The notes under the pieces are model-generated. The model worked only from the letters and a program-made list of their open reading frames with translations. It was not told the origin of the DNA and made no database searches. From positions 1-64,000 of the forward strand of contig DATJAL010000049.1 in assembly GCA_035516255.1 (NCBI GenBank): 64,000 bases of DNA, read 5' to 3'. The stretch is from Chitinivibrionales bacterium. Lineage in GTDB: Bacteria > Fibrobacterota > Chitinivibrionia > Chitinivibrionales > FEN-1185. This document shows, piece after piece, positions 1-64,000 of the stretch. The stretch's first letter is position 1. Each line of letters opens with the position of its first letter. Made by a program: the position numbers and the translations under genes.

Positions 1-186
1 GAGGAATAATATTTCTTCCTTTATTTTTTCCAGCGGCTTGTGGCCCTCGAGCCGCTGGCGGTAGCAGCCCCGGCAGTGCAGGTTGCAGATGTCGGTGATC
101 TCCACCCATCCCTGCGGATTGTCGTTGAGCGACCAGGGGAAGCGGTACAGGTCACGTTTGTCGGGATCGGGAATATGTTTGTTCAT
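1..186 (-). CDS. Radical SAM protein, N-terminal fragment (runs off left edge)
   Basis: Only the first 62 codons are in the window. The start ATG at 186-184 is preceded by an AGAGGA-type ribosome binding site about 8 bases upstream. Residues 34-41 read CNLHCRGC, the CxxxCxxC motif that ligates the [4Fe-4S] cluster of radical SAM enzymes, after a stretch ending in WVEITDI that is typical of the first beta strand of the barrel. The motif so near the N-terminus suggests a SPASM-type or small single-domain enzyme with no N-terminal B12 domain. The substrate cannot be told from this fragment. Family is secure from the motif; function is unknown. Confidence 0.8.
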   Translation of the reverse strand, partial: MNKHIPDPDKRDLYRFPWSLNDNPQGWVEITDICNLHCRGCYRQRLEGHKPLEKIKEEILFL

Positions 187-363
187 ATTGTTGCGTCCTC
201 TGTGAAAATGAAAAATTGAAACGCCGTTCCTGAACCGGGTTTTTCGCGGCAAGCAAGCGCCTATGAGAAAATAATAATTACTCTTGACCGGAAGTGAATG
301 AAGATAAAATTTTCCGCGTACAACGGGACGACGCACCCCTGCCGTGGGATTACCGAACTTTTA

Positions 364-732
364 TCAGGAACGTATCCACTGTTGGGCTTCCTCCATGGTC
401 CTGAAGACTTTAACGCTTGCGGGCAGCTTTGCAAATTCGGTGAAGACCTCATACATCCTCGCCAGACCGTAATCGGCGTCGCTTGAGGCGACAAGCGCGG
501 TCTTGCCGCCTTCACGTGAACGATAATGACTTTTAGCGGTTTTTGCCAGGTCCCGAACTTCATCGCCGGAAAGGTTCGACAGGTCGGCTTCGGTCAAGTT
601 CCAAATGATGTGGAGTGTCGGCGCGCCCTCGTAAAACGCCGCAATGGCATCGCGGATACCGTCAAAGGCGAGCACACCCTTGCTCACATACGTGGTGAGG
701 TTGCACTCTTTATTGACAATCACATTTGTCAT
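364..732 (-). CDS. SpoIIAA-like / STAS-type protein
   Basis: A 122-residue soluble protein without signal peptide or membrane segment. Its length and pattern (an early hydrophobic strand, the central 'HIIWNLTEADLS' strand-loop, 'KTALVASSDADYGLARMYE', and a C-terminal 'VFRTMEEAQQWI' helix) match the SpoIIAA-like family (STAS/CRAL-TRIO-like fold), whose members usually have unknown roles in bacteria and end in a similar EEA.xWL helix. It stands alone, 177 bases from the radical SAM gene on the same strand. Function is not assigned; the fold call is from remembered family features only. Confidence 0.6.
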   Translation of the reverse strand: MTNVIVNKECNLTTYVSKGVLAFDGIRDAIAAFYEGAPTLHIIWNLTEADLSNLSGDEVRDLAKTAKSHYRSREGGKTALVASSDADYGLARMYEVFTEFAKLPASVKVFRTMEEAQQWIRS

Positions 733-948
733 GCAATGCCTGCATCAAAGTGACAGTTGATCAATACAATCTCTTTTTATGAAAATAACTATCCGCCGCG
801 GGGGCCGCACCATTTTACCTTGGAGGGAGATTGTTATTTATTTCGTGCCGTTAATTCACCTTTGTAATCACCGATTCTTTTCGTCCTTTATTTTTCCCCT
901 CAATTCTCACCACCCGCAGGATCTGATCTCAATATGACTTTTGCACGT

Positions 949-981
949 GTCATTCCCGCGAAAGCGGGAATCCACCTTTTC
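949..981. repeat. Short dispersed repeat (CATTCCCGCGAAAGCGGGAATCC type)
   Basis: A perfect short palindrome, TTCCCGC-GAAA-GCGGGAA, with flanks that match a repeat found in very many unrelated bacterial genomes. It overlaps the 3' end of the neighbouring minus-strand gene and supplies that gene's last residues (GGFPLSRE) and stop codon. It may also fold as a hairpin in the mRNA. Confidence 0.75.
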
Positions 982-2686
982 CCGTCCACATAATTCTTGA
1001 TTCCGATGCACCAGCGACTTTTATAATATAAATACCCCGCGTTAAGTCGCTTATGTCAATATTTGCCTTGATACCTAGCGCCTGTTTTTTTATTTTCAAA
1101 ACGCCGTCCAGACCGTACACCGACACCATCCCCGGCCGATGGACAGTGATCACCCCATTGACAGGACCGGAAAACAGCTGACCTGCGCCGCTCCGCATCC
1201 TTGAAATTGAAGTCGTCACCGCCGTGTTGTTCGTAAGAATCAAGCTACCATAGGCAGGAACTGAGACCTGCGCGGTTACGGGTGTGAAGGTAATGGACTG
1301 CGGCGCGATTGCGCCGGCATTGGATACGCTCCCGCCGCCGCTCGTGGTGACCGTGTTCCAGTTATTTCCCGGGATCGCGTAATTCATTGCCGAGCCCGAG
1401 GTGTTGCACAGCACCATTCCGTTCTGGTAATCCCGCCTAAACAGCGACGACGCATCCGAGCCCGCCACCCGCAGGGCGCTGATGTCCGCGGGCACCGGGC
1501 TCTGATCGCCCAGGCTGATTTCGTATTCCGGGAACCAGCCCGGCGCGCCCGGCCCGAGGATGTTGATGAAGCTGTTCTCGTTTTTCACCAGCATGTACAT
1601 GCCGGTGCGGCGGTACCGCTCCGTCTGCGTGGTGTCGTAGAACTGCGCGATGAGGATCTTTCCCCTTCCGGTGAGGTGCTTGACGGCGCGCGACAACGTG
1701 AGGTACATGTCGCCGCCGGTCGCGTTGCCGAAATTTTCCATCATGGCGCCGTCGATGGTCTCGCCGGCGGCGCCGCCCTCCGTCCATACGGGATCGTACC
1801 AGCCGGTGGTCATCTGGTCGATGTTGGGAAGGATGAGAAAATCGGCGGAGGCGGTGTGGAACCGTTTGTAAATCGACTGCCAGTATCCGAGGTACTGGCC
1901 GTTCATCCAGGTCGCGAAGTCCCCGAGCGTGGCAACGGTGTAGCCCGCGGGACCGTACGGGCTCAGGTACCAGTTGAAATTGTGCGGCGCAGGGTCCCCC
2001 TGCTGCGGATGGTAGAGCCCGGGCACCATGGTCTCCACGCACACGTCGAAGAACGCGCCGTCGTCCTGCTCGCCCGTCATCCAGTTGATCGACACATCGG
2101 CAACGTACTTCTGCCAGTCCGCGTTTTCGAGGCACATGGTCCATTGCGGGTCGCCGTGCCAGACCCTGTTGTTGGAATCAACGCTGACGTAATGCTGGAA
2201 CATCTGCTCGTAGCGGCCGCTTCCCAACGCGATGCCGGCCGACGCGAGCCAGGGCACGAAGTTGTTGTCCCACTCCGACACCCACCCCTGCGGCGTGCAC
2301 GAGGTGATGGGAGTGGTACCGTGCGGAAGCGGGCAGTCGCTGTTGTTCTGCGGGTTGATGCCGTTTGACAGATGATAGATGATGCACAGAAAATCGGGAT
2401 TGTAGGCCCGGTAATCGCCCGCCTGCGACGCCGACATCTTCTGGCTCGCCGCGTAGTTCCGGGCGATGAACTGGATTTTTCCCGTGGGCATGCCCACGAG
2501 CTCGTCCGCCCATACCAGGTTGTATTTCTTCGTGGAGGGCACGTAGCGGTTTGACGGCAGCTTCATGGCCGCGGTGACGGGGGAAGGCGTGGTGCCGCCC
2601 GGCGGCCATGACTGGACCTGGCAAAATGCCGTATTGACAAATGATATTGCCATCAGGACGGTTGCGAAAGCAGCAAATGATTTCAT
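950..2686 (-). CDS. Secreted glycoside-hydrolase-like protein (GHL15-like) with C-terminal sorting domain
   Basis: 578 residues. Residues 1-22 form a signal peptide ending in NTAFCQ. The body (about 45-430) looks like a TIM-barrel glycoside-hydrolase-like domain: repeated strands end in acidic residues, such as 'DDGAFFD' near 210, 'LPNIDQ' near 295 and 'MMENFGN' near 330, a pattern known from the hypothetical glycosyl hydrolase families (GHL15, DUF-type barrels). A beta-sandwich follows, and the last about 75 residues (GVITVHRPGMVSVYG...LTRGIYIIKV) resemble the Por/T9SS-like sorting domain of FCB-group secreted proteins. The expected end would be near 'SRIMWTGK'; the final residues come from an inserted repeat. 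No clear ribosome binding site precedes the ATG. Substrate unknown; polysaccharide is inferred from the fold. Confidence 0.6.
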   Translation of the reverse strand: MKSFAAFATVLMAISFVNTAFCQVQSWPPGGTTPSPVTAAMKLPSNRYVPSTKKYNLVWADELVGMPTGKIQFIARNYAASQKMSASQAGDYRAYNPDFLCIIYHLSNGINPQNNSDCPLPHGTTPITSCTPQGWVSEWDNNFVPWLASAGIALGSGRYEQMFQHYVSVDSNNRVWHGDPQWTMCLENADWQKYVADVSINWMTGEQDDGAFFDVCVETMVPGLYHPQQGDPAPHNFNWYLSPYGPAGYTVATLGDFATWMNGQYLGYWQSIYKRFHTASADFLILPNIDQMTTGWYDPVWTEGGAAGETIDGAMMENFGNATGGDMYLTLSRAVKHLTGRGKILIAQFYDTTQTERYRRTGMYMLVKNENSFINILGPGAPGWFPEYEISLGDQSPVPADISALRVAGSDASSLFRRDYQNGMVLCNTSGSAMNYAIPGNNWNTVTTSGGGSVSNAGAIAPQSITFTPVTAQVSVPAYGSLILTNNTAVTTSISRMRSGAGQLFSGPVNGVITVHRPGMVSVYGLDGVLKIKKQALGIKANIDISDLTRGIYIIKVAGASESRIMWTGKGGFPLSRE

Positions 2687-2815
2687 ATGAGCGCCGCTCT
2701 AGAAATATGGAAGATGAGAAGACGGGTTTGTCGAGAGCTGACCGATGGTGCGTTACCTTATAATATAAGAAAAAGCTGCGTGTCGCGCTGCTCGCATAAC
2801 AACGATATAATTTTA

Positions 2816-2967
2816 GCGTTCCCCCACCTCGCGCATTCGTGCGAGGTGGAGTCGGCCCTCACTCCGGTCTCGGCTTCGCCTCGGGCTGCCGCGGCCCCTG
2901 TATGCCTGACGGCAAGGGCCGGGCAGCACCGCGCTTCAGCGCGGCCTCCGCTCCTGCCTAACGCCGG
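2816..2967 (+). repeat. GGCGTT-type palindromic intergenic element, copy 1
   Basis: About 150 bases beginning GCGTTCCCC, then a hairpin (CACCTCGC...GCGAGGTG), then a core GTCGGCCCTCACTCCGGTCTCGG, two further GC-rich hairpins, and ending CCTAACGCCGG. The same order of parts and very similar sequence occurs at 7068-7223 and, inverted, at 28374-28556. The first hairpin differs in sequence between copies while keeping its pairing. Confidence 0.8.
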
Positions 2968-3153
2968 ATAAAAGTAATCTTTCCGATTCTCTTTTTTTCG
3001 TCGCCATCAGCGCCGACCCTGAAACGTTAACAAATGGCGTGATGATACTATTTTCTTTTCATCCCCTCCGTGGTGCAGACGCGGCCGGAGGATTTTGGGG
3101 CGAGGACGAGTCCGCGTTTCCCGGAGGGAAATGCTTTAATAAATAATTTCCCT

Positions 3154-3260
3154 TGTTCCGCAGCCCCCCGAAGGCCGCGGCGAACTGCGGGGTGGTCGCT
3201 GCAGATCATCCCCTGGCCAGGGTCCGGGGCTGAAGACCCCGGGGCAGCGCAGACGGAACA
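3154..3260. repeat. GC-rich element with TGTTCCG/CGGAACA ends
   Basis: About 107 bases bounded by the inverted pair TGTTCCG and CGGAACA, with internal self-complementary blocks (CCGCAG...CTGCGG, CCGGGGCTGAAGACCCCGG). It resembles the GGCGTT-type elements in size, base composition and folded design but differs in sequence, so it may be a second, unrelated class. Confidence 0.45.
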
Positions 3261-3267
3261 CCGGATG

Positions 3268-3915
3268 TTATTTTATTTTAATCAATTTTCTCAACGCATC
3301 CAGCGGCACATACCCGTCATACCGCTTCCCATTAATAAAAAGCGTCGGCGTCCCGTCCACCTTCATTTTCTTCCCATCCTTAAGGTGGGCGTCAACAACG
3401 GCGCGGTGCGTTCCATTGCTCAGGCATTTTTCGAATGCCGGAACGTCAAGGCCGATTTGCCCGGCTGCAAATATAAATGTCTCGTCCGTCAACTCGGTTT
3501 TTGTATTAAAAAGTGCGTCGCTGTATTCCCAGAACTTTTTCTGGTCTGCCGCGCATTCCGAGGCCTCGGCTGCCTTTGGCGCGAGCGAGTGGCTCTTGAG
3601 CGGAAAATGGCGGTACACCCAGCGCACGTCGGCCTCCTTCATGACCGTATTCATTGACTGATGAAACTCGGCGCAGAAGGGGCATTGGAAATCGGCGTAT
3701 TCGATGACGGTGTTCTTCGCGTTCGGGTTGCCGCGCACATGGTCGGCAGGGAGCACCTTTGGCACCGGAAGAAACGCATAGCGTATGCCGGTGAAAAAAT
3801 AGGGGTCGCGCTGCTGCAGAACGAGGACGACGTTGGTGAGAATGCTTATGACAAGAAGGACGGCAAGGAACTTTTTTGAGAAGATTTCAGGTTTGTTCGC
3901 CTCCGCTGGGATCAT
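3268..3915 (-). CDS. DsbA-family thiol:disulfide oxidoreductase, membrane-anchored
   Basis: 215 residues from the ATG at 3915, chosen because an AAGGT sequence lies 8 bases upstream and the protein then starts just before its anchor. A single hydrophobic segment (about residues 15-33) tethers a periplasmic thioredoxin-fold domain. The active site CPFC is at residues 78-81 in a YADFQCPFCAEFH context, and the cis-proline loop (GTPTLFING) is near 190, both typical of DsbA/BdbD proteins. It would introduce or isomerise disulfides outside the cytoplasm. Upstream on the same strand, 80 bases away, is a gene for a cysteine-rich exported peptide, a likely client. Two additional cysteines are present in the helical insert. 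Confidence 0.85.
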   Translation of the reverse strand: MIPAEANKPEIFSKKFLAVLLVISILTNVVLVLQQRDPYFFTGIRYAFLPVPKVLPADHVRGNPNAKNTVIEYADFQCPFCAEFHQSMNTVMKEADVRWVYRHFPLKSHSLAPKAAEASECAADQKKFWEYSDALFNTKTELTDETFIFAAGQIGLDVPAFEKCLSNGTHRAVVDAHLKDGKKMKVDGTPTLFINGKRYDGYVPLDALRKLIKIK

Positions 3916-3995
3916 AGTAAACCTTAGAATAAATTGATCCGACGGAGACCCATCTTGTGCAAGGAAAAAAAATCCAGGAAAAACATGAACCTTAT

Positions 3996-4268
3996 TCACT
4001 GCCCGCTGCAATAGTCATACGTCGTGCATGGCGGATTGGTCGGGATGCTCTGGTAGCATTTGCCCGAGGCGCTCCCGGCGTTGCAGTGATATGGGTAGCC
4101 GTTCGGGCAGCATTTCTGCGAGCCGCTGCAATAGGTATTCCCCGAACTGCAGACCGGGGCAAGAGGGTTCACGCAACTGAGCCAGGCTATCACGAACAAC
4201 GAAAGCACCGGCGCCACGGCCAGTGCGCGGACCCAAAAACGAATCGCTGATTTGTTCTTTTTCTTCAT
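3996..4268 (-). CDS. Small cysteine-rich exported protein
   Basis: 90 residues from ATG 4268; GGAG lies 9 bases upstream, which fits this start better than the GTG two codons earlier. Residues 14-31 form a hydrophobic segment after a basic N-terminus, so it is exported or membrane-anchored; the Cys at its end (AWLSC) is only a poor lipobox. The rest has eight cysteines in about 52 residues, with a CC pair in 'KCCPNGYPYHC' that is reminiscent of granulin-like or knottin-like peptides. The gene is followed by a DsbA on the same strand, which suggests that its cysteines form disulfides. No family was recognised and no function is claimed. Confidence 0.65.
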   Translation of the reverse strand: MKKKNKSAIRFWVRALAVAPVLSLFVIAWLSCVNPLAPVCSSGNTYCSGSQKCCPNGYPYHCNAGSASGKCYQSIPTNPPCTTYDYCSGQ

Positions 4269-4465
4269 ATTCACGGTCTCCGTTCAAAGCACGTTGATTG
4301 GTTTTCCGTTGTTACATGACTTGCATCAAATGAAAATATACAGCGGAATTGAATTTTTGTCAACAATGGCAAGATATAAGTTGGCGGGTTGACCGTAGAC
4401 GGGTATACATGTTAAGCGTGCTGGAAAAAATCATAAGCCCATCTGTTTTGCAATGTGTCTACCTG

Positions 4466-6640
4466 TCAACACGTTTGCGTGTCAACCTTTACCGCATCAA
4501 CTATCCGCTCCCGCAATCTCGAATACCGTTCCACGGTCTCGTTGTTCCTCACCGCGATTGAAACGGCGCGCTGCGATCCCACCAGCACGCACAGGCGGCG
4601 CGCGCGCGTGATCGCGGTGTACAGAAGGTTGCGCTGCAGCATGATGAAATGCTGGGTCACCACGGGAATGACCACGGCCGGGAACTCGCAGCCCTGGCTT
4701 TTGTGGATGCTTATGCAGTACGCCCGCACCAGGTCGTCGAGGTGTTTCGGTTCGTACACGGTTTTCTGTTCCCCGAAATCAACCACGAGGTCGGTGTCGT
4801 CAACGATCTCGCTCACGATGCCGATGTCGCCGTTGAATACCCCGCGGTCGTAGTCGTTGCGCACCTGCATCACCTTATCGCCGACGCCGAACGCCGTGTC
4901 GCCGCGCCTGACCGCGCGGGGGTCCGGGTTGAGCGCCTGCGCGAGCAGCGCGTTGAGGTTCTGCGTGCCCAGGACGCCCTTGTGGATGGGCGACAGCACC
5001 TGGATGTCTGCCCGCGCGTCAAGCCCGTAGGCCGCGGGAAGGCGCCTGGACACCAGGCTGACGATCTCTCCGCAGCAGCGGTCGGGGTCGTCCTGCGGGA
5101 TGAAGAACAGGTTCCCGTCCTTGTCATTGGGGAATTCCGGCGCTCTCCCCGCGATGATGTCGTGCGCGGCGCGCACGATGGCGCTCTGCGCCGCCTGCCT
5201 GAACACCGTGGTGAGCCCGACGTGCGGGATTTTTCCCGACGCGATCATGTCGGAAAGCACGGCGCCGGGTCCGATGGACGGGAGCTGGTTGCCGTCGCCC
5301 ACGAACAGCAGGGCCGTGTCCTTCTTGACGGCCGCGAGAAAGCTCCGCGTGAGCAGGATGTCCATCATCGAGACCTCGTCCACGATGATCATGTCCGCGT
5401 CAACGGGGTTGCCGGCGTCCCGTGCGAATCGGTACCCGCCGGCGCCGGGCCTGAATTCCAGCAGGCGGTGGAGCGTGCTCGCGGCCAGTCCCGCGATGCT
5501 GCCCATGCGCTGGGCGGCCCTGCCCGTGGGCGCGGCAAGCGCCGCGACAATGGAATGCTCGCGCAGGAACGAGACGATCACCTGGAGCGTCGTGGTTTTT
5601 CCCGTGCCCGGCCCGCCGGTGAGCACGCTCACGCCGCTGGAAAGCGCGGCGTGAACCGCCGCGGCCTGCTTCGGGTCCGGGGCCCAGGCTGTTTTTTTGG
5701 AATACCTCTCGAGCCATGCCGCAATATACCTCGCGTCGTATTTCCTGACGGCGTGGTTCAGTTGGCCTGCGCGCTGCGCGAGCGCCTGCGCCACGGCGCA
5801 TTCGGCGCCGTACAGGTGCGGAAGGTAGATCCTGTCCTCGTCGTCGACAAGCGTCCCCTCCTTGACAATATGGTCAAGCGAAAACAGTACCTTGTCCTCG
5901 GGAACCTCGAGGATCTCGGCCGCGTGCGACAGCAGCGACGTTTTCGGCAGGTAGGTGTGGCCGTCGGCGGCCGCCTCGGATGCGACATAAGAAAGGCCCG
6001 CGCGGATGCGCTTGAACGTGTCATGGGCGAACCCGAGCTTCTGCGCGATGGCGTCGGCCTTCTTGAAGCCCACGCCCCACACGTCGTCGATGAGGCAGTA
6101 GGGGTTCTGCGATATTTTCTCCTTTGCCGCGTCGCCGTAGGCGTTGTAGATCTTGGTCGCCATGTTCACCGTGATCGCGCACTCTTGCAGAAACAGCATG
6201 AGGGCGCGGATGTGGCTTCTCCGGCGCCACGCGCCGATGATTTTCTCCAGCGTCTTCTTCCCGATGCCGCGCACCTCGAGGAGGCGCTCGGGCGTTTTGT
6301 CGAGTATGTCAAGCGTTTCCAGCCCGAACACGTCGATGATTTTTTTCGCGCGCACCGCGCCGATGTTCTCGATGAGGCCGCTTCCCAGGAGCGCGGCGAT
6401 GCCCTCGCGCGTGAGGGGCCGCACGGTCTCAAACGTTTTGACAACAAACTGCCTGCCGAATTTCGCGTGGAGCTCCCACTCTCCGGCCGCCGAAAGCGTC
6501 TCCCCCGCCTCCACCGCGGGCATGGTGCCCACGCACAACGCGGGCACGGCCGTGCCCGGCGCCTCGAGCTTGAGAACGGTGAAGCCGTTCTCCTCGTTGC
6601 GGAAGGTGATGTCCTTGACGATTCCCTGGAGCGTCTGCAT
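4466..6640 (-). CDS. recD2: RecD2-type (RecD/TraA family) SF1B DNA helicase
   Basis: 724 residues, the usual length for RecD2. An N-terminal OB-like region (1-75) is followed by helix-hairpin-helix repeats (about 80-200), then the helicase core: Walker A GGPGTGKTT at 342-350, Walker B DEVSMMD at 421-427, a motif III/IV region with VGDGNQLPSIGPG, and near the C-terminus the SH3-bearing 2B segment and 'ISIHKSQGCEF', the motif V/VI signature of the family. RecD2 works as a 5'-3' helicase in repair or recombination without RecBC. Start ATG 6640 has AGGAAA 9 bases upstream. The antisense strand carries very long open frames; these are composition artefacts. Confidence 0.93.
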   Translation of the reverse strand: MQTLQGIVKDITFRNEENGFTVLKLEAPGTAVPALCVGTMPAVEAGETLSAAGEWELHAKFGRQFVVKTFETVRPLTREGIAALLGSGLIENIGAVRAKKIIDVFGLETLDILDKTPERLLEVRGIGKKTLEKIIGAWRRRSHIRALMLFLQECAITVNMATKIYNAYGDAAKEKISQNPYCLIDDVWGVGFKKADAIAQKLGFAHDTFKRIRAGLSYVASEAAADGHTYLPKTSLLSHAAEILEVPEDKVLFSLDHIVKEGTLVDDEDRIYLPHLYGAECAVAQALAQRAGQLNHAVRKYDARYIAAWLERYSKKTAWAPDPKQAAAVHAALSSGVSVLTGGPGTGKTTTLQVIVSFLREHSIVAALAAPTGRAAQRMGSIAGLAASTLHRLLEFRPGAGGYRFARDAGNPVDADMIIVDEVSMMDILLTRSFLAAVKKDTALLFVGDGNQLPSIGPGAVLSDMIASGKIPHVGLTTVFRQAAQSAIVRAAHDIIAGRAPEFPNDKDGNLFFIPQDDPDRCCGEIVSLVSRRLPAAYGLDARADIQVLSPIHKGVLGTQNLNALLAQALNPDPRAVRRGDTAFGVGDKVMQVRNDYDRGVFNGDIGIVSEIVDDTDLVVDFGEQKTVYEPKHLDDLVRAYCISIHKSQGCEFPAVVIPVVTQHFIMLQRNLLYTAITRARRLCVLVGSQRAVSIAVRNNETVERYSRLRERIVDAVKVDTQTC

Positions 6641-6733
6641 ATTATAAATTTCCTGATTTCGGATTACAAATTTCGGATTGCAAATTCCAGAATGAAGATA
6701 TCAATGACCAATCTTCCTCCAGCTCCCAAAGAA

Positions 6734-6768
6734 TGTCATTGTGAGGAGCGGCGCGACAAAGCAATCTC
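6734..6768 (+). repeat. Dispersed repeat (TGTCATTGTGAGGAGCG... family)
   Basis: This 35-base block (TGTCATTG, then GAGGAGCG, then CGACAAAGCAATCTC) is a copy of a repeat known from many bacterial genomes, where it often appears in false translations as CHCEERRDEAIS. It lies in the spacer upstream of recD2 and has no coding role. Confidence 0.75.
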
Positions 6769-6794
6769 CATATCTTCTTCAGAGTATAAAATAG

Positions 6795-6823
6795 AAAAGG
6801 GTGAGAACCGTTCTCACCCTTTT
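6795..6823 (-). terminator. Rho-independent terminator of the COX24-like peptide gene
   Basis: A 13-bp perfect stem (AAAAGGGTGAGAA / TTCTCACCCTTTT) with a 3-base loop, followed on the minus strand by a U-rich run (TTTTCTATTTTA). It begins 15 bases after the stop codon of the 33-residue gene at 6838-6939. Confidence 0.85.
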
Positions 6824-6837
6824 CTTACTAGCGGAGG

Positions 6838-6939
6838 CTAGGCCTGCCAGGTCCTTTTCTTGTGGCGGCTCAGCCTTCTCTTCTTCTTCCGCTTGTGCCG
6901 GTTGATCTTGGCCTTGCGGTGTTTCTTGACACTTGACAT
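6838..6939 (-). CDS. AURKAIP1/COX24-domain peptide (mS38/bS22-like small ribosomal protein)
   Basis: A 33-residue, extremely basic peptide starting MSSVKKHRKAKINRHKR and ending RHKKRTWQA. The KKHR...KI..HK..KR.R..RHKK pattern is that of the AURKAIP1/COX24 domain, the C-terminal part of mitochondrial ribosomal protein mS38; equally short bacterial versions occur in Bacteroidota, and the mycobacterial bS22 is related. Such peptides bind small-subunit rRNA. It has its own strong terminator 15 bases downstream, so it is probably a single-gene transcript. A start at 6939 fits the family; the frame has no other reason to be so conserved. Confidence 0.8.
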   Translation of the reverse strand: MSSVKKHRKAKINRHKRKKKRRLSRHKKRTWQA

Positions 6940-7330
6940 ACAGGCATCGTCCTTTCGGGAAATGCGGTGATGAAAACAAAGCACACTATGGTATTATGAT
7001 AAATTTCGCGGGGGAGAAATGTCAAGAGGAGGTAATAATAAGATTTGCTTTGAAATTGTAGGGAATTGGGCGTTCCCCTGCCCTTCGTCAAGACGAAGGG
7101 CAGGGTCGGCCCTCCTTCCGGTCTCGGGCTCGCCCTCGGGCTGCCACGGCGCTAGGCCGCTGCGCGGCGGCGTCCGGGCGGCACCGCGCTCCGGCGCGGC
7201 CTCCAGTCCTGCTTAACGCCGGGCAGATAAGATCCGACCCATCCCTATTTTTCAGCTAACGCAAACCAACATTATGACAATTTTTGAATTGTTCCTGCTT
7301 CGATCTTCGTTGCCGACGGTTCGCCAGGAT
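6940..7330. other. Intergenic region, 391 bases, holding palindromic element copy 2
   Basis: Between the COX24-like peptide gene and the 3' end of the beta-helix gene. It contains the presumed promoter of the small peptide gene (not resolved) and the element at 7068-7223. No coding sequence could be supported. Confidence 0.65.
7068..7223 (+). repeat. GGCGTT-type palindromic intergenic element, copy 2
   Basis: Starts GGGCGTTCCCC, then hairpin TGCCCTTCGTC/GACGAAGGGCA, then GTCGGCCCTCCTTCCGGTCTCGG, then CTCGGGCTGCC, further hairpins, and ends CTTAACGCCGG. It aligns part by part with copy 1 at 2816-2967. The variable hairpins keep their pairing although their bases differ. Confidence 0.8.
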
Positions 7331-9664
7331 TTAATGCATCACACACAATTTTCCGCTTCTTGTCCATTCATTTCCTTGCCCCTTGACGCTAAACACATAG
7401 GTATAAATTCCCTGCGTCAGTCTCCTCTTTCCCTCAATCGCACTTGTCAAATCAACTTTATGCCATCCTTTCAACTGATTCAAGCTCGTTGATCCAGACA
7501 GCCTTCGGCCTCTCGAATCGTAAACTACTATCATCACACTGCTATTTGACAAAAGCTCATACGTCATTACATTGCCAAGCTGCCTGAAATATTGATTCGG
7601 ATTCTTAATTCCGGCCGAAATAACTCCCACACTCGAATCGGTGCAGATCAGGATTTTCGAGGTGAAGGCGGGCAGGGCGAAGGCGCCGGTCACGGGCGTA
7701 TTGTCAAGGTCGACCCATGTTCCCGGGCCGGGAGTGAAAGATTGCGTCGCCGGCGACTCGTTGATGAAAATGGTGCCCATGCCGTAGGAATTCGCCTCGC
7801 TCATGCCCGCGGGCCGTTTTACCGGATCGGTTTTCGCCGTCGCGTCCGCCCATGTATACAACGACCTCCACTTGCCGAGCGCGTAATCGAACAGGGTGTA
7901 ATACTGGTTGCCGGTGCCGTAGCCCGACACCACCGAATCCGTGAACGGGTTGCAGAAATAATTTCCCGTGAGCGTGCCGTAATTGTATTCGGGCCTGAAC
8001 TCCAGCGCCTTTTCAAGACGCGTCGTAGCGTAGCACACGTTGCCGGAAAGAACGTTTCCTTGCGGAAGGTTCTGCGTGCGGCCCGTGCTGCTGTTTGTCA
8101 ATTGGCCGTCGAGATCGAGCTGGGCCACGGCATTGTCGAACAGGACGTTGCCGCGCACCGTGTCATAAAAATTGTTCGGCAGATAAATGCCGTTGCAGCC
8201 GCTGCGCACCACCGTGTTGTTCTCCACCACGCTGTTGTGGTAATCGCCCAGGAACTCCAGCCAAATCCCGTGCCCCAGCGGGTACCACGGGCCGCTCGAC
8301 GTGAGGTCGCCCTTGGTGTCGTAGATGATGTTGTTGTAGATATGGCTCCTGCTGCAGTCGGTATAGATCGCGCCGCCGTCGTTGAGCGTCCACATCGCGT
8401 GCTTGATGATGTTGCCGTACACGAAATTGCTGTCGCTGCCCAAAAGGACGCCGGCGTATCCTGTTTTGTCAATGTAGTTGTAGCGCACCTGGGCGCCCGA
8501 TGTCAGGTGGACCAGGATGCCCACGGCGTGCCACGTGCCGGTGCCGCCGTAGCCGGGGAACGATCCGGTATTGAGCAGCGTGTCGTACTCGATCACCGAC
8601 TGACCCTTGCGGCCGGAGTTCTCGTACCACGATATGCCGATGTTCAGGTTGTTTTCGAACACGTTGCCGAACATATGCGAATCGGCAATGTCCCAGGACG
8701 CGCTCAAAGCGCTTCCGCCGCTGTCGCCGCCGATCCACTCGAAACGGCAGTTGGAAACCACGCTCTGCCGCGAAAGCACGATGCCGTTTTCAAGCTGGTG
8801 CCGGAAGCAGACGTTGTCGGCCGTGCCGCCGCCGAGCCGCAAGCCATATGTAAAGCATGCCCCTTCCACGAGCATGGCGTTCGGGTCAGCGCCGCCCGGC
8901 GGATACAGGTACACCTTCCCAGCGACGGCGTCGTAGTACCATTCTCCGGGCGCGTCAAGCTCCTCGAACTTGTTGTCGAGGTAAAAGCCCCAGCCCCTGG
9001 TGCCGTCGGCCGGATCGATGTGGATGACGCTCGCGCCCGCGAGCGAGAGCCTGCCCGCGCCGTCGTAGGCCGTGACGCGCCGCGTCTCGAACCACCAGCT
9101 CCAGCGCCGCCACCGCACCTGCGCGTTTGTCCAGTAGCCCGCGGCGTTGCCCGGATGCTGGCTGAGCGCGGCGAGCGTGATCACCGTGTTGGTGCCGTCT
9201 GCGTTCTCGGTCATGGTGTCGACGCGCAGCCACCCGGTGTCGGGGTAGCGCGCGAGCGTCATCATGACGTTGTTGACAAACAGTTTCTGTATTTTTTGCG
9301 GGCACGCGGCGACCCAGATTGACCCTTTGTAAACGCTCCAGCCGGAAATCGCCGCGCTGCCGGCGATCACGGGCCGGGCCAGGCCCGCTTGCCCGTACGC
9401 GCCGATGGCCGGGTTGGAAATGCCGGAAAGGTCAAGCGAGTCCCTGAAAACATCCCCGCGCCGCAGCAGCAGCTGGTCGCTGCCGCGCAATTTTGTTTTC
9501 GCATAGGCCAATGTAGCCCACGCTGCGGTGTCGCTCGTGCCGGTGTTTTGGTCGCTGCCGGCGTTGGAGCAGTAGTAGGTTGCGGCGGTAGCGGGGACAC
9601 ATAAGCAGAGTAGTACGGCGACAATAGGTATGACCGCTACGGATGGACAAGGGAGGTTTTTCAT
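7331..9664 (-). CDS. Secreted right-handed parallel beta-helix protein with C-terminal sorting domain
   Basis: 777 residues with a signal peptide (1-27, ending in ATAATYY). Residues about 30-140 carry the SDQNTGTSDTAAWATLAYA-type opening seen in NosD/pectate-lyase-like beta-helix proteins; the middle (about 270-560) has many short repeats such as 'VSNCRFEWIG', 'IYNNIIYDTKG' and 'VVENNTVVRSGCNGIYL' that form parallel beta-helix coils. The last about 80 residues (VMTYELLSNSSVMIVVYDSRGRRL...LTQGIYTYVFSVKG) are a Por/T9SS-like sorting domain. Likely an extracellular polysaccharide-binding or -cleaving protein. Catalytic residues could not be identified, so lyase versus hydrolase is open. Confidence 0.75.
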   Translation of the reverse strand: MKNLPCPSVAVIPIVAVLLCLCVPATAATYYCSNAGSDQNTGTSDTAAWATLAYAKTKLRGSDQLLLRRGDVFRDSLDLSGISNPAIGAYGQAGLARPVIAGSAAISGWSVYKGSIWVAACPQKIQKLFVNNVMMTLARYPDTGWLRVDTMTENADGTNTVITLAALSQHPGNAAGYWTNAQVRWRRWSWWFETRRVTAYDGAGRLSLAGASVIHIDPADGTRGWGFYLDNKFEELDAPGEWYYDAVAGKVYLYPPGGADPNAMLVEGACFTYGLRLGGGTADNVCFRHQLENGIVLSRQSVVSNCRFEWIGGDSGGSALSASWDIADSHMFGNVFENNLNIGISWYENSGRKGQSVIEYDTLLNTGSFPGYGGTGTWHAVGILVHLTSGAQVRYNYIDKTGYAGVLLGSDSNFVYGNIIKHAMWTLNDGGAIYTDCSRSHIYNNIIYDTKGDLTSSGPWYPLGHGIWLEFLGDYHNSVVENNTVVRSGCNGIYLPNNFYDTVRGNVLFDNAVAQLDLDGQLTNSSTGRTQNLPQGNVLSGNVCYATTRLEKALEFRPEYNYGTLTGNYFCNPFTDSVVSGYGTGNQYYTLFDYALGKWRSLYTWADATAKTDPVKRPAGMSEANSYGMGTIFINESPATQSFTPGPGTWVDLDNTPVTGAFALPAFTSKILICTDSSVGVISAGIKNPNQYFRQLGNVMTYELLSNSSVMIVVYDSRGRRLSGSTSLNQLKGWHKVDLTSAIEGKRRLTQGIYTYVFSVKGQGNEWTRSGKLCVMH

Positions 9665-9746
9665 AGGTAGCCTCTTAAGTTTTTAATGATTTTCAAAGTT
9701 ATCGGAAGATCGCGCCAATAATTCTGGCCTCATCGATATTATCAAT

Positions 9747-9776
9747 ATAATAAACAATTTTTTTGTAAACCGTCAA
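9747..9776 (-). promoter_or_regulatory. Probable sigma-70 promoter of the beta-helix gene
   Basis: Minus strand: TTGACG at 9776-9771, an 18-base AT-rich spacer, and TATTAT at 9752-9747, about 85 bases before the start codon at 9664. Confidence 0.6.
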
Positions 9777-9853
9777 GAGAAAGAAAGTTTTTCAGCAATC
9801 TGGGTAACCAATCTTTTACTATAATGGTCTAAAATGGTCTAATACGGATTGCG

Positions 9854-11016
9854 ATGTTTATATTTATTAAGAGAGCTTTCGCGTTCGGAGCGCCGGCCGG
9901 AGGAAAAATGAAGTCAATGAAAAGACCATCGCCCGGAAGTGGTGTACTTCTCCTGCTGCTTTTAGGAATTATTATCTTCGGTTATCTTTCCCTTGGAGTG
10001 TTTATCACTCAGCCCATCGGTACGCGCTCCAAGGGGGTTACCATCATATACCTCCGTTGGGGAATGCGTATACCATTTGTTTCCTATGCTTTTATAAGGG
10101 AACCGGAAAACACCAGCCTTTCCGCAGAAATGACGGTGGTCGCAAAGCCGATTATCAACAGAAAAATTATCCTTTTGCATTACGTGCCCGGGCTCTATTT
10201 CCTGTCACCGACCTTAAAAGACTTGCAAAATAACTTTGGGTCAGCTGCCGTAAATCAACCGTTAACAACAACCCCTTACGATCCAAATTCTCCCCGATGC
10301 CAAAAATCCCTCGACACCATGATAACGTACTTTTTTATCGGCCACAGCAATATGGGGGGTACTGCGCTCAAATGGACATCGAGCCGATGTCGAATGTCTG
10401 GCTTTATAGTACCGTGAGAGGATTTTACCATGGGACAGACCTTGATTTATCAAACAATTCCGGATCACCAGTGATGCGTTTCTTAAAAAGGATGGCGCTC
10501 CTGTACCCGGAGTATCACTTTTGCGGCGTAAAATACGCGCTCAACGGCCTGACAGCTGAAGATTTGCTCGTCAATAATGGCGACAGGTTCATAATTGACA
10601 AAATAAAAGTTCTGAAAGAAAAGTCGACCATCGGCGGCGTTTTGATGATGTTCGGATTCATTGAAGGAACAGACATTAAGAAAGTGGATGACTTTGACGC
10701 CAATGTCAAACACTTAATCGACAAATTGCGCGCTGCGGCCGGCAACGAGACGCTTCCCGTCATCTTCGGCAGATATGAGGAAAACGGGCGGAAGGTTCTG
10801 CCGGGGAAGTTTCACCGTTACGACGATGTTCTTACACGTCAAATCGAAGCTCTTGAAAAAATTGATCGCTTCTTAAAGCTGGCGCCGATACGGCCAGTTC
10901 CCAAAGGGTGTTTCTGCGACGACCACCATTACAACGACTATGGCTACCACCTGTGGGTGGATGACGCCGTTGCGCTCATACAGATCAACAAGTTCGATTT
11001 TTGGAACGGAAGATGA
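9854..11016 (+). pseudogene. Membrane-anchored SGNH/CE6-like esterase, split by a frameshift
   Basis: Two overlapping frames together match the intact gene at 11247-12803. The first (9854 on) has one membrane segment (about residues 30-52) and runs in frame through 'TMITYFFIGHSNM'; its frame then breaks at about 10370, within GGGGGGTACTGCGC. The intact paralogue has GGT-TAT-TGC-GCC at this point, so loss of one T explains the change. The second frame continues with 'YCAQMD', 'NNSGSPV' and the C-terminal 'CFCDDHHYNDYGYH' to the stop at 11016. The break separates the nucleophile Ser from the catalytic Asp/His. It could be a true pseudogene, a programmed shift at the G6 run, or a base-calling error. 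The N-terminal four helices of the paralogue are absent. Confidence 0.8.
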
Positions 11017-11246
11017 TTCTGTGCTCACCGCTGATAGCATCCCGTAAAAAATAGATTTGTCGCAGGAAAATCCCCGAGGAGCGCTCTCGCGGTTCCCCCG
11101 GCAGTTTTTCCGAATTCCGGGTCGCCGCAGTATCCGCTCTACACCACACGTTTTTCCCACAAACCGCCATGGTAAAAGGAGATTTTCCCTTGACGGGATA
11201 GTATAATACTATTGCGATTTGTTTAGTCGTCCTAAAAAAGGAAACA

Positions 11247-12803
11247 ATGCGGAACAGATACTACAGTATCCTCAGCCTATTTCTCATTTCAACCGCAATT
11301 GCCCTGGCATGGGGCGCGATTCATCCGCGATCACCCGCGATAGCCGTATTGTATCTGGTTGCTGCCTTGGCGAGTTTCGCCCTTATCCTGGCTTCCAGTT
11401 GCGCGCGGTGCCCGGTGCGGAGTTCACCCTGCAGCCACTTGTTTCCCCGCAGGCTCACCGCGTTCCTGTCGAAGAAGAAATACCGGGCATCTTCGTTTTT
11501 TGATGTTCTTGCGGTCATGATCGGGTTTGCCGCCATTATCCTGTTGCCGCAGCTCTGGCTTGTACAGAACGTTTCTTTTCTTGTCATTTTCTGGCTGTTG
11601 GTCCTCAGTTCCGGGATCGTAATTGTTTTGTTTGTGCTCCCCGAATGCCGCCAAACCAGGAAAAACCTTGCGGCAATTGCTCCCGTTCCTCCGGAAAAAC
11701 CAGAAAAAACATCCCTTTCAAAAAATGCAAAGGCTTTATTTGCAATGGCGTTGGTAATTATTCTCCTTTGTTACTTGTTGCTCGGATTGTGTTTCATCAA
11801 ATCCGCCGGCGAGCATCCGGAGGGCATTGCGGTGGTTTATTTCCGTCTTAACACGCCGGCGCCCTTTATTTCGTCGGTGATATGCGAAGATGCGGAGCGC
11901 GGCGGCCTTCTTGAACGAGCGATGCCGGTAGCGAAGAAGGTACTAGAAAAAAAAATAGTGGTATTGCCATACTTACCTGGCCCTTGCTTGCTGGCTTCGA
12001 ATATAAAAGGCACGCAAAACGCCAAAGGCTCAACGATGGCGAATCAATCTTCAGGTTCGGTATATCACAATGCCGCCGTTAAAATCGAGCACTATTCGAG
12101 AAGCACCATGATCACCTATTTTTTCATCGGCCACAGCAACATGAGCGGTTATTGCGCCCAAATGGACAGCATGCCGATGCCGAATGTATGGCTCTATAAC
12201 ACCTCTAAAGGGTTTTACCACGGAACGGACAAGGACATGTCGAACAATTCTGGATCGCCGGTCATGCCGTTCTTGAAGCGGATGGCGCTGCTCTATCCGG
12301 ACCATCACTTTTGCGGGGTAAAACACACCATCAACGGCATCACCATCGAGGATTTTACTGCCAACGGTAACGACAGGTTCCTTATTGATAAAATCAATAC
12401 CCTCAAACAGAAATCCACCATCGGCGGCGTTTTGATGATGTTCGGATTTGACGAAGGCGAAAGTAAAAGAAAGGTTCGGGAAATCGACGCGAACCTCAAA
12501 CGGTTAATTGACAAAGTAAGAATGGTCTCCGGCAACCCGACGCTTCCCTTCATTTTCGGCAGGTATGAGGAGAACGGCGACAGGAACAGCTATACGAGTT
12601 ATCACCGGTATGACAATATTCTCATAAAAAAAATAAACACGATTGAAACGATGGATCCGTATTTGAAGCTCACGCCGATCCGCCCGATTTCAAAATCGTG
12701 TTTCTGCGACGACCACCATTACAACGCCGACGGCTACCAAATATGGGCGGATGATGCGGCTGCGATCATTCAAATGAACAAACTTGATTTTTGGAACAGA
12801 TGA
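11247..12803 (+). CDS. Membrane-anchored SGNH hydrolase, sialate O-acetylesterase (CE6)-like
   Basis: 518 residues. Five hydrophobic segments (about 7-25, 31-50, 86-101, 107-131, 163-184) precede a C-terminal domain (about 285-518) with the SGNH blocks: GHSNMSG at 295-301 (nucleophile Ser297; CE6 enzymes usually have GQSNM), 'MFGFDEGES' near 410 corresponding to the QGE.D block, and 'DDHHYNADGY' near 488 with the catalytic Asp/His. CE6-family enzymes remove O-acetyl groups from sugars. The anchor suggests action on cell-surface glycans, but on which face of the membrane the domain lies is not clear. It is the intact partner of the broken copy just upstream, so the pair arose by tandem duplication. 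Confidence 0.7.
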   Translation: MRNRYYSILSLFLISTAIALAWGAIHPRSPAIAVLYLVAALASFALILASSCARCPVRSSPCSHLFPRRLTAFLSKKKYRASSFFDVLAVMIGFAAIILLPQLWLVQNVSFLVIFWLLVLSSGIVIVLFVLPECRQTRKNLAAIAPVPPEKPEKTSLSKNAKALFAMALVIILLCYLLLGLCFIKSAGEHPEGIAVVYFRLNTPAPFISSVICEDAERGGLLERAMPVAKKVLEKKIVVLPYLPGPCLLASNIKGTQNAKGSTMANQSSGSVYHNAAVKIEHYSRSTMITYFFIGHSNMSGYCAQMDSMPMPNVWLYNTSKGFYHGTDKDMSNNSGSPVMPFLKRMALLYPDHHFCGVKHTINGITIEDFTANGNDRFLIDKINTLKQKSTIGGVLMMFGFDEGESKRKVREIDANLKRLIDKVRMVSGNPTLPFIFGRYEENGDRNSYTSYHRYDNILIKKINTIETMDPYLKLTPIRPISKSCFCDDHHYNADGYQIWADDAAAIIQMNKLDFWNR

Positions 12804-12840
12804 ACATCCGCTCAAGCGGCTGGCGTTTTCTTCAACACCT

Positions 12841-13668
12841 TTATTGCAGGAAAAACCCCAACAGCGCCTCGGCGATTCCTTCCGCCGTTTTCCCGAACGC
12901 CGGATCGCCGACGTAGATCTGAAGGATCTCCAGCGCCGTGAGCAGGTCGGCCTTGGTGAGGCCGGGATCTTTCCCAGACAAACGGTCCACGAGGCCTTCC
13001 ACGTTGTCAAAATTGAACACGATGCGGCCGTCGCGGCCCTCGATGTCGTCGATTTCCGCAAGCAGCTTTTTTCCGTAATGGACGAGCACTTCCTTCTCTT
13101 CCTGCGAAAAATGCGCGTCCGTAATCTCGGCGGTGTCGATCTCGGTCTGCTGGATCTCGTAGAAGCTGAACGACGCGAGCCGCTCCTTGACGCCGGAGTA
13201 TTTCACGCGGTACACGCCGTCGGCAAAGTCGAAGTGGGCGGCGATAAGCGCCTTTGCTTTTTCCACCGCGTCCTTGTGCACGTACACGGTCACGGGCTGG
13301 GGCTCGTTTTCGCGTCCCGGAACCGCCGAATATTGCATGGAGGTGTCGGCGAAAAACGGCACCTCCTCCTCGCCGAACATGGCGCGCACGAGAAAACCGT
13401 CGTTGCGCGAAAAGGTGCCGTCGAGCTTGACAAAATCGTCGCGCCGCAGGTGCGTCACCTTGACGTTGCCGCTGCCCGCGTCCTCGCCGATAAGGCTTTT
13501 TTTCCGGTATTCCTCTATCTGATCGGCGTCGATGTGCCGCCGGGCTAGCTCCTCTTCCATGAGCTTGATCGCCTCCGCGGTGTACTGGTCGCGCATGTGC
13601 ACGTATTGTTCGAGAAGAAACGGCGTGGAATAGCCCTGCACCTGTTCGCGTAACGTTGGATACGACAC
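12841..13668 (-). CDS. Conserved-looking cytoplasmic protein, DUF2007-like central part
   Basis: 275 residues from a GTG start at 13668, chosen because AAGGAGT lies 6 bases upstream; a longer in-frame ATG at 13749 has no such site. It starts VSYPTLREQV. The N-terminal third is helical and rich in charged residues ('MEEELARRHID'); a central piece, 'PQPVTVYVHKDAVEKAKALI', resembles the end of the DUF2007 (putative signal-transducing) fold, where a VYV strand precedes an EKA helix. The C-terminus is an all-helical acidic region. No signal peptide or membrane segment. The gene converges on the esterase gene (37 bases apart). Function unknown. Confidence 0.6.
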   Translation of the reverse strand: MSYPTLREQVQGYSTPFLLEQYVHMRDQYTAEAIKLMEEELARRHIDADQIEEYRKKSLIGEDAGSGNVKVTHLRRDDFVKLDGTFSRNDGFLVRAMFGEEEVPFFADTSMQYSAVPGRENEPQPVTVYVHKDAVEKAKALIAAHFDFADGVYRVKYSGVKERLASFSFYEIQQTEIDTAEITDAHFSQEEKEVLVHYGKKLLAEIDDIEGRDGRIVFNFDNVEGLVDRLSGKDPGLTKADLLTALEILQIYVGDPAFGKTAEGIAEALLGFFLQ

Positions 13669-13905
13669 GGTGTCACTCCTTTTGCGTATTTTCCGACCGC
13701 CTGAATCCCTGCGTGAGCGGCCGCTCTGGAAAAAAATACAAAATACCAAGCCGCGTTGAGGAATTTTTATCCGCCACTTTCTTGAGCGATGGAACCTCGG
13801 CGCGGTGTCTATTATAATGGAACGCGGCGCTTTTCATCAGATACTCGGCACGCCGGGTTTACAAAATATATTTTCAAATTGACACTTCACCTATAGGAGG
13901 AGACC

Positions 13906-15366
13906 ATGAAAGGCATTGCCGGCCGTTTTTCCTATGCGTCCATCATCTGCGCGGCATGTTTCCGGTTGGCAGGGCCGGTTGCCGCCGACACGGTTTCCGT
14001 CCAGCCGAGCCTCTGCGTGCTTCCGGTAAAAGCGATCGGCGTATCCGAAAACGAAGCCATGCTGATCAGCGCCGATCTCACGCGGAAGCTGTCGCGGAAC
14101 GAACGGCTCGTAGTCGCGGATAAAAACAAGACGGCCGCCGCGCTCAAGGACGCGAAGCTCGACGCGGGTGGCGAATGCGCCAGTCTCGAATGCGTGTGCT
14201 CCGCCGGCGAAAAATGCCAGGGCACGTTCGTTCTGTCGTCCTCCATCGGCAAGGTGGGCACGCTCTTCACCTACAGCGTCACGCTCTACAATGTAAAGGA
14301 AAAGAAACGCATCCTCCTGCGCGATTACCAGTTCAAGGGAGCGATTGAGGATTTTTACACCGAGGTTCCCCCGCGGATCGCGGACGACGTCCTGGAGCTG
14401 CTCTTTCACGGGACAAGGGCGCCCGAGGGTCCGCTCGCCATCGCCAAGCCGCCCGCGGGCGAGACGCCGGCGATACTTGATACGGCGCAAGCGGCCCAGG
14501 AACGCGCTTCAGAATGCCAGAAAACCGCGGAACAGCCGTGCAACAACGGAATCGCTGCCGGTTCTGTCATCGGCATTGATGCCCGGGCCATCGCGGGAAA
14601 GATAAATTCGGACCAGAGCCAGTGGGGTGCCAGCCTGTGGTACGTGCATCCCACCACGCCGGGCTCCCAAGTTCGCATCAAAATAGGAATGCCGCTGTCG
14701 GGAAACGATTCGGTCGATAACAGCACCGACCTTAAATATCCCGACCTGTGCCTGAGCATCGAGCATGAATGGGGATTCAAATATTTCGGCGTGGGCGTGG
14801 GCCTCGCCCTGATGCAGATGAAGGCCTTCACCATGATGGTTCCCTATTCGCAATTCTGGGACCCGGTCCTGCAGAAGGAAATCACCGACTACAGCCCGGT
14901 GCATTTCAGCGAACAGTACTGCGTCAACTGGGTGGTCACGATCCGCGGCGGCAAGCCCAACGCCGGGTTCAAAGGAAAAATTTCGTGGCCGACGCCCGCC
15001 AACCAGGACATGTCGTGGGCGCAGAATGCGTTTTTCGAATACAGCGCGTTCGGCGTTTTCGGAAACGACCAGCTCAAGGGCGGCGTCGGGATCATGGGAA
15101 TGCAGAAGTACCGCAGCTCCGTTGAAACCATCGACGCCTATTCGTCGGACCACTACACGCTCAACAATTCTTACGCCATGATCCCCTGCGGCAGATTCGC
15201 CATGCTCGTCGGCAAACACAGCGTGCTGTGCGCTTCGCTCGACCTTGCCGGGCTGCTGTTCCCGCGCACGGACTCGGAAACCTGGTGGTCGCCTCAGCTG
15301 CAGCTCAGTTACACGTTCTCGTTCGCGCCGTTCAAGGGGGCCGATGTTTTGGACGGAACATTCTGA
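13906..15366 (+). CDS. Exported protein with CsgG/TolB-like N-terminal domain
   Basis: 486 residues; ATG 13906 with a strong site (TAGGAGGAGACC) just upstream. A signal peptide spans 1-27. Residues about 30-170 show the pattern of CsgG/TolB-N/FlgT-like domains that sense or build outer-membrane assemblies ('LPVKAIGVSENEAMLISADLTRKL', 'RLVVADKNKTAAALKD', 'VLSSSIGKVGTLFTYSVTLYN'). The C-terminal 280 residues are rich in aromatic alternating strands, such as 'YSAFGVFGNDQLKGGVGIMG', and end in a phenylalanine-terminated strand, consistent with an outer-membrane barrel. Residues about 180-215 are a linker. A terminator follows. No precise function. Confidence 0.55.
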   Translation: MKGIAGRFSYASIICAACFRLAGPVAADTVSVQPSLCVLPVKAIGVSENEAMLISADLTRKLSRNERLVVADKNKTAAALKDAKLDAGGECASLECVCSAGEKCQGTFVLSSSIGKVGTLFTYSVTLYNVKEKKRILLRDYQFKGAIEDFYTEVPPRIADDVLELLFHGTRAPEGPLAIAKPPAGETPAILDTAQAAQERASECQKTAEQPCNNGIAAGSVIGIDARAIAGKINSDQSQWGASLWYVHPTTPGSQVRIKIGMPLSGNDSVDNSTDLKYPDLCLSIEHEWGFKYFGVGVGLALMQMKAFTMMVPYSQFWDPVLQKEITDYSPVHFSEQYCVNWVVTIRGGKPNAGFKGKISWPTPANQDMSWAQNAFFEYSAFGVFGNDQLKGGVGIMGMQKYRSSVETIDAYSSDHYTLNNSYAMIPCGRFAMLVGKHSVLCASLDLAGLLFPRTDSETWWSPQLQLSYTFSFAPFKGADVLDGTF

Positions 15367-15418
15367 AACAAGTCCATACGGTCGTAAGCTCCATAAAATC
15401 TCAAGGTCAATGGATGGC

Positions 15419-15447
15419 GGGGAAACGCGTTTCCCCATTCTTTTTCT
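15419..15447 (+). terminator. Rho-independent terminator
   Basis: Stem GGGGAAA/TTTCCCC with a CGCG loop at 15419-15436, followed by ATTCTTTTTCT. It lies 53 bases after the stop of the CsgG-like gene and just upstream of the PAS gene. Confidence 0.7.
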
Positions 15448-15466
15448 CCACCTGCGCGGAGGCTGC

Positions 15467-15889
15467 ATGAAAGTTGACGGAATGGACGAAAAGCTCGTGA
15501 ACGCGATGTTCGAGACCGTGCCGGTCGAAATCACCGTGATAGACGCTCTTGACAAGGTAATAGCCTGGAACAAGCATTCAAACCGTCTCTTCAACCGGCC
15601 CGAGGCCTGTTACGGCATGGACTTCCGGGAATGCCATCCCCAGGAGAGCCTTTCCCTCGTGGAGGCGATCGTGCAGGAAATGAAGTCGGGGAAACGGAAG
15701 AAAGCCCGGTTCTGGATCGACATGCGCCCCGACCGCACGCAAAGCGCGCGCCGCAAGGTGCTCATCGAATTCTACGCCTTACACGATAACGACGGGCATT
15801 ACATCGGGTGCATGGAATGCACGCTGGACGTTCAGGACATCATGGAGCTGAAAGGCGAAAAACGCCTGTTGGATGAGGAGCGTCTATAA
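15467..15889 (+). CDS. PAS-domain protein (PAS_10 / DUF438-like)
   Basis: 140 residues from ATG 15467, with GGAGG 4-5 bases upstream; a longer frame reading back through the terminator hairpin is unlikely. It is a single PAS domain: 'VPVEITVIDALDKVIAWNKHSNRLFNRP' for the first strands and helix, 'ECHPQESL' and a C-terminal 'IEFYALHDNDGHYIGCMECTLDVQDI' beta sheet. This variant is the PAS_10 type found at the C-terminus of DUF438 proteins, which may bind heme or other small ligands. No output domain is attached, so it would have to work through a partner. Likely cytoplasmic. Confidence 0.75.
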   Translation: MKVDGMDEKLVNAMFETVPVEITVIDALDKVIAWNKHSNRLFNRPEACYGMDFRECHPQESLSLVEAIVQEMKSGKRKKARFWIDMRPDRTQSARRKVLIEFYALHDNDGHYIGCMECTLDVQDIMELKGEKRLLDEERL

Positions 15890-15972
15890 AGTCTGAAAGT
15901 CAAGAAAGCCTGCCGGACGACCTAATGGGATTACTTGACTTTGCGGACTTTTAGACCTTCAGACTTCTTTCT
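15890..15972. repeat. Imperfect inverted repeat between convergent genes
   Basis: AAGTCTGAAAGTCAAG near 15890 faces CTTGACTTT...CTTCAGACTT ending near 15968. Repeats of this wording (GTCTGAAAGTC) are common as low-complexity dispersed elements. It lies between the PAS gene and the copper ATPase gene, whose 3' ends converge here, and could serve as a bidirectional terminator. Confidence 0.45.
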
Positions 15973-15975
15973 CCC

Positions 15976-18261
15976 TCACAATTTCACCTTTCGCAGCCTT
16001 AGCGCGTTCGTGATCACCGACACCGATGAAAAACTCATGGCAGCCGCGGCTATGATCGGGCTCAGAAGCACCCCGAACAACGGGTACAACACCCCTGCCG
16101 CGACAGGGACGCCGATGGAATTATAGACAAATGCGAACAGAAGATTCTGTTTGATGTTGCGCATGGTCGCGTGCGAAAGCTTCATGGCGCGCGCAATGCC
16201 GGCGAGATCGCCCTTGACAAGAGTGATACCGGCGCTTTCCATGGCCACGTCGGTGCCGGTGCCCATGGCAATGCCCACCTGGGCCTGGGCGAGCGCCGGC
16301 GCATCGTTAATGCCGTCGCCAGCCATGGCCACGACGCGGCCCTGGTTCTGAAGCCGCTTGATTACCTCCGCTTTCCTGTCGGGCAGCACCCCGGCGATCA
16401 CTTCGTTGATCCCGAGCTTTGAGGCAACCGTCCAGGCATTTGATGCATTATCGCCGGTGAGCATCACCACGCGAAGTCCCTGCCGGCGCAGGTCGCCCAT
16501 CGCCTGCGGCGTGGTTTCCTTGATCGGGTCCTTTATCCGGATAACGCCGGCCGCCCTATTGTTTATCGCAACATATATCCCGCCGCGGGCTTCTTCGGAC
16601 GGAAAGGCAGATGGAGCATCGGCCGAAAATATTGACATCCCCTCCAGAAAAGCGCGGCTGCCCACAGCCACACGCCGGCCCGCCACCGTTCCGGTCACTC
16701 CCCTTCCAGGTTTTGCCATAAAGGCCTGTGGCTCAATAAAAGAAATACCGCGCGCCTGTGCTGCGCGAACGACTGCCGCGGCCAACGGATGCTCGCTTCC
16801 GCGCTCGAGTGTTGCTGCCATTGAAAGCACTTCCCTTTCGGAAAAGCCGGGCGCAGCGACAACGGCCGTCACTGCAGGCTTTCCCAGCGTAAGGGTTCCT
16901 GTTTTGTCAATCACAAGGGTGTCGACCTTGCCCAGCACCTCCAGTGCCGAGGCATCGCGGAACAGTATGCCCGCCTTTGCGGCTCGGCCCGTGGCCACCA
17001 TGATCGACATGGGCGTTGCAAGGCCCAGGGCGCAGGGGCAGGCGATGATCAGCACCGCCACTGCATTGACCAATGCGTATGCCAGTGAAGGCGCCGGTCC
17101 CCAAACCGCCCACGCGGCGAACGTGACCGCGGCAACGGCCACCACCACGGGAACGAAAAAGAATGCCGCCCGGTCCGCAAGCTTCTGGATGGGCGGCCGG
17201 CTTCGTTGCGCGGAAGCAACCAGGCCGACGATTCGCGAAAGCAGCGTGTGGCCGCCCACCGCCGTTGCCTTTATGACAAGGGAGCCGGTGGTGTTTATGG
17301 TTGAACCGATCACTTTATCGCCCTTGTTTTTTTCAACCGGCATCGGCTCGCCGGTCACCAACGATTCGTCGATCGCGCTGCTTCCGACCAGAACAATGCC
17401 GTCGGCCGGGACTTTTTCTCCGGGCCGAATGCGCAACCGGTCACCTTCTGCGATGGCCACAATCGCAACGTCACGCTCGGAGCCGTCTGGGCCTATCCTG
17501 CACGCGGTTTTCGGCGCACGCTCAAGCAGGGCGCGAATGGCGTCACTCGTGCGCTGCCGGGCGCGGATTTCAAGCACCTGGCCGAGCAATACCAATGTGA
17601 TGATCGCCGCCGCTGCCTCGTAATAAACTGCCACTATGCCGTGAGCGCCACGAAACGATGGAGGAAAAACCCCGGGGGCGAGCGTAGCGACAAAGCTGTA
17701 AACAAACGCGGTGAACACCCCGAGCCCGATCAGGGTAAACATATTGGGGCTTTTATTGACAAACGAGTTTACCGCCCGCACGAAAAGCGGCCAACCCGCC
17801 CATACCACCACGGGAAGCGCCAAAGCAAGTTCCAGCCATTGCACCGCACCGGCACCACCGTGCGGCACGATTCTCGGCGTCATGTGCAGCATTGCCACGG
17901 CAACAAGGGGCGCAGTGAGTGCAAGGCTCGTCCAGAACCGCCTTGTCATTTCTGCAAGTTCGGGATTTTCTTTCTCGTCAAGGGATACGATCTCCGGCTC
18001 CAGCGCCATGCCGCATTTGGGACAGGCACCGGCTTTGGACAAGCGCACCTCGGGGTCCATGGGGCAGACATAATAGGCGCCTTCCGGCGCGGCTGCGGTG
18101 GCCAGATCGGCTGGATTGAGGTACTTTTCCGGATCGGCCTTGAACTTGACGAGGCAGCCCTTGCTGCAGAATCGGTAGGTTACGCCTTTGTAAACGAACG
18201 AGCGCGTCCATGCGGGCGTTTCGGACATGCCGCAAACAGGGTCTTTGCCGAAAGGGGGCAT
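15976..18261 (-). CDS. copA: P1B-type Cu+/Ag+ translocating ATPase with N-terminal YHS and HMBD domains
   Basis: 761 residues. Residues 1-50 are a YHS domain ('DPVCGM', 'RFCSKGCLVKF'), residues about 62-92 a heavy-metal-binding domain ('YYVCPMDPEV', 'CPKCGM'). The catalytic core has eight membrane helices with the P1B-1 metal motif CPC in 'IIACPCALGLATP', the phosphorylation site DKTGT, the HP motif in 'GSEHPLAAAVV', and the hinge 'GDGINDAPAL'. The last helix pair carries the 'YNSIGVPVAAG' and 'MSFSSVSVITNALRL' sequences typical of CopA. It would pump Cu+ or Ag+ out of the cytoplasm. It is the last gene of the minus-strand metal operon, 29 bases after the YHS gene. The classical CxxC HMA domain is replaced by YHS-HMBD. 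Confidence 0.93.
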   Translation of the reverse strand: MPPFGKDPVCGMSETPAWTRSFVYKGVTYRFCSKGCLVKFKADPEKYLNPADLATAAAPEGAYYVCPMDPEVRLSKAGACPKCGMALEPEIVSLDEKENPELAEMTRRFWTSLALTAPLVAVAMLHMTPRIVPHGGAGAVQWLELALALPVVVWAGWPLFVRAVNSFVNKSPNMFTLIGLGVFTAFVYSFVATLAPGVFPPSFRGAHGIVAVYYEAAAAIITLVLLGQVLEIRARQRTSDAIRALLERAPKTACRIGPDGSERDVAIVAIAEGDRLRIRPGEKVPADGIVLVGSSAIDESLVTGEPMPVEKNKGDKVIGSTINTTGSLVIKATAVGGHTLLSRIVGLVASAQRSRPPIQKLADRAAFFFVPVVVAVAAVTFAAWAVWGPAPSLAYALVNAVAVLIIACPCALGLATPMSIMVATGRAAKAGILFRDASALEVLGKVDTLVIDKTGTLTLGKPAVTAVVAAPGFSEREVLSMAATLERGSEHPLAAAVVRAAQARGISFIEPQAFMAKPGRGVTGTVAGRRVAVGSRAFLEGMSIFSADAPSAFPSEEARGGIYVAINNRAAGVIRIKDPIKETTPQAMGDLRRQGLRVVMLTGDNASNAWTVASKLGINEVIAGVLPDRKAEVIKRLQNQGRVVAMAGDGINDAPALAQAQVGIAMGTGTDVAMESAGITLVKGDLAGIARAMKLSHATMRNIKQNLLFAFVYNSIGVPVAAGVLYPLFGVLLSPIIAAAAMSFSSVSVITNALRLRKVKL

Positions 18262-18290
18262 TTTTTACCTCGCCGTGGCAAATCTATTCC

Positions 18291-18713
18291 CTACATTTTC
18301 ATCCCATCCATTGACGTATCGGACTTCGCCCCCGGCTTCTTGACTTTTGAGCGGGCCGCCGACGTGTCTTTTGCGGCCGGCGCGCCTTTCTTGTCGCCCT
18401 TTACGATTGTCTCCACCCCCTGTCCCATGTCAGCAAGTTTCTTGATATATTTCTCAGGGTTTTTCTTTACTTCCGCGAGGCAGCCTTCGCAGCACACATA
18501 AATTCTCTTGCCTTTATAGTCCACATAGAGGTTTTTGTTTATGGGACCCCCCATGACCGGGCAGGTCGTCTGCGGCCTTAATTCCTTTACGGCGGCCGCA
18601 GTTTTTGCGCTGTCTGACTTTACGCCGGCGTTTTGTGCCGCCACCGAGTTCAAAAGCATCGACGCCGCGGCCAGGGCAGCCGCAGCCGTGACCAGAACCT
18701 TGGAAAATGTCAT
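18291..18713 (-). CDS. Periplasmic YHS-domain metal-binding protein
   Basis: 140 residues with a signal peptide (1-26, cleavage after SVAA). The middle (about 48-95) contains 'TCPVMGGPINKNLYVDYKGKRIYVCCEGC', a YHS-like domain with CPVM and a CCEGC pair that can bind Cu or another soft metal. The C-terminal tail is low-complexity and rich in Lys/Asp/Ala, ending in 'DGMKM'. It lies between the RND pump gene and the P1B ATPase gene, so it probably passes metal between them in the periplasm. Start ATG 18713 is preceded by an AGGAGGAAG site. Confidence 0.8.
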   Translation of the reverse strand: MTFSKVLVTAAAALAAASMLLNSVAAQNAGVKSDSAKTAAAVKELRPQTTCPVMGGPINKNLYVDYKGKRIYVCCEGCLAEVKKNPEKYIKKLADMGQGVETIVKGDKKGAPAAKDTSAARSKVKKPGAKSDTSMDGMKM

Positions 18714-18743
18714 ACTTCCTCCTGTTGATTGTTAGTGAAAACT

Positions 18744-21700
18744 TTACGGCAATCTTTTATCCGTCCGGATTTCATCATTGACAACCGACCGCCTTTTCCA
18801 TAAAAAATAGATCGCGGGAAAAACCATCAGCTCCATCAGCACCGATGTCACCACTCCGCCCACCATGGGCGCGGCGATCCGTTTCATTACGTCCGATCCG
18901 GTTCCGGCGCTCCACAAAATAGGGAGAAGACCCGCGATGATCACCGACGCGGTCATGATCTTCGGACGAACACGTTTTACTGCTCCGTGATCAATAACTT
19001 CCTTCAGATCCCGCAGTGTTCTAAGCACGCGCTTACTTTTTGCGGCTTCAAATGCCTGATCCAGATACAAGAGCATAACGACCCCGGTTTCAGCGCTGAG
19101 CCCTGCTAATGCAATGATTCCCACCCACACCGCAAGGCTCATATTATAGCCGAGGGCGAACAGGAACCAAACGGTGCCTACGAGAGAGAACGGAACAGCG
19201 AGAAGAATGATTGATGTCTTGATTATCGATTTTGTATTGAGAAAGATGATGATGAATATGATGAACAAGGTGAGCGGCACCACAATCATGAGCCTCTTCT
19301 GGCTGCGCTGCATCAACTCATATTCCCCGCTCCACACCACGTTGTACCCCGTCGGCACACGCACTTGTGAAGCGACGGTCTTCTGCGCCAGGCGAAGGTA
19401 AGTCCCCATGTCCGTGCCGCGCATGTCGACGAAAACCCAGGCATTGGGCCTGCTGCCTTCGCTCCTGATGACCATGGGCCCCTTGTTGATCTCAAAGCTC
19501 GCGACCTCGCCGAGGGGAATCTGCAGACCGCTCGGGGAAGAAACCAGAACGCGGCGCAGCGCATCAACATTGTCGCGCAGCTCCCTGGCGTACCGAAGAT
19601 TCACCGTGTACCGTTCGAGCCCTTCCACCGTGGTGGTGATGCTCATGCCTCCGAGCGCGGTCTCTATCACCGATTGCACATCGTCGACATTGAGCCCGTA
19701 TCTTCCCGCCTTGTCCCGGTCGATCTTTACATCAAGGTAATTGCCTCCCACGGCCCGCTCCGCGAACGCTGACGTGGTGTACTTCACGGTCCGCACGGCA
19801 GCTTCGACCTGCCTTCCAATGATTTGCAAAGTGTCAAGGTTCGCGCCGGAAATTTTGATTCCCACGGGCGTCTTGATGCCGGTGGAGAGCATGTCGGTCC
19901 GGGCCTTGATGGGCATGGTCCAGGCGTTGGTGAGTCCCGGGATTTTTATCGCTTCGTCAAGTTGTTGAATGAGTTTTTCGGGGGTCATTCCCTTTGGCCA
20001 CCGCTTCTCCGGCTTTAACTGAATGGTCGTCTCGAACATATCAAGCCCTGCCGGATCGGTGGCGGTCTCGGCCCGACCGTCTTTGCCGAACACTCGATCC
20101 ACCTCGGGAAACGTGCGGATGATCTTGTCGGTTTGCTGAAGCAGCTCCTTGGCCTTCCGAATCGATACGCCCGGCAATGTCGTCGGCATGTAGAGCAGGT
20201 CGCCTTCGTATAGAGGCGGCATGAACTCACTGCCGAGTTTGGTAAAGGGCACTATGGTCACCAATACAATAACAATAGACGAGAATATTATTATCTTCGG
20301 ATATCGCATAACGAATTGCACCACCGGACGGTAAATCGAAATAAGAAACCTGTTAAGCGGGTTGGCGTGTTCGGGCCTTATTTTACCTCGCACGAAGAAT
20401 CCCATCAACACCGGAACGATTGTAACGGCAAGAATCGCCGCTGCGGCCATGGAATATGTCTTTGTAAAGGCCAGCGGCTTGAACAATCTTCCTTCCTGGG
20501 CTTCCAGTGCGAATATGGGAAGGAAAGACACGGTGATGACCAATAAGGAATAGAACAATGGCGGTCCGACCTCTTTCGATGACTCCAGTATCACTTGCCA
20601 GTGTGGGCTGCGAAGTTCAGGCGGCTTAGCGTTTTCCGCTTCAATCCGTTTATGCGCGTTTTCGATCATGATGATCGCGGCGTCCACCATTGCGCCGATG
20701 GCGATCGCGATGCCGCCGAGCGACATGATGTTCGCGTTGAGTCCCTGCATCCGCATCACGAAAAACGCCATGAGAATGGCAGTTGGCAAAGTGAAGACCG
20801 CCACCGCGGCACTTTGAACATGAAACAAGAAAATCGCGCAGACGAGGGTGACGATCAGCATTTCCTCAACAAGCTTCACCCGGAGGTTTGCAATGGCTCG
20901 CTCGATAAGCGCCGAGCGGTCATAGGTGGTAACGATCTTCACGTCTGGCGGAAGCCCTGTTTTGAGAGTTTCCAGTTTCTCCTTGACCGCCTTGATGACC
21001 TTCTGGGCGTTCTCGCCAAACCGGATCACCACCACGCCGCCCGCGACTTCACCCTGCCCGTCCAGCTCGGCCAGGCCGCGCCTCATTTCGGGTCCAAGAG
21101 CGACATCGGCGATATCGCCGATGCGAATGGCCACACCGTTCCGCATGCTTGTCTTTACGGGAATCTTTCTTATGTCGTCAATGGATTTGATGTAACCGAG
21201 GCCGCGAATCATGAACTCCGCCTCCCCCATTTCGATGACCTCGCCGCCCACGTCGCTGTTGGCGCCTTTTATCGCCGTTTCGACGTCCTTGAGCGGAATG
21301 CCGAATGCCTGGAGCCTGCCGGGATCGACCGTTACCTGGTACTGCTTGACAAATCCGCCGACGCTGGCTACTTCGGCGACGCCCTCGATGCTCGACAGAC
21401 CGTATTTGAGATACCAGTCCTGGTAGGACCGCAGCTCCTGCAGCGAGCGTTTCTCTGATGTCAAGGCGTATTCATATACCCAGCCCACGCCGGTCGCGTC
21501 GGGTCCGAGCGTCGGAATCACGCCTCCCGGAAGGCGCTTCTGCGCATAATTGAGGTACTCAAGCACGCGGCTGCGGGCCCAATAGATGTTTGTGCCATCT
21601 TTGAAGATCACGTAGACGAGTGAGTATCCGAAAAACGAATATCCGCGTACGACGCTTGCGCCAGGCACCGACAAAAGCGACGTCGTGAGCGGATAGGTGA

Positions 21701-21893
21701 CCTGGTCTTCAACAATGCGGGGCGACTGGCCTGGAAATTCCGTATACACGATGACCTGCACGTCGCTCAAATCCGGAATCGCATCGACTGGTGTGCTGAA
21801 GATTGCCCAGAGCCCTGCGGCAACCACGAACACCGTGAGCATGATTACCAGGAACCTGTTTTTCACCGACCATTCTATGAGTTTTTCGAGCAT
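18744..21893 (-). CDS. cusA: CusA/CzcA-family heavy-metal RND efflux pump
   Basis: 1049 residues, the standard length. The N-terminus 'MLEKLIEWSVKNRFLVIM' and the first periplasmic part ('PVDAIPDLSDVQVIVYTEFPGQSP', with the IEDQVTYPL block as VEDQVTYPL) are signatures of CusA. Helix 4 has 'AIAIGAMVDAAIIMIENAHK', with the acidic residue of the proton relay, and a second half carries 'LSAETGVVMLLYLDQA' and the 'RPKIMTASVIIAGLLPIL' loop. Methionine-rich clefts fit Cu+/Ag+ substrates better than Zn/Co. It forms a tripartite pump with the CusB-like and TolC-like proteins encoded directly upstream, with 16 bases between cusB and cusA. Confidence 0.93.
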   Translation of the reverse strand: MLEKLIEWSVKNRFLVIMLTVFVVAAGLWAIFSTPVDAIPDLSDVQVIVYTEFPGQSPRIVEDQVTYPLTTSLLSVPGASVVRGYSFFGYSLVYVIFKDGTNIYWARSRVLEYLNYAQKRLPGGVIPTLGPDATGVGWVYEYALTSEKRSLQELRSYQDWYLKYGLSSIEGVAEVASVGGFVKQYQVTVDPGRLQAFGIPLKDVETAIKGANSDVGGEVIEMGEAEFMIRGLGYIKSIDDIRKIPVKTSMRNGVAIRIGDIADVALGPEMRRGLAELDGQGEVAGGVVVIRFGENAQKVIKAVKEKLETLKTGLPPDVKIVTTYDRSALIERAIANLRVKLVEEMLIVTLVCAIFLFHVQSAAVAVFTLPTAILMAFFVMRMQGLNANIMSLGGIAIAIGAMVDAAIIMIENAHKRIEAENAKPPELRSPHWQVILESSKEVGPPLFYSLLVITVSFLPIFALEAQEGRLFKPLAFTKTYSMAAAAILAVTIVPVLMGFFVRGKIRPEHANPLNRFLISIYRPVVQFVMRYPKIIIFSSIVIVLVTIVPFTKLGSEFMPPLYEGDLLYMPTTLPGVSIRKAKELLQQTDKIIRTFPEVDRVFGKDGRAETATDPAGLDMFETTIQLKPEKRWPKGMTPEKLIQQLDEAIKIPGLTNAWTMPIKARTDMLSTGIKTPVGIKISGANLDTLQIIGRQVEAAVRTVKYTTSAFAERAVGGNYLDVKIDRDKAGRYGLNVDDVQSVIETALGGMSITTTVEGLERYTVNLRYARELRDNVDALRRVLVSSPSGLQIPLGEVASFEINKGPMVIRSEGSRPNAWVFVDMRGTDMGTYLRLAQKTVASQVRVPTGYNVVWSGEYELMQRSQKRLMIVVPLTLFIIFIIIFLNTKSIIKTSIILLAVPFSLVGTVWFLFALGYNMSLAVWVGIIALAGLSAETGVVMLLYLDQAFEAAKSKRVLRTLRDLKEVIDHGAVKRVRPKIMTASVIIAGLLPILWSAGTGSDVMKRIAAPMVGGVVTSVLMELMVFPAIYFLWKRRSVVNDEIRTDKRLP

Positions 21894-21909
21894 ATGAATT
21901 CCTTCGATT

Positions 21910-23406
21910 TTAGTTCGTACCGGGCATGTTCATTCCCTGCATGTTCGAACGGCCGCCCCGCAGCGCGGCCGGTTTTTCCGGTACTGAAGCCGCGGACTGC
22001 GCCCGTGCGGATTCCGGAGGGGACATGGCGCCGACCGCCTCCTTCAGATTCGATTCCGCATCGATGAGGAACTGCGACGAAGTGACGATTGTTTGTCCTT
22101 CGGCAATCCCGGAAAGAATCTGAACGAAACCGCCCGCGTTTGCGCCGACCTTTACGTCTTGCGGCCTGAAATACCCGTTGCCGAGCGCCACGATCACCAG
22201 GTCGCGCTTTCCCGAATGGATCACCGCCTGTTCCGAAACGGACAGCCCGTTCACCGCCATCGGCGAACTGATCTTAATATCCGCAAACATCTGCGGTTTG
22301 AGCGCACGGTCCGCGGAATTTCTGATGCTGATACGAACTGCCGCGGTTTTTGTGTCCAGGTCAAGGACCGGAGACACAAATTGCACCCTTCCCGTAAAAG
22401 TGCGCCCCGGCAGCGAAGACACTTCGATGGATGCTTCCATACCTATCTTGATAAGCGGTAAGTCCTGCTGGAACACGTTCGCGATCGCCCATAACGTCGA
22501 GAGGTCGGCCACTTTGTAAAGCGTCGTCCCGGGCATTACGTTTTGACCCGCGGCCACCATCTTTTCAAGGACAACTCCGTCTATGGGAGAATAGATGGTC
22601 ATGGTCTTTTCGGGAGCGCCGCGATCTTCGAGCGCCTTGATCTCTTTATCGGGAATGTCCCAGTTGAGCAGCCTGCGTTTGCTGCTTTCGACAAGCTCCT
22701 CCGCGCCATGTTTTGCCTCTTCGGACGCGCCCGGAGGCAGTCCCTTGACATACCGGATTGCCTGAAGGTATTCGGTTTGTGCGCTCACAAGGTCGGGACT
22801 GTATATCGTTAGCAGCGGCTGGCCTTTCTTTATGGGTTGCCCTGTGAAATCGATATACAGTTTCTCCACCCAACCCATCACCTTTGTGTTGACAATGCCA
22901 ATGGAGGTTTCATTGACTTCGAGATTCGCGGATACTTGGATTTCTTTTGTAAGCGTCCTTCGGGCGGCTGTCTCGGTGGTGACGCCGATGTTCTGGACGG
23001 TAACCGGGTCTATTTTCACCGCGCCTTTCTCACCCGACGCCCCGTCCTCATAAACAGGGACTAGGTCCATCCCATCCGGGGCCTTTCCAGGATTGGGGGA
23101 AGTATATGAAGGATTCATCGCGTCGCGATAGTAAAGGATTTTCCGTTGCCCGTTTTTATTGGCTTCCGACTGATGTTCCAGCTGACTAACTGGAACAAGC
23201 TTCATTCCACAGATCGGGCAGTTGCCGGGTTTGTCAGAGAGATAGTTCGGATGCATGGGGCAGTGGTAAACTATGTGTTGCGTCTGCTGACTCGATGCCG
23301 CTGCCGGCCCCTTATTGTGATACAAAATCATTGCACCGAGGATGATGACGACCGATACGACAACAGCCGCTGTCACAATCATTGTCAATCTCATTTTGGC
23401 CTTCAT
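21910..23406 (-). CDS. cusB: CusB-family periplasmic adaptor with two HMBD-like motifs
   Basis: 498 residues. A membrane segment at about 7-29 anchors it. Residues about 45-75 carry a heavy-metal-binding domain ('YHCPMHPNYLSDKPGNCPICGM'); a second, degenerate copy follows at about 90-120 ('YYRDAMNPSYTSPNPGKAPDGM'), which has lost its cysteines but retains methionines, as in CusB. The rest is a standard hairpin-barrel-beta adaptor ('IDFTGQPIKKGQPLLTIYSPDLVSAQTEYL', 'VFQQDLPLIKIGMEASIEVSSLPG'). The C-terminal 40 residues are Ala/Pro/Met-rich and unstructured. It links CusA to the outer-membrane channel. Its start overlaps the stop of the TolC-like gene by 4 bases (ATGA), indicating translational coupling. 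Confidence 0.92.
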   Translation of the reverse strand: MKAKMRLTMIVTAAVVVSVVIILGAMILYHNKGPAAASSQQTQHIVYHCPMHPNYLSDKPGNCPICGMKLVPVSQLEHQSEANKNGQRKILYYRDAMNPSYTSPNPGKAPDGMDLVPVYEDGASGEKGAVKIDPVTVQNIGVTTETAARRTLTKEIQVSANLEVNETSIGIVNTKVMGWVEKLYIDFTGQPIKKGQPLLTIYSPDLVSAQTEYLQAIRYVKGLPPGASEEAKHGAEELVESSKRRLLNWDIPDKEIKALEDRGAPEKTMTIYSPIDGVVLEKMVAAGQNVMPGTTLYKVADLSTLWAIANVFQQDLPLIKIGMEASIEVSSLPGRTFTGRVQFVSPVLDLDTKTAAVRISIRNSADRALKPQMFADIKISSPMAVNGLSVSEQAVIHSGKRDLVIVALGNGYFRPQDVKVGANAGGFVQILSGIAEGQTIVTSSQFLIDAESNLKEAVGAMSPPESARAQSAASVPEKPAALRGGRSNMQGMNMPGTN

Positions 23407-24755
23407 TTGCGTTCCTCCTGCATGGGAGATTTTTCGATGTCTTCAACGCTCATTCCTACCGCAGTTTCCAATTTGGAAATTCCGGTCATGAGGTTCATCA
23501 CGGCCATGTGATAGTCCTGACGGGCGGAAAGCAGCATGTGGTGGGCATCGATGAGCGAAACAAAATCTTGGCCTCCGCTCCGGTATGAGGCCAATGTCGA
23601 GTTCAAGGTCTGGGTCGCCTGAGGAATCACCGTCATCTTGTAAAGTTTAATCCGGTCTGTGCTGCTCCGAACGGCAATGAGTGCCTGTTGAACCTCAGAC
23701 GCCACCATGTTCTTCATGTTGTTCAGTTCTTCCTCGTACTGGTTTTGAAGTAAGCTCGCTCGGTTAGCTCCTGCTGATGCTTTACCAAACGACCAGGGAG
23801 CAACGGGAACGGTGATCCCAACCGTAAAATCCCAATCGTCCGACTGGCGCAACATTTGTTTGTACATTCCGCGCACCATGAAATCAGGATAGTATTCCTT
23901 TTTCGCCGCCGCGAGTTCCGCCTTCTGCATGGAAACCCCGGCCTCCATTTCAGAAAGCTCGGGCCGATGCTCAAGCGCAAGTTTTACCAACCCTGCAAGC
24001 GGGCAATCGAACAGCGGCGGCTCGATCTCCGGGATCGGGTCAACCGGGGTCTCGACCGGCTGGTTTCTCAAGGCATTCAACATGGCTTCCATTGAACGCA
24101 ATTCCTGCCGGAATACGATGTCATTATTGACAAGCGTGGAAAGCTCGGTTTGCGCCCGCAGAATATCCGCCTGTTTTCCCGTTCCCACTTCATACTGTTT
24201 CTGGGCGATCGCCGCATAGCTCTTCAAGATCTCCCGATTTTCATCATTGATCTCAATTTTCCTTTGGATGAAGTATGCCTCATAAAAGGCGGCCTTGAGA
24301 TCACCGACGATCCGTTGAAGCGCTCCTGTCCGTTCGCCCTCCGTCATCGCCTTTCGGTTTTGCTCCACCCTTGCCATTGCAGAGAGCTTGCCGGGAAAAG
24401 GAAACATCTGCTGCACGGAATAATCGATCTCCCGCTGGCCATCAAACGGATTGGGAAAAGTAGTGATAGGGCTTTGATAGAATTCCACCCCGATCTGCGG
24501 TGGGTCAAGGCTCTTTGCATAATTGACGGAAGCCTGTGCTGCAGAAATCTTGCTTGCCAGGGCCTTGAGACCGGGGTTGTTCTTCTTCACCTCGTCGATA
24601 AATTGGGCCAGCCGGTGCTCGACAATCGTGCGATTTGCAGAGAGGTCCGCAAGACTTCCTTTATCCTGGCCTCTGGCGGGTTGGAATTGCACGATCATGG
24701 CAAGTGAAATAAGAGTTAGTGCAGCCGGTTTCAATATTTCTTTAAGATTGTTCAT
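23403..24755 (-). CDS. cusC: TolC-family outer-membrane efflux channel (CusC-like)
   Basis: 450 residues with a signal peptide (1-29, ending PARGQ). Two repeated long helical hairpins with the outer-membrane efflux protein pattern ('LDPPQIGVEFYQSPITTFPNPF', 'RAQTELSTLVNND', 'HRPELSEMEAGVSMQKAELAAAKKEYYPDFMV') are those of TolC/CusC. ATG 24755 follows AAGGAA by 5 bases. It is the outer-membrane exit of the CusCBA pump. It is first of the coupled three-gene set cusC-cusB-cusA. Upstream lies a spacer of 190 bases with a palindrome that may be an operator. Confidence 0.9.
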   Translation of the reverse strand: MNNLKEILKPAALTLISLAMIVQFQPARGQDKGSLADLSANRTIVEHRLAQFIDEVKKNNPGLKALASKISAAQASVNYAKSLDPPQIGVEFYQSPITTFPNPFDGQREIDYSVQQMFPFPGKLSAMARVEQNRKAMTEGERTGALQRIVGDLKAAFYEAYFIQRKIEINDENREILKSYAAIAQKQYEVGTGKQADILRAQTELSTLVNNDIVFRQELRSMEAMLNALRNQPVETPVDPIPEIEPPLFDCPLAGLVKLALEHRPELSEMEAGVSMQKAELAAAKKEYYPDFMVRGMYKQMLRQSDDWDFTVGITVPVAPWSFGKASAGANRASLLQNQYEEELNNMKNMVASEVQQALIAVRSSTDRIKLYKMTVIPQATQTLNSTLASYRSGGQDFVSLIDAHHMLLSARQDYHMAVMNLMTGISKLETAVGMSVEDIEKSPMQEERK

Positions 24756-24853
24756 AGAATTTCCTTTGTCAAGTCGTACACATGAAACATGCTTCTTCTC
24801 GACCCTCTTTCTGCCGATAGCGCAATTGCTTTTGGTTAATCGAAATCATGACT

Positions 24854-24868
24854 ATCGGTAAAACCGAT
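24854..24868. promoter_or_regulatory. Palindrome in the cusC leader, possible operator
   Basis: ATCGGT-AAA-ACCGAT, a perfect 6-6 inverted repeat about 100 bases before the cusC start, next to the AT-rich TATATATTG that could be a -10 region on the minus strand. A further hairpin (ATGCAGA-CTGTT-TCTGCAT) lies at 24905-24923. No regulator gene is adjacent, so the factor is unknown. Confidence 0.35.
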
Positions 24869-24945
24869 GATCAATATATAGACAATGAGCAATAATTCTG
24901 CCACATGCAGACTGTTTCTGCATCACAGGTATGAATTGCAGGGGA

Positions 24946-25356
24946 TTAAATGCGGAGAGGAAACTGCAAAGAAAAACCCGGCGGAGAGGATGAGGAATGA
25001 ATGATATACCGGTTGCCGCCGCTTCCCGGCGATAATAAAATGACGGCCGCAAAAGGTGCAAGGACGTTCTGCTGGATCTCCTTGAAAGAATACTGATTGA
25101 CCGATGCAACGGCGCTGTTTTCCGGTTTGGATGCAGGCGGACTGTTTCCGCAGCAGGTTTTTTTTGAACCGGAGCTTTTTGATTGGGCGGAAAGTGGCGC
25201 CTTGGTTTTGTGCATTCCGCAGGTGCAGACCTTGTTTTTGCAGCAGCAGCATTGGCATGTCGCAGCCGCGGGAACAGTGACGTCCGCGGCCTTCATCACG
25301 GGTTGCGCAACGTGAAGAAAAAACGAGGATAATAATACTGGTATAGTACTAAGCAT
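24946..25356 (-). CDS. Small cysteine-rich exported protein of the metal island
   Basis: 136 residues from ATG 25356, with AAAGGTGG 8 bases upstream; the longer reading from 25416 lacks such a site. Residues 1-24 are a signal peptide or anchor ('MLSTIPVLLSSFFLHVAQ'). Next comes a dense cysteine block (CQCCCCKNKVCTCGMHKTK) and a second pair (KTCCGN), nine cysteines in about 55 residues, then an unstructured linker and a hydrophobic segment (about 100-115, 'FAAVILLSPGSGG'). The pattern suggests a soft-metal binding protein in the periplasm. It sits between the CDF exporter gene and cusC on the same strand. It resembles no family I know well. Confidence 0.6.
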   Translation of the reverse strand: MLSTIPVLLSSFFLHVAQPVMKAADVTVPAAATCQCCCCKNKVCTCGMHKTKAPLSAQSKSSGSKKTCCGNSPPASKPENSAVASVNQYSFKEIQQNVLAPFAAVILLSPGSGGNRYIIHSSSSPPGFSLQFPLRI

Positions 25357-25446
25357 TAAAAAATCCACCTTTGTACCAACTTTTAAATACGGCTGCCGTT
25401 TTTCAATATTGTGCATTTATAAAGGGCGTTTCGTCAACTGCAGAAG

Positions 25447-26349
25447 CTATCCGCGCCTTTTTTTCCTGTGCGGCTCTATGTGCATGATCACTTCCGTGCT
25501 GGGGAAGCGCCGTTTGATCTCTTCGGCAAGGCCGTGGTCCAGCTCGTGCGAGGTCTCCACCGACATGGCGGGATCCACCTGAATGTGGAATTCCACGAAA
25601 CGCTTGGCGCCGGACCTGCGGCTGCGGAACTTGTGCAGGCTGATCACCTTTGGGTATTTCGAGAAAACGATCGACTTGATTTCATCCTCCTCCTGCCGGG
25701 GCAGACTCGCGTCGAGAAGGTCGCGCGCCGATTCAAGGGTAAGGTTCCATGCGGCCTTGACAATAAGCACTGAAACGGCCATGGCGGCCATTGGGTCGAC
25801 CCAGGTGAGGTTCACGGAGGGGAACCATTTCCTGCCCGCCCACACGATGCAAAGCCCCAGCATCACGCCCGCTGAAGTATAGACGTCGGTGAGGCAGTGC
25901 AATGCGTCTGCCTTGAGCGCGACGGAATCGGTTGTGCGCGCGCCGCGGAGCAGCAGCAGCCCCACCACGGTGTTGACGGCAGCGGAAACGAACATGATGA
26001 CGACGCCCAGCCCGACGGTGTCCATAATGCCTGGTTTGATCAGCTTATGCACCGCCTCGTAAAGGATCCATCCCGCGGCCAGAAAAATTAAGATTGCCTG
26101 GATGAGCCCTGAAAGGCTTTCGAACTTGCCGTGGCCGAACGCGTGCCGCTCGTCCGCAGGCTCAGAAGCGCGCCTGACGCCCACGGTGGCCACGATCGCG
26201 GCAAAAACGTCCACGCCCGAATGCAGCGCTTCGGAGATCACCGAAATCGAGCCCATCACAAAGCCGACAATGAGCTTCAGCGCCACCAGCAGGACGTTGG
26301 ACCCCACGGATAAAAGGGCTATAAGGAATTTGTACCGTTCGGTCTGCAC
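25447..26349 (-). CDS. Cation diffusion facilitator (CDF) metal exporter under a NiCo riboswitch
   Basis: 300 residues from the GTG at 26349. This start follows GGAGG by 5 bases; the upstream in-frame ATG at 26388 lies inside the riboswitch terminator and cannot be used. Six membrane helices span about residues 7-205; the metal site motifs are 'SEALHSGVDVFAAIV' (HxxxD) in helix 2 and 'KADALHCLTDVYTSAGV' (D-H...D) in helix 5, and a cytoplasmic C-terminal domain with 'VEFHIQVDP' and 'HELDHGL' follows. The riboswitch strongly suggests Co2+/Ni2+ (possibly Fe2+) as the metal. The gene is followed 90 bases on by the Cys-rich protein and the copper efflux genes. Confidence 0.92.
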   Translation of the reverse strand: MQTERYKFLIALLSVGSNVLLVALKLIVGFVMGSISVISEALHSGVDVFAAIVATVGVRRASEPADERHAFGHGKFESLSGLIQAILIFLAAGWILYEAVHKLIKPGIMDTVGLGVVIMFVSAAVNTVVGLLLLRGARTTDSVALKADALHCLTDVYTSAGVMLGLCIVWAGRKWFPSVNLTWVDPMAAMAVSVLIVKAAWNLTLESARDLLDASLPRQEEDEIKSIVFSKYPKVISLHKFRSRRSGAKRFVEFHIQVDPAMSVETSHELDHGLAEEIKRRFPSTEVIMHIEPHRKKRRG

Positions 26350-26361
26350 CAAAACCTCCAA

Positions 26362-26405
26362 ACAAAAAGCCCCGCGGAACATGTGCATGTCCCACGGAGC
26401 TGGGG
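26362..26405 (-). terminator. Riboswitch-controlled intrinsic terminator (attenuator)
   Basis: On the minus strand CCGTGGGACATG pairs with CATGTTCCGCGG (12 bp with two G-U pairs) and an outer CCCC/GGGG, followed by TTTTTGTTTG. The 5' arm contains the conserved GTGGGACA of the NiCo aptamer, so aptamer and terminator are mutually exclusive: metal binding should permit read-through. Confidence 0.8.
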
Positions 26406-26466
26406 ATTCCGTTGCCGCTCGGGCCCGGCCACGCTGCCTTTGGCAGCTGCCTGATCATTCGCAATG
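26382..26466 (-). ncRNA. NiCo (czcD) riboswitch aptamer
   Basis: The minus-strand leader contains, in order, the conserved pieces of the NiCo class: CAGGCA, a P2 stem (GCTGCC/GGCAGC), GGCCGGGC, GCGGCAAC, a P4 stem (ACGGA/TCCGT), and GTGGGACA. All lie within about 85 bases and immediately upstream of a CDF transporter gene, the classical target. Recalled conserved sequence of the crystallised NiCo aptamer agrees in all four unpaired blocks. Ligand Co2+ or Ni2+ is the known one. Confidence 0.88.
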
Positions 26467-26496
26467 AATATAGAATGGTGAACCAGCGTGTGGCAA
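26467..26496 (-). promoter_or_regulatory. Probable promoter of the NiCo riboswitch-CDF transcript
   Basis: TTGCCA at 26496-26491 and TATATT at 26472-26467 on the minus strand, spacer 18 (17 to CTATAT). The predicted start falls just before the aptamer's first stem. Confidence 0.6.
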
Positions 26497-26525
26497 GGCT
26501 TTCCAAAGTCGCCATTGCACGCGTG

Positions 26526-26562
26526 AAAAAAAAGGCATTTCCACTCCTCAGCAGAAACGCCC
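26526..26562 (-). terminator. Rho-independent terminator of the MORN lipoprotein gene
   Basis: Minus strand: GGGCGTTTC...GGAAATGCC stem, then an eight-to-nine T run. It lies about 40 bases after the stop at 26600 and separates the lipoprotein from the riboswitch. Confidence 0.75.
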
Positions 26563-26599
26563 TTCAACCTTCAATTATCAAAAGTAAACCTGCAGCCTG

Positions 26600-27346
26600 T
26601 CAAAACGACTTTCCCTCGACCAGGCTGCCGTCCTTGTACGTGGCCTCGCCCTGTTTCTTGCCCTTCTCGGTCCACATGATCTTGAGGCCGTCCAGATGGC
26701 CGTTTTTATAGTTTGACTCGGCCTCCTTCTTGCCGTTATCGTAATATTCGATGCAGGGGCCGTCGAGGAAATCGTTGGCATAGTTCTGCTCCACCTCGAG
26801 CTTACCGTTTTCAAACCATTTCTTTTCCGGGCCGTTCTTGTTTCCCGCGGCATAGGTGGTAACCCGTTTCATGTTGCCGCTGGGATACCACACCGTTTCC
26901 GCGCCGTCCTTTTTTCCGTTCTTAAAGGAGGTCTCGGAAGACTTTTTCCCATCGGGAAAGTAATTGGTCGCCGTTCCCAGCGGCGTGTCGAGGCAGTAAT
27001 TCGCCTCGCTCTTGAGCTTGCCGTCCTCCCACCACGACTTGTCCCAGCCGTTTCTCTTTCCGTCCGAAAACATCGTCTCAATATACCGCTTTCCATTCTG
27101 ATAATTGCCCACCATGAGGCTGTCCTGTTTCCCTTTTTTATAATGTGTGTCCGACTGGATGCTGCCGTCCGGGAAATAATAGACGGTGCGCACCACGTCT
27201 TTTTTCGCGCCTACGACAAGGAAAAAATTTTCCTTTTTCTTGGCGCCGTTCGGATACGTGTCGGTCACCTGTGATTTCATTTCGGGCTTCGAACATCCCG
27301 CCACGGCGACCAGAACGCACATACCGATGATATTCCTCAAGCGCAT
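26600..27346 (-). CDS. MORN-variant repeat lipoprotein (YwqK-like)
   Basis: 248 residues. The N-terminus has a signal peptide with lipobox VAGC (Cys 18), so it is probably a lipoprotein. The rest is a run of about nine repeats of roughly 22 residues, each with an aromatic-containing 'YYFPDGSI', 'WYPSGNMK', 'WFENGKLE' or 'YYDNGKKE' unit followed by a 'NYKNGHLDG' part, which is the MORN variant (PF07661) found in YwqK-type proteins. These form extended beta sheets; the ligand is unknown. A strong promoter lies at 27436-27464 and a terminator follows. It is monocistronic. Confidence 0.85.
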   Translation of the reverse strand: MRLRNIIGMCVLVAVAGCSKPEMKSQVTDTYPNGAKKKENFFLVVGAKKDVVRTVYYFPDGSIQSDTHYKKGKQDSLMVGNYQNGKRYIETMFSDGKRNGWDKSWWEDGKLKSEANYCLDTPLGTATNYFPDGKKSSETSFKNGKKDGAETVWYPSGNMKRVTTYAAGNKNGPEKKWFENGKLEVEQNYANDFLDGPCIEYYDNGKKEAESNYKNGHLDGLKIMWTEKGKKQGEATYKDGSLVEGKSF

Positions 27347-27435
27347 AGCCTCTCCTTTTTGAAAGGTATATCCAGCCTCTCTTGATAAAATATATTTGAT
27401 GATGCTTGAAACAAAAATCCAGCCTTGATGTATTT

Positions 27436-27464
27436 ATTATGCAAAAACGGCGCAAATTTGTCAA
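27436..27464 (-). promoter_or_regulatory. Sigma-70 promoter of the MORN lipoprotein gene
   Basis: TTGACA (27464-27459), 17-base spacer, CATAAT (27441-27436) on the minus strand, about 90 bases before the start codon. Both boxes and the spacer are close to consensus. Confidence 0.75.
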
Positions 27465-27595
27465 TTGTTTCATGGGTTTGCCCTATTACCATGAGGATAT
27501 CCCGATGGGAAATTATATTTTCCTTATGAGCAGGCAGCCCATCGCTTCCAAACCGTCTTGCATGCCGATTCTTCGAAAAAGGGGCCGTCGTCGTC

Positions 27596-28369
27596 ATGAG
27601 ATTCCGCCCGTGCATAGATTTACATAAAGGAAAAGTGAAACAGATCGTGGGGAGCACGCTGCACGGCGGAGCGGACCATGCGCTTGTCACCAACTTCGAA
27701 ACCGGCCTCTCCCCCGCCCATTTCGCGCGCATGTACAAAAACGACGGGCTTTTTGGCGGTCATGTCATCATGCTCGGACCCGGGAACGAAAACGCCGCGA
27801 TCGAAGCGCTGACCGCGTTTCCGAACGGATTCCAGGTGGGCGGAGGAATCACGCCGGACAATGCGGGAACCTTTCTTGACAACGGCGCGTCGCATGTGAT
27901 CGTCACGTCTTATATTTTCCAGAACGGTAAGATTGCCTGGAAAAATGTGGATGCAATGGTTGCCTGCGCCGGAAAAAACAGGCTGGTGATCGACCTGAGC
28001 TGCGTGCGGAAAGGCGATGCGTTTTTCGTGGCAACGGACCAATGGAAAAACGTTTCCCCGGTGCCTGTTTCGGGTGAAACGCTTGCGAGCCTCGCCGCAC
28101 AGTGCGATGAATTCCTCATCCACGCCGCGCACGTGGAAGGCAAGCGTTCGGGCATCGACGAGGAACTTGTCGCTCTCCTCGGTGACCGGAGCCCCATTCC
28201 GGTCACCTATGCCGGCGGCATCCGCTCGCTTGCCGACCTTGACCTTGTGGAAAAATTGGGTAAAGGACGGGTTGACGCGACCATCGGCAGCGCGCTGGAT
28301 ATTTTTGGCGGGGATTTAACGTACAAGTCGGTGGTGGAATGGAATTTGAAACGCAATAAAGAAAAATAA
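27596..28369 (+). CDS. hisA: HisA, eukaryotic (HIS6)-type ProFAR isomerase
   Basis: 257 residues. A (beta/alpha)8 barrel that isomerises ProFAR in histidine synthesis. It opens 'MRFRPCIDLHKGKVKQIVG' and carries 'QVGGGITPDNAGTFLDNGASHVIVTSYIF', 'RLVIDLSCVRKGDAFFVATDQW' and 'PVTYAGGIRSLADLDLVEKLGKG'. The order and wording are those of the HIS6/eukaryotic-type subfamily (TIGR02129), not the usual bacterial HisA. The catalytic Asp in the first strand (CIDLH) and the Asp of 'VIDLSC' are present. It stands alone; other his genes are not in the window. A GGCGTT-type element follows its stop by 4 bases. Confidence 0.88.
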   Translation: MRFRPCIDLHKGKVKQIVGSTLHGGADHALVTNFETGLSPAHFARMYKNDGLFGGHVIMLGPGNENAAIEALTAFPNGFQVGGGITPDNAGTFLDNGASHVIVTSYIFQNGKIAWKNVDAMVACAGKNRLVIDLSCVRKGDAFFVATDQWKNVSPVPVSGETLASLAAQCDEFLIHAAHVEGKRSGIDEELVALLGDRSPIPVTYAGGIRSLADLDLVEKLGKGRVDATIGSALDIFGGDLTYKSVVEWNLKRNKEK

Positions 28370-28373
28370 AAAT

Positions 28374-28556
28374 GGGCGTTCCCCTCCCCCTCATCAAACT
28401 CGGGGTCGGGTCGGCCGGACTGGAGCGGTGAGCCGGATCGAATTGCCGGCCGACCCTGCAGTCAGGCATCGGGCGGTCAGGCAACGAGGCCAAAGGCCGA
28501 GCCCGGAAGGAGGGCCGACCCCATGGAGGTGCATGCGCCTCCATGGGGTTACGCCC
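28374..28556 (-). repeat. GGCGTT-type palindromic intergenic element, copy 3 (inverted)
   Basis: On the minus strand it begins GGGCGTAACCCC, then a hairpin (CATGGAGG...CCTCCATG), then GGGTCGGCCCTCCTTCCGG, CTCGGCC, a middle part with GCCGGCAATTCGATCCGGC, and ends GGGGAACGCCC. This matches copies 1 and 2. The middle (GGCCGGACTGGAG...GCCGGCCGACCC) recurs at 52541-52650. It lies directly after hisA. Confidence 0.8.
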
Positions 28557-28567
28557 AAATCTTAATA

Positions 28568-29026
28568 CTATTTATTTAAAAGAACCTGCCTCAACTCGAT
28601 CCCCGCCTGCCCCGCCACTTCGATAACATGGTTGTCACGGTAAAACTCCAAATAAAAAATCCGTTTTATCCCGCTGTTGGCGATGAGCTTGAAGCAATGC
28701 CAGCAGGGCGAGGCCGTGATGTAGATGTCGGCTCCGTCCACCGCGACGCCGTTCTTGGCCGCCTGGATTATGGCGTTGGCCTCGGCGTGCACCGTGGCGA
28801 TGCAGTGGCCGTTTTCCATGAAGTGCCCCACGTCGTCGCAGTGCGGCATGCCGCGCACGCTGCCGTTATAACCGGTGGAGAGGATGGTCTTGTCCCGCAC
28901 GATCACGGCGCCCACGTTCTTGCGGTCGCAGGTGGAGCGCGTGGCCACCTGCTGGGCGATCTTCATGAAATATTCGTCCCACGGCGCGCGTTTACGTTTA
29001 GGAACAAACGCCTTTTTCTTTTTCAT
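28568..29026 (-). CDS. Deoxycytidylate (dCMP) deaminase
   Basis: 152 residues, a typical ComEB/dCMP deaminase. The zinc-binding and catalytic residues are seen in 'VHAEANAIIQAAKNG' (HAE) and 'TASPCWHCFKLIANSGI' (PCxxC), and the substrate-contact 'STGYNGSVRGMPHCDD' is as in the family. The reaction converts dCMP to dUMP for thymidylate synthesis. Its N-terminus is lysine-rich (MKKKKAFVPKRKR). It lies 14 bases downstream of rpiB on the same strand, so both are probably co-transcribed. Confidence 0.92.
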   Translation of the reverse strand: MKKKKAFVPKRKRAPWDEYFMKIAQQVATRSTCDRKNVGAVIVRDKTILSTGYNGSVRGMPHCDDVGHFMENGHCIATVHAEANAIIQAAKNGVAVDGADIYITASPCWHCFKLIANSGIKRIFYLEFYRDNHVIEVAGQAGIELRQVLLNK

Positions 29027-29040
29027 TGCCGCTCCTTGGC

Positions 29041-29499
29041 CTACTGCGTTCCGTCAACCGTGTCTATCATTTTAACGCGGTGCTCGTGACGGCCGCCCTC
29101 GAACGGCGTCGAAAGCCAGTTCTTGAGGATTTCCGTCGCCGTTTCATCCGGCGTGGTCCGCTGGCCGAGCACCAGCATGTTCGCATCGTTGTGCAGGCGC
29201 GACATCGCGGCCATCTGCGGCGTGACGCACAGCGCGGCGCGCACGCCCTTGAACCGGTTCGCCACGATGCTCGCGCCGATTCCCGACCCGCAGATGACAA
29301 TGCCCCGCTTGAAGGTGCCGTTGGACACCTTGGCCGCGGCGCGCGCCGAATAGATGGGATAATCGCTGCGCTCCTCGCTGAACACCCCGACGTCCTCGCA
29401 GGGGATCCCCATTTTCTGGAGCTCCTGCTTGATGTGCTCTTTGAGCTTATAACCGGCGTGGTCTGCGCCGATGACAATGGCGTTGTCAGGCTGGGGCAT
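29041..29499 (-). CDS. rpiB: Ribose-5-phosphate isomerase B
   Basis: 152 residues from ATG 29499, with AAGGAA upstream; an earlier in-frame ATG adds a non-homologous tail. RpiB/LacAB fold with 'VIGADHAGYKLKEHI', the catalytic Cys in 'GIVICGSGIGASIVANRFKGVRAALC', and 'HNDANMLVLGQR'. It interconverts ribose-5-phosphate and ribulose-5-phosphate in the pentose phosphate pathway. Encoded immediately upstream of dCMP deaminase. Confidence 0.94.
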   Translation of the reverse strand: MPQPDNAIVIGADHAGYKLKEHIKQELQKMGIPCEDVGVFSEERSDYPIYSARAAAKVSNGTFKRGIVICGSGIGASIVANRFKGVRAALCVTPQMAAMSRLHNDANMLVLGQRTTPDETATEILKNWLSTPFEGGRHEHRVKMIDTVDGTQ

Positions 29500-29632
29500 G
29501 TTATTCCTTTCATTTATCTCATGCATTCGTGGATACATAAATTATGTTAATCCAGCGTGAAACACCCATTAAAATAAATACTTTCCCGCCGTAACATCGA
29601 GTCAAATCTTAAAGTCAAACAGGATGAAAATA

Positions 29633-30157
29633 ATGGAAGAGTTGGACGATCTTACCATTCAGCGGGCGAAACGGAGGAATAAGGCCGCATTCAAGAGCGT
29701 CTATGATTTTTACGCGCCGTTTGCATGGAAGATCGCCTTCAGGACATTGCACGGCAACAGCGAACTGGCGGAGGAGGCGGTACAGGACACGTTCATAAGG
29801 GCCTACAACTCGCTGCCCAAATTTGAGGGCGGCGCGGCGTTCTCGACATGGATTTACAGAATCACCTTTAACGTGTGCATGACGCTGCTCCAAAAAAAGG
29901 GAAAGGCTGACGAGATGCAGGACCTTGATGAAAATACCGCCGCCGTGTCGTCAGCAGTGGAAACGGATATGCAGCACGACTTACAGAAAATCCTTAAAAG
30001 CATTTCCGCGGAGGACAGGTTTCTGCTCACGGGAAGGGAAATGCTGGGATTTTCGTTTGAGGAACTTGCCGATATCACGGGAAAAACCGCCGGCGCTCTC
30101 CGCACCCAGCTTTTCAGGCTGAAGGAGGAGATCCGGAGGAAATTCGGGGAGGAATGA
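29633..30157 (+). CDS. ECF-type RNA polymerase sigma factor
   Basis: 174 residues from ATG 29633, with AGG 9 bases upstream; ATG 29624 is an alternative adding three residues. Region 2 is in 'FKSVYDFYAPFAWKIAFRTLHGNSELAEEAVQDTFIRAYNSLPKFEG' and 'FSTWIYRITFNVC', and region 4 at the C-terminus in 'MLGFSFEELADITGKTAGALRTQLFRLKEEI'. It is followed, with a 4-base ATGA overlap, by a small single-helix membrane protein likely to be its anti-sigma factor, then by a periplasmic Spy/CpxP-like protein. The order suggests an envelope or metal stress response. Confidence 0.92.
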   Translation: MEELDDLTIQRAKRRNKAAFKSVYDFYAPFAWKIAFRTLHGNSELAEEAVQDTFIRAYNSLPKFEGGAAFSTWIYRITFNVCMTLLQKKGKADEMQDLDENTAAVSSAVETDMQHDLQKILKSISAEDRFLLTGREMLGFSFEELADITGKTAGALRTQLFRLKEEIRRKFGEE

Positions 30158-30477
30158 TGGAACAGATGAATGAAAAACAGCTGGCTGAACAATTTGCAAG
30201 CGCCATGGCGGAAGTGCCGCCGCTGCCCGACCACCTGTTCGGCGCAATCACGCGGAAAATCGATCACCGAAAGATCATCATGCGCTCCGCATGGGCGGCG
30301 GCCGCCTCAATCATCATCGCGGTGTCCGCTTTCACCGTATACCGCGCGTCCGCGCCCGCCGTGGCAAGCAATGCGGAAATTTCGGATGAGATCGCCAGCA
30401 TCAGCACTTATTTCAGCAGCGACGATCTTCAGGACGATGATAACGCGACGTTGGAAAACGTGCTTTATCAGGAATAA
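30154..30477 (+). CDS. Single-pass membrane protein, probable anti-sigma factor
   Basis: 107 residues. The N-terminal 45 residues are cytoplasmic and helical ('MAEVPPLPDHLFGAITRKIDHRK'), then one membrane helix (about 46-66), then an acidic periplasmic tail ending 'ATLENVLYQE'. No zinc-binding HxxxCxxC motif is seen, so it is not of the ZAS class; the call rests on its size, topology and the ATGA coupling to the sigma gene. It lies just before the Spy-like gene (21-base gap). Confidence 0.65.
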   Translation: MMEQMNEKQLAEQFASAMAEVPPLPDHLFGAITRKIDHRKIIMRSAWAAAASIIIAVSAFTVYRASAPAVASNAEISDEIASISTYFSSDDLQDDDNATLENVLYQE

Positions 30478-30498
30478 CATTTTTCAGGAGGATTTGGT

Positions 30499-30990
30499 AT
30501 GAAGACAAAATCATTAGTGACCGCGGTTCTGGTTCCCGCTTTGTTCCTCGCGGGGTCGGCTTTTGCAGCGCCCCATGATTCAGCTGCGACGGCACAGCGG
30601 GATTCATCCCACCAGAAGTGGATCGCCCAGCTCAACCTTACCGCCGACCAGAGGGCGAAAATGAAGGCCCTCCGCGATGACATGCGCGCGCAGCGCAAGG
30701 CGAACATTGAAAAAATGCAGGCGCTCCGCGAGAAAAGCAAGGAAGAGCTGCTCAAGGCAACGCCGAACAAGTCCGTGCTGTACGGCTACGCAAAGGAAAT
30801 GGGAGAGCTGCACAAGACGATGGCCGAGCATATGGCCGACCATCTTATCAAGGTGAAGGCGATTCTTACCAAAGAGCAATTCGAAAAGATGCTGAGCAAG
30901 GATTTCCTCAAGGGATTGCGCGAGCGGGGTACGCATGACGGCCCGCCACACGGAGGTCCGGGAGGCAAGCATGACAAGGATGAAGATTGA
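30499..30990 (+). CDS. Spy/CpxP-like periplasmic chaperone-type protein
   Basis: 163 residues with a signal peptide (1-23, GSAFAA). The mature part is nearly all helix with the Spy/CpxP LTxxQ repeats, 'LNLTADQRAKMKALRDDM' near 47 and 'AILTKEQFEKML' near 122. The C-terminus is rich in His, Gly and Asp ('HDGPPHGGPGGKHDKDED'), probably able to bind metal. Such proteins bind unfolded proteins or metals and are typically under envelope-stress control, which agrees with the sigma/anti-sigma genes directly upstream. A good ribosome binding site (AGGAGG) precedes ATG 30499. Confidence 0.85.
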   Translation: MKTKSLVTAVLVPALFLAGSAFAAPHDSAATAQRDSSHQKWIAQLNLTADQRAKMKALRDDMRAQRKANIEKMQALREKSKEELLKATPNKSVLYGYAKEMGELHKTMAEHMADHLIKVKAILTKEQFEKMLSKDFLKGLRERGTHDGPPHGGPGGKHDKDED

Positions 30991-31039
30991 CTGGAAGGCT
31001 GAACTGTTGAAAGGTTTTAAGGTTTAAAGGGCCACGGGT

Positions 31040-32011
31040 TCAAAGGTTGAAAGGTTTATGGGTTGGCGGAAGGCTCTGCCAGCCTTTTTTTTCTTTTCCC
31101 GAGCCCGCCCTCGGGTGCGCCTGCCGGTAGGTCTTGAGCAGGTGTTCTTTTGACATATGCGTATAGATCTGCGTGGTGGAAAGCGATGAATGCCCCAACA
31201 GCTCCTTTACCGCGCGGATGTCCGCGCCGCGGTCGAGCAGGTGCGTGGCAAACGAATGGCGCAGCACATGCGGGCTTTTCTTCTTCTGCTGGCTCACCGC
31301 GGCAAGCCCGCCTTCCACGATGCGCTCGATCTGTCGGCGCGAAAGCCGGCCCCCCTTGTGGTTTGCAAAAAGCGGCGCATCGGCCGAGGCGAGGGGGGAT
31401 CTTTTATCCAGATACTCCCGTATCGCGGACATGGCCTGATCGGTCACCGGCACGGTTCGCTCCTTTTTCCCCTTGCCGAGCACCCGTATCCATTCCCTTT
31501 TGAATTCTATGTTCCCAGCGTTGAGGCCATGAAGCTCGGCAAGGCGGATACCGCTTCCATAGAGAAGTTCCACAATCGCGCGGTTCCTTGCCGTTTCCGC
31601 ATCGCTTCCGTTTTTTCCTTTTGGCGCATTAATGCTCCCCAATTCCTGCGCCTGTTTTTCGGTGAGAAAGGCCGGCAGCGGCTTGTCGAGCTTGGGATTG
31701 GCGAGCAGTTTTGCCGGATTGATAACAAGAAAATGCCGCTTAACGCAGAATTTTGAAAACGATTTGAGCGCCGCGACCTTCCGGGCAACCGACCGAGGCC
31801 GGAGGTGCTGCTCCCCCATGGAATAAGTAAAATCGCGGAGCATGTCTTTTTTCATGACGGTTTCGAAGTCAGCATGGGGATAATTTTGGTTCACAAACGC
31901 GACAAACTGGGCAAGATCTCTTTTGTAAGCCTCGACCGTGTGGGTCGAATATCCTTTTTCTTTAAGCAGATATTCGAGAAAAGAATTGATGGTTTCCTGA
32001 AGAGCGGCCAT
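31040..32011 (-). CDS. Tyrosine recombinase XerC/XerD
   Basis: 323 residues. N-terminal SAM-like core-binding domain (1-105) with 'FLEYLLKEKGYSTHTVEAYKRDLAQF', and catalytic domain with the whole active-site set: Arg in 'YGSGIRLAELHGL', Lys in 'RVLGKGKKERTVPV', H-x-x-R in 'HVLRHSFATHLLDRG', His in 'ELLGHSSLSTTQIYTH' and Tyr in the same stretch. It probably resolves chromosome dimers at dif. No dif site is seen within the window. The last 15 or so residues ('GKEKKGWQSLPPTHKPFNL') lie across the terminator of the convergent Spy gene and look added. Confidence 0.9.
   Translation of the reverse strand: MAALQETINSFLEYLLKEKGYSTHTVEAYKRDLAQFVAFVNQNYPHADFETVMKKDMLRDFTYSMGEQHLRPRSVARKVAALKSFSKFCVKRHFLVINPAKLLANPKLDKPLPAFLTEKQAQELGSINAPKGKNGSDAETARNRAIVELLYGSGIRLAELHGLNAGNIEFKREWIRVLGKGKKERTVPVTDQAMSAIREYLDKRSPLASADAPLFANHKGGRLSRRQIERIVEGGLAAVSQQKKKSPHVLRHSFATHLLDRGADIRAVKELLGHSSLSTTQIYTHMSKEHLLKTYRQAHPRAGSGKEKKGWQSLPPTHKPFNL
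31061..31092 (+). terminator. Rho-independent terminator of the ECF-Spy transcript
   Basis: GGTTGGC-GGAAGGCTCT-GCCAGCC stem followed by eight T. It lies 71 bases after the spy stop and inside the 3' end of the convergent xer gene. The AAGGTTTAAAGG-type low-complexity repeats are at 31005-31060. Confidence 0.75.
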
Positions 32012-32249
32012 AAAACGAGTTCCTTGATGGAAAATATATTTCAGAACATAGTAAGATGGATTCTTCTCCTATGAAAGGCACCGATTATAAAGAACATTTT
32101 ACTTGATATGATACGGCGGGTTTGACGGGAAGCACTGAAATTAATTTACGGACGAGAAGTTCCGCCGACGTCAGAGGCGTTCCAGCAAAGAGGAAATCGA
32201 TCCCTATCCCAACCTTGTTGAGACGGGAACGCCCAACCTTCCATATCCT

Positions 32250-32966
32250 CTATTTTGTCTTGCTGATAAAAAAACGGTACCCCACCGTCACCTCGGTCGC
32301 CCGGTTGAAAGCGGTCCCGCTCAAATCGGACGAAATGCTGGTGAGCCCGTACAGGTATTCGCCGGAAACGAAGAAGCCGTGTCTGCCGAACGACATTCCC
32401 GCTTCGAGCCCGCCCAGAACCCCGAAGTCGTTGCCGTAGATACCCACGTACGGCATGTGCGTGCTGCCGGGAGTGGCTTCCCTTCCGTCAATCAACCATT
32501 TGAGCGTGCTGCCGAGCAGCCAGGAACCGGTGACCCCGGCCTTGGCGTATATCCAGCCCGCCGGTCCGCAATAGCCGCCCTTGACCACCAGGGGAAATGC
32601 GAGGTAGCGGAGTTCGGCGGTCGTGGCAAGGTCGTGCTGGAAAATATCGTCGGTGAACATGACCGCTGTTTTATTCGTGTTCTCGCCGCGCACCTGGTAC
32701 TCCGTCCCCAGGGAAACTGCGGCAAATCGGCCGATGCGGATCTCATAGTCCAACCCGATCGCCGGGCCGATGATATGGACCACGCTTGCGTTCGGAGCGA
32801 AATAAGACGCAAGCAAACTGTCTGCGGCGATGCTCGATTGTGAAGCTCCCGCCGTGAGCGCGAATGAAAAACGCAGCGGCACGCCGCCCACGGCAAGCGG
32901 CTGCGCGAACGAAGAAACGGAGAACAGGGCAAGCCAGATGCAGAAAAGTCGGAGTGCGTGTTTCAC
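32250..32966 (-). CDS. Outer-membrane beta-barrel protein coupled to VIT-like protein
   Basis: 238 residues from GTG 32966, with GGAGG 6 bases upstream. The protein begins VKHALRLFCIWLALFSV with a signal peptide ending SSFAQ. The mature part is a run of amphipathic strands ('GPAIGLDYEIRIGRFAAVSLGTEYQV', 'ELRYLAFPLVVKGGYC', 'GYRFFISKTK'), typical of small barrels of the OmpA/OmpW or PorT type. The GTG overlaps the TGA of the upstream gene (GTGA), so the two are translationally coupled. Role unknown. Confidence 0.75.
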   Translation of the reverse strand: MKHALRLFCIWLALFSVSSFAQPLAVGGVPLRFSFALTAGASQSSIAADSLLASYFAPNASVVHIIGPAIGLDYEIRIGRFAAVSLGTEYQVRGENTNKTAVMFTDDIFQHDLATTAELRYLAFPLVVKGGYCGPAGWIYAKAGVTGSWLLGSTLKWLIDGREATPGSTHMPYVGIYGNDFGVLGGLEAGMSFGRHGFFVSGEYLYGLTSISSDLSGTAFNRATEVTVGYRFFISKTK

Positions 32967-35164
32967 TTGAGACCTCCAGTCATGATCCTCATCGTTCTGA
33001 CATCCGTTTTTCCACTCATCCGGATGATGAGCACGCGGTGCGCCTTGAGCACGCTGAATCTTGCGAGCGGGATCCGGTAATTGCCGTCCGACATCCTGAA
33101 TTGCGCCGGATCGAGCCGCAGCAGAAGCCTGCCTGAGATGTCGAAGAACTCGATCCTGGTGAGCTCGCCGGCGTTCGATATGTCCAGAAAGCCGTGCGAA
33201 AACGCCACCACGGGCTGGAAGTGCTTTGCGGAAAAAACCTTGCTGCGCAGGGCCGACCTCGGCGCAAGGATTTCGTTGTCGGATAAAAACGGAATTGTCG
33301 CGGATGTATCGATGGTGGTATCGGCGAGGGACGCGGCCAGGAACGTGGATTTCGTCACGATCCCGAATGTCCCGCCGGGATACACCTCTTCCTTTTCCGC
33401 AAGATGATTGTCGTCGTGGGCCCAGATTTTCGCAACGCCGGAGTCCTGCGGCACCGAAATGATGAGCGGCGCGGTGGTGAACGACGACGTGATGTGCCCG
33501 CTTGGATCGAACCCGACCCAGGAGATGATAGTGTCCCACACGCCCGACACGCGCGCCGAAATCGCGAAGTTGCTGGGCTCGAGGCTCGCAAGCGGAAACG
33601 AGTAGGCCTGCTGCGACGTTTTGATCTTGAGCTGCACGGTGACCGGCGAGAACGAAGGGTAGTAAAATCCCTGCCACTGCGACAGGTTCTGGCTGGTCAC
33701 CCACGGGAGGGAGGCGGAAAGATCCACCCCGCGCCACGAGTTGCCCCCGGTGCTGGCGTCGATTGACGTGTGCGCCAGGATCGAGTCCGTGGATTCGCGG
33801 AGATCCTCCTGGTAGGCCGTGGTGGCGTCGCCCACGGTAACGAGCACCACGTGGCGGTAGGCGACCGATGTGTCCGCCAGCAGGCGGGCCGCCGCTTTGA
33901 GAAGGGAGAGAAAATCGTCCCGTGCCTTCTGGATCATCGGCTCGGAACTTCCGGCCGTGGGCACCCAGACCGGCGTGGGGTCGGGCTCGTTGAGATATTT
34001 GGCGTACAGCGACTGCTCGTCGAATGTTGACAGATACGCATTAATGGCGGCGGGGCCGCTGTCGGTGATCGCCTGCGTCGCGTACGGCAATGCCGACACG
34101 CCCTCGATGCTGTGGAGCAGGCCGCAGGAGTAGCCGCGTTCCCTGAGTGTCGCCACATTCTGCTTTATCAATTTGGCCTGGCTGATCACCGTTTGCGCAT
34201 ACCCGGACAGTCCGCGGATCCCGGTGCTATAATCGATCATCTGCGCCGGCGCGTTCCACCGCCATAGGAATACGGTCTGGATGGGCTTGGAAAGCCTCAT
34301 CATGGTCGAGTCGGTGAGCGCCGTGTTGAGGAGCAGGTAATTGCCCGCCCACGCGCCGTCGGCAAACGACGTGAAATGCATCACGCTCAGGGCCTTGGGC
34401 AAGTAGGTGAGCATCACCTGGGACTGGTACGGGATGAGCTGCGACGTGGAATCGCGGAGCTGGATTTGACCGGTGGAAGTCCCGAGATAGTATTGTTTGT
34501 CGGTGGTATTGGCATAGACGGTAAGTCTGATGAACTGCGGATTCTGCCCGTTAGGGTCGTTGAACACCACCGGCACGGCATACGGCGTGTTGCCGTTGCC
34601 CGGATTGGGTATCAGGTACCGCAGCCGCACATGCCGGCGCATTCCGATTGACGCATGCGCAAACGTCGCCTCGTAAACGGTTGCCGACATCTGCTGCAGC
34701 ATGGCGACGCGCCGGTCGAGCGAGCTTGCAACGGCGCTGCTGTCCGGCGTCTTGACATCGACGATGTATTTCGCCTCCAGCAGTTTGGCGCGGTACAGCG
34801 TGTCGCCGATCCACGTTTCGAGGCCCGTCGCCACCGCGTTTTGCGGCAGCTGCACCAGTCCCTTGAAGAAATACGAGCCGATGGTATTCGGAACATTGAC
34901 CTGGCTGATGTTGCCCGTGAGGTAGGCGTCTTCCACCACGTCAAGATAACTGCCCCGAGGGTTGATGGTGAGTTCCGAGATCTCCAGCTGCGAGGTGCCG
35001 AGCTGGACCGGGCTGAAGTTTACCGTGGAATCGAGCAGCGAGTCGTTCACCTGTTGGTAGTCCACGACCTTCTGGTACGTCATAAAGTAAATTTGCGCGC
35101 AAACCGGCGCGGCAAGCGCCGCCGCCATCAGCACAATGCAACCGTGCAGCAGGTATTTCTTCAT
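32963..35164 (-). CDS. Secreted VIT-like domain protein with C-terminal sorting domain
   Basis: 733 residues from ATG 35164, with GGAGG 4 bases upstream. Signal peptide (1-22). The region about 60-200 matches a vault/inter-alpha-trypsin (VIT) domain: 'EDAYLTGNISQVNVPNTIGSYFFKGLVQLPQNAVATGLETWIGDTLYRAKLLEAKYI' and 'FEATFAHASIGMRRHVRLRYL'-like text. A middle part (about 290-560) lacks an evident MIDAS (DxSxS) motif. The last 70 residues ('ILVFSPG'-type region 'FFDISGRLLLRLDPAQF...RVLIIRMSG') are a sorting-domain-like end. Bacterial VIT proteins usually carry a VWA domain; here the usual metal site is missing or altered. Extracellular or surface-attached. Coupled to the barrel gene. Confidence 0.6.
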   Translation of the reverse strand: MKKYLLHGCIVLMAAALAAPVCAQIYFMTYQKVVDYQQVNDSLLDSTVNFSPVQLGTSQLEISELTINPRGSYLDVVEDAYLTGNISQVNVPNTIGSYFFKGLVQLPQNAVATGLETWIGDTLYRAKLLEAKYIVDVKTPDSSAVASSLDRRVAMLQQMSATVYEATFAHASIGMRRHVRLRYLIPNPGNGNTPYAVPVVFNDPNGQNPQFIRLTVYANTTDKQYYLGTSTGQIQLRDSTSQLIPYQSQVMLTYLPKALSVMHFTSFADGAWAGNYLLLNTALTDSTMMRLSKPIQTVFLWRWNAPAQMIDYSTGIRGLSGYAQTVISQAKLIKQNVATLRERGYSCGLLHSIEGVSALPYATQAITDSGPAAINAYLSTFDEQSLYAKYLNEPDPTPVWVPTAGSSEPMIQKARDDFLSLLKAAARLLADTSVAYRHVVLVTVGDATTAYQEDLRESTDSILAHTSIDASTGGNSWRGVDLSASLPWVTSQNLSQWQGFYYPSFSPVTVQLKIKTSQQAYSFPLASLEPSNFAISARVSGVWDTIISWVGFDPSGHITSSFTTAPLIISVPQDSGVAKIWAHDDNHLAEKEEVYPGGTFGIVTKSTFLAASLADTTIDTSATIPFLSDNEILAPRSALRSKVFSAKHFQPVVAFSHGFLDISNAGELTRIEFFDISGRLLLRLDPAQFRMSDGNYRIPLARFSVLKAHRVLIIRMSGKTDVRTMRIMTGGLK

Positions 35165-35487
35165 GGCTCCTCCTTGGAGGCAAAATGAGCGTGGCAAGAA
35201 ATGATTTGCGACCGGGGATGGTGAAATGCGTGGCTCATGGGTGCTGAACAAAATATAGTGCGGGAAAAGACCAATTCCCAAACCTTTTTCAACAAAGTGT
35301 TTTCTTGTGGGAAACCTTTTCGTGCAATGAACCCTTGATGCGCCGACAGGTCCGTTGTAGTTTGCTTCAAGCCGTCGGCAACGGCTGGAAGCGAGGATCG
35401 AAAAATCCACGACATCCGTTATACCATAGGCGAACGTGCAAACGGGAGCGAGCGCAGATTATTTTTTTACTGAAAGGAAACGATGCC
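35165..35487. other. Divergent intergenic region, 323 bases
   Basis: Lies between the 5' ends of the VIT-like gene (minus) and yjbQ (plus) and should hold both promoters. No clear -35/-10 pair was found by eye. No coding sequence was supported; the frames that cross it are extensions of the flanking genes. Confidence 0.5.
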
Positions 35488-35907
35488 ATGGTCTTCGGAA
35501 AAAGCTTTTCAGTCCAGACAAAAGGATTTTCGGATATTATTGACATCACCTCGAACGTGGAGTCCGTTGTAACGGAATCGGAAGTAAAAAACGGCATCGC
35601 CGTTGTGTTCGCGGTCGGTTCCACCGCGTCCGTCTCCACCATCGAATATGAGCCCGCACTTGTCCAGGACCTGAAGGACCGGCTCAACGAACTCGTGCCG
35701 AGCGATCTCAGGAGCAGGCATTCCGAAACCTGGGGCGACGACAACGGCTTTTCCCATATCCGCGCCACGCTCATGGGGCCCGGCGTCACCGTGCCTGTTT
35801 CGGCCGGAACCCTGACGCTGGGCACTTGGCAGCAGATCGTGGTGATAGACCACGACAACAGGCCCCGTTCCCGGAAAATATTCGTACAGATCATCGGGGA
35901 AAAATAA
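35488..35907 (+). CDS. yjbQ: YjbQ / UPF0047 family protein
   Basis: 139 residues from ATG 35488, with AAAGGAAA upstream. The signature 'WGDDNGFSHIRATLMGPGVTVPVSAGTLTLGTWQQIVVIDHDNRPRSRKI' with conserved H and the 'FAVGSTASVSTIEYEP' strand identify YjbQ. Members have a weak thiamine-phosphate synthase activity in E. coli, but the physiological role is unclear. Expected to be soluble and trimeric. Confidence 0.93.
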   Translation: MVFGKSFSVQTKGFSDIIDITSNVESVVTESEVKNGIAVVFAVGSTASVSTIEYEPALVQDLKDRLNELVPSDLRSRHSETWGDDNGFSHIRATLMGPGVTVPVSAGTLTLGTWQQIVVIDHDNRPRSRKIFVQIIGEK

Positions 35908-36014
35908 CGGCAAAACAGCATATTTTATTTGACTGCCGCTGTTTTTTTAATATTTTATTACTGGTACCAAGTAGCGTGCAGAGTAGAAATTTCACCATCA
36001 ACGAGGGAGGTTTT

Positions 36015-36671
36015 ATGTATAAACGTCTTGTTTCTTCATGCATTGCTGTTGCAGTGTCTGTCATGCTTCTGGCGCCTGCCGCTTGGAGTGATGATGTGAC
36101 CACGCCGATAGCGTCAGGTGCAAAGGCCATGCTCTTCACCTTCGAAGGATTGTCAACTATTGGTGCGGGCGATTTTAACGGCGGGGTTGGAGGGAAATAT
36201 TACCTGATGGACATGCTTGCACTCCGTGGAAGTCTGGAATTCGGCCTTACCGATAAGGCGACGCCGGCCCCGACAGGCGGCTCCGAGGGCGACGATAACA
36301 CCTGGGACATCGGGCTCAGCGTTGGTGGAGAATACCATCTTCTTAAAACCAGGGTCAGCCCCTATGTAGGAGCCGAAATCGGATTTCTGGCAACTCAGAC
36401 TTCCTCAAAAAACACTCTCAACCCTCAGACCACCACAACCGGCGGCGACTTTGCGTTCAACATAGCCGCGCTGGGCGGTGTTGAGTTTTTCATTATTAAG
36501 GAATTGAGTCTGAGCGCCGAGTATCGTCTTGGATATACCCTGGATGCCCCGTATGACACAAAAGCCACCACTGCGGGAAATCCATCCGTGACCGTCACGA
36601 CTAAAAATGGCGCGACCAATTCTCTTGGCATCGTCGCCGCCGGCGCCTTGATCATGGCGTTTTACTTCTAA
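36015..36671 (+). CDS. Small outer-membrane beta-barrel protein
   Basis: 218 residues from ATG 36015, with GGGAGG 5 bases upstream. A signal peptide (1-25, PAAWS) precedes strands typical of an eight-stranded OmpA/OmpW-like barrel: 'GGVGGKYYLMDMLALRGSLEFGL', 'IGLSVGGEYHLLKTRVSPYVGAEIGFLA', 'AALGGVEFFIIKELSLSAEYRLGYTL', ending in the terminal strand 'AGALIMAFYF' with a C-terminal Phe. Likely a porin-like or adhesin-like protein of unknown role. Its terminator is at 36698-36728. Confidence 0.8.
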   Translation: MYKRLVSSCIAVAVSVMLLAPAAWSDDVTTPIASGAKAMLFTFEGLSTIGAGDFNGGVGGKYYLMDMLALRGSLEFGLTDKATPAPTGGSEGDDNTWDIGLSVGGEYHLLKTRVSPYVGAEIGFLATQTSSKNTLNPQTTTTGGDFAFNIAALGGVEFFIIKELSLSAEYRLGYTLDAPYDTKATTAGNPSVTVTTKNGATNSLGIVAAGALIMAFYF

Positions 36672-36697
36672 CACCTGAATCAGGTGGCAAACAATCA

Positions 36698-36728
36698 GGC
36701 CGGAAAGAAAACTTTCCGGCCTTTTTTT
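36698..36728 (+). terminator. Rho-independent terminator
   Basis: GGCCGGAAAG-AAAA-CTTTCCGGCC, a perfect 10-bp stem, followed by seven T. It ends the barrel gene, 26 bases after its stop. Confidence 0.92.
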
Positions 36729-36824
36729 ATTCCTTACCGCTTGCCTTTTAGCCTTCATTTGATGCATGACAGATTGTATTTTTTTAAATCGTAATCCTTT
36801 CCACGGAAAATCAAGAGGGGCACC

Positions 36825-37697
36825 ATGAAAGGCATCATTCTCGCCGGCGGACTGGGCACAAGGCTGTATCCGGCAACGATCGGCATATGCAAGCAGCTGC
36901 TGCCGGTATATGACAAGCCCATGGTGTATTACCCGCTTGCGATCCTGATGCTCGCGAAAATCCGCGACATCCTTGTCATCACCACGCCGCAGGATCTCGA
37001 TGCCTTCAGGCGCCTGCTCGGCAGCGGCGCGCAATGGGGACTCAACTTTGCCTATGCTGTGCAGCAAAAGCCCGAGGGCATCGCGCAGGCATTCATCCTG
37101 GGAAAGGAATTCATCAAAAACGACGGCGTGGCGCTCATTCTCGGCGACAACATTTTCTGGGGCCACGGCCTGGTGAGCACCCTTGCCGAGGCTGCGGTAA
37201 AAAAAGACCGGGCGACCATTTTCGGATACTGGGTCAACGATCCTCAGCGCTACGGCGTGGTGGAGCTTGACAACGCGGGAAGGCCGGTGAATCTCGTGGA
37301 AAAGCCCAAGGCCCCGAAATCGCCGTACGCGGTGACCGGTCTTTACTTCTACGACAACGCGGTGGTGCGGTATGCGGAGGGGCTCAAGCCCTCGGCGCGC
37401 GGCGAGCTTGAGATCACCGACCTCAACCGGCTTTACCTGCAGGAAGGCAGGCTCGACGTGGTGCTGCTGGGGCGGGGCGTTGCGTGGCTCGACACCGGAA
37501 CCCATGAATCCATGCTGCAGGCGTCTGTTTTCGTGGAAACGATACAGTCCCGCCAGGGACTCAAGGTGTCATGCCCGGAGGAAATCGCCTTCATGCTCGG
37601 GTATATCACCGGCGATCAGCTCATGAAACTCGCGGAACCCATGAAGAAAAACGGCTACGGCGAATATCTGGTCCAGATCGCCAGCGGCAAACGGTAG
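36825..37697 (+). CDS. rmlA: Glucose-1-phosphate thymidylyltransferase
   Basis: 290 residues, the length of RmlA. The nucleotide-binding N-terminus '[38 protein letters not shown]' is diagnostic; '[11 protein letters not shown]' and '[18 protein letters not shown]' follow. It makes dTDP-glucose from glucose-1-phosphate, the first step towards dTDP-rhamnose. The gene for rmlC follows after 12 bases. rmlB and rmlD are not present in the window. Confidence 0.95.
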
Positions 37698-37709
37698 CAA
37701 GACCCTTTC

Positions 37710-38255
37710 ATGAAATTCACCGAGACAAATTTAAAAGGCGTGTGGATCATCAGCCCGGTTGTGCATGAGGACGGCAGGGGATTTTTCCTCGAATCGTTCC
37801 TTGCTTCCGAAATGGAGGCGCACGGCCTGCCGGGGAGCTTTGTGCAGGACAACCACGCGCGCTCCACAGCGGCGGGCGTCATCCGGGGGCTGCATTTCCA
37901 GAAACCTCCCAGGGCGCAGAGCAAGCTCATCCGCGTAGTGCGCGGCTCGGTGTTCGACGCGGTCGTGGATCTCCGCAAAAACTCTGAGACGTTCGGAAAA
38001 TGGCTCGGGTTCACCCTCAGCGAACAGAACAAGGAAATGCTGTTTGTCCCCAAGGGGTTCGCGCACGGCTACTGCACGATGGCGCCCGGCACCGAGTTCC
38101 TTTACAAAGTGGACGACTATTATTCTCCGGCGCACGACAGCGGCATCCGCTGGAACGATCCCGGCATCGGCATCGGCTGGCCGAACGTGAGTCCCGTTAT
38201 CTCCGACAAGGACAAAAGGCTCCCCTTTCTCAAGGACATCGAGCCGCCGTTTTAG
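37710..38255 (+). CDS. rmlC: dTDP-4-dehydrorhamnose 3,5-epimerase
   Basis: 181 residues. A cupin barrel with 'GVWIISPVVHEDGRGFFLESF', the catalytic His in 'GVIRGLHFQKPPRAQSKLIRVVRGSVFDAVVDLRK' and the Asp/Tyr parts 'VPKGFAHGYCTMAPGTEFLYKVDDYYSP'. Product serves L-rhamnose synthesis for O-antigen or exopolysaccharide. Part of a compact unit with rmlA and, 20 bases on, a PlsC-type acyltransferase gene. Confidence 0.95.
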   Translation: MKFTETNLKGVWIISPVVHEDGRGFFLESFLASEMEAHGLPGSFVQDNHARSTAAGVIRGLHFQKPPRAQSKLIRVVRGSVFDAVVDLRKNSETFGKWLGFTLSEQNKEMLFVPKGFAHGYCTMAPGTEFLYKVDDYYSPAHDSGIRWNDPGIGIGWPNVSPVISDKDKRLPFLKDIEPPF

Positions 38256-38275
38256 CCGCGCCCGCAGAAACACCT

Positions 38276-39085
38276 ATGAAAACAACATTCACCGGGCTCG
38301 TGTATCCGCTGCGGGTTATTGCCGCGTCCGTCGGCTATGTAAGTTATTTCCTCGCCATCCTCGTTTTCCTGTGCGCCGGGCTCCCGTTTTTCCTGCTGTT
38401 CGCGCTGCTGCCGAAGCTGATGCAAAGGCTCATGCGCGCCGCGCTCACGGCATACACGTTTTTTCTGACGCGCCTGTGGCTGCCGGCCCTGGGGCTCTAT
38501 GCCGTCGCCGAGATCTCGGGGCTGGACCGCGCGCTCCGCGGCGCCGTGCTGGTGGCCAACCACCGGGGCAGGCTCGACGCCCTGCTCCTGCTGTCGATGC
38601 TCCCGCGCACGGGCGTGGTGATAAAGGCGCATTACGCCCGCGAACCGCTGTATTACGTATTTGTCAAGTACCTCGATTTCGTGAGCATCGACCCGGACTC
38701 CCTGGGGTCGCTCGGCGCGGCGACGGCAAAATGCCGGGAAGTGCTGGCGAAGGGAACAAACCTCCTGGTGTTTCCCGAGGGCACGCGCGCGAAAACCGGA
38801 AGGCTCCTCGAATTCAGGACGTTTCCCTTCAGGGTCGCCATGGAAACGGGCGCTCCGGTGGTGCCGGTCATCATCCATTCCGACCTTCCTTTCATGGCGC
38901 GCCGCAGGGGAAGTATTTTTCCAAGGTACCGGTTCAGGTACACGATCAGGTTCCTGCAGGCCGAACGGCCCGGTCCCGGCGAGAGCGCGCCGGACTTTGC
39001 GGCGCGGGTGCGCGGCCTCATGGCCGGGCAGCTCGCAATGCTTGACAAAGGCACCTGCTGGGACATTGGGGCAAGCGGTACCTGA
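38276..39085 (+). CDS. PlsC-family 1-acylglycerol-3-phosphate O-acyltransferase-like protein
   Basis: 269 residues from ATG 38276. An N-terminal hydrophobic region (about 10-50) and a PlsC core: 'VLVANHRGRLDALLLLSMLP' is a variant of the NHxxxxD motif (catalytic His and Asp), 'VFPEGTRAKTGRLLEF' is the EGTR motif, and 'VPVIIH' the last block. It transfers acyl groups from acyl-ACP or acyl-CoA to lysophosphatidate or a related acceptor. It is tightly linked to rmlC and followed by a FabZ-like dehydratase and a flavoprotein-SCP2 gene, which may make it a partner in the lipid pathway of the opposing operon. Confidence 0.85.
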   Translation: MKTTFTGLVYPLRVIAASVGYVSYFLAILVFLCAGLPFFLLFALLPKLMQRLMRAALTAYTFFLTRLWLPALGLYAVAEISGLDRALRGAVLVANHRGRLDALLLLSMLPRTGVVIKAHYAREPLYYVFVKYLDFVSIDPDSLGSLGAATAKCREVLAKGTNLLVFPEGTRAKTGRLLEFRTFPFRVAMETGAPVVPVIIHSDLPFMARRRGSIFPRYRFRYTIRFLQAERPGPGESAPDFAARVRGLMAGQLAMLDKGTCWDIGASGT

Positions 39086-39125
39086 TCCGCTCCGTCACGA
39101 ATTATTCGTAAAAATGAAAACGCTC

Positions 39126-39220
39126 ACCGCAAAGGCGCAATGGTCGCAAAGGGAAAGAAAGATCAATACAGGATATTTTCCAATTCACATTTTTTTTTGC
39201 GTCCTTTGCGCCTTTGCGGT
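39126..39220. repeat. Inverted pair of a CCGCAAAGGCGCAA repeat
   Basis: ACCGCAAAGGCGCAATGGTCGCAAA at 39126-39150 faces its near-perfect reverse complement (TTTGCGTCCTTTGCGCCTTTGCGGT) at 39196-39220, with 45 bases between. This sequence type (TTTGCGxCTTTGCGGT) is a known dispersed motif in many bacterial genomes. Here it fills much of the gap between the acyltransferase and the FabZ-like gene. Confidence 0.75.
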
Positions 39221-39263
39221 GATTTTCTAAATAAATTGTGCGAATATAAAAGGACACCCTCTC

Positions 39264-39728
39264 ATGCAGCAGACGACCTTCGGCATGGAAGACATCCTGG
39301 CGATCCTTCCCCACCGGCCGCCGTTCCTTTTTGTCGACCGGGTGGTGCGGCTTGTCGTGAACAGGGAAATTCTCGCCGAGAGAGACATCCGCGACGACGA
39401 GCCGTTCTTTAAGGGGCATTTCCCGCACAAGCACATCATGCCTGGCGTGCTGGTGACCGATGCGCTGGCCCAAACAAGCGGCCTGCTGTGGGGACTCTCA
39501 AAAAAGGTCGGCGGCGAGTCGCCTGCCAAGGAACCCCGGATATTCTACCTCGCCCAAGCGAATATAAAGTTCGTCAATCCCGCGTTCCCGGGTGAAACGC
39601 TCGAGCTCCGTTCCCGGTGCGAGACGAGCTTCGGCGCGCTTTTCAGCTATGCGGTCGAGGCGTGCGTTGGAAAAAAAACAATCGCCAAGGGCACCCTCGC
39701 CCTTGCCATGATGGACGGCGCGCCATGA
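39264..39728 (+). CDS. FabZ-like 3-hydroxyacyl-ACP dehydratase with Asp in place of Glu
   Basis: 154 residues, a hot-dog fold. The catalytic His is in 'FFKGHFPHKHIMPGVLVTDALAQTSG'; the position of the catalytic Glu of FabZ (ExMAQ) is Asp here (TDALAQ), as in FabA. The opening 'DILAILPHRPPFLFVDRVV' is standard. It is distinct from the FabZ domain fused to LpxC at 61187-62569, so it is probably a specialised paralogue. It ends with an ATGA overlap to the flavoprotein-SCP2 gene. Confidence 0.88.
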   Translation: MQQTTFGMEDILAILPHRPPFLFVDRVVRLVVNREILAERDIRDDEPFFKGHFPHKHIMPGVLVTDALAQTSGLLWGLSKKVGGESPAKEPRIFYLAQANIKFVNPAFPGETLELRSRCETSFGALFSYAVEACVGKKTIAKGTLALAMMDGAP

Positions 39729-40810
39729 AGCTGCTCTTGCTGCGCGGAAACCCGAGAAAAAACGGCTTCACCCGCTACCTCACAGACCTATTTGTCAAGG
39801 GAGTCAGGGAGGCGGGCGGGCAGCTTGTCGACCGCGACCTGTCATCGCTTTCCATTAAAAACTGCACCGGGTGCTACTCCTGCTGGGTCACCTCGCCGGG
39901 GAAATGCATCATCAGCGACGACATGGGTTCCGTGCTGCAGGACTTCCTCGACGCCGACACCGTGGTTTTCGCGACCCCGCTCAACGCGTTCACGGTAAGC
40001 GGCCCCCTTAAAAACGTCATGGACAGGTTGCTGCCGCTCACGCAGCCGACCTTTGAGCAGTCGCCGCCCGGTTTGGTGCGCAACAGCCTGCGGTTCCCTG
40101 AAAAATGGCCGAAGAAATTCGCCGCGATCGTGGTGGGCGCGTTCAAGGGCGAGGAGAATTTCGCGGCGGTGCAAAGCACGTTTTCCCTGTTCGCCAACGC
40201 CATGAGCATGGAACCGGCCGGCGATCTCATACGGCCCGAATCGCACCTGCTGCGTTTCGCCCTTGCAAAGCCGCTCACGGTAAAGACCATAGAGACCGCA
40301 TTTGTCAAGGCAGGCTACGAACTCGCGACGGAGGGCAGGATCACGCCCGAAACGCGGCAAAAGGCCGCCACGCCCCTCGCACCCGATCTCGGATATTTCA
40401 AAAAATACTCCAACATCTACTGGGAGCACGCCGTTGCGCTGGGCGAGAAGTCGCACGACCTCGACCTTCTCACCAAAACAGTGATGGCGGACGTGCGCAT
40501 CCTGATGCAGGAAATGGCGCGCAGCATCGACCCTGCCGCCACCGCGCACCTAAAAACAACGCTGCAGTTCGAATTCACCGACAAGCCGTATTCGTTCATT
40601 CTGTCTGTTGACAAGGGGAAATGCACGTTTATTGAGGGAAAAACCGACAAGCCAGATTTGAAGGTGACCACCTCCACCGGCGTGTGGGCAAAGGTGTTCA
40701 TGCGGCAGATCAACGTCCGCGACGCGCTGATGAACAGGCAGATCGTGCTGGAGGGGGACAAGTTTATTTTTTCAAGGCTCGACAGGTATTTTCCGCCGCC
40801 GGTGATGTAA
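39725..40810 (+). CDS. NAD(P)H-dependent FMN reductase-like flavoprotein fused to SCP2 domain
   Basis: 361 residues from ATG 39725, overlapping the upstream stop (ATGA). Residues 1-190 have a flavodoxin-like fold: 'LLLLRGNPRKNGFTRYLTDLFVKG' and 'DRDLSSLSIKNCTGCYSCW' (a CxxCxxC cluster or disulfide as in iron-sulfur flavoproteins), and 'VVFATPLNAFTVSGPLKNVMDRL'. The C-terminal about 110 residues ('LQFEFTDKPYSFILSVDKGKCTFIEGKTDKPDLKVTTSTGVWAKVF') are an SCP2 sterol-carrier domain, which binds acyl chains or other lipids. The fusion suggests a reductase acting on a lipid or acyl substrate held by the SCP2 part. Encoded next to acyltransferase and dehydratase genes. Confidence 0.82.
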   Translation: MKLLLLRGNPRKNGFTRYLTDLFVKGVREAGGQLVDRDLSSLSIKNCTGCYSCWVTSPGKCIISDDMGSVLQDFLDADTVVFATPLNAFTVSGPLKNVMDRLLPLTQPTFEQSPPGLVRNSLRFPEKWPKKFAAIVVGAFKGEENFAAVQSTFSLFANAMSMEPAGDLIRPESHLLRFALAKPLTVKTIETAFVKAGYELATEGRITPETRQKAATPLAPDLGYFKKYSNIYWEHAVALGEKSHDLDLLTKTVMADVRILMQEMARSIDPAATAHLKTTLQFEFTDKPYSFILSVDKGKCTFIEGKTDKPDLKVTTSTGVWAKVFMRQINVRDALMNRQIVLEGDKFIFSRLDRYFPPPVM

Positions 40811-40837
40811 GCAGGATAATCGGTTTTAAGGTTGTTT

Positions 40838-40867
40838 TTGACAAAACGGCACTAAAACACCTATATT
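40838..40867 (+). promoter_or_regulatory. Strong sigma-70 promoter of the MNT/HepT pair
   Basis: TTGACA at 40838-40843, 18-base spacer, TATATT at 40862-40867; the start codon of the antitoxin is at 40915. The pair is close to consensus and has its own transcript, separate from the flavoprotein gene. Confidence 0.75.
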
Positions 40868-40914
40868 TTCGAACTGAAACCTGGCACTCGAAACATCCAA
40901 GAGAGTCGTTTTGC

Positions 40915-41202
40915 ATGACAAAAGAAGATATTTTACGAAGGCTTCGTGAAAAAAAACCCCAGCTTATGAGGAAATATCCTCTTCACAGGCTATCTCTGTT
41001 CGGTTCATGGGCACGGGGTGATCAATCGGAAATGAGCGACGTTGACATCCTGGCGGACGTGGATCCATCTATTGGGCTTGGTTTCGTTTCACTCGCCGAT
41101 GACCTTGAGAAACTTCTCGGAATGAAAGTTGACCTTGTCACCCCTCGAGCTTTAAAACCAGCGCTTAGAAAAGAAATTACAAAGGATCTGGTAGATGCCT
41201 AA
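40915..41202 (+). CDS. mntA: MNT-type nucleotidyltransferase antitoxin
   Basis: 95 residues from ATG 40915. A minimal nucleotidyltransferase with the motif 'LSLFGSWARGDQSEMSDVDILADV' (GS-x9-DxD). In MntA/HepT systems this enzyme AMPylates a tyrosine of the HepT toxin and so keeps it inactive. It overlaps the hepT gene by 8 bases. Confidence 0.9.
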   Translation: MTKEDILRRLREKKPQLMRKYPLHRLSLFGSWARGDQSEMSDVDILADVDPSIGLGFVSLADDLEKLLGMKVDLVTPRALKPALRKEITKDLVDA

Positions 41203-41524
41203 ACGCGAAGCACGTCTCCTCCTTGATGATATGATCGCGGCAATTGAAAAAATTAACCGGTATATTGCTGGATTAAAAATGGGGGAATTTCTAAAGGACG
41301 AAAAGACCTGCGATGCCGTCACCCGCAATCTTGAAATAATCGGAGAGGCCGCGCGCCAATGTCCCGAAGCGTTTAAAACCAAACATTCCGAAATCCCTTG
41401 GGCACAAATTACCGGGTTGCGCCATAGGATCGTTCACGATTACACCGGTGTCGATTTGGAATTGGTATGGCAGATCATCAATTCAGACATGAAGGAATTA
41501 TTAAACAACCTGCGCAGTTTATAA
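41195..41524 (+). CDS. hepT: HepT-type RNase toxin
   Basis: 109 residues, all helical. The HEPN ribonuclease motif R-x4-H appears as 'GLRHRIVHDY', with the tyrosine after His that is the AMPylation site in known MntA/HepT pairs. 'NLEIIGEAARQCPEAF' is the family signature. Overlaps the antitoxin gene by 8 bases and converges with the GIY-YIG-like gene, with a 6-base 3' overlap (41519-41524). Confidence 0.9.
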   Translation: MPKREARLLLDDMIAAIEKINRYIAGLKMGEFLKDEKTCDAVTRNLEIIGEAARQCPEAFKTKHSEIPWAQITGLRHRIVHDYTGVDLELVWQIINSDMKELLNNLRSL

Positions 41525-41884
41525 CCCTGTCCGCGAAATACGGTTGTACCCTTTCTCTCCAAACGGCTTCAGCTTGTCAAGCCACAGTTCCTCCAGCGTC
41601 TTCAAATCATCGTCGTAGTTGTAAAGCGGGTCCTCCTTCGGCTCCAGCCGGTCGATGATTTCGTATTTGAACGCGCCTTCACCGCATTTCACGAAATCCG
41701 ATTGGAGGTCGGGATTGGGAAAAGAACCTGTTTTCAACTGGAACATGATGCTGTTGAATTTGGTATTGAGGGTCTTGGATTTTCCGACAAGGATCTTTCC
41801 GTTCGCGGTGTTTGTCACCTGAAAAATTCCCATGGGCAAAAGGGTCTGCTTGTAATTGCGAATGAGCTCTTTTTTGTCAGTCAT
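41519..41884 (-). CDS. GIY-YIG-like nuclease-family protein, divergent
   Basis: 121 residues. The start 'MGIFQVTNTANGKILVGKSKTLN' is like the GIY-YIG core with GIF...ILVG in place of GIY...YIG, and 'SDFVKCGEGAFKYEIIDRL' and 'LEELWLDKLKPFGEKGYN' match the small bacterial family that keeps the fold. The Tyr pair needed for cleavage is replaced, so catalysis is doubtful. The gene is last in the minus-strand lipid operon (11 bases after fabD) although its role is probably unrelated. Confidence 0.75.
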   Translation of the reverse strand: MTDKKELIRNYKQTLLPMGIFQVTNTANGKILVGKSKTLNTKFNSIMFQLKTGSFPNPDLQSDFVKCGEGAFKYEIIDRLEPKEDPLYNYDDDLKTLEELWLDKLKPFGEKGYNRISRTGL

Positions 41885-41894
41885 TGTGTGAAAA

Positions 41895-42836
41895 TTATCT
41901 GCCGGGGACCAGTTCCCTGGCCGCCCGCTCCAGTCCGGTGAGATTGTTGATGTTGAAAACGGTCGTGCGCTTGGGAAACCCGTTCACCCGCACCAGGCCC
42001 GAAAGCACCCGCTGCGGCCCGATTTCCAGAAACACGTCCGCGTTTTTCGCAAGGAGCGTTTGCATGCTTGCGCGCCATAAAACGGGCCTCGTCAATTGCA
42101 GTGTGACAAGTTCCTTAATTTTTACCGGATCGCTTTCAAAAGCGCCCGTGCCGTTGAGCAGAAGCGGCACTGAAGGCGGTTTGAAGGTTATGGATTTCAC
42201 CCAGTCGGCGAACCGCTCCATTGCTTCTCGCATGTAGGGACTGTGCCACGGCCCTGAAACAAGCACTGTCTTGGTCTTGCCGACGCCGAGCTCCGAAAGC
42301 CGCCTCGAAAACGCCTGCATGGTCTCCAGGTCTCCCGACACCACGATCTGGTCCGGCGCATTGTCGTTTGCGAGAACGATTTTATCGGGAGCGTTCATGT
42401 CCGCGAGCAATTGCTCGACCGTTTCAAGCGGCGTGAACAGCACCGCCATCATGCCGCCGTTTGCGCGAGCCGCCGCCTCATCCATGAATCCGCCGCGCAT
42501 GGCCGCGATGGTCACGGCTTCCTGGTCCGAGACCACGCCGCTCGCGGCGAGCGAGGTGATTTCGCCGAGCGAATGGCCGAGCACCGCGTCGGGCGTTATG
42601 CCTTTTTCGCGCACATGACGCAGATAGCCGAGCGACACCGCCGCGAGCAGGGGCTGCAGAAACTGGGCCTTGCGCAGTTTTTTCTCGGGCCCGCGCAGGC
42701 AAAGTTTTTCAAGGTCCTCGTGGGTCAGGTCGCGTGCCAGCGAAACCAACGAGCGAAAACGGGCGTCCGCTTTGAAAAGGTCCTGCCCCATCCCGATTTC
42801 CTGCGAGCCCTGGCCGGGAAAAAGAAATACGATCAT
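41895..42836 (-). CDS. fabD: Malonyl-CoA:ACP transacylase
   Basis: 313 residues. 'MIVFLFPGQGSQEIGMG' and the nucleophile Ser89 in 'VLGHSLGEITSLAASG' and His in 'VSGPWHSPYMREAM' are as in FabD. It loads malonyl onto the ACP. It is the penultimate gene of the operon, 7 bases after fabG. Whether it serves the dedicated operon or general fatty acid synthesis cannot be said; no other FabD is in the window. Confidence 0.93.
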   Translation of the reverse strand: MIVFLFPGQGSQEIGMGQDLFKADARFRSLVSLARDLTHEDLEKLCLRGPEKKLRKAQFLQPLLAAVSLGYLRHVREKGITPDAVLGHSLGEITSLAASGVVSDQEAVTIAAMRGGFMDEAAARANGGMMAVLFTPLETVEQLLADMNAPDKIVLANDNAPDQIVVSGDLETMQAFSRRLSELGVGKTKTVLVSGPWHSPYMREAMERFADWVKSITFKPPSVPLLLNGTGAFESDPVKIKELVTLQLTRPVLWRASMQTLLAKNADVFLEIGPQRVLSGLVRVNGFPKRTTVFNINNLTGLERAARELVPGR

Positions 42837-42843
42837 ACTGCCC

Positions 42844-43578
42844 TTATGCTACCGTCGCGGTAAGGCCGCCGTCAACCACAAGCGACTGCCCGGTGATGTA
42901 GGAGGATTCGTCCGAGGAGAGGAATGCGACCGCGGCCGCGACCTCGGCGGGCGTGCCGAAGCGCTTGACCAGGATGCGGCCGAGGTTCTGCTGCTTGATC
43001 TGCCGCGGCATCTTCGCGGTCATGTCGGTTTCGATGAAGCCGGGCACCACGGCGTTCACGCGGATGCCGCGCGGGCCGAGCTCGGCCGCAAGCGACCGGG
43101 TGAAGGCCAGGAGCGCGCCCTTGCTCGCGCTGTAATTGGTCTGCCCGCCGATGCCCACCATGCCCGACACCGACGCGATGTTGACGATAACGCCCTTCTG
43201 CGCGTTCATCATGGGCCGCACTGCGGCCTTTACAAAACGCCACGCGCCGTTGAGGTTCGTGTCGAGCACCTTGTTCCATTCGTCAAACGGCATCATCATG
43301 AGGTACTGGTCCGACGTGATGCCCGCGTTGTTGACCAGGATGTCGATGCGGCCGTCGGCCTTGACGATGCCTTCGACGGCATTCCCGATCGCATCGCCGT
43401 CGGCCTGGGGACACAGGATCTTCTGCGCGCCGGTCTTCCGCGCCGTGTCCTGCGCGGCCTCCTCGTGGCGGTGATAGGTGAAATACACCTTCGCGTTCCG
43501 TTTGCGGAATTCCTCGACAACGGCCCTGCCGATGCCGCGGGACCCGCCGGTGACGAGGGCGATTTTATCGGAGAACAT
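42844..43578 (-). CDS. fabG: 3-oxoacyl-ACP reductase (FabG-type SDR)
   Basis: 244 residues from ATG 43578, with AAAGG 6 bases upstream. A short-chain dehydrogenase: '[19 protein letters not shown]' nucleotide-binding loop, '[15 protein letters not shown]', catalytic Ser/Tyr/Lys in '[24 protein letters not shown]', and FabG-like C-terminal '[12 protein letters not shown]'. It reduces the beta-keto group of the growing chain. Between DUF5946 gene and fabD. Confidence 0.92.
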
Positions 43579-43661
43579 GAGCGCCTTTATTGCTAAATGA
43601 TCATGATTGCGGACGGGGTATAAAATAGTTTTTGCAACCGGCAAAGGGCGGAACCGCGCAT

Positions 43662-44171
43662 TTATCCATTTAAAACAGTTTCAACCAATCTGTCAATTGT
43701 CGCATGATAGTTCACCCATGCATGATACACGCTTTCGGCCCAATCCTCCACCAGCTTTTTATGCTCTTCGAACGTGGCCGCCTTCACCACACCAACAACG
43801 GTTATTGCTCCCCTGTTTTCCGGCGGATCAAGCCACTCAAACGTTCCCTTGTTTTTCCTTATGAGCGCGTCCATCAACCGGGTCACCCTTTTGTACTCCA
43901 TTTTTTTCACGAGCACCATGTGCAGCGCCGCGAGATGGACGTTCACCGACTGCGTGGTCTGCGGCGTCTGGTCGCCCGGATGCTGTACGGCATAGGCATC
44001 CAACGTGAGGCGATGAAAGGACGGGTATTTGTAAATTGAAAATTCCTTTTCCAATATTTCGCCGTAGAGTTTCCAGCAGCCTGCCGAGGATGAATGGGGA
44101 TACCGGAAGGTCGGGCCATCAATGTCGGGCACGAGGGCGCGGCAGCCGATGCAATGAATCAAGGGTTGCAT
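43662..44171 (-). CDS. DUF5946 family protein
   Basis: 169 residues. The opening '[34 protein letters not shown]' and '[35 protein letters not shown]' are those of the DUF5946 family (CxGC zinc-like pair and 'DAYAVQHPG'). These proteins have no known activity. It lies 12 bases after the acyltransferase-like gene in the operon. Confidence 0.8.
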
Positions 44172-44183
44172 TTTTTATGTTAA

Positions 44184-44738
44184 CTATTGCAGGTTTGGCA
44201 GCTTCGCCAGATCCATCTCAAGCAAATACACCTTCTCGTTTTTATATGACAAATCGCCGATCACGTTCAATCCTATCATCTGATACGGCCGCACCCGCCT
44301 TTCCGAGCACGTGCCGTAGACTTTTCTGACGTTTCTGGCGACCAGTTTTTCCAGAAAATATTTCGTGAACAGTTTCAGCATGGGCGTGCCGCCCATGGGA
44401 TCGAGCAGGGAGAACATCTGGATTATTTCAGCGACAGCCTTGTTTGATTTGTCAACCGCAAAACCCTCCATTTCCAGTTGCAAAGGGTTCTTATGGTCGA
44501 AATTCACCGCGCACCCTGCCACGATCCGCTCGCCCAGCCGCGCCACATATAGTTCCTGGGTTTCGTAAGGAATCTTCGTGACGATCCTTTTTGACTTGTG
44601 ATCGAAGTCCCAAAGGTGGTCCAGGTTTTTCATATGACCGAATGCCCGGTAGAACGCCCGCTCGTAGGAACGGAGCTCGGCTTCGTTCGTTTTGTCAACC
44701 ATTGAAAAAACAAAATTGCCTGTTTTCTCCAAACTCAT
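44184..44738 (-). CDS. Acyltransferase-like protein of unknown family
   Basis: 184 residues without membrane segments. The strand-turn 'ELYVARLGERIVAGCAVNFDHKNPLQLEMEGFAVDKSNKAV' followed by a helical part with 'LVARNVRKVYGTCSERRVRPYQMIGLNVIGD' resembles the GNAT / N-acyl-transferase fold, in which a strand pair precedes a pantetheine loop and a substrate loop, but the classical Q/RxxGxG/A loop is not clear. The gene follows the GcvT-like gene after 170 bases and precedes DUF5946 gene. It may transfer the finished acyl chain. The start ATG is very close to GAGG, so a downstream start cannot be excluded. Confidence 0.4.
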   Translation of the reverse strand: MSLEKTGNFVFSMVDKTNEAELRSYERAFYRAFGHMKNLDHLWDFDHKSKRIVTKIPYETQELYVARLGERIVAGCAVNFDHKNPLQLEMEGFAVDKSNKAVAEIIQMFSLLDPMGGTPMLKLFTKYFLEKLVARNVRKVYGTCSERRVRPYQMIGLNVIGDLSYKNEKVYLLEMDLAKLPNLQ

Positions 44739-44908
44739 CCTCGCAATTTATTAAATGAGAAAGCGTGATGACATGCCTGAAATTCTTTGCAAGCGCAGCG
44801 GCTGGATAAAATATGATTTTTGCGTAATTATTTCAGAAGGGACATGATGACCAAATCCCTTTCCGCTTTGTCATCAGCACTAGCAGTTAAAACCGATCTG
44901 GTTTTTGT

Positions 44909-46018
44909 CTACAGCTCGTCAAGCTTCACCGAAAGGCTCTTGGGCATGATGGGCGGCATTGAAATGGTTTTTATCACGGGGCCTTTTTCAGACCCGAGGC
45001 TGAACTGAAGGCCCGCATAGGCGATGTCAACGGGAAACAGCGCCAGGCCCACATGGGCGTTTAAAACATGGGAAAAACAAGACGCCGTTACTTCAGCCAC
45101 CTTTGCGGCCCCGTTGAAAATGGGCGTCCCCTTTTTAAGTTCCTTTGCGCCGTGTTCGGTGCAGATGCCGATGATCTTGTTCTTGGTGCCGGCCTCCCTG
45201 CGCTTGCAGATCGCGTCGCGGCCGCTCCACTTTTCCTTGCTGAAATCGATCATCCACTGCAGGCCGAGCGCAAGCGGATCGCGCACCGCCGCGCCTTCGG
45301 CGAACACGTTGAAGAACCGGCCTTCGAGCCGCAGATCGTTGTGAATGTTAGCGCCGCAAAGGCCGCCGTTGTTTTTTATTGCAGCGGCGAGGCACGCCTC
45401 AAACAGTTTTACCGCGGAAGTTTTCGGCACCATGAGGTAATAGCCGAACTCCGAGGTTTTTCCCGCCCTGAAAAGCGAAACGCTTTCGCCCTCGAAGTCG
45501 TAACGCTCCACCGAAAGATACGGAAGCCCCAGCACGTCGGCGCCGAACAGCTCCTTGACCACGGCCCAGGCCTTGTAACCGTCTATGCTGAGCAGGCCGT
45601 GCGTGGCGCGGCAATCGGTGATGCCCGCGCCGGCCGCGCCGTGCTCCTGAAGCATCGCGTCGAAAGCGGCGTCGTCGATGATGCTTTCTGCCAGCAGGAT
45701 GAATTCCTCGTCGTTGTTGGCGACATAACAGTCGGCAACGATGTTGCCGGCGTTGTCGGCAATGAAGGTGTGGAGCATGCGGCCGAACCGCACCTTGGCA
45801 ACGTTGCCGGCGCACAGCGTGTCGAGAAAGTCAAGTCCCTTGTCCTCGGGAAAACGGAAGCGCTGCATATACGAGATATCGCCGATCCCCACCGCGTCGC
45901 GGACGAGCCGATATTCGGTCTTCGGGTCGGAAACCTTTGAAACTATTTCCGCGCCGAAGCGCTCGGAAAAAGCGGCCTTGTGTTTTGCGAAGCCGTCGTG
46001 AAAAAGGGATGCCCTCAT
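44909..46018 (-). CDS. GcvT/aminomethyltransferase-like protein in lipid operon
   Basis: 369 residues. It matches the GcvT/YgfZ/dimethylglycine-oxidase fold: 'YRLVRDAVGIGDISYMQRFRFPEDKGLDFLDTLCAGNVAKVRFGRMLHTFIADNAGNIVADCYV' is the N-terminal folate-binding region ('GDISYM...R..G.D'), and 'FGYYLMVPKTSAVKLFEACL' and the C-terminal beta-barrel 'ICTEHGAKELKKGTPIFNG' fit. These proteins bind tetrahydrofolate and take a one-carbon unit. No gcvH, gcvP or gcvL is nearby, so a role in glycine cleavage is unlikely; the operon position suggests a modification of the acyl product. Its start overlaps the ACP stop by 4 bases (ATGA). Confidence 0.8.
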   Translation of the reverse strand: MRASLFHDGFAKHKAAFSERFGAEIVSKVSDPKTEYRLVRDAVGIGDISYMQRFRFPEDKGLDFLDTLCAGNVAKVRFGRMLHTFIADNAGNIVADCYVANNDEEFILLAESIIDDAAFDAMLQEHGAAGAGITDCRATHGLLSIDGYKAWAVVKELFGADVLGLPYLSVERYDFEGESVSLFRAGKTSEFGYYLMVPKTSAVKLFEACLAAAIKNNGGLCGANIHNDLRLEGRFFNVFAEGAAVRDPLALGLQWMIDFSKEKWSGRDAICKRREAGTKNKIIGICTEHGAKELKKGTPIFNGAAKVAEVTASCFSHVLNAHVGLALFPVDIAYAGLQFSLGSEKGPVIKTISMPPIMPKSLSVKLDEL

Positions 46019-46311
46019 GATTGCGCCCCTTTGGCCGCCTGCCGTTCGAGCACGTAATCAACCACGGTGTTGATGGAGCGCAAAACAGAAATGTTCTGGT
46101 CCGGTATTTTTATGCCGAAGGAATTTTCAATGCATAGCACGATTTCCAGCGCGTCGAGCGAATCGAGGCCCAGGCCCGCGCCGAGCAGCGCCACGTCCTC
46201 GTGAAGGTCTTCGGGCGCATAGGGCAGGTTGAGGCGGCGGATGAGTTCTTTTTTAAAGGTATCTATCACAGCGCGGCGTTTATCAATCGCCGCCTGCATC
46301 GTCGTGGTCAT
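46015..46311 (-). CDS. Acyl carrier protein
   Basis: 98 residues. The 4'-phosphopantetheine attachment site is the Ser of 'GLGLDSLDALEIVLCIEN', in an otherwise standard four-helix ACP, about 18 residues longer at the N-terminus than FabF-type ACPs. It lies 12 bases after the second ketosynthase pair and overlaps the GcvT-like gene. It is the carrier for the dedicated synthase. Confidence 0.93.
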   Translation of the reverse strand: MTTTMQAAIDKRRAVIDTFKKELIRRLNLPYAPEDLHEDVALLGAGLGLDSLDALEIVLCIENSFGIKIPDQNISVLRSINTVVDYVLERQAAKGAQS

Positions 46312-46323
46312 ACGCGGTTTCTT

Positions 46324-48648
46324 TCACCCGTTTTTTTGTATCACGGCGGCGCAATTCACCCCGTGCGATGAGCTGAAAACTACGAGAATATACTTGTTGT
46401 CATGCCCATTTCTCAAGGGCGAACCCAAAAGAGCGTGGGCGAGCGAAAACAGCGGGGCCGACGCTTCAGCGAACCCCAGCGCGGGTGAAACATCGATGAT
46501 GCTATCGAACTTTTTTCCAACAACTTTCCCGACAGCCGCCGTTTCCCGTGGATTGGCGGCATTGCAGCAAACCGCGCCGATGCCCGAGGCGGCGAGCCCT
46601 GCTTTGTCAAGGGCGCTTTTTATTGTGTCATCAAGCCGCGCGGTGTCAGCGTCGGGCTTCATGCAATCGCCCGTCTCGGTCGAATACTCCACCGAACACA
46701 GCTTTCCCAATATTTTTGCGCCCCGGCCCTGTGCGTGCGAGGCTGTCTCGAGCATGATTGCGCAGGCGCCCTCGCCCCATGACAAAGCGCCGGACGACAG
46801 AAGGCCTGCCATGCGCAAATCGGTGACGATCCTTTCCGAAAGTTCGTCGACCGACAGGCTCACCAGCGCCTTTGCGTGGCCGCACCGTAACGCGGCCATT
46901 GAAAAACCGAGCCCCATGAGCCCTGCGCCCGGGCCGAAACTGATGGTGGTGTTGTGCCCCGTGAGACGGAGCGCCTTGCAGATGTTTCCGGCAACCGAAT
47001 TCGGGACGATATAGGGAAACGCCGCCACCTGGTCGATGCGGAATTTTTTCTTGAGCAGCGAGGTGATGTGCTCGGATTCGGCCCACGAAGGCCCTGCCGA
47101 AAGATGGAGAAACAGGCCCACCCCGCCGCGTCCGGCAAGCTTGTCGGGACTGCCGGCATGTTTCAGCGCCAGGCGCGCCGCCGCGGTGGCATACAGGCTG
47201 GACTTGTCCATGTTCCGCACATCTATGCGTTTGTCAACCGAGGCCATGGCAAAGGCAGGGACCATGCCGAGCCGCACCTGCGGCGCGCCCGAATACGCAT
47301 CGGCGCCGAGCGCGTTTTTTTTTGAAGCCGCAGCCTCAATGAGCGGCGCATGGCCCAGTCCGGCTGCGGAAACGATACCGATGCCGGTGATCACCACCGG
47401 CTCGTCCGAACCATTTTCCGGAGGAGAATATGCCGGATCAAAACGCGGATTCACCACGATGCTGGCATTGTTGCCGCCGAAGGCAAAGTTATTCTTCAAC
47501 ATCGGCCCGCTGCGCCCGACACGGCGGCCCGCCTCCGGGACATAATCGAGCGTGCAGCCGTCCCTTCGCTGCGAAAAATTCGCCGTGGACGGGTAATACC
47601 CTTTGGCAAGGGCCATGATGCCGGCAGCGGCCTCGAGCGAGCCCGCTGCGCCGAGGCAGTGTCCGATGATTGACTTGGTAGAGCTCACCGGAATGGCCGC
47701 AGCGCGCTCGCCGAACACCTTGCGGATCGCCTTGGTCTCGGCCTTGTCGTTTGCCTCGGTGCCGGTGCCGTGCGCATTGATGTAGGCTATTGACGAAGGA
47801 GAAATACCCGCGTCGTTGAGCGCGCGCTCCATGGAAAGCGCCTGGCCCGCGCCCGAAGGATCAGGCGCGGTGCAGTGAAAGGCGTCGTTCGAAAGGCCGA
47901 ACCCCATCACTTCGCCCAACACCGCGGCCTTCCGTCCCTGGGCATGCGCCAGGTTTTCGAGCACGAAGAAACCGGCGCCCTCGCCCAGGTTGAGTCCCAC
48001 GGGTTTTGAAAACGGCGCGCAGGTGCCTTCGCAGGTGGCCTTGAGGCCGTCGAACCCCGCGAGCGTGGTCTCGCTGAACGTGTCGCTGCCGCCCGCGAGC
48101 GCCGCGTCGATGATGCCGAGCCGTATGAGGTCGGCGGCGAAACCGATCGCGGCGGTACTCGCCGAGCAGGCCGTGACCACGGTCGCGCTCGGCCCGGCAA
48201 TGCCGAAAACATGGGCCAGCGACTTTGCGCCGCAGTAGTACCGGAGGCTGAAAAGTTCCTCTTTGGAAAGCGAGAGATCGCCCGAGAGGATGCGGCCATA
48301 ATGCCGCTCGATGCTCTGCATGGGACCGCTGCAGGTGGCGAACACAAGACCCATTCTCCGCGAAAGCGCGGACGGCGCAATGCCTGCCCGTGAAAGCGCT
48401 TCCTTTGCGGCGGCCGCGGCAAAATGCACGAACCGGTCAAGCCGATGCACGCACGGGTCGTCAACAAGCCCGCGGATATCGAATTCCCGGATGATGCCCG
48501 CGTGGCTTGCCCTGAAATGTGAGAGATGGGGCCTTCCGATGGCCGAAAACGACGGCGTCCCCGCCAGTACCGCCTCTGCAAAAGCATTGCAGTCGGCGCC
48601 GGCGCTGCACACGGCGCCCATTCCGGTGATGACGACGCGCTGCCTCAC
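46324..48648 (-). CDS. Fused ketosynthase - cysteine-less ketosynthase (KS-CLF type)
   Basis: 774 residues from a GTG at 48648 that overlaps the previous stop (GTGA). Residues 1-402 are a complete FabF-type ketosynthase: nucleophile Cys161 in 'VVTACSASTAAIG', His293 in 'NAHGTGTEAND' and His330 in 'STKSIIGHCLG', and 'FGGNNASI' at the end. Residues about 417-774 have the same fold but no Cys: 'TISFGPGAGLMGLGF' stands where the TACSS loop should be, and the HGTGT block is replaced by 'CCNAANPRE'. This is the arrangement of a chain-length factor (KS-beta) in type II PKS, here fused in one chain. It probably acts with the ACP encoded 12 bases on. Confidence 0.9.
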   Translation of the reverse strand: MRQRVVITGMGAVCSAGADCNAFAEAVLAGTPSFSAIGRPHLSHFRASHAGIIREFDIRGLVDDPCVHRLDRFVHFAAAAAKEALSRAGIAPSALSRRMGLVFATCSGPMQSIERHYGRILSGDLSLSKEELFSLRYYCGAKSLAHVFGIAGPSATVVTACSASTAAIGFAADLIRLGIIDAALAGGSDTFSETTLAGFDGLKATCEGTCAPFSKPVGLNLGEGAGFFVLENLAHAQGRKAAVLGEVMGFGLSNDAFHCTAPDPSGAGQALSMERALNDAGISPSSIAYINAHGTGTEANDKAETKAIRKVFGERAAAIPVSSTKSIIGHCLGAAGSLEAAAGIMALAKGYYPSTANFSQRRDGCTLDYVPEAGRRVGRSGPMLKNNFAFGGNNASIVVNPRFDPAYSPPENGSDEPVVITGIGIVSAAGLGHAPLIEAAASKKNALGADAYSGAPQVRLGMVPAFAMASVDKRIDVRNMDKSSLYATAAARLALKHAGSPDKLAGRGGVGLFLHLSAGPSWAESEHITSLLKKKFRIDQVAAFPYIVPNSVAGNICKALRLTGHNTTISFGPGAGLMGLGFSMAALRCGHAKALVSLSVDELSERIVTDLRMAGLLSSGALSWGEGACAIMLETASHAQGRGAKILGKLCSVEYSTETGDCMKPDADTARLDDTIKSALDKAGLAASGIGAVCCNAANPRETAAVGKVVGKKFDSIIDVSPALGFAEASAPLFSLAHALLGSPLRNGHDNKYILVVFSSSHGVNCAAVIQKNG

Positions 48649-51600
48649 GATACAAAGCTTCCGGTTTTGAAAACGACGGTGAAATTATAACCGAGGTCGG
48701 TGCTTGCCAGCGCCAGCACGTGCTGTGGCACCTGCCCGAGTCTTCTGTTGTCAAGATCGGCGATCCCCGTTTTCTGGGGCCACAGCCCATCGCCGTTGCG
48801 CAGGCTTTCAAGCGAGGCCGCGGCCGTCACAAGAATGGACGCGGTCTCGATGTATCCCGTGTTGAAGCTCGTTGCCGCGAGCGGGACCGACGCGGCGTTG
48901 CGTCCGAGAACGTCGAGCACCTTTTTGTCTTGCGCGTTGCCCTGCGGCGCCCACACGGCGAGGCCGATGTCGTTCCAGGCAAGTCCGGCGCGCGAAAGCG
49001 CCGTTGCGCAGGCGTGTTCGAGCCCCGCCGGTTCCATGCTCTGGCCGGAAAATTCCTTCCCGTCAATGCTCATGCCGTACGCCAGCACCTCGGCCAGGAC
49101 CGTCGCGCCGCGCTCCCGTGCCGCATCAAGCGTTTCGAGCACGAGGGTGGCCGCGCCCTCCGCGATCACCTTACGCTTTGGTTCCGAAATGTCAAGGTGA
49201 TACGCCGACTCGGCCTCACCCTGTTTGAGGAAGCCGATGAGGTCGTAATTATAAAAGCTCTGGTAATACACCTCGTCGGCAGCGGAAGCGAACACCGCCT
49301 TTGCGCGCTTTTCCCGCAGGGCGTTGAATGCCCAAGCCACGCTCGCGAGCCCCGCGTGCGGCCCGGGCGCAAGCGTCATGTTGACTCCCTTGAGGCATAA
49401 TGCATTGGAGACCCAGCCAGCGGTGGAGTTTGCCGTGATGTTGGAAAAACAGGCGATGTCGGGCTGATAATTGTCCGATTTGAAAACGCTGTTCATGTGG
49501 TCTGATTCGGGCGGGCCGTTGCACACACCCATCACGATGCCCACGTCGGCCGCGTTTTTCTGGCCCACGCGCAGGCCCGCGTGGTCGAGCGCGAGCTTCG
49601 ACGCTGCGGTGGCATAGGAGCTCAACAGGTTCATTTGCGCAAAGTCAAGCCTGCGGTCAACGTCCTGCGCGGTAAACGGCGGCACGAGCCCTGCCAGTTT
49701 CGACGCCGATGTCGTGTGCCCGAGCCTGCCGGCAGGCCCGATGCCCACCGCGCCGCGCCGCAGCGCATCAAGCGTTCTTGTGATGCCGAGTCCCAGCGAG
49801 GTGACCGTGCCGAGGCCGGTGATTACCACGCGGGAAAGCTCGCGCCTGCGCGGCGGCAGGGGAAAGTCCCATTTGGCAACGCACACCGCCGCGTTGTTGC
49901 CGCCGAACGCGTAATTCGCGGAAAGAAAGGCATTGTATTCCTTGTCGCGCGCGTTGTTGGGAACATAGTCGAGCGCGCAGCCGGGCCGCGGCTCCGAGAA
50001 ATTGAGCGTGGGCGGAATGAATCCATTGTTCATGGCGAGCAGGTTGCAGGTGGCCTCCAGCATGCCGGTAGTGCCCATGCAATGGCCGAAAAATGACTTT
50101 GTTGACGTGACCGGAATCGCGGCCGTGCCGCAGAACTTGGCGATGCCCTTTGATTCGGCGCGGTCGTTCGCCTCGGTGCCGGTGCCGTGCGCGTTGATGC
50201 AGCCGATGTCGTCCCGCTTGACGCCCGCGTCATTGAGCGCGTTCACAAGCGTTTTATACACGCCGTCGCCCCGAGGGTCGGGCGAGGTAGGATGGTAGGC
50301 GTCGGAGGTCAACGCGTGGCCGGCGATTTTTCCGTAAATGCGGATGTGGCGCAACAGCGCCTGCTCCATGTCTTCGAGCACCCAGAACACCGAGGCCTCG
50401 CCTATGTTAAGGCCTGCCGGCAGGGAAAACGGCGCGGTGCGGCCGGTCGACACCGCCTTGAGGCCGTTGAACCCGCTCACGTTGGCGACGCAGAGCGTGT
50501 CCGATCCGCCCACGATCACCGTGGAATACAGCCCGAGATTGATAAGCGACGCGGCCAGACCCAGCGCGCCGGTCGTTGACGAACAGGCAGTGGTGACCAG
50601 CCAGGGCTCGCCGCCGGTGCCGAGCGCGCGCGACAGCGCCTTGCCGAACCCGTAATACTGCGCCTGAAGGTTCATCTTCTCGTCAAAAATCTTGTCGCCC
50701 TTTCCATGCAGCCATTTATACTCCTCCTCGGCGGACAGCAGGCCGCCGTTGCACGTGCCGAGTACGAGCGCGATGTCGCGCCGCGCGGCGCGCGGCAGGC
50801 ATTCGATCTTCGCGTCCGCCATGGCCGCGCGGCCCGCGGCGATGCCGAAATGCAGGTATTTGTCTCCGTATTCCCTAATTTCCTCTTCGTCAAGAACCTT
50901 GCCCGCATCGAACCCCTTTATCTCGCCGCCGAGGTCGGTGCGGAAATGGCGCGCGTCGAACAGGGTGATGGGCGCAAGCCCGTGCCTCCCCTCGCGCAGC
51001 GCCGCCGTGATGTCCGCGCAGCTGTTGCCGATGGGACTCAAGGCGCCGATGCCCGTGACCGCGGCCTGGCCCCTCACGCCCCGGCGCTCGAGCGGCTTGC
51101 CCACGGCGCGTCGGCCGTTTTTCCATGTGGCCGGCTCAAGGCTTGCGGCATGAGAATCCTTCTGGAGCCGGTAGAAGTTGTTCCACAGGCCGATGAATTC
51201 CCTGTACAGCTCGTCGCGCGTCATGTTGAGCGGCTCGAACACCACGTGCGCGCCGTTGTAATGCGACCAGTTTTTGTCAACGATGCGGTTCTGGCGCTCG
51301 AGGCGATCCCAGTGCACCGAGCCGGGATACGGGGTGAATAGGAAAAATTCAGACGTGTGGATGCCGGCCTTGTCGAACAGCTCCACCACACGGTCGCCGA
51401 TGCCCTTCTCGTCCCAGTCGCGTCCAACGGCGCACGACCCGAAAAACCTGATGTCGTGGTCGCTGAGCTTCTTGACAAGATCAAACAGCATCCGCCGTTC
51501 CCTGGCCCCGCCGGCAAGCGCGCGGATCGAGATCGGGTCAACGTTGAGCGTGCAGTAGAAATTCTTGACGCCCGCGGCCGCCATGAGGGAAAGGAGTTTT

Positions 51601-52391
51601 TCGTCGGTGTTGAGCGCCATGGTGGAGGAGACGAAATATTTCTTCCCCAGCGGGATGAGCGCGTTGAGCAGACTCTGCGCGTATTCGGTCATTTTGCGCT
51701 GGGTGAAGAAAAGCGTGTCGTCGGCGAGATACACGTTCTCGTATTTGAGCCCGCGGATCTCCTCCACCACCTTGTCAATGGGCCTGAACCGAATCCTGCC
51801 GCCCATGTGCGCGGGTATGGCGCACATCGCGCAGTTGTACGTGCACCCGCGCGTGAGCTGCACAAGGTCCTCGTCCCAGTCGTAATAGTCTTTTTTGTAA
51901 AAAAGGTCGCGCCGCGTAATTTTCATGTCGGCCAGATTGAACGAGCAGCCGCCCTTGTAAATCCTTTTCAAGGCGCCGGCTTTGAGATCGTTCAGTATGA
52001 CGGGCCACGTGGGCTCGCCCTCGCCGGTGTTCACCGCATCGGCGTGCTTGAGGCATTCCTCCGCCATGAACGACGGGAAAAATCCTCCCATGATCACCTT
52101 AGCGCCCGCCGCCCTGAACCCGTCCCCTATTTCAAACGCGCGTTGCGCCTGCGGCGTGAAGCAGTTGATCGCGACAAGGTCGGTTTTCGCGGAAAAATCC
52201 ACCGGGTCGCCCGCGTTGTCGTCTATGAGCTCGACCTCGAATTCCGGCGGCGTCAATGACGCGAGGATGGGGATGCCCAGCGACGGCGGCGTGGTGAAAT
52301 CGCCGAGAAAATATTCGACCAGCCCCTTGTCCAATTCGGGGTTGTTGAGGAGGAACTTTTCGAAGCGGGGATAAATAAAGGTTATTTTCAC
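48645..52391 (-). CDS. B12-binding radical SAM domain fused to ketosynthase and cysteine-less ketosynthase
   Basis: 1248 residues from GTG 52391 (AAGG 10 bases upstream; a TTG ten codons earlier has no site). Residues 1-130 resemble the cobalamin-binding Rossmann fold ('PPSLGIPILASLTPP', 'VAINCFTPQAQRAFEIGDGFRAAGAKVIMGGFFPSFM', 'VNTGEGEPTWP') but without a clear DxHxxG. Residues about 180-400 are a radical SAM barrel with Cys183/187/190 in 'TRGCTYNCAMC'. A linker (400-440) leads to a full ketosynthase: Cys603 in 'VTTACSSTTGALG', His735 in 'INAHGTGTEAND', His770 in 'STKSFFGHCMG'. Residues about 854-1248 are a second ketosynthase fold with 'MTLAPGPHAGLAS' instead of the Cys loop. First gene of the operon. 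An assembly of this order is not known to me. Confidence 0.85.
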   Translation of the reverse strand: MKITFIYPRFEKFLLNNPELDKGLVEYFLGDFTTPPSLGIPILASLTPPEFEVELIDDNAGDPVDFSAKTDLVAINCFTPQAQRAFEIGDGFRAAGAKVIMGGFFPSFMAEECLKHADAVNTGEGEPTWPVILNDLKAGALKRIYKGGCSFNLADMKITRRDLFYKKDYYDWDEDLVQLTRGCTYNCAMCAIPAHMGGRIRFRPIDKVVEEIRGLKYENVYLADDTLFFTQRKMTEYAQSLLNALIPLGKKYFVSSTMALNTDEKLLSLMAAAGVKNFYCTLNVDPISIRALAGGARERRMLFDLVKKLSDHDIRFFGSCAVGRDWDEKGIGDRVVELFDKAGIHTSEFFLFTPYPGSVHWDRLERQNRIVDKNWSHYNGAHVVFEPLNMTRDELYREFIGLWNNFYRLQKDSHAASLEPATWKNGRRAVGKPLERRGVRGQAAVTGIGALSPIGNSCADITAALREGRHGLAPITLFDARHFRTDLGGEIKGFDAGKVLDEEEIREYGDKYLHFGIAAGRAAMADAKIECLPRAARRDIALVLGTCNGGLLSAEEEYKWLHGKGDKIFDEKMNLQAQYYGFGKALSRALGTGGEPWLVTTACSSTTGALGLAASLINLGLYSTVIVGGSDTLCVANVSGFNGLKAVSTGRTAPFSLPAGLNIGEASVFWVLEDMEQALLRHIRIYGKIAGHALTSDAYHPTSPDPRGDGVYKTLVNALNDAGVKRDDIGCINAHGTGTEANDRAESKGIAKFCGTAAIPVTSTKSFFGHCMGTTGMLEATCNLLAMNNGFIPPTLNFSEPRPGCALDYVPNNARDKEYNAFLSANYAFGGNNAAVCVAKWDFPLPPRRRELSRVVITGLGTVTSLGLGITRTLDALRRGAVGIGPAGRLGHTTSASKLAGLVPPFTAQDVDRRLDFAQMNLLSSYATAASKLALDHAGLRVGQKNAADVGIVMGVCNGPPESDHMNSVFKSDNYQPDIACFSNITANSTAGWVSNALCLKGVNMTLAPGPHAGLASVAWAFNALREKRAKAVFASAADEVYYQSFYNYDLIGFLKQGEAESAYHLDISEPKRKVIAEGAATLVLETLDAARERGATVLAEVLAYGMSIDGKEFSGQSMEPAGLEHACATALSRAGLAWNDIGLAVWAPQGNAQDKKVLDVLGRNAASVPLAATSFNTGYIETASILVTAAASLESLRNGDGLWPQKTGIADLDNRRLGQVPQHVLALASTDLGYNFTVVFKTGSFVS

Positions 52392-52540
52392 GTTTTTTCG
52401 GCCTTGGAAAATGCGGCGCAATGGTTATTACTGAGCGGTGATAAAAATAACCCATTGCGAGGGGAATTTTAAAGCATTTCCGAAGGTATTAAGACGTCAT
52501 TTAAAAACAGCGAGATCTGGATTCGCATGTTTTCGCGCCA

Positions 52541-52650
52541 GGCCGGACTGGAGTGGTGAGCCGGAGCGAATTGCCGGCCGACCCCGCCGGACAAGCGTCG
52601 GGGCGGTCCGAGGGCCGCCGCCGTCTTCGGCGGGGCGCCCAGGTCTTCTC
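52541..52650. repeat. Partial copy of the GGCGTT-type element (central part)
   Basis: GGCCGGACTGGAGTGGTGAGCCGG...GAATTGCCGGCCGACCC matches the middle of the element at 28374-28556 almost base for base (that copy: GGCCGGACTGGAGCGGTGAGCC). The remaining GCCGCCGCCGTCTTCGGCGGGGC is hairpin-like but specific to this copy. It lies between the synthase operon and the AnmK gene. Confidence 0.7.
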
Positions 52651-52662
52651 TTTTTGTAAACT

Positions 52663-53820
52663 TCACGGAAACACCCATCTTCCAATCCCCCTTATTTCCG
52701 GATTGGGGCGGACGTTCCACGGGCCGCGGTGCCCCGAAATATATTCGTGCACCGAAAGGCCGAGCGCAAGCGGGATGCGGAGCGCGGCGGGAATGCCGGA
52801 TTCCTCGACGCTTTTCACCTTGACCGGATCAAAATAGGTACCCAGATATTCGATAAGCGTCAGGTTGTTGGCGCCGCCGCCCGAAAGCCAAACGACTTCA
52901 GCGGGAATCACCTGCCGGTACTCGCGCTTGAAGAATTCAAACGCGGACCGCGCCGTGAGCGCGGTGAGCGTCGCGAGCCGGTCGAGCGGTGAAAGGGCCG
53001 CAACCTGTGGAAGGGAATATAGCGCCGCAAGTTCCTGCAGAAACGCCTGCTTCGGCGCGGGGCGGGAAAACCATTCGTGCGCCATGAGCGCGCCCAGGCA
53101 CGCGCTGTCCACCTTGCCCTTTGCCGCGAACGAGCCGTCGCGGTCGAACCCGTCCTGGCAGCCGGCCTCGCGCGCGGCCAGGTTGATGAGGCAGGTGCCG
53201 GGCCCGATGTCGCTGTCGAGCACGATGGCCATTGCCTGGTTGTCAACCACGGCCATGTGCGCGACGAGCCCGATGTTGAGGTAAAGGGAAACAGGCTCGG
53301 CGTGCTTGGCGATTTTCGCGTTGCCCGGAAACAGCGGCAGCCCGCCGTCGGCGCCGGCCAGGATGCCGTGCCTGCCGAACCCGGTGATGACCGGGACCTT
53401 CAGGGCAGAGGCAAGCAGCTGCGCGTCGCCGAGCGTGACGTCCCAGACGCGCGCCTGGTCCCCGTCGCCCGCCGGCCCCCTGAAGAGCGTGCAGGGGTTC
53501 ATCACGACGAAGTGCGGCTGGCGCATTGACTTATGCGCATGCGACAGCGCGGTCCGGGCGCATTCGAGGAACAGGTACGACAGCCGCTGGTCGAGCCACG
53601 CAAGCCGGTCGAGCCCTATTGCGGCCGCGGGATTGAGCGCAAGCGTTTCCACGAGCTGTTCAACGGGGTCAGGATACGGAAGAATCGCATGGGCAACGGA
53701 CTCCCACGCGTCCCCCTCGGCGCAGAAATAGATGCACTGGATCCCGCTCTGCGGCCCGCCCGCGGAAACGACGAGAATGCGCCTTTTTTTTGTTTTTTTT
53801 AAAGCGGAAAAAAAATTCAT
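52663..53820 (-). CDS. AnmK-family anhydro-N-acetylmuramic acid kinase-like protein
   Basis: 385 residues. The core 'DSDIGPGTCLINLAAREAG' followed by 'DGFDRDGSFAAKGKVDSACL', and 'VVWLSGGGANNLTLIEYLG' match the UPF0075/AnmK family of sugar kinases with an actin-like fold, where a similar D.GPGN..ID motif and 'SGGGANN' bind nucleotide. The N-terminus 'RRILVVSAGGPQSGIQCIYF' corresponds to the usual 'GTSxDGID'-type start but lacks the 'MSGTSLDG' wording, so the substrate may differ. It would phosphorylate anhydroMurNAc in cell-wall recycling. It is the gene upstream of the synthase operon on the same strand but 270 bases away. Confidence 0.78.
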   Translation of the reverse strand: MNFFSALKKTKKRRILVVSAGGPQSGIQCIYFCAEGDAWESVAHAILPYPDPVEQLVETLALNPAAAIGLDRLAWLDQRLSYLFLECARTALSHAHKSMRQPHFVVMNPCTLFRGPAGDGDQARVWDVTLGDAQLLASALKVPVITGFGRHGILAGADGGLPLFPGNAKIAKHAEPVSLYLNIGLVAHMAVVDNQAMAIVLDSDIGPGTCLINLAAREAGCQDGFDRDGSFAAKGKVDSACLGALMAHEWFSRPAPKQAFLQELAALYSLPQVAALSPLDRLATLTALTARSAFEFFKREYRQVIPAEVVWLSGGGANNLTLIEYLGTYFDPVKVKSVEESGIPAALRIPLALGLSVHEYISGHRGPWNVRPNPEIRGIGRWVFP

Positions 53821-54048
53821 GGATCATGCCCCGCGTGTGATGAATTATAAATAATAAATGTGGGCGGAGGGAGCAACAAGCAACGGAGATTTGAACGGCC
53901 GGTATTCGAAATCCTGTAACATATGCTCGGGCGGGACTGCCTAATAGAATGCCTCCAAGAAATGTAATAAATATGTATGGAAAGAGTCGGGTGAAATCAA
54001 TTATACTTAATCCGTTATTTTCCACCCCCCAATAAAAGGAATGCACCG

Positions 54049-54381
54049 ATGCCGGACATTTTTCGTTACACCGATTACCGCAAATTCCTCAGGGACGCGA
54101 TCAAGGCGATGCGGAAAAAAGACCCGTCGCTTTCGTTCCGCGCCCTTGCAAAGCACATCGGCCTGCTCGCGCCCAGCCACATTTTTCTCGTGCTCCAGGC
54201 CAAGCGAAACCTCGGCGACCTCCTGGTGCTTAAGCTGTCCGCCTTTTTAAAGCTCAAGCGCAGGGAAATGTTTTACCTCGAGCACATGACGCATTACAAC
54301 CAGGCGAAAACAAAATTAGAAAAGGATGAGTATTATCGGCGCATGGTTGCGATGAATAGCCGATTGAAGAAAAGAAAATAA
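54049..54381 (+). CDS. Short TIGR02147-family (Fibrobacter paralogous family) protein
   Basis: 110 residues. 'MPDIFRYTDYRKFLRDAIKAMRKKDPSLSFRALAKHIGL' and 'ILVLQAKRNL'-like text with 'RREMFYLEHMTHYNQAKTKLEKDEYYRRM' is the N-terminal helix-turn-helix part of TIGR02147, an uncharacterised regulator-like family very abundant in Fibrobacter. Full members have about 270 residues with a DUF4423 part after the point where this one stops. The stop is natural (a TAA after a Lys/Arg-rich tail), not a frameshift that I can see. It may act as a competing DNA-binding form. It is transcribed divergently from the AnmK gene. Confidence 0.8.
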   Translation: MPDIFRYTDYRKFLRDAIKAMRKKDPSLSFRALAKHIGLLAPSHIFLVLQAKRNLGDLLVLKLSAFLKLKRREMFYLEHMTHYNQAKTKLEKDEYYRRMVAMNSRLKKRK

Positions 54382-54395
54382 AAAATTAATAAAAT

Positions 54396-54458
54396 GGGCG
54401 TTCCCCCGGCGTGTAGGGGCGGGTTCGCGAACAGCCCCTACGCAACGGGGGAACGCCC
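54396..54458. repeat. GGCGTT-type palindrome, short form
   Basis: GGGCGTTCCCCC ... GGGGGAACGCCC frames an inner GTAGGGGC...GCCCCTAC hairpin. Outer ends are the same as those of the longer elements, so it is probably a reduced member. It follows the TIGR02147 gene by 14 bases and can serve as its terminator-like stem. Confidence 0.75.
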
Positions 54459-54486
54459 TGAATCTTTAATAAAAAAGCCTGCATTA

Positions 54487-54527
54487 AAATCAAAAACGCC
54501 GTCGAGCGTCAAACACCCGCCGGCGTT
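54487..54527 (-). terminator. Rho-independent terminator of the DUF2723 gene
   Basis: Minus strand AACGCCG...CGGCGTT stem with a 19-base loop region, followed by TTTGATTTT. It lies 25 bases after the stop at 54552. Confidence 0.65.
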
Positions 54528-54551
54528 CTCATTTTCAAACAAAAACCCTTT

Positions 54552-57350
54552 TTATTTCTTCGGCATGGGCGCCGGAACCGCCAGTCCCGGCGGTGTCAGC
54601 GCCGCCTGCGGCCGTTCTTTCGCCGCGATTGCCGCAATCTGGCTGCGCAGCTCGTCCGCCCTCCGGTCGCCCGGATGGGACTCCTGGAACGCGTTGATGG
54701 CCAGAAGCGCGCTGTCGAACTGTCGCAGGTTCACGTACATTTTCGCCAGGCTTTCGTAGCCGCTGTAATAGTCCGGGTCGCGGGCCAGAAGCATCTTGAG
54801 CACCGGAATCGCCTCCCTGCTCTTACCCTGCATTTCGAGCGCCTGCGCCAGCATGCGCACGTATTCCGGATTTCTCGGGTCGCTCTTCATTGCCTCGCGG
54901 GCGCATGTTTCGGCCTCGGCCAGCCTGCCGTGGTTCACGAGATATTCCTGCAGCAGCGCGCGCGGCCGCCAGTCCCAGGGCACGATCGAAATGCATTTTC
55001 CGAGCTCGGTGGTGACCATGTCCAGCTTCGCGTTATATTCCTTCTCCAGCGCCATGAAGGCGGCCTTTTTCTCCTCGATCAGGGGCGCGCTCCCGCTCCC
55101 GGCGGATGCGATCTGCGTCTGGAGCGAATCGAGACGCGCCTTCTGTTCCTGCAGCGGCTTGCGGAGCATGAGCGCCATCTCCACGTAGCAGGCGGTGTAG
55201 TTGGCCTGCAGGCCCTTTGCCGCCTCGTCCACCGGCTCGTCGGTGATCTTGCCGGTGCCGTACCTGAATACTTTGTCAAGAAGATAGACCGTTTTGTCCA
55301 CGTCCATGCGCCGGTCCTGCGGAATCATGGCCGGCGTGATCCGGAAGGCAAGGCCCTCCATCTGGAGGTAGGGATCGAGCCCCATGAAGTTGTCGTCAGA
55401 CACGGTGACCGCGAAATACACCGGTTTGCGCCACCGGTTCGAATCCACGATGTTAAGCACCATCTTGTCCTGCACGCGCAGAACGTTAAGCTGGCGCCGG
55501 CCCGGAATGACCACGTTGATCCCCGCGTTGGGCAGCGTGTACTGCGTCGGGTCCTCGAACGGGTTCAGCTCCGCGTTGAGCGCGTCGATCTGGGCGGTTG
55601 AAAACGAGATGGGCGCCTTGGGGGGCACGTCCTTGAGCTGCTTGATGTACCAGTCGGTGTTGAGCAGGCTCAGATTGATGAGGCGGACGTCCTTGCGGAT
55701 GCCGTATGCCTCCTGGAGCGCCCACAGGGGGAACGTGTCGTTGTCGCCGTTGGTGATGAGCAGGGCGTCCTTGTCGCACGACATGAGTAGGTTGTACGAG
55801 GCATCGAACGGGATCCAGTTCATGTGGCGGTCGCGCGGGCCCCAGTTCTGGGCGAGGGGGAGGGCGGGCGACACGAACATCGCCACGGCGCACAGGGGCG
55901 CCGCGGTGGTGCGCAGGAGTCTGTTCTTGTTTGTAAATAAATAGGCCAGAAAGAGGCCCGAAGCGATGCCGAGCCACATGCCGTAGAACATGAAGCCGGC
56001 GTTCCAGAAATAATCACGGACGCGCACCTCGCGGTGCACGTTGGGCGGCGCGCCTTCCCTGCCCGCGCGCGCCCAGGCGAGAAGGTCCTGGTGCTCGGGC
56101 TTTGTGCCGTCGGCGAAATTCATATACCACGTGAGGATCACGGTGGTCATGAGCGTCACCAGGATCAGCATGATCGCGGCGTTCCTGTTTTTCCGGTAAT
56201 AGTAGAACCATGCCATGAACATGAATGCGGTGGGCAGCAGGTAGACAAGCAGCTTGAGAAAGCCGATGCCGAAGTTTCCCTCCATGAAATTTTTCTGGGT
56301 GTCTTTAAGGGAGAAATGGAAAAACTGCGTCAGGTGGAACCCGCCGTAGCCCATGTTGCTCTCGATCCCGAACTGCCGCGACAGGGCCCCGCGGCGGTAA
56401 AACGATCGCGACACCATGCTCTCGGAGCCGTACTGCTTCCGGTCGAGCGTGGCCGCGAAGGCCTGCCATGTCACGGGATGGTCCTCGTCGATGATCGGGT
56501 TGAGCGCCGAGCGTATCGGCATGTAGATGTGGTTCGAAAAACCGACCACGGCCATGAACGAGAACCAGAAGCAGAACTGCCACTTTGCCTTGTTCTGCCC
56601 CTGCGCGAACATCATGATGAACGTGACCGCCGTACAGACGAGGCTCACCGCGATGAACCACGAAAGGTTGTACATGAAGGTCGCCATGCCCACGCCCACG
56701 ATCCACAGGCGCCAGTCGAAGCGTTTCTGTTTGTCAACCATCATGACAAAAAGGAATATCGCCGGCAGGGTGATGCCCGAGATCATGTGCATGCCGACGC
56801 CCGAAAAGCCGAGGTATGCGAGCAGGAGCAGGAGCCGGTCGCGCTTCGGGTCTTTCGATTGTGCCCACACGAGCGCGAGCCATAGGGTGATCACCACGGG
56901 AAGAAGGCATACGTTGCACTGCTCGGAGAATTCAAGCGAGCAGAACCAGAACGTGTTGCTGAAGGCGCACAAAAGCGCTCCCGTCACGCCCCCGCAATAC
57001 AGTGTCAGGCGTTTCCACATGGTGTCAGCCTCGCCGACCACGTACCACAACGCACGCACGATGATCAGGTATATGAACAGCGCGGTGAACGCGCTGCCGA
57101 ACACCGCGATCAGGTTCAACCTGAACCCAGGGTCCTTGAGAAACGACAAGGCGAGGTAAAAGACGCGCCCCATGGGAATCAACAGCGGCGTGCCGGGCGG
57201 GTGCGGGATGCCGAGGCAGGCCGAGGAGGCAAGGTATTCGCCGCAGTCCCACAGCGCCACGGTCGGCCCCGCGGTCATGATGTAGACGATGGCAGAAATG
57301 AGCATGACAAGAATTGCCAGTGCCGCGTTGACTCTTTTATGGGTGAACAT
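54552..57350 (-). CDS. DUF2723 multi-pass membrane protein with C-terminal TPRs
   Basis: 932 residues from ATG 57350 (AAAGG 8-9 bases upstream). The N-terminal signature 'ALWDCGEYLASSACLGIPHPPGTPLLIPMGRVFY' is diagnostic for DUF2723 (TMEM260-like, GT-C fold); the acidic D-x-GE pair in the first loop is the presumed catalytic site. About ten to twelve hydrophobic segments extend to about residue 520, followed by a periplasmic alpha/beta part and three TPR-like repeats near the C-terminus ('ETCAREAMKSDPRNPEYVRMLAQALEMQGK', 'LLARDPDYYSGYESLAKMYVNLRQFDSALLAI'). Human TMEM260 is an O-mannosyltransferase, so a glycosyltransferase role is likely. FCB bacteria usually have several copies. Confidence 0.88.
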   Translation of the reverse strand: MFTHKRVNAALAILVMLISAIVYIMTAGPTVALWDCGEYLASSACLGIPHPPGTPLLIPMGRVFYLALSFLKDPGFRLNLIAVFGSAFTALFIYLIIVRALWYVVGEADTMWKRLTLYCGGVTGALLCAFSNTFWFCSLEFSEQCNVCLLPVVITLWLALVWAQSKDPKRDRLLLLLAYLGFSGVGMHMISGITLPAIFLFVMMVDKQKRFDWRLWIVGVGMATFMYNLSWFIAVSLVCTAVTFIMMFAQGQNKAKWQFCFWFSFMAVVGFSNHIYMPIRSALNPIIDEDHPVTWQAFAATLDRKQYGSESMVSRSFYRRGALSRQFGIESNMGYGGFHLTQFFHFSLKDTQKNFMEGNFGIGFLKLLVYLLPTAFMFMAWFYYYRKNRNAAIMLILVTLMTTVILTWYMNFADGTKPEHQDLLAWARAGREGAPPNVHREVRVRDYFWNAGFMFYGMWLGIASGLFLAYLFTNKNRLLRTTAAPLCAVAMFVSPALPLAQNWGPRDRHMNWIPFDASYNLLMSCDKDALLITNGDNDTFPLWALQEAYGIRKDVRLINLSLLNTDWYIKQLKDVPPKAPISFSTAQIDALNAELNPFEDPTQYTLPNAGINVVIPGRRQLNVLRVQDKMVLNIVDSNRWRKPVYFAVTVSDDNFMGLDPYLQMEGLAFRITPAMIPQDRRMDVDKTVYLLDKVFRYGTGKITDEPVDEAAKGLQANYTACYVEMALMLRKPLQEQKARLDSLQTQIASAGSGSAPLIEEKKAAFMALEKEYNAKLDMVTTELGKCISIVPWDWRPRALLQEYLVNHGRLAEAETCAREAMKSDPRNPEYVRMLAQALEMQGKSREAIPVLKMLLARDPDYYSGYESLAKMYVNLRQFDSALLAINAFQESHPGDRRADELRSQIAAIAAKERPQAALTPPGLAVPAPMPKK

Positions 57351-57668
57351 ATCCGGGCCTTTCCCAGTCCGATGGACGGAGATTGTTGTAAGGTTTAAAA
57401 GACCAAATAAAATATGTGTTTCCGTGAGGGGAGGGAATTGGAAATGCAATATATTGCGATTTGGGACAGGAGGGGTTAATACTAATTCAGGACTGCGGAA
57501 CGTATCCGGCGCGCAAGTTCCAAGCACCATGATTCAAGTTGCGGTAGGAAAAACACGGCCCGGAGTGCCGTGCCGCACGGAGAAATTTATTAAAGTCACA
57601 CGGCCCACTCGCCGCTTTCTTACGACCGCTGTCTGCTGACCGTTCATCGCTCAAATTATTTTCTTTTC
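57351..57668. other. Divergent intergenic region, 318 bases
   Basis: Separates the DUF2723 gene (minus) from the large radical SAM gene (plus). It contains a hairpin CACGGC-CCGGAGT-GCCGTG at 57554-57572 without a T tail, and AT-rich stretches that may hold promoters. No coding sequence was supported. Confidence 0.5.
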
Positions 57669-60188
57669 ATGTCTTCCTACGCCTCCTGGTACGAAACAAC
57701 CTACCCCTTCCTCACCGGCCACGGCCTCTGGCTTCGGGGCGGCGAACTTAACACGCTTTCCGTATCGGAATATGACAAAAGACCGTTCAAGATTCTCATC
57801 ACCCGGCTTTCCACCTACTTCGACACCGCGGAATCGTTTTCACACAAGGTGTTGTACCAGATCGCGCGAAGGCAGGGCTTGTTTCCTGACTTCGCCTTTC
57901 TCCCTCCTGTCAATGATGCGCCCGTCTTTTTGCGCGACGATGTGCCGTGGCTCATGGGGATTGGCACAAAACGCGGGCCGCGCGATTTTGACCTAATCGC
58001 CTTTTCAAACTCAATCGTGCAGGAACTGGTGAACGTGCCACTCATGCTCGAAAACAGCGGCATTCCGCCTGCCAAGAGCGCCCGGCTCACAGATCCTTCC
58101 GTTCCGCTGGTCATTCTCGGCGGATCAAACGCTTTACACACTTCGGTGTTTTTCACGCCCGAGCCTCCGGTTGACGGTATCTTTTTCGGCGAATCAACGG
58201 AATGCATTGCCGATATTTTTAAGACCTGTGCCGACGGGAAGAAAAAAGGACTTTCCAAGTCGGAAACACTGGAGCGACTCGAGAAAATCCCAGGATTCAT
58301 CCAGCCGGACAAGCCGAAAAAAACAAAACGGCATATTCAAACGGCGACGGATCTCAACAGCCTGCTCATTGACGCGCCGGTCTTCAATCTTGAAGGGCAG
58401 TACGGCACGGGAAACCTGCAGATCTCGGAAGGCTGCCCGTGCTTTTGCAGTTTCTGCAGCGAAAGTTATGTGCGCAAACCGTATCGCGAAGTACCGGCGG
58501 ACGATATCATCAAAGACGCCGGCCGGATGAAGGCCGGCATGGGACTTGACAAAGTCGAACTGTACAGCTTCAACTTCAACATGCACTCGGGCTTCGGCCG
58601 TATCCTGGGCGGCCTGGCCGATATTTTTCCCGCGATCGGCCTTAAGAGCCAGCGGTTCGACATGCTTGCGGCGCAGCCCGGCATGCTCCCGCTTCTGCAC
58701 GCGGCGGGAAAGACAAGCCTCACCTGCGGGCTGGAGGGCATATCGCCGCGCCTCCGGCGCTATCTGCACAAAAGCCTTTCGGAGGCCGACCTCGAAAAGA
58801 GCCTCGTTTCCATTCTTTCTTCGAAAATGCGCGAGCTTAAGATTTTTCTTCTGATCACCGGAAAGGAAGAAAAACAGGACTTTACTGATTTTGAAGCGTT
58901 GTTGCGCTTTATCAAGGAACACGCGGCCAAGGCCGCGCATGCCCCGCGCATCATTTTCTCGGCAACGCCGCTCGTGCGGTTCCCGTGGACGCCGCTTGAA
59001 TTCGAGGACGCGACCGGCCCTGACGCCCTTAAACCGGTGATCGCAGCCGTGCGCACGGCCGTTGAGAAGCACGGATTTGAATTCAGGATGTCAAGCGATG
59101 TCTGCGACTATCATTTGTCCCAAATACTTGCGCGCGTTTCTGATCCGGGGACGTATGATGCTTTACTTTCCGCAATCCGCGACACCGGCTATGTCTATTA
59201 CCGTTCCGTGCCCGCGTCATTCGTCAAATCATTTATTGACCGATGCGGCGCGCTTGGGATCCGGCCTGAATCGCTGACCGCCGGAAGTTCGCGCGGCGAC
59301 GACGATAAACCCTGGCTGACCTTTGAAACCGGCGTCGACCGGGCATTTCTTGTCAAACAGCACGGAGCCGCGCTGACGTTTGTTGATAAAGGATATTGCC
59401 TGGGGACGGTTGGATATGATGGAAAATGCCTGGCTTGCGGAGTGTGCGATGATAAAAGCCGCACGCTCATGACCGCTCAATGTCATAAAAGCACGCTTCA
59501 GGCATCAGTGCTATCCGAAAAAATGAAACTCTGGCAATCATCCAAAAAGGAAATCTCGTTTCTCGTTCATCTGAACGACCGCTGCCGCGGGCTGCCGCGC
59601 CAGAGCGCGGGCGCGGCGCTGGCACGCACCCTCATGATTACCGAACCGGATTTGGCCGGGTGTTACGCTGGGTTTGGCGGCTCCTTCTGGTCAAAAGGGA
59701 ATTCTTCCTGTTGGATAACCGGGGATGACATTATCACGCTTTTGTGGATTGGACGGGGCGTCGAACTCCTAGAAAATGGGTTGCCTCATCCGGCGCGTCT
59801 TTCACGAATAAACAAGGTGCTGGGAGATTGGGGGACGATCAAGAACATTGTTGATGAAAAACCATCCTCATGGTCGCTCTCCATCCGTTCACCCTTCCCT
59901 TTTGAGCCAAAAGTATGGTTTGCGGAAAAAGGACTTCCCTATATGTTACGGAAAACTGGGGACGGTGCGTATGTATTTGATTTCAGCGAAAAAGCTTTAA
60001 AGAAGAAGATTGTGAAATCGCTTGATCATAAAATGCTCATGGATGGAATGACAGAGCTTCGGATGACGGTGTTTGACAAATTCGATCCTGAGGAATTTAT
60101 CAAGGAAACATTTGGGTCCAAGAACGAAAACGATTGGGTGAGAATAAGAGTGGAATCGAAGGCTGGCAAAAAGAAATTAGATAGTTGA
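57669..60188 (+). CDS. Large radical SAM protein with B12-like N-terminus and extra CxxC motif
   Basis: 839 residues. Residues about 40-215 are a Rossmann-like part ('FKILITRLSTYFD', 'DFDLIAFSNSIVQEL', 'VPLVILGGSNALHTS', 'VDGIFFGESTECI'), of the kind that binds cobalamin in many radical SAM proteins, but no DxHxxG. The radical SAM Cys are in 'SEGCPCFCSFCSES' (CxxxCxxC, about 257-264). The barrel continues with 'FDMLAAQPGMLPLLHAAGKTSLTCGLEGISPRLRRYL'. Beyond it a long C-terminal part contains 'GKCLACGVCDD' (CxxC), which could bind a second cluster or zinc, then a 'NDRCRGLPRQSAGAALAR' region like the TIGR03936 domain found after such enzymes. No ribosome binding site is seen before the ATG. Substrate unknown. 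Confidence 0.75.
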   Translation: MSSYASWYETTYPFLTGHGLWLRGGELNTLSVSEYDKRPFKILITRLSTYFDTAESFSHKVLYQIARRQGLFPDFAFLPPVNDAPVFLRDDVPWLMGIGTKRGPRDFDLIAFSNSIVQELVNVPLMLENSGIPPAKSARLTDPSVPLVILGGSNALHTSVFFTPEPPVDGIFFGESTECIADIFKTCADGKKKGLSKSETLERLEKIPGFIQPDKPKKTKRHIQTATDLNSLLIDAPVFNLEGQYGTGNLQISEGCPCFCSFCSESYVRKPYREVPADDIIKDAGRMKAGMGLDKVELYSFNFNMHSGFGRILGGLADIFPAIGLKSQRFDMLAAQPGMLPLLHAAGKTSLTCGLEGISPRLRRYLHKSLSEADLEKSLVSILSSKMRELKIFLLITGKEEKQDFTDFEALLRFIKEHAAKAAHAPRIIFSATPLVRFPWTPLEFEDATGPDALKPVIAAVRTAVEKHGFEFRMSSDVCDYHLSQILARVSDPGTYDALLSAIRDTGYVYYRSVPASFVKSFIDRCGALGIRPESLTAGSSRGDDDKPWLTFETGVDRAFLVKQHGAALTFVDKGYCLGTVGYDGKCLACGVCDDKSRTLMTAQCHKSTLQASVLSEKMKLWQSSKKEISFLVHLNDRCRGLPRQSAGAALARTLMITEPDLAGCYAGFGGSFWSKGNSSCWITGDDIITLLWIGRGVELLENGLPHPARLSRINKVLGDWGTIKNIVDEKPSSWSLSIRSPFPFEPKVWFAEKGLPYMLRKTGDGAYVFDFSEKALKKKIVKSLDHKMLMDGMTELRMTVFDKFDPEEFIKETFGSKNENDWVRIRVESKAGKKKLDS

Positions 60189-60374
60189 CGGATTTAATTT
60201 CTTCTCAACTGCTCTCCGCGGGTGCGCCCAGCGAACGGGTGAATCTCGCGACTGTCGGCACCCGGCCGCACCCAGGAGGGGGTAGCGGAGGACCGGCTCG
60301 CTGGTATTACTATTTTTTTAACATGAAGCGAGACCGGGCCGCAGCGAGGGGGAAGCTTCCCCCACATGGAAATT

Positions 60375-61187
60375 TTATCGCTCTCCTTCTTCTTGATCTT
60401 CCCGCTCCGTCATCCGCAGCAATCCTTTGGTTGAGCTCTTTACAAACGCAATTATCGCCTCCACGTCCTTGTCGCCCGTGAAGTCGGCCGAAAGCCTGGC
60501 GCACGCCTCCGTCGCGGTGAGCCCGCTCCTGAACAGGATCTTGTACGCCCGTTTGATGTTCCGGCGCCGCTCCTCGGAAAATCCCGCGCGCGAAAGGCCG
60601 ATGCGGTTGATGCCCACCACGCGCATGGGGCCGGGCGCGGTGATGGCGAACGGAGCCACGTCCTTGATAATGAGGGAATACGCGCTGAGATGGCAGTAGT
60701 CGCCCACCTTGCGGAACTGGGTGATGGCGCAGGTGCCTCCGATGTTGACATGGTGGCCCAGCTCCACGTGGCCGGCGAGGTTGAGCGTGTTCGCCGCGAC
60801 GAGGTGGTCGCCGATGCGGCAGTCGTGCGCCACGTGGCAGTAGGCCATGAACAGGCAGTTGCTGCCGATCACGGTCTCGCCCGTTGCCATGGTACCGCGG
60901 TTGAGCGTGCAGAATTCGCGGATCGTGGTGTTCTCGCCGATGCGCAACAGGGTCTTCTCGCCGCCGAACTTCAGGTCCTGCGGCACCGACCCCAGGCACG
61001 CGCCCTTGAAGATCCTGCACTGCTTTCCCAGCCGCGTGCCGGCTGCGATCAGCGCATGCGGGCCGATCTCGCACCGGTCGCCGATCACCACGTCACCTTC
61101 GACCACGGCGTACGGCCCGATGGAGACATCGGCGCCGATGCTTGCGCCTTTGTCAACAATCGCGCTGGGATGGATGACGGCGGCCAC
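60375..61187 (-). CDS. lpxA: Acyl-ACP--UDP-N-acetylglucosamine O-acyltransferase
   Basis: 270 residues from a GTG at 61187 that overlaps the lpxC/fabZ stop (TAGTG). It begins [37 protein letters not shown], the left-handed beta-helix of hexapeptide repeats of LpxA. The catalytic His is in 'LFMAYCHVAHDCRIGDHLVAANTLNLAGHVELG', and the C-terminal helical domain 'RIGLSRAGFSEERRRNIKRAYKILFRSGL' is standard. It acylates UDP-GlcNAc in the first step of lipid A synthesis. It is the last gene of the cluster in this window. Confidence 0.96.
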   Translation of the reverse strand: MAAVIHPSAIVDKGASIGADVSIGPYAVVEGDVVIGDRCEIGPHALIAAGTRLGKQCRIFKGACLGSVPQDLKFGGEKTLLRIGENTTIREFCTLNRGTMATGETVIGSNCLFMAYCHVAHDCRIGDHLVAANTLNLAGHVELGHHVNIGGTCAITQFRKVGDYCHLSAYSLIIKDVAPFAITAPGPMRVVGINRIGLSRAGFSEERRRNIKRAYKILFRSGLTATEACARLSADFTGDKDVEAIIAFVKSSTKGLLRMTEREDQEEGER

Positions 61188-62569
61188 TAGATCGCGTCCC
61201 CCTTTTTCCCCAGCATGGCGAACAGCTCGGCCTCGCACACGAGCTTGTCGCCCACGTAACATTTTCCGCCGAACCGCATGGTGTTGCGCCGGTCCTGCAG
61301 GGTTTCCACCTCGATGCGCAGCACGTCGCCCGGTTTCACCCAGCCGCGGAAGCGCGCCTTGTCGATGCCGAGGAAGGCGATGGCGTTGCCCTTGTCGAAT
61401 TTCTTGCCGTGCAGGCCGATGATGCCGCCGGCCTGGGCCATGGCCTCGATCTGGAGCACGCCGGGCATGACGGGGTCGCCGGGGAAATGGCCCTGGAAAA
61501 ACGGCTCATTGTAGGTAACGTTCTTGACGGCCACGATTTTCTTGCGCGGCTCTATTTCGAGCACCCGGTCGATGAGCAGGAACGGGTACCGGTGCGGCAG
61601 GATCGCGCAGATCTCCTCAAACGGCACCGGCGACTCCCCGGCCTCCGTTTTCTTCTTCTTTTTCCTGAGGTACTCGCGGATCTTCTTCGCCATCTCGATG
61701 TTCGCGGCATGACCGGTGCGCGCCGCCTGGACGTGGCACAAGAGCGGCCTGCCGAGCAGGTAGAAGTCGCCGAGCATGTCCACCATCTTGTGGCGGGCCA
61801 GCTCGTTGGGGAAGCGCAGCTTGGTGCTGTTGACGAACCCGTTGTCCCCTTTTTCAATGGGCCCTTTCCAGTCGAACAGCTTGCGCATGTAGGAAATATG
61901 CTCGCGGGTGAGCTCGATGTCCTGCACCACCACCGCGTTGTCAAGCCGTCCCCCCTTGATGAGGCCGGACTCGCGCAGCTTCTCGATTTCCGACAGGAAG
62001 CAGAAGGTGCGCGCCGGCGCGAAATCATTCACGTAGTCATGCAACGCGAACAGCGTGGTGTGCTGCGCGCCCAGCGCCGGGTGGTTGTAGTCGATCATGA
62101 TGGTGGCGCGGAAATTGTTCGACGGCAGGATGCCGAAAGTGATGTTGTCCCTCATCTCAACCAGCATCGAGTCGTCGATCACGAGGATCTCCCGCTGCGA
62201 CTCCTGCTCGGCGATGCCGGCGCGCTGGATGAGTTCCACGAAGGGAAGCGCGCTGCCGTCCATGAGCGGGATTTCCGGCGCGTCAATCTCCACCCGGCAG
62301 TTGTCGATCTCGAGGCCGGCGAACGCGCTCATAAGGTGCTCCACCGAATGCACCTTCACGCCGTTCTTGCCGATGGTAGTGCCGCGGGCGATGTCCACCA
62401 CGTTGTCGATGTCGGCCTCGATCTCGGGGGAGTCCTTCACGTCGGCGCGCACGAACCTGATGCCATCGTTGTCGGGCGCGGGATGGAGCGTGACCTTGGT
62501 CATTTCCCCCATGTGAAGGCCTGTGCCGGAAAGGGAGACCGATTTCTGGATGGTGTGCTGGAGGGGCAT
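61187..62569 (-). CDS. lpxC/fabZ: Bifunctional LpxC deacetylase / FabZ dehydratase fusion
   Basis: 460 residues. LpxC part (1-about 305): '[14 protein letters not shown]', zinc His in '[17 protein letters not shown]', '[23 protein letters not shown]', and the third zinc ligand region '[29 protein letters not shown]'. A linker rich in Lys (about 300-315) leads to a FabZ part: '[22 protein letters not shown]', '[26 protein letters not shown]' (catalytic His and Glu). The fusion is known from Bacteroidota and Fibrobacterota. It couples the deacetylation of UDP-acyl-GlcNAc with supply of acyl-ACP. Confidence 0.96.
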
Positions 62570-62749
62570 GGTACCTTGTCCTTGATCGATTTGTTAATTG
62601 GTTGACAGTTAGCAGTTTACGGTTGACGGCAATCCGTTTAAATTTTAGCAATCAGATGTCACCGGTCAGCGGTCAGAATCATTTTTTTACTTAACCTTTT
62701 CTTGGTTCCTCTAAGGTGATTTTCTTCACCCTTCACTCTTCACTCTTCA

Positions 62750-62786
62750 CTATTTCTTCTCCGTGTCCTCCGTGCCTCTGCGGCTA
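62750..62786. repeat. Dispersed repeat (CTCCGTGTCCTCCGTGCCTCTGCGG) forming the lpxD 3' end
   Basis: A copy of a repeat found in very many bacterial genomes. In the lpxD frame it encodes [11 protein letters not shown] plus the stop. Upstream of it (62700-62755) are TTCACTC-type tandem low-complexity repeats. Confidence 0.7.
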
Positions 62787-63802
62787 TTTTTTATTTCATC
62801 CAATTCCTTCCTTAGCTGCTTGATCTCCTTGAGCGCCTCGGGAAGCCGCATGGTGGCGGCCTCCAGCCTGCGCAAAGTCATGAAATCGCGGGAAGGAGAG
62901 CCGCTCACCTTCGCGCCGGCGGCAACGTCCTTCGCCACGCCCGACTGAGCATTGACAAATGCGTCATCTCCTATTTCATTATGGCCGGCGAACCCCGCCT
63001 GGCCGCCCACGATCACGCGCCTGCCGATTTTCGTGCTTCCCGAAATACCCGCCTGAGCCGCGATTGCGGTGTGCTCGCCGATGGCCACGTTATGCGCCAC
63101 CTGGATAAGGTTGTCGAGCTTCACGCCCGCCCCGATGACCGTGTCGCCGAGGGTGCCGCGGTCGATGGTGGTGCATGCGCCGATTTCCGCGCCGTCTTCG
63201 ATGACCACGGCCCCGAACGACGGGATGCGGATCCATGTTCCGGCCTCGCGGGCGTTGCCGAAGCCTTCGCTTCCGATCACGGCGCACGATTGTATGATCA
63301 CCCGGTTTCCGATTTTGCAATTCCTGCGGACCACGGCGCCCGAATCGATACGGCAGTCCTCGCCCACCGCGGCGCCGTTCTCGATGACGCAATGCGCGCC
63401 GATCACGGTTCCTTTACCGATGCGACATTTTTTTCCGACAACGGAGTACGGCCCCACGAACGCTGTCTCGTGCACAATCGCGGTCGGATGGATGAGCGCG
63501 GTGGGATGCTTCGGCCCGTCAAAAAGGGGCGACCGGTCTTCGAACAGCTGCGCGACCTTCGCAAACCCCGCATAGGGGTCGTCCACCTCGAGGCAGACCT
63601 TTCCCGCGACAGGCTTGCCTTTTGCGACTATGACCACTTTCGCCTGTGACTGCTCCGCAAACGGAAGGTACTTCGGACTGGAGACGAACGTGATGGAACG
63701 GCCGTCCGCGTCCTGCGGGTCCGCGATACGTTCGATAACGATGCCGCGGTGCCGTCCGTCGAGGCCGCACCCAAGCAGCTGCGCGATCCGCTCAAGCTCC
63801 AC
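62750..63802 (-). CDS. lpxD: UDP-3-O-(3-hydroxyacyl)glucosamine N-acyltransferase
   Basis: 350 residues from GTG 63802, 6 bases after skp, with AAGGA 10 bases upstream. N-terminal domain (1-100) with '[23 protein letters not shown]' and then hexapeptide repeats ('[30 protein letters not shown]', '[32 protein letters not shown]') with the catalytic His in 'IQVAHN'. C-terminus is a helical coiled part '[25 protein letters not shown]'. The last residues ('[11 protein letters not shown]') come from a dispersed repeat. It performs the third step of lipid A synthesis. Confidence 0.95.
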
Positions 63803-63808
63803 GCCTGC

Positions 63809-64000
63809 CTAGTCCTTGTTGAGGATGTTGAGCACGCGCTCGGTGAGGTTGTAGGCCGGCTTAGCGAAGATCACTCCGCCCGCGCGGGCGTCCAGGATAA
63901 AATCGTAGTTTTCGTCTTTTGCGATCTTGTCGATGATTTTCTGTATCTTGTCGATGATCGGTTTGGTGAGCTCCTCGTTCTTCGAGAGCACCTCGCCCTT
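63809..64000 (-). CDS. skp: OmpH/Skp-type periplasmic chaperone, C-terminal part (runs off right edge)
   Basis: The visible 63 codons include 'DKIQKIIDKIAKDENYDFILDARAGGVIFAKPAYNLTERVLNILNKD', the C-terminal helix and last strand of OmpH/Skp proteins, which escort outer-membrane proteins from Sec to the BAM complex. Its stop is 6 bases before the lpxD start. In many Gram-negatives skp lies between bamA and lpxD, so bamA is expected to the right. Confidence 0.9.
   Translation of the reverse strand, partial: KGEVLSKNEELTKPIIDKIQKIIDKIAKDENYDFILDARAGGVIFAKPAYNLTERVLNILNKD

Follow-up and report, generated by a model that had tools for sequence, protein, structure and literature searches.

Radical SAM (rSAM) enzymes are encoded together with ketosynthase (KS) paralogues in the ladderane-type FASII clusters of Kuenenia stuttgartiensis and Desulfotalea psychrophila (Rattray 2009, PMC2649909), and their role in the biosynthesis of ladderane-type lipids is a long-standing open question (PMC2649909, PMC9821293, PMC13142503). 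Cobalamin rSAM enzymes are known for methylations, ring formations and rearrangements (PMC13142503). The locus described here resembles the Kuenenia and Desulfotalea clusters in having an rSAM alongside KS paralogues and FASII genes, but the rSAM is fused to a KS-CLF pair and a CrtI/phytoene-desaturase gene is absent. A GcvT-like gene is also a constant feature of the locus, whereas the text of PMC2649909 contains neither the term 'glycine cleavage' nor 'aminomethyltransferase'. With the aryl polyene clusters (ApeA-R) of E. coli the locus has in common the KS-CLF logic, a ketoreductase (KR), a dehydratase (DH), an ACP, an ApeK-like thioesterase and an ApeD-like acyltransferase and, in some relatives, LolA/MMPL and an ammonia lyase. 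It differs from them in that its KS and KR are FabF/FabG-like and the ammonia lyase is not universal, and neither the rSAM nor the GcvT has an annotated counterpart in the E. coli cluster. In the highly reducing type II polyketide synthases of the ishigamide type (Iga11-Iga12) a KS with an inactive CLF partner, a KR and a DH are found, as they are here, though in the present locus KS and CLF are fused and one of the fusions carries a radical SAM domain.

The window, a stretch of 64,000 nucleotides from a Chitinivibrionales bacterium (contig DATJAL010000049.1), had been interpreted in a sequence-only reading as holding nine minus-strand genes for a lipid or polyketide assembly line built around the fused protein. 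All nine genes were recovered from the open reading frames at the positions given, with the two stop-start overlaps, and the domain calls for the rSAM, the two KS units, ACP, GcvT-like protein, DUF5946, FabG and FabD are backed by Pfam. The fusion gene (48645..52391, minus strand) encodes a B12-binding domain, a radical SAM domain, KS1 and CLF1. Its mechanical reading frame spans 48645-52421, but most relatives begin at exactly the GTG codon at 52391, and this was therefore taken as the start, giving a protein of 1248 residues (P0001). The radical SAM core (residues 188-328; 51438..51860) scores above the Pfam cut-off for PF04055 and has the CxxxCxxC motif at Cys193, Cys197 and Cys200. The B12-binding domain (residues 46-139; 52005..52286) matches PF02310 at 29.6-31.7 bits against a cut-off of 32.1, the value for the whole protein (29.6 bits) being just under it, and it was matched at E<1e-3 in all 17 of the fusion-family rSAM domains scanned. 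The protein thus combines the two features of cobalamin-dependent radical SAM enzymes, with the B12 match near the Pfam cut-off, and cobalamin binding by the fused domain is predicted from that match. The rSAM domain lies below every NCBIfam cut-off, its best PDB match has an E value of 1.7e-5 across 44 residues, and no characterised protein similar enough to define the reaction turned up in our searches.

KS1 (49872..51062) has its catalytic residues intact (Cys613, His745, Lys775 and His780), as judged by Pfam, the family alignment and comparison with FabF. Of the residues checked against E. coli FabF, Cys164, His304, Lys336, His341 and Phe401 (numbering that includes the Met), all five are retained in both KS1 and KS2, and all five are lost from CLF1 (48648..49835), which has a KS-like fold, and from CLF2 (C to P, H to A/N, K to S/A, H to Y/F and F to D/S). 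An intact KS is therefore paired with an inactive CLF, as in type II KS-CLF synthases. The KS1 Cys/His/His residues and the CxxxCxxC motif are invariant across the fusion family; these motifs and the ACP serine had been noted in the sequence-only reading. Among the structure matches was 6kxd, entitled 'Ketosynthase', which we take to be the ishigamide KS.

The next gene (46324..48648) overlaps the fusion gene by four bases (48645-48648) and encodes a second fused KS-CLF of 774 residues, with KS2 intact and CLF2 inactive. It is followed by the ACP gene (46015..46311), a PP-binding protein in Pfam with a DSL phosphopantetheine site; a discrete ACP with the phosphopantetheine Ser is what is expected of a type II synthase. 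Its conserved neighbour, with which it shares a second four-base overlap (46015-46018), is the gene for the GcvT-like protein of folate-enzyme fold (44909..46018), recognised by Pfam GCV_T, a fold model and alignment. Further along the same strand lie P0005 (44184..44738), a DUF5946 protein recognised by Pfam and locus comparison (43662..44171), a FabG ketoreductase (Pfam SDR/FabG; 42844..43644, with a likely start at about 43578), a FabD malonyl-CoA:ACP transacylase (Pfam Acyl_transf_1/FabD; 41895..42836) and a GIY-YIG/homing-endonuclease-like protein (41519..41884) common only to the same-genus relative. Convergent with these, on the plus strand, are three recurrent neighbours: an NADPH-dependent FMN reductase fused to an SCP2 lipid-carrier domain (39725..40810), a FabZ-like 3-hydroxyacyl-ACP dehydratase (39264..39728) and an LPLAT acyltransferase (38276..39085) that is 30% identical to E. 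coli ApeD across 118 residues. No enoyl reductase was seen within the window locus, scans for promoters and terminators gave nothing clearly above chance, and a PADLOC scan for defence roles matched only the GIY-YIG protein, as a homing endonuclease.

By comparing the loci we found that the conserved core consists of the fusion, the ACP, the GcvT-like protein and FabG, to which most loci add a 4HBT thioesterase (between GcvT and FabG), FabD and KS-CLF2. KS-CLF2 occurs in some of the relatives. In the KS tree the KS2 sequences (15 rows) cluster as a separate group with support of 99, and this group extends across phyla. FabZ, LPLAT and FMN_red-SCP2 recur beside the fusion loci, on the opposite strand or nearby. 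The operon had been drawn too narrowly, in that the conserved plus-strand genes at 38276-40810 were missed, and too widely, in that P0005, DUF5946 and GIY-YIG are, from the locus comparison, local extras outside the conserved operon. In three loci (L083, L088 and L090) the ACP-GcvT-4HBT-FabG block now lies on the opposite flank of the fusion gene, still linked to it, and even in these relocated sub-operons the order ACP-GcvT-(4HBT)-FabG-(FabD) is preserved. In the same-genus relative the place of P0005 and DUF5946 is taken by a 4HBT gene. P0005 was rejected as a conserved part since its homologues in the order sit on other contigs. Its description as acyltransferase-like needs correcting: it has no Pfam match, and its predicted structure (pLDDT 88.9) best resembles acyl-homoserine-lactone synthases (MesI, LasI and BjaI) and other GNATs, with FeeM also listed, making it an accessory protein of the N-acyltransferase type. 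In one relative (L080) a GNAT/FeeM-like domain is fused to a class I/II aminotransferase adjoining FabD, and several relatives additionally have an MMPL exporter.

The same open frame from rSAM to KS, of about 1250 residues, is present in 37 genomes (loci seen twice removed, some frames cut by contig ends), 17 of them Fibrobacterota and the others Verrucomicrobiota (including Opitutales), Kiritimatiellota, Lentisphaerota and Omnitrophota. All but one of the named fusion genomes are MAGs. When the rSAM domain was used to scan a collection of genomes based on GTDB, 36 loci were found in these phyla, in addition to one MAG labelled Deltaproteobacteria, whose contig ends inside the rSAM. Among the 61 genomes around that of the window, 17 have the fusion, the window included; 16 of these are full-length, at 54-79% identity or the window itself, and the remaining one is cut by a contig end. 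No unfused member at 50% identity or above was found among family members with enough contig. Among 289 sampled Verrucomicrobiota genomes the single match came from the centre genome, which indicates that the family is rare in this phylum. The recurrence in 37 genomes rules out an assembly join of two separate genes, the possibility for which the homologue search had been proposed, and fusion and gene order recur across several phyla beyond what chance would give. The view of an assembly line centred on the fused protein is supported. In a tree from a quick search, all 37 fused rSAM domains are set apart by one branch (SH-aLRT 81), and a single fusion event may account for them. In the KS tree the KS1 sequences are split from KS2 and other KS by a branch with support of 100.

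The GcvT-like protein follows the fusion closely. It is present in 15 of the 17 Fibrobacterota fusion genomes and in none of the 151 others; put differently, matches above 500 bits occur in 15 of 168 Fibrobacterota genomes, all with the fusion, the next best match being 159 bits. In the two fusion genomes that lack a match (G007 and G039) the cluster is cut by a contig end. The gene is on another contig in G031, G015 and G009, and does not adjoin the fusion on the contigs of L033, L027, L076 and L092; the two Fibrobacterota among these, L033 and L027, carry it on a different contig of their genome. The model (pLDDT 94.4) superposes on T-proteins with TM scores of 0.86-0.88. The E. coli structure 3a8k carries the mutation D97N; the position concerned, residue 98 of the full sequence, aligns to Asp96 of the window protein, and this catalytic Asp is conserved in at least 90% of the family, being Glu in two Opitutales; Glu190, Arg230 and Trp255 are also retained. 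With its GcvT fold and catalytic Asp the protein belongs to the aminomethyltransferase superfamily, though at 115 bits it does not reach the cut-off of the NCBIfam gcvT equivalog (235.85). It shares the fold, the catalytic Asp and part of the folate pocket with GcvT, dimethylglycine oxidase, DmdA and LigM, but the window locus has no GcvH or GcvP and the GcvT-like protein is partnered with an ACP and KS-CLF.

Taking these observations together, we favour, at somewhat better than even odds, a self-contained anaerobic type II KS-CLF line in which an unsaturated acyl chain is modified on the ACP by the fused cobalamin-type rSAM domain and a folate-type partner. In such a line malonyl units would be condensed, reduced and dehydrated on the ACP to give an unsaturated chain, as suggested by the set of KS/CLF, ACP, FabG, usually FabD and a FabZ-type dehydratase nearby; KS-CLF with KR and DH and without an enoyl reductase gives unsaturated chains. 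The sequence-only reading had the radical chemistry acting on a growing or finished acyl chain. The invariance of the fusion strengthens this and suggests that the rSAM domain would act in cis on a chain held by KS-CLF or ACP, to form a C-C bond, a ring or a methyl branch or to oxidise it. From the strict co-occurrence and the overlap of the ACP and GcvT genes we infer that the GcvT-like protein may work with the ACP, much as true GcvT has GcvH as its carrier, and may exchange a one-carbon unit between chain and folate. The chain would be released by the 4HBT thioesterase or, in the case of the window, perhaps by the GNAT N-acyltransferase, and the LPLAT acyltransferase would attach it to a lipid. 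The product is probably an unsaturated lipid or lipid-linked polyketide, polyene-like in character. The pathway stands alone, since one Omnitrophota and one Opitutales fusion genome have no full-length sister rSAM and no ammonia lyase was detected in them.

It is improbable, in our judgement, that the locus is a branch of a ladderane-type pathway of the Kuenenia/Desulfotalea kind, with its product, a single ladderane-like or polyunsaturated lipid, made jointly with a second cluster in this genome. Such a second cluster does exist, on contig C44 (L038), with the order rSAM-KS-CLF-ACP-CrtI-like-rSAM, and relatives carry fuller versions with FabG, FabZ and a lipid-A-type acyltransferase; by gene content and weak TIGR04072 matches (39-55 bits against a cut-off of 360) it resembles the gene sets reported for these organisms (PMC2649909). 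Both of its rSAMs align with the fused domain along almost the entire length, at 38% identity, and more generally stand-alone rSAMs share 37-43% identity with the fused domain over its full length; several of these stand-alone enzymes belong to KS-CLF-ACP-CrtI clusters. Of the 17 Fibrobacterota fusion genomes 16 have a stand-alone sister, compared with 7 of the 23 remaining genomes of the order (Fisher p 6e-5, a value that ignores shared ancestry) and with 7 of the 151 Fibrobacterota that lack the fusion, a count uncorrected for relatedness. Against this, no CrtI/phytoene-desaturase-like gene lies within the window locus, the window rSAM reaches only 49 bits against the cut-off of 360 for TIGR04072 (rSAM_ladder_B12), KS1 and KS2 branch apart from the ladderane-type KS, and four fusion genomes outside Fibrobacterota have no full-length sister rSAM (next best match at most 243 bits), from which it follows that the fusion pathway is independent of a second cluster. 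An anaerobic aryl polyene variant, in which an aromatic starter supplied by an ammonia lyase is extended to a polyene, seems to us equally improbable. In three relatives (L072, L077 and L087, the same loci as L034, L035 and L032) the operon lies directly behind a same-orientation block of ammonia lyase, LolA, MMPL, KS and FabG, and comparison of L035 with the E. coli O157 cluster finds the KS to be ApeO-like (35%), the KR ApeQ-like (54%), the exporter ApeM-like and the LolA ApeL-like. The 4HBT of relatives is ApeK-like (28%), the LPLAT and FabZ of the window are weakly ApeD- and ApeI-like, and an ammonia lyase is encoded elsewhere in the window genome, outside the operon. The claim that aryl polyene and ladderane hallmarks are missing is thus correct for the window operon but not for the C44 cluster or for these three relatives. 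On the other hand KS1, KS2 and FabG resemble FabF/FabG more than they do ApeO, ApeR and ApeQ; within the window locus neither an AMP-ligase nor an ammonia lyase was seen, and the lyase adjoins the operon in only the three relatives. Lyase genes occur in each of the eight Fibrobacterota tested; of four other fusion genomes tested, two have them and in G168 (Opitutales) and G170 (Omnitrophota) none was detected, so an aryl starter cannot be general.

It is less probable still that the rSAM and the GcvT-like protein leave the chain untouched, the latter being a factor of the YgfZ/IBA57 type that guards the rSAM cluster and the former modifying a protein, either the ACP or a different one. YgfZ is a member of the GcvT superfamily, and both YgfZ and IBA57 are among the fold matches, but the KGCYxGQE motif of YgfZ is absent from the family alignment, the catalytic Asp is retained, and in sequence and fold the protein is closer to true GcvT; a YgfZ-type role is accordingly disfavoured. 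Least probable of all, and very unlikely, is an ordinary fatty-acid operon with an accidental, functionally meaningless fusion: KS1, KS2, FabG and FabD are indeed FAS-like in sequence, but the CLF partners are inactive, the fusion is retained in 37 genomes, the co-occurrence with GcvT is strict, and there are several other KS loci elsewhere in the window genome. Returning to the self-contained line with on-ACP modification, a more specific form is tentative and, to our minds, rather doubtful, though more probable than any of these four alternatives: the cobalamin rSAM would carry out C-C bond-forming chemistry in cis during KS-CLF extension, making a ring or ladder or, with folate carbon from the GcvT-like protein, inserting a methylene or methyl group, and the fusion would then be a 'Rosetta Stone' for the stand-alone ladderane-type rSAMs.

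In the open-access literature we found no description of an rSAM-KS-CLF fusion or of its GcvT partner, no characterised cluster with the same gene order, and nothing relevant on cobalamin radical SAM enzymes with polyenes or type II polyketides. The 'ladderane' clusters assigned by antiSMASH, of unknown function, are placed by PMC9902471 in Fibrobacterota, Verrucomicrobiota and Omnitrophota; they have several phyla in common with the fusion family, and its passages on them do not describe a fused rSAM-KS-CLF or a GcvT partner, though related clusters may already have been flagged by the software. What is new is that, in uncultured Fibrobacterota and distant relatives, a KS-CLF protein of a type II line carries a radical SAM domain of the cobalamin type as part of the same chain of residues. 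The gene content points to an undescribed anaerobic lipid whose chain would be chemically modified while on the assembly line. As a domain related to the ladderane-type rSAMs is here covalently tied to KS-CLF, radical action on an ACP- or KS-bound chain can be asked about with a single protein together with ACP, FabG, FabD, FabZ and the GcvT-like protein, and a GcvT-like protein as a constant partner of KS-CLF would be a new role for the folate-enzyme fold.

The genome of the window, G000, contains a second KS-CLF system in addition to the window operon, a ladderane-type cluster (G000:C44:95446-104019) whose genes encode radical SAM, KS, CLF, ACP, CrtI-like and radical SAM proteins. The radical SAM domain of the fusion is 38% identical to the radical SAM proteins of this cluster. 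A third radical SAM protein of G000, which is adjoined by two KS-like genes (G000:C40:51075-54219), is 30% identical to that domain and very divergent in its position on the tree. A further fusion is found inside a ladderane-type cluster, where a CrtI-like domain and a radical SAM domain belonging to this subfamily are combined in a single 932-residue protein (L046:11483-14281, +). In the Fibrobacterota genomes G009, G015 and G031 the radical SAM domain also lies in open frames of similar size.

Other genes are seen beside the KS-CLF fusion gene in relatives. In a Verrucomicrobiota MAG a flavoprotein similar to tryptophan halogenases (L066:4986-6221, +) sits between FMN_red-SCP2 and the fusion gene. 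At several Fibrobacterota loci (including L022:13438-14829) the gene upstream of the fusion is divergently oriented and, judged by its sequence, leucyl-aminopeptidase-like; it is probably unrelated. Elsewhere in the window, a NiCo riboswitch match scoring above the Rfam gathering score (26385-26467, -) is situated at the beginning of the ORF at 25447-26388 (-).

The slot of the relatives' 4HBT thioesterase is filled in the window by GNAT and DUF5946 genes (43662-44738, -), in what looks like a substitution at the stage of product release. At L080, a locus in a relative, a class I/II aminotransferase fused to a GNAT/FeeM-like domain (17638-19398, +) adjoins FabD of the conserved operon, and this fusion may hint at an amino-acid-linked product.

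Follow-up and report, generated by a model that had tools for sequence, protein, structure and literature searches.

The locus and its genes

The window analysed here is a stretch of 64,000 nucleotides from a Chitinivibrionales bacterium (Fibrobacterota). On its minus strand, one gene joins a radical SAM (rSAM) enzyme to two ketosynthase (KS) folds, the second of them CLF-like. The genes, and the domains of the fusion, are as follows.

39617–40810, plus strand: FMN-reductase/flavodoxin-fold and SCP2 protein with a CxxC...C motif
41895–42836, minus strand: FabD-like malonyl-ACP transacylase (PF00698; TIGR00128 at 234 bits, short of the cut-off of 260.9)
42844–43644, minus strand: FabG-like ketoreductase, with homologues in relatives' operons
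43662–44738, minus strand: two proteins encoded between the GcvT-like and FabG genes, one of 184 residues that matches no family and one of the DUF5946 family
44909–46018, minus strand: GcvT-like folate-binding protein, 369 residues (PF01571, 109 bits)
46015–46311, minus strand: acyl carrier protein (ACP), 98 residues, with a GLDSL site (PF00550, 34.7 bits)
46324–48648, minus strand: second KS-CLF protein (KS2-CLF2), 774 residues, overlapping the fusion's stop by four bases
48645–52391, minus strand: rSAM-KS-CLF fusion gene, 1248 residues from a GTG, an uninterrupted open frame with 17 aligned homologues
51897–52391, minus strand: fusion residues 1–165, Rossmann-like domain of the B12-binding type (PF02310 and a conserved GG..PSF motif)
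51180–51896, minus strand: residues 166–404, radical SAM barrel with C183, C187 and C190 (PF04055 and Cys triad)
51069–51179, minus strand: residues 405–441, conserved interdomain linker (invariant residues, identity, low dN/dS)
49857–51068, minus strand: residues 442–845, FabF-like KS (KS1) with C603, H735, K765 and H770 (PF00109/PF02801)
48648–49844, minus strand: residues 850–1248, degenerate, CLF-like KS fold (CLF1), catalytic residues replaced
TTG at 52421, minus strand: alternative start of the fusion, 1258 residues

The minimal set of a type II polyketide synthase (KS, CLF, ACP and malonyltransferase) is encoded together here; no dehydratase was found among the operon's proteins. The true start of the FabG-like ketoreductase probably lies downstream of its TTG. 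An ACP homologue stands beside the fusion in at least nine other loci, and a second KS-CLF protein follows it in some relatives, not in all. Homologues of the FMN-reductase/SCP2 protein, a possible redox or lipid-carrier partner, occur near the fusion in seven of 18 loci, the window's own included, and no matches to the 184-residue or DUF5946 proteins are listed in the other fusion loci. The GcvT-like protein falls within PF01571 and scores 115 bits against TIGR00528, the glycine cleavage T-protein (cut-off 235.85); it would serve a folate-dependent one-carbon step. Of the 16 other genomes with the fusion, 14 have a homologue at 43–71% identity; none of the 150 remaining genomes of the phylum has one at that level. 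The ORF maps keep the longest of overlapping ORFs, and some genes, such as the GcvT-like gene of G001, are hidden in them.

Integrity of the fusion gene

The open frame begins at a TTG (52421) or a GTG (52391) and stops at 48645. Sequence conservation among the homologues begins at the GTG, which is therefore the better start. The domains follow in the order B12-type Rossmann domain, radical SAM barrel, linker, FabF-like KS and CLF-like KS fold. The preliminary description took this to be a direct fusion, on one continuous frame of 1248 residues, and assigned C183, C187 and C190 to the barrel and C603, H735 and H770 to the KS. Both points hold: the frame is open through the linker in all 18 fusion loci, and the six residues are kept in all 18 aligned fusions.

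That chimeric assembly, a frameshift or an annotation artefact united two adjacent genes might be suspected, given that the genomes are draft assemblies in many contigs, and that rSAM and KS are separate neighbouring genes at two loci (L060 and L082). We consider this next to impossible, and reject it, because a single open frame crosses the linker in every one of the 18 loci. The break that the preliminary description had allowed for, a frameshift or contig join at 51100–51250 dividing the two parts in other genomes, occurs in none of the 18 fusions. The tblastn rows for G019 and G032 show '1 TAA'; the ORFs of both are 1253 residues long and free of stops. The linker itself is conserved. Seven of its residues (E419, P420, T422, G426, G431, L434 and G438) are invariant in an alignment of five sequences, and over residues 411–440 the window is 50–87% identical to the 17 other fusions. 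Linker dN/dS is 0.13 for the window and G001, and 0.03 for G019 and G032, where dS is near saturation; two further genome pairs yielded no dS. The fusion is real, and its conservation goes beyond chance.

The radical SAM half

The barrel scores 42.1 bits against PF04055 (cut-off 29.5), which places it in the radical SAM superfamily, and its CxxxCxxC motif (C183-x3-C187-x2-C190) is present in all 18 fusions. The N-terminal domain matches PF02310 at 29.6 bits (E 6.7e-7), below the cut-off of 32.1. An AlphaFold model of this half (pLDDT 60) yields the fold class only; its best seven Foldseek rows are the solved B12-type enzymes AprD4, MgmA, TsrM and OxsB, at 13–16% identity and TM-scores of at most 0.39 from a low-confidence model. 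These enzymes act on other substrates. AprD4, to our knowledge, works without cobalamin. The N-terminal half probably has the B12-type radical SAM architecture first described, and use of cobalamin is predicted. The DxHxxG motif is indeed missing, from the first 210 residues of all 18 fusions. Reading the mode of cobalamin binding from this absence, as the preliminary description did, is weak, since BchE, TokK and TsrM bind cobalamin base-off (PMC13142503). Modelling of residues 1–1200, with a five-sequence alignment and without the ACP, gave pLDDT 37, and the models are too poor for placing the rSAM site near the KS. Membership of the ladderane-type rSAM family TIGR04072 is rejected (49.1 bits against an equivalog cut-off of 360).

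The radical half could in principle be a redundant or decaying passenger. Its PF02310 score lies below cut-off, and CobS was not found in six of the 17 fusion genomes, the window's own among them; all six encode the MetH activation domain. Decay is nonetheless very improbable, for the N-terminal part of the window protein is 64–87% and the barrel 61–81% identical to the 17 relatives, compared with 53–81% for the KS and 43–73% for the CLF.

The KS and CLF domains

KS1 is of the FabF type, with its Cys-His-His triad and Lys (C603, H735, H770 and K765) intact in all 18 fusions. It passes the cut-off of NF005589 (410 bits against 387) and falls short of that of TIGR03150 fabF (430.9 against 493.75). 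The two folds were compared in an alignment of 18 KS and 17 CLF domains, G039 being left out of the latter because it lacks the C-terminal part. In CLF1, C603 is replaced by Pro (10) or His (7), H735 by Ala in all 17, K765 by Ser, Thr or Val, and H770 by Tyr (15) or Phe (2), so the Cys nucleophile is lacking in 17 of 17. One residue past the Cys position an invariant His, H1012, is found (18 of 18). Of the 'ketosynthase pair' proposed earlier, then, the first member (442–845) is catalytic; the second (850–1248), without catalytic Cys, Lys or either His, is CLF-like and not a second working KS. We predict that KS1 pairs with CLF1 within the chain. In a quick tree of 11 of the 18 fusions and eight second KS-CLF proteins (SH-aLRT only), the CLF1 clade adjoins CLF2, and KS2 and CLF2 are sister to KS1 and CLF1, respectively.

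Distribution

The fusion occurs in 17 of the 40 genomes of the order: the window's own, 15 others in which it is complete, and G039, where a contig end cuts it. The others are 54–79% identical to the window. Elsewhere in the phylum it was seen in none of 127 genomes (at most four candidates scored in each). One further copy, which with the 17 makes up the 18 aligned fusions, is in a Verrucomicrobiales-named metagenome-assembled genome (G100); none was found in 57 other sampled genomes of that order at E 1e-60. The tetranucleotide profile of the G100 contig correlates better with four sampled stretches of its own bin (r 0.91–0.95) than with seven Fibrobacterota stretches (r 0.51–0.83), and by this measure transfer looks likelier than misbinning. 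A wider contig scan used short exact peptide patterns, which detect close relatives only. Two candidates were discarded: the 'open frame 1410' on contig C44 of the window's own genome, where the DNA shows separate rSAM, KS and CLF genes, and an 880-residue frame in G018, where the genes are likewise separate (L060).

Relatives and neighbouring clusters

The rSAM domains of all 18 fusions form one clade (SH-aLRT 100) adjoining two free-standing groups, rSAMa and rSAMb (92), in a quick tree with SH-aLRT values only. The fusion rSAM thus shares ancestry with enzymes from another KS/CLF cluster. That cluster is carried on C44 in the window's own genome; its rSAM enzymes are 36–43% identical to the window protein among the matches listed and, unlike it, are not fused to a KS. 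Their genes sit beside KS and CLF genes, and in several genomes beside ACP, FabG, FabZ and crtI-like desaturase genes too; the cluster, with its KS, CLF and desaturase, is ladderane-like. Putative ladderane clusters of anammox bacteria, with a syntenic cluster in Desulfotalea psychrophila, similarly combine rSAM enzymes, one of which has a B12-binding domain, with divergent fabF and phytoene-desaturase-like genes; the passages of that paper on these clusters mention no rSAM-KS fusion (PMC2649909).

Aryl polyene clusters offer a second comparison. Their features are starter supply by an ammonia lyase and ligase, an LpxL-type acyltransferase, MMPL and a dehydratase. Like type II polyketide clusters, they have a KS and a dead CLF, ACP, KR and malonyltransferase; here, in contrast, KS, CLF and rSAM share one chain, with a GcvT-like protein alongside. 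Aromatic ammonia-lyase, MMPL, KS and KR genes adjoin three fusion loci (G021, G028 and G029) and not the window operon. G028 adds genes for GT2-LpxL, a FabA-like dehydratase and an acyltransferase, together with an end fragment of an AMP-ligase-like gene, so that the feature set is complete there and partial in the other two. None of these features is found among the ten window proteins scanned (39617 to 53820), and the only match to an aromatic ammonia lyase in the window's own genome, at 37%, is on another contig and perhaps HutH. The open-licence literature yielded nothing on point for Fibrobacter aryl polyenes or for GcvT with aryl polyenes.

These comparisons bear on whether the fusion merely co-localises two independent enzymes of one cluster, the rSAM substrate being late or separate (e.g. 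an aryl head group). The relatives rSAMa and rSAMb are free-standing, aryl-polyene-type genes adjoin three fusions, and in G009, G011, G015 and G031 rSAMb is fused to the crtI-like desaturase, so an rSAM fusion in these clusters need not imply a KS substrate. We think this reading rather unlikely. The linker is conserved in sequence and not in length alone, and no split version of the fusion clade was seen among the candidates scored, up to 16 per genome of the order.

Proposed function

We favour, with moderate confidence, an enzyme with two functions at the core of a type II polyketide or fatty-acid-like pathway, in which the KS-CLF elongates an ACP-bound chain and the radical domain edits it. 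KS1 and CLF1 would extend the chain as a covalent pair, using malonyl units from the FabD-like enzyme, with reduction by FabG. The cobalamin-type radical half would act on that same chain, a suggestion already made in the preliminary description and plausible in that the fusion's own operon encodes an ACP. Most likely the radical half would abstract hydrogen, so that a double bond or a C–C bond forms (oxidation or cyclisation); C-methylation is less likely. Since related bacteria retain the fusion unbroken, editing probably takes place while the chain is being built, and we propose that the fusion, by holding the radical domain beside the KS-CLF, couples editing to elongation.

The nearest KS-CLF/GcvT operons without an rSAM gene (G089 and G091) both encode instead a putative diiron protein marked by the motifs EExRH and DExRH. 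In G089 it scores 27.8 bits against PF03405, above the cut-off of 22.7, and weakly matches a plastid acyl-ACP desaturase in the PDB (E 0.0012); the G091 protein shares 67% identity with that of G089 and has no Pfam match at E 0.001. Enzymes of this kind oxidise ACP-bound chains, which suggests oxidation for the rSAM half too, in a comparison of two genomes of one genus, where another conserved gene separates the diiron and KS-CLF genes. A dehydratase was also noted in G091. No haem-copper oxidase was shown in 14 of the 17 fusion genomes, several of them incomplete assemblies; the remaining three, the window's own among them, have one, as do G089 and G091.

Alternatively, the rSAM half could be a cobalamin-dependent (class B) C-methylase that adds methyl branches to the growing chain, with the GcvT-like protein in one-carbon supply. 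Cobalamin rSAM enzymes are mostly linked to methylation (PMC13142503), the GcvT-like protein and the fusion tend to occur together, and profile and fold searches return the methylases MgmA and TsrM besides AprD4 and OxsB. In the coelulatin cluster an rSAM enzyme, CoeI, methylates a type II polyketide, although CoeI is HemN-like and encoded by a separate gene (PMC9714029). The hopanoid methylase HpnR appears at 45.7 bits, far from its cut-off of 650, and no methylase cut-off is reached among the 25 of 34 matching NCBIfam families listed. AprD4, which ranks first among the structures, is a diol dehydratase, and the diiron proteins suggest oxidation. A methylase is a possibility, somewhat doubtful on this evidence.

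Editing of the ACP-bound chain remains our preferred reading, and a more specific form of it can be offered as speculation. The fusion may be a self-contained radical polyketide synthase, its rSAM half desaturating or cyclising the chain during KS-CLF elongation as an oxygen-independent counterpart of acyl-ACP desaturases, and its products polyunsaturated or ladder-like or cyclic lipids of uncultured Fibrobacterota; we regard this as unlikely. We found no rSAM-KS fusion in the open-licence literature, in agreement with the preliminary description. Ladderane lipids have been suggested to arise on ACP-bound chains through radical SAM enzymes, but which enzymes are responsible is not established (PMC2649909, PMC9821293). 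A radical enzyme and a KS-CLF in one chain name the enzyme, its partner ACP and its likely substrate together, so that one expression experiment could put a question of this kind to the test.

Architecture of the fusion gene

The gene that joins a B12-type radical SAM enzyme (rSAM) to a ketosynthase (KS) and a CLF-like domain lies within the following open frame:

48645-52421, minus strand, 1258 codons

Conservation among relatives starts at the GTG at 52391, giving 1248 residues, the length proposed in the preliminary description. In Pfam, the Radical_SAM domain scores 42.1 bits (cut-off 29.5), the B12-binding-type domain 29.6 bits, slightly below its cut-off of 32.1, and ketoacyl-synthase N and C domains are also recognized. 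The six residues previously singled out (Cys183/187/190 and Cys603/His735/His770) were correctly identified, and are conserved in all 18 aligned fusions. The accompanying term 'ketosynthase pair' is not supported, as only the first KS has its named residues intact. Residues 850-1248 keep the KS fold but have lost its catalytic residues: across 17 aligned rows, C603 is matched by Pro (10) or His (7), H735 by Ala, K765 by Ser, Thr or Val, and H770 by Tyr or Phe. The architecture is thus rSAM–KS–CLF-like.

Occurrence and integrity

The fusion is real and conserved. It occurs in 17 of 40 genomes of the order, the window's own included (the G039 copy ends at a contig end), and the other copies are 54-79% identical to the window's; their bearers include a Fibrobacteres bacterium, a Chitinivibrionales bacterium and a Chitinispirillaceae bacterium. 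Among the candidates scored, it is absent from the other 127 of the 167 phylum genomes. The continuous frame claimed for the window holds generally, being unbroken through the linker in 18 of 18 fusions. Linker residues 411-440 of the window's copy are 50-87% identical to those of the other 17, and linker dN/dS is 0.13 between the window and genome G001, and 0.03, with dS near saturation, between G019 and G032, comparable in both pairs to that of the domains; two further pairs yielded no dS.

The eighteenth copy (63%; locus L040, also listed as L152) comes from a Verrucomicrobiales-named MAG. Misbinning might explain it, but horizontal transfer looks likelier, because the contig is close in composition to four other stretches of the bin, and 57 other sampled genomes of that MAG's order have no fusion at E 1e-60. 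We found no description of such a fusion in open-licence papers; it is a new arrangement of known parts.

The surrounding operon

Downstream of the fusion come a second KS–CLF, an ACP and a GcvT-like protein, a series in which two joints overlap by 4 bases, and after them FabG and FabD. The second KS–CLF directly follows the fusion in 9 of 18 loci; in five it is missing and the ACP is adjacent, and in four (G009, G031, G039 and the Verrucomicrobiales-named G100) the position cannot be judged. Of the 16 other fusion genomes, 14 have a GcvT-like homologue (43-71% identity), which was not found in G007 and G039; counting the window's own this makes 15 of 17, and in 12 of the 15 it shares a contig with the fusion. 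The other 150 phylum genomes have none at this level, the next best being 32% (G089). Eleven aligned copies from fusion operons conserve an RxGKTxEFGY motif and an Asp aligned to the DD pair of the GcvT folate site.

A 4HBT thioesterase is present in the operons of G001, G019 and G032; in its place the window has a 184-aa protein without a family and a DUF5946 protein. Seven of the 18 loci also encode, near the fusion, a flavodoxin-fold/SCP2 protein that bears a CxxC...C motif. No dehydratase was found by Pfam among the window operon's proteins; the first of these other window features could provide one:

61187-62569, minus strand, LpxC–FabZ fusion
57669-60188, plus strand, radical SAM protein of 839 aa that contains Radical_SAM_N2 and is weakly similar to TIGR03960
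15976-23406, minus strand, P-type ATPase, RND pump and membrane fusion protein; HMBD heavy-metal-binding domains occur in two of these three

In G021, G028 and G029 the fusion adjoins genes for an aromatic ammonia lyase (70-72% to the G028 copy), MMPL, KS and KR. G028 adds genes for GT2–LpxL, a FabA-like dehydratase and an acyltransferase, as well as the end of an AMP-ligase-like gene, and so has an aryl-polyene-type set. G020 has a GT2–LpxL gene, and G021 an LpxL-type piece at a contig end. Genes of this kind are missing beside the window's operon; an aryl head group is therefore not general.

Kinship of the rSAM half and the KS–CLF pair

The rSAM halves form a single clade (SH-aLRT 100), beside which (SH-aLRT 92) group rSAMa and rSAMb, free-standing B12-type enzymes of the same order encoded close to KS and CLF genes, which several genomes supplement with FabG, FabZ, ACP, MMPL-like and crtI-like genes. 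Contig C44 of the window's genome carries rSAMa, KS, CLF, a crtI-like gene and rSAMb. The gene company is similar in fatty-acid clusters known from anammox bacteria and from Desulfotalea, where rSAM genes occur together with phytoene-desaturase-like genes and divergent fabF (PMC2649909). The C44 cluster and other arrangements lie at these positions:

L042:10334-19036, C44, near the contig end, ladderane-like cluster with two B12-type rSAM, KS, CLF and crtI-like desaturase
L086:8976-12618, own-genome contig C40, rSAM gene (28% to rSAMb, far from the fusion clade) immediately ahead of KS and CLF-like genes
L068:9482-12280 (G011, within a KS/CLF cluster), L156:713-3493 (G009), L157:1123-3888 (G015), L158:5451-8300 (G031), complete fusions, each a single frame (921-949 aa) that joins a crtI/phytoene-desaturase-like enzyme to rSAMb
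L071:6099-8108 (G006), partial fusion of the same kind

Membership of the rSAM half in TIGR04072 was rejected (49 bits against a cut-off of 360). Its two best solved chains by profile are MgmA and AprD4; by fold, from a model of pLDDT only 60, they are AprD4, MgmA, TsrM and OxsB. In the KS tree the first and second KS are sister groups (support 91), as are the two CLFs (87); a KS–CLF pair was thus duplicated, and one of the copies acquired the rSAM half.

Operons with a diiron protein

The next closest KS–CLF proteins come from two genomes, G089 and G091, of a single genus in family f10. Their operons contain a GcvT-like protein and a FabA-type dehydratase, with ACP and malonyltransferase added in G089; the stretches read showed no rSAM homologue. 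Upstream in both is an acyl-ACP-desaturase-like diiron protein:

L081:9215-14508 (G089) and L095:6936-12555 (G091), diiron protein with KS–CLF and GcvT-like genes

The copies, 67% identical, have EExRH and DExRH motifs, and one conserved gene (48% identical) separates each from KS–CLF. The G089 protein passes PF03405, the acyl-ACP-desaturase-type family; that of G091 gives no Pfam match at E 0.001. Of the solved relatives, a plastid acyl-ACP desaturase ranks first (E 0.0012), and at E 1e-10 only these two of the 167 genomes carry the protein. Both have a haem-copper oxidase, also present in three fusion genomes (the window's own, G001 and G011) and not seen in the other 14 of 17. Possibly, the diiron protein is an oxygen-dependent counterpart of the rSAM half. 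AcsF and BchE are such a pair, oxygen-dependent and oxygen-free enzymes that do comparable work, and by analogy the pattern fits comparable work on an ACP-bound chain, though it is no proof, coming from two genomes only and with the oxidase present in those three fusion genomes.

Cobalamin and the reaction

The preliminary description noted that DxHxxG is missing, which is so, and drew from this that cobalamin may bind base-off without His or not at all, a weak inference: BchE, TokK and TsrM bind cobalamin base-off (PMC13142503), so the absence is uninformative. CobS is present in 11 of the 17 fusion genomes and was not found in six, the window's among them. All six have a MetH activation domain, and so may use imported cobalamin. 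With moderate confidence, we rank oxidation or cyclisation over methylation as the reaction of the rSAM half. The fusion makes a specific hypothesis testable.
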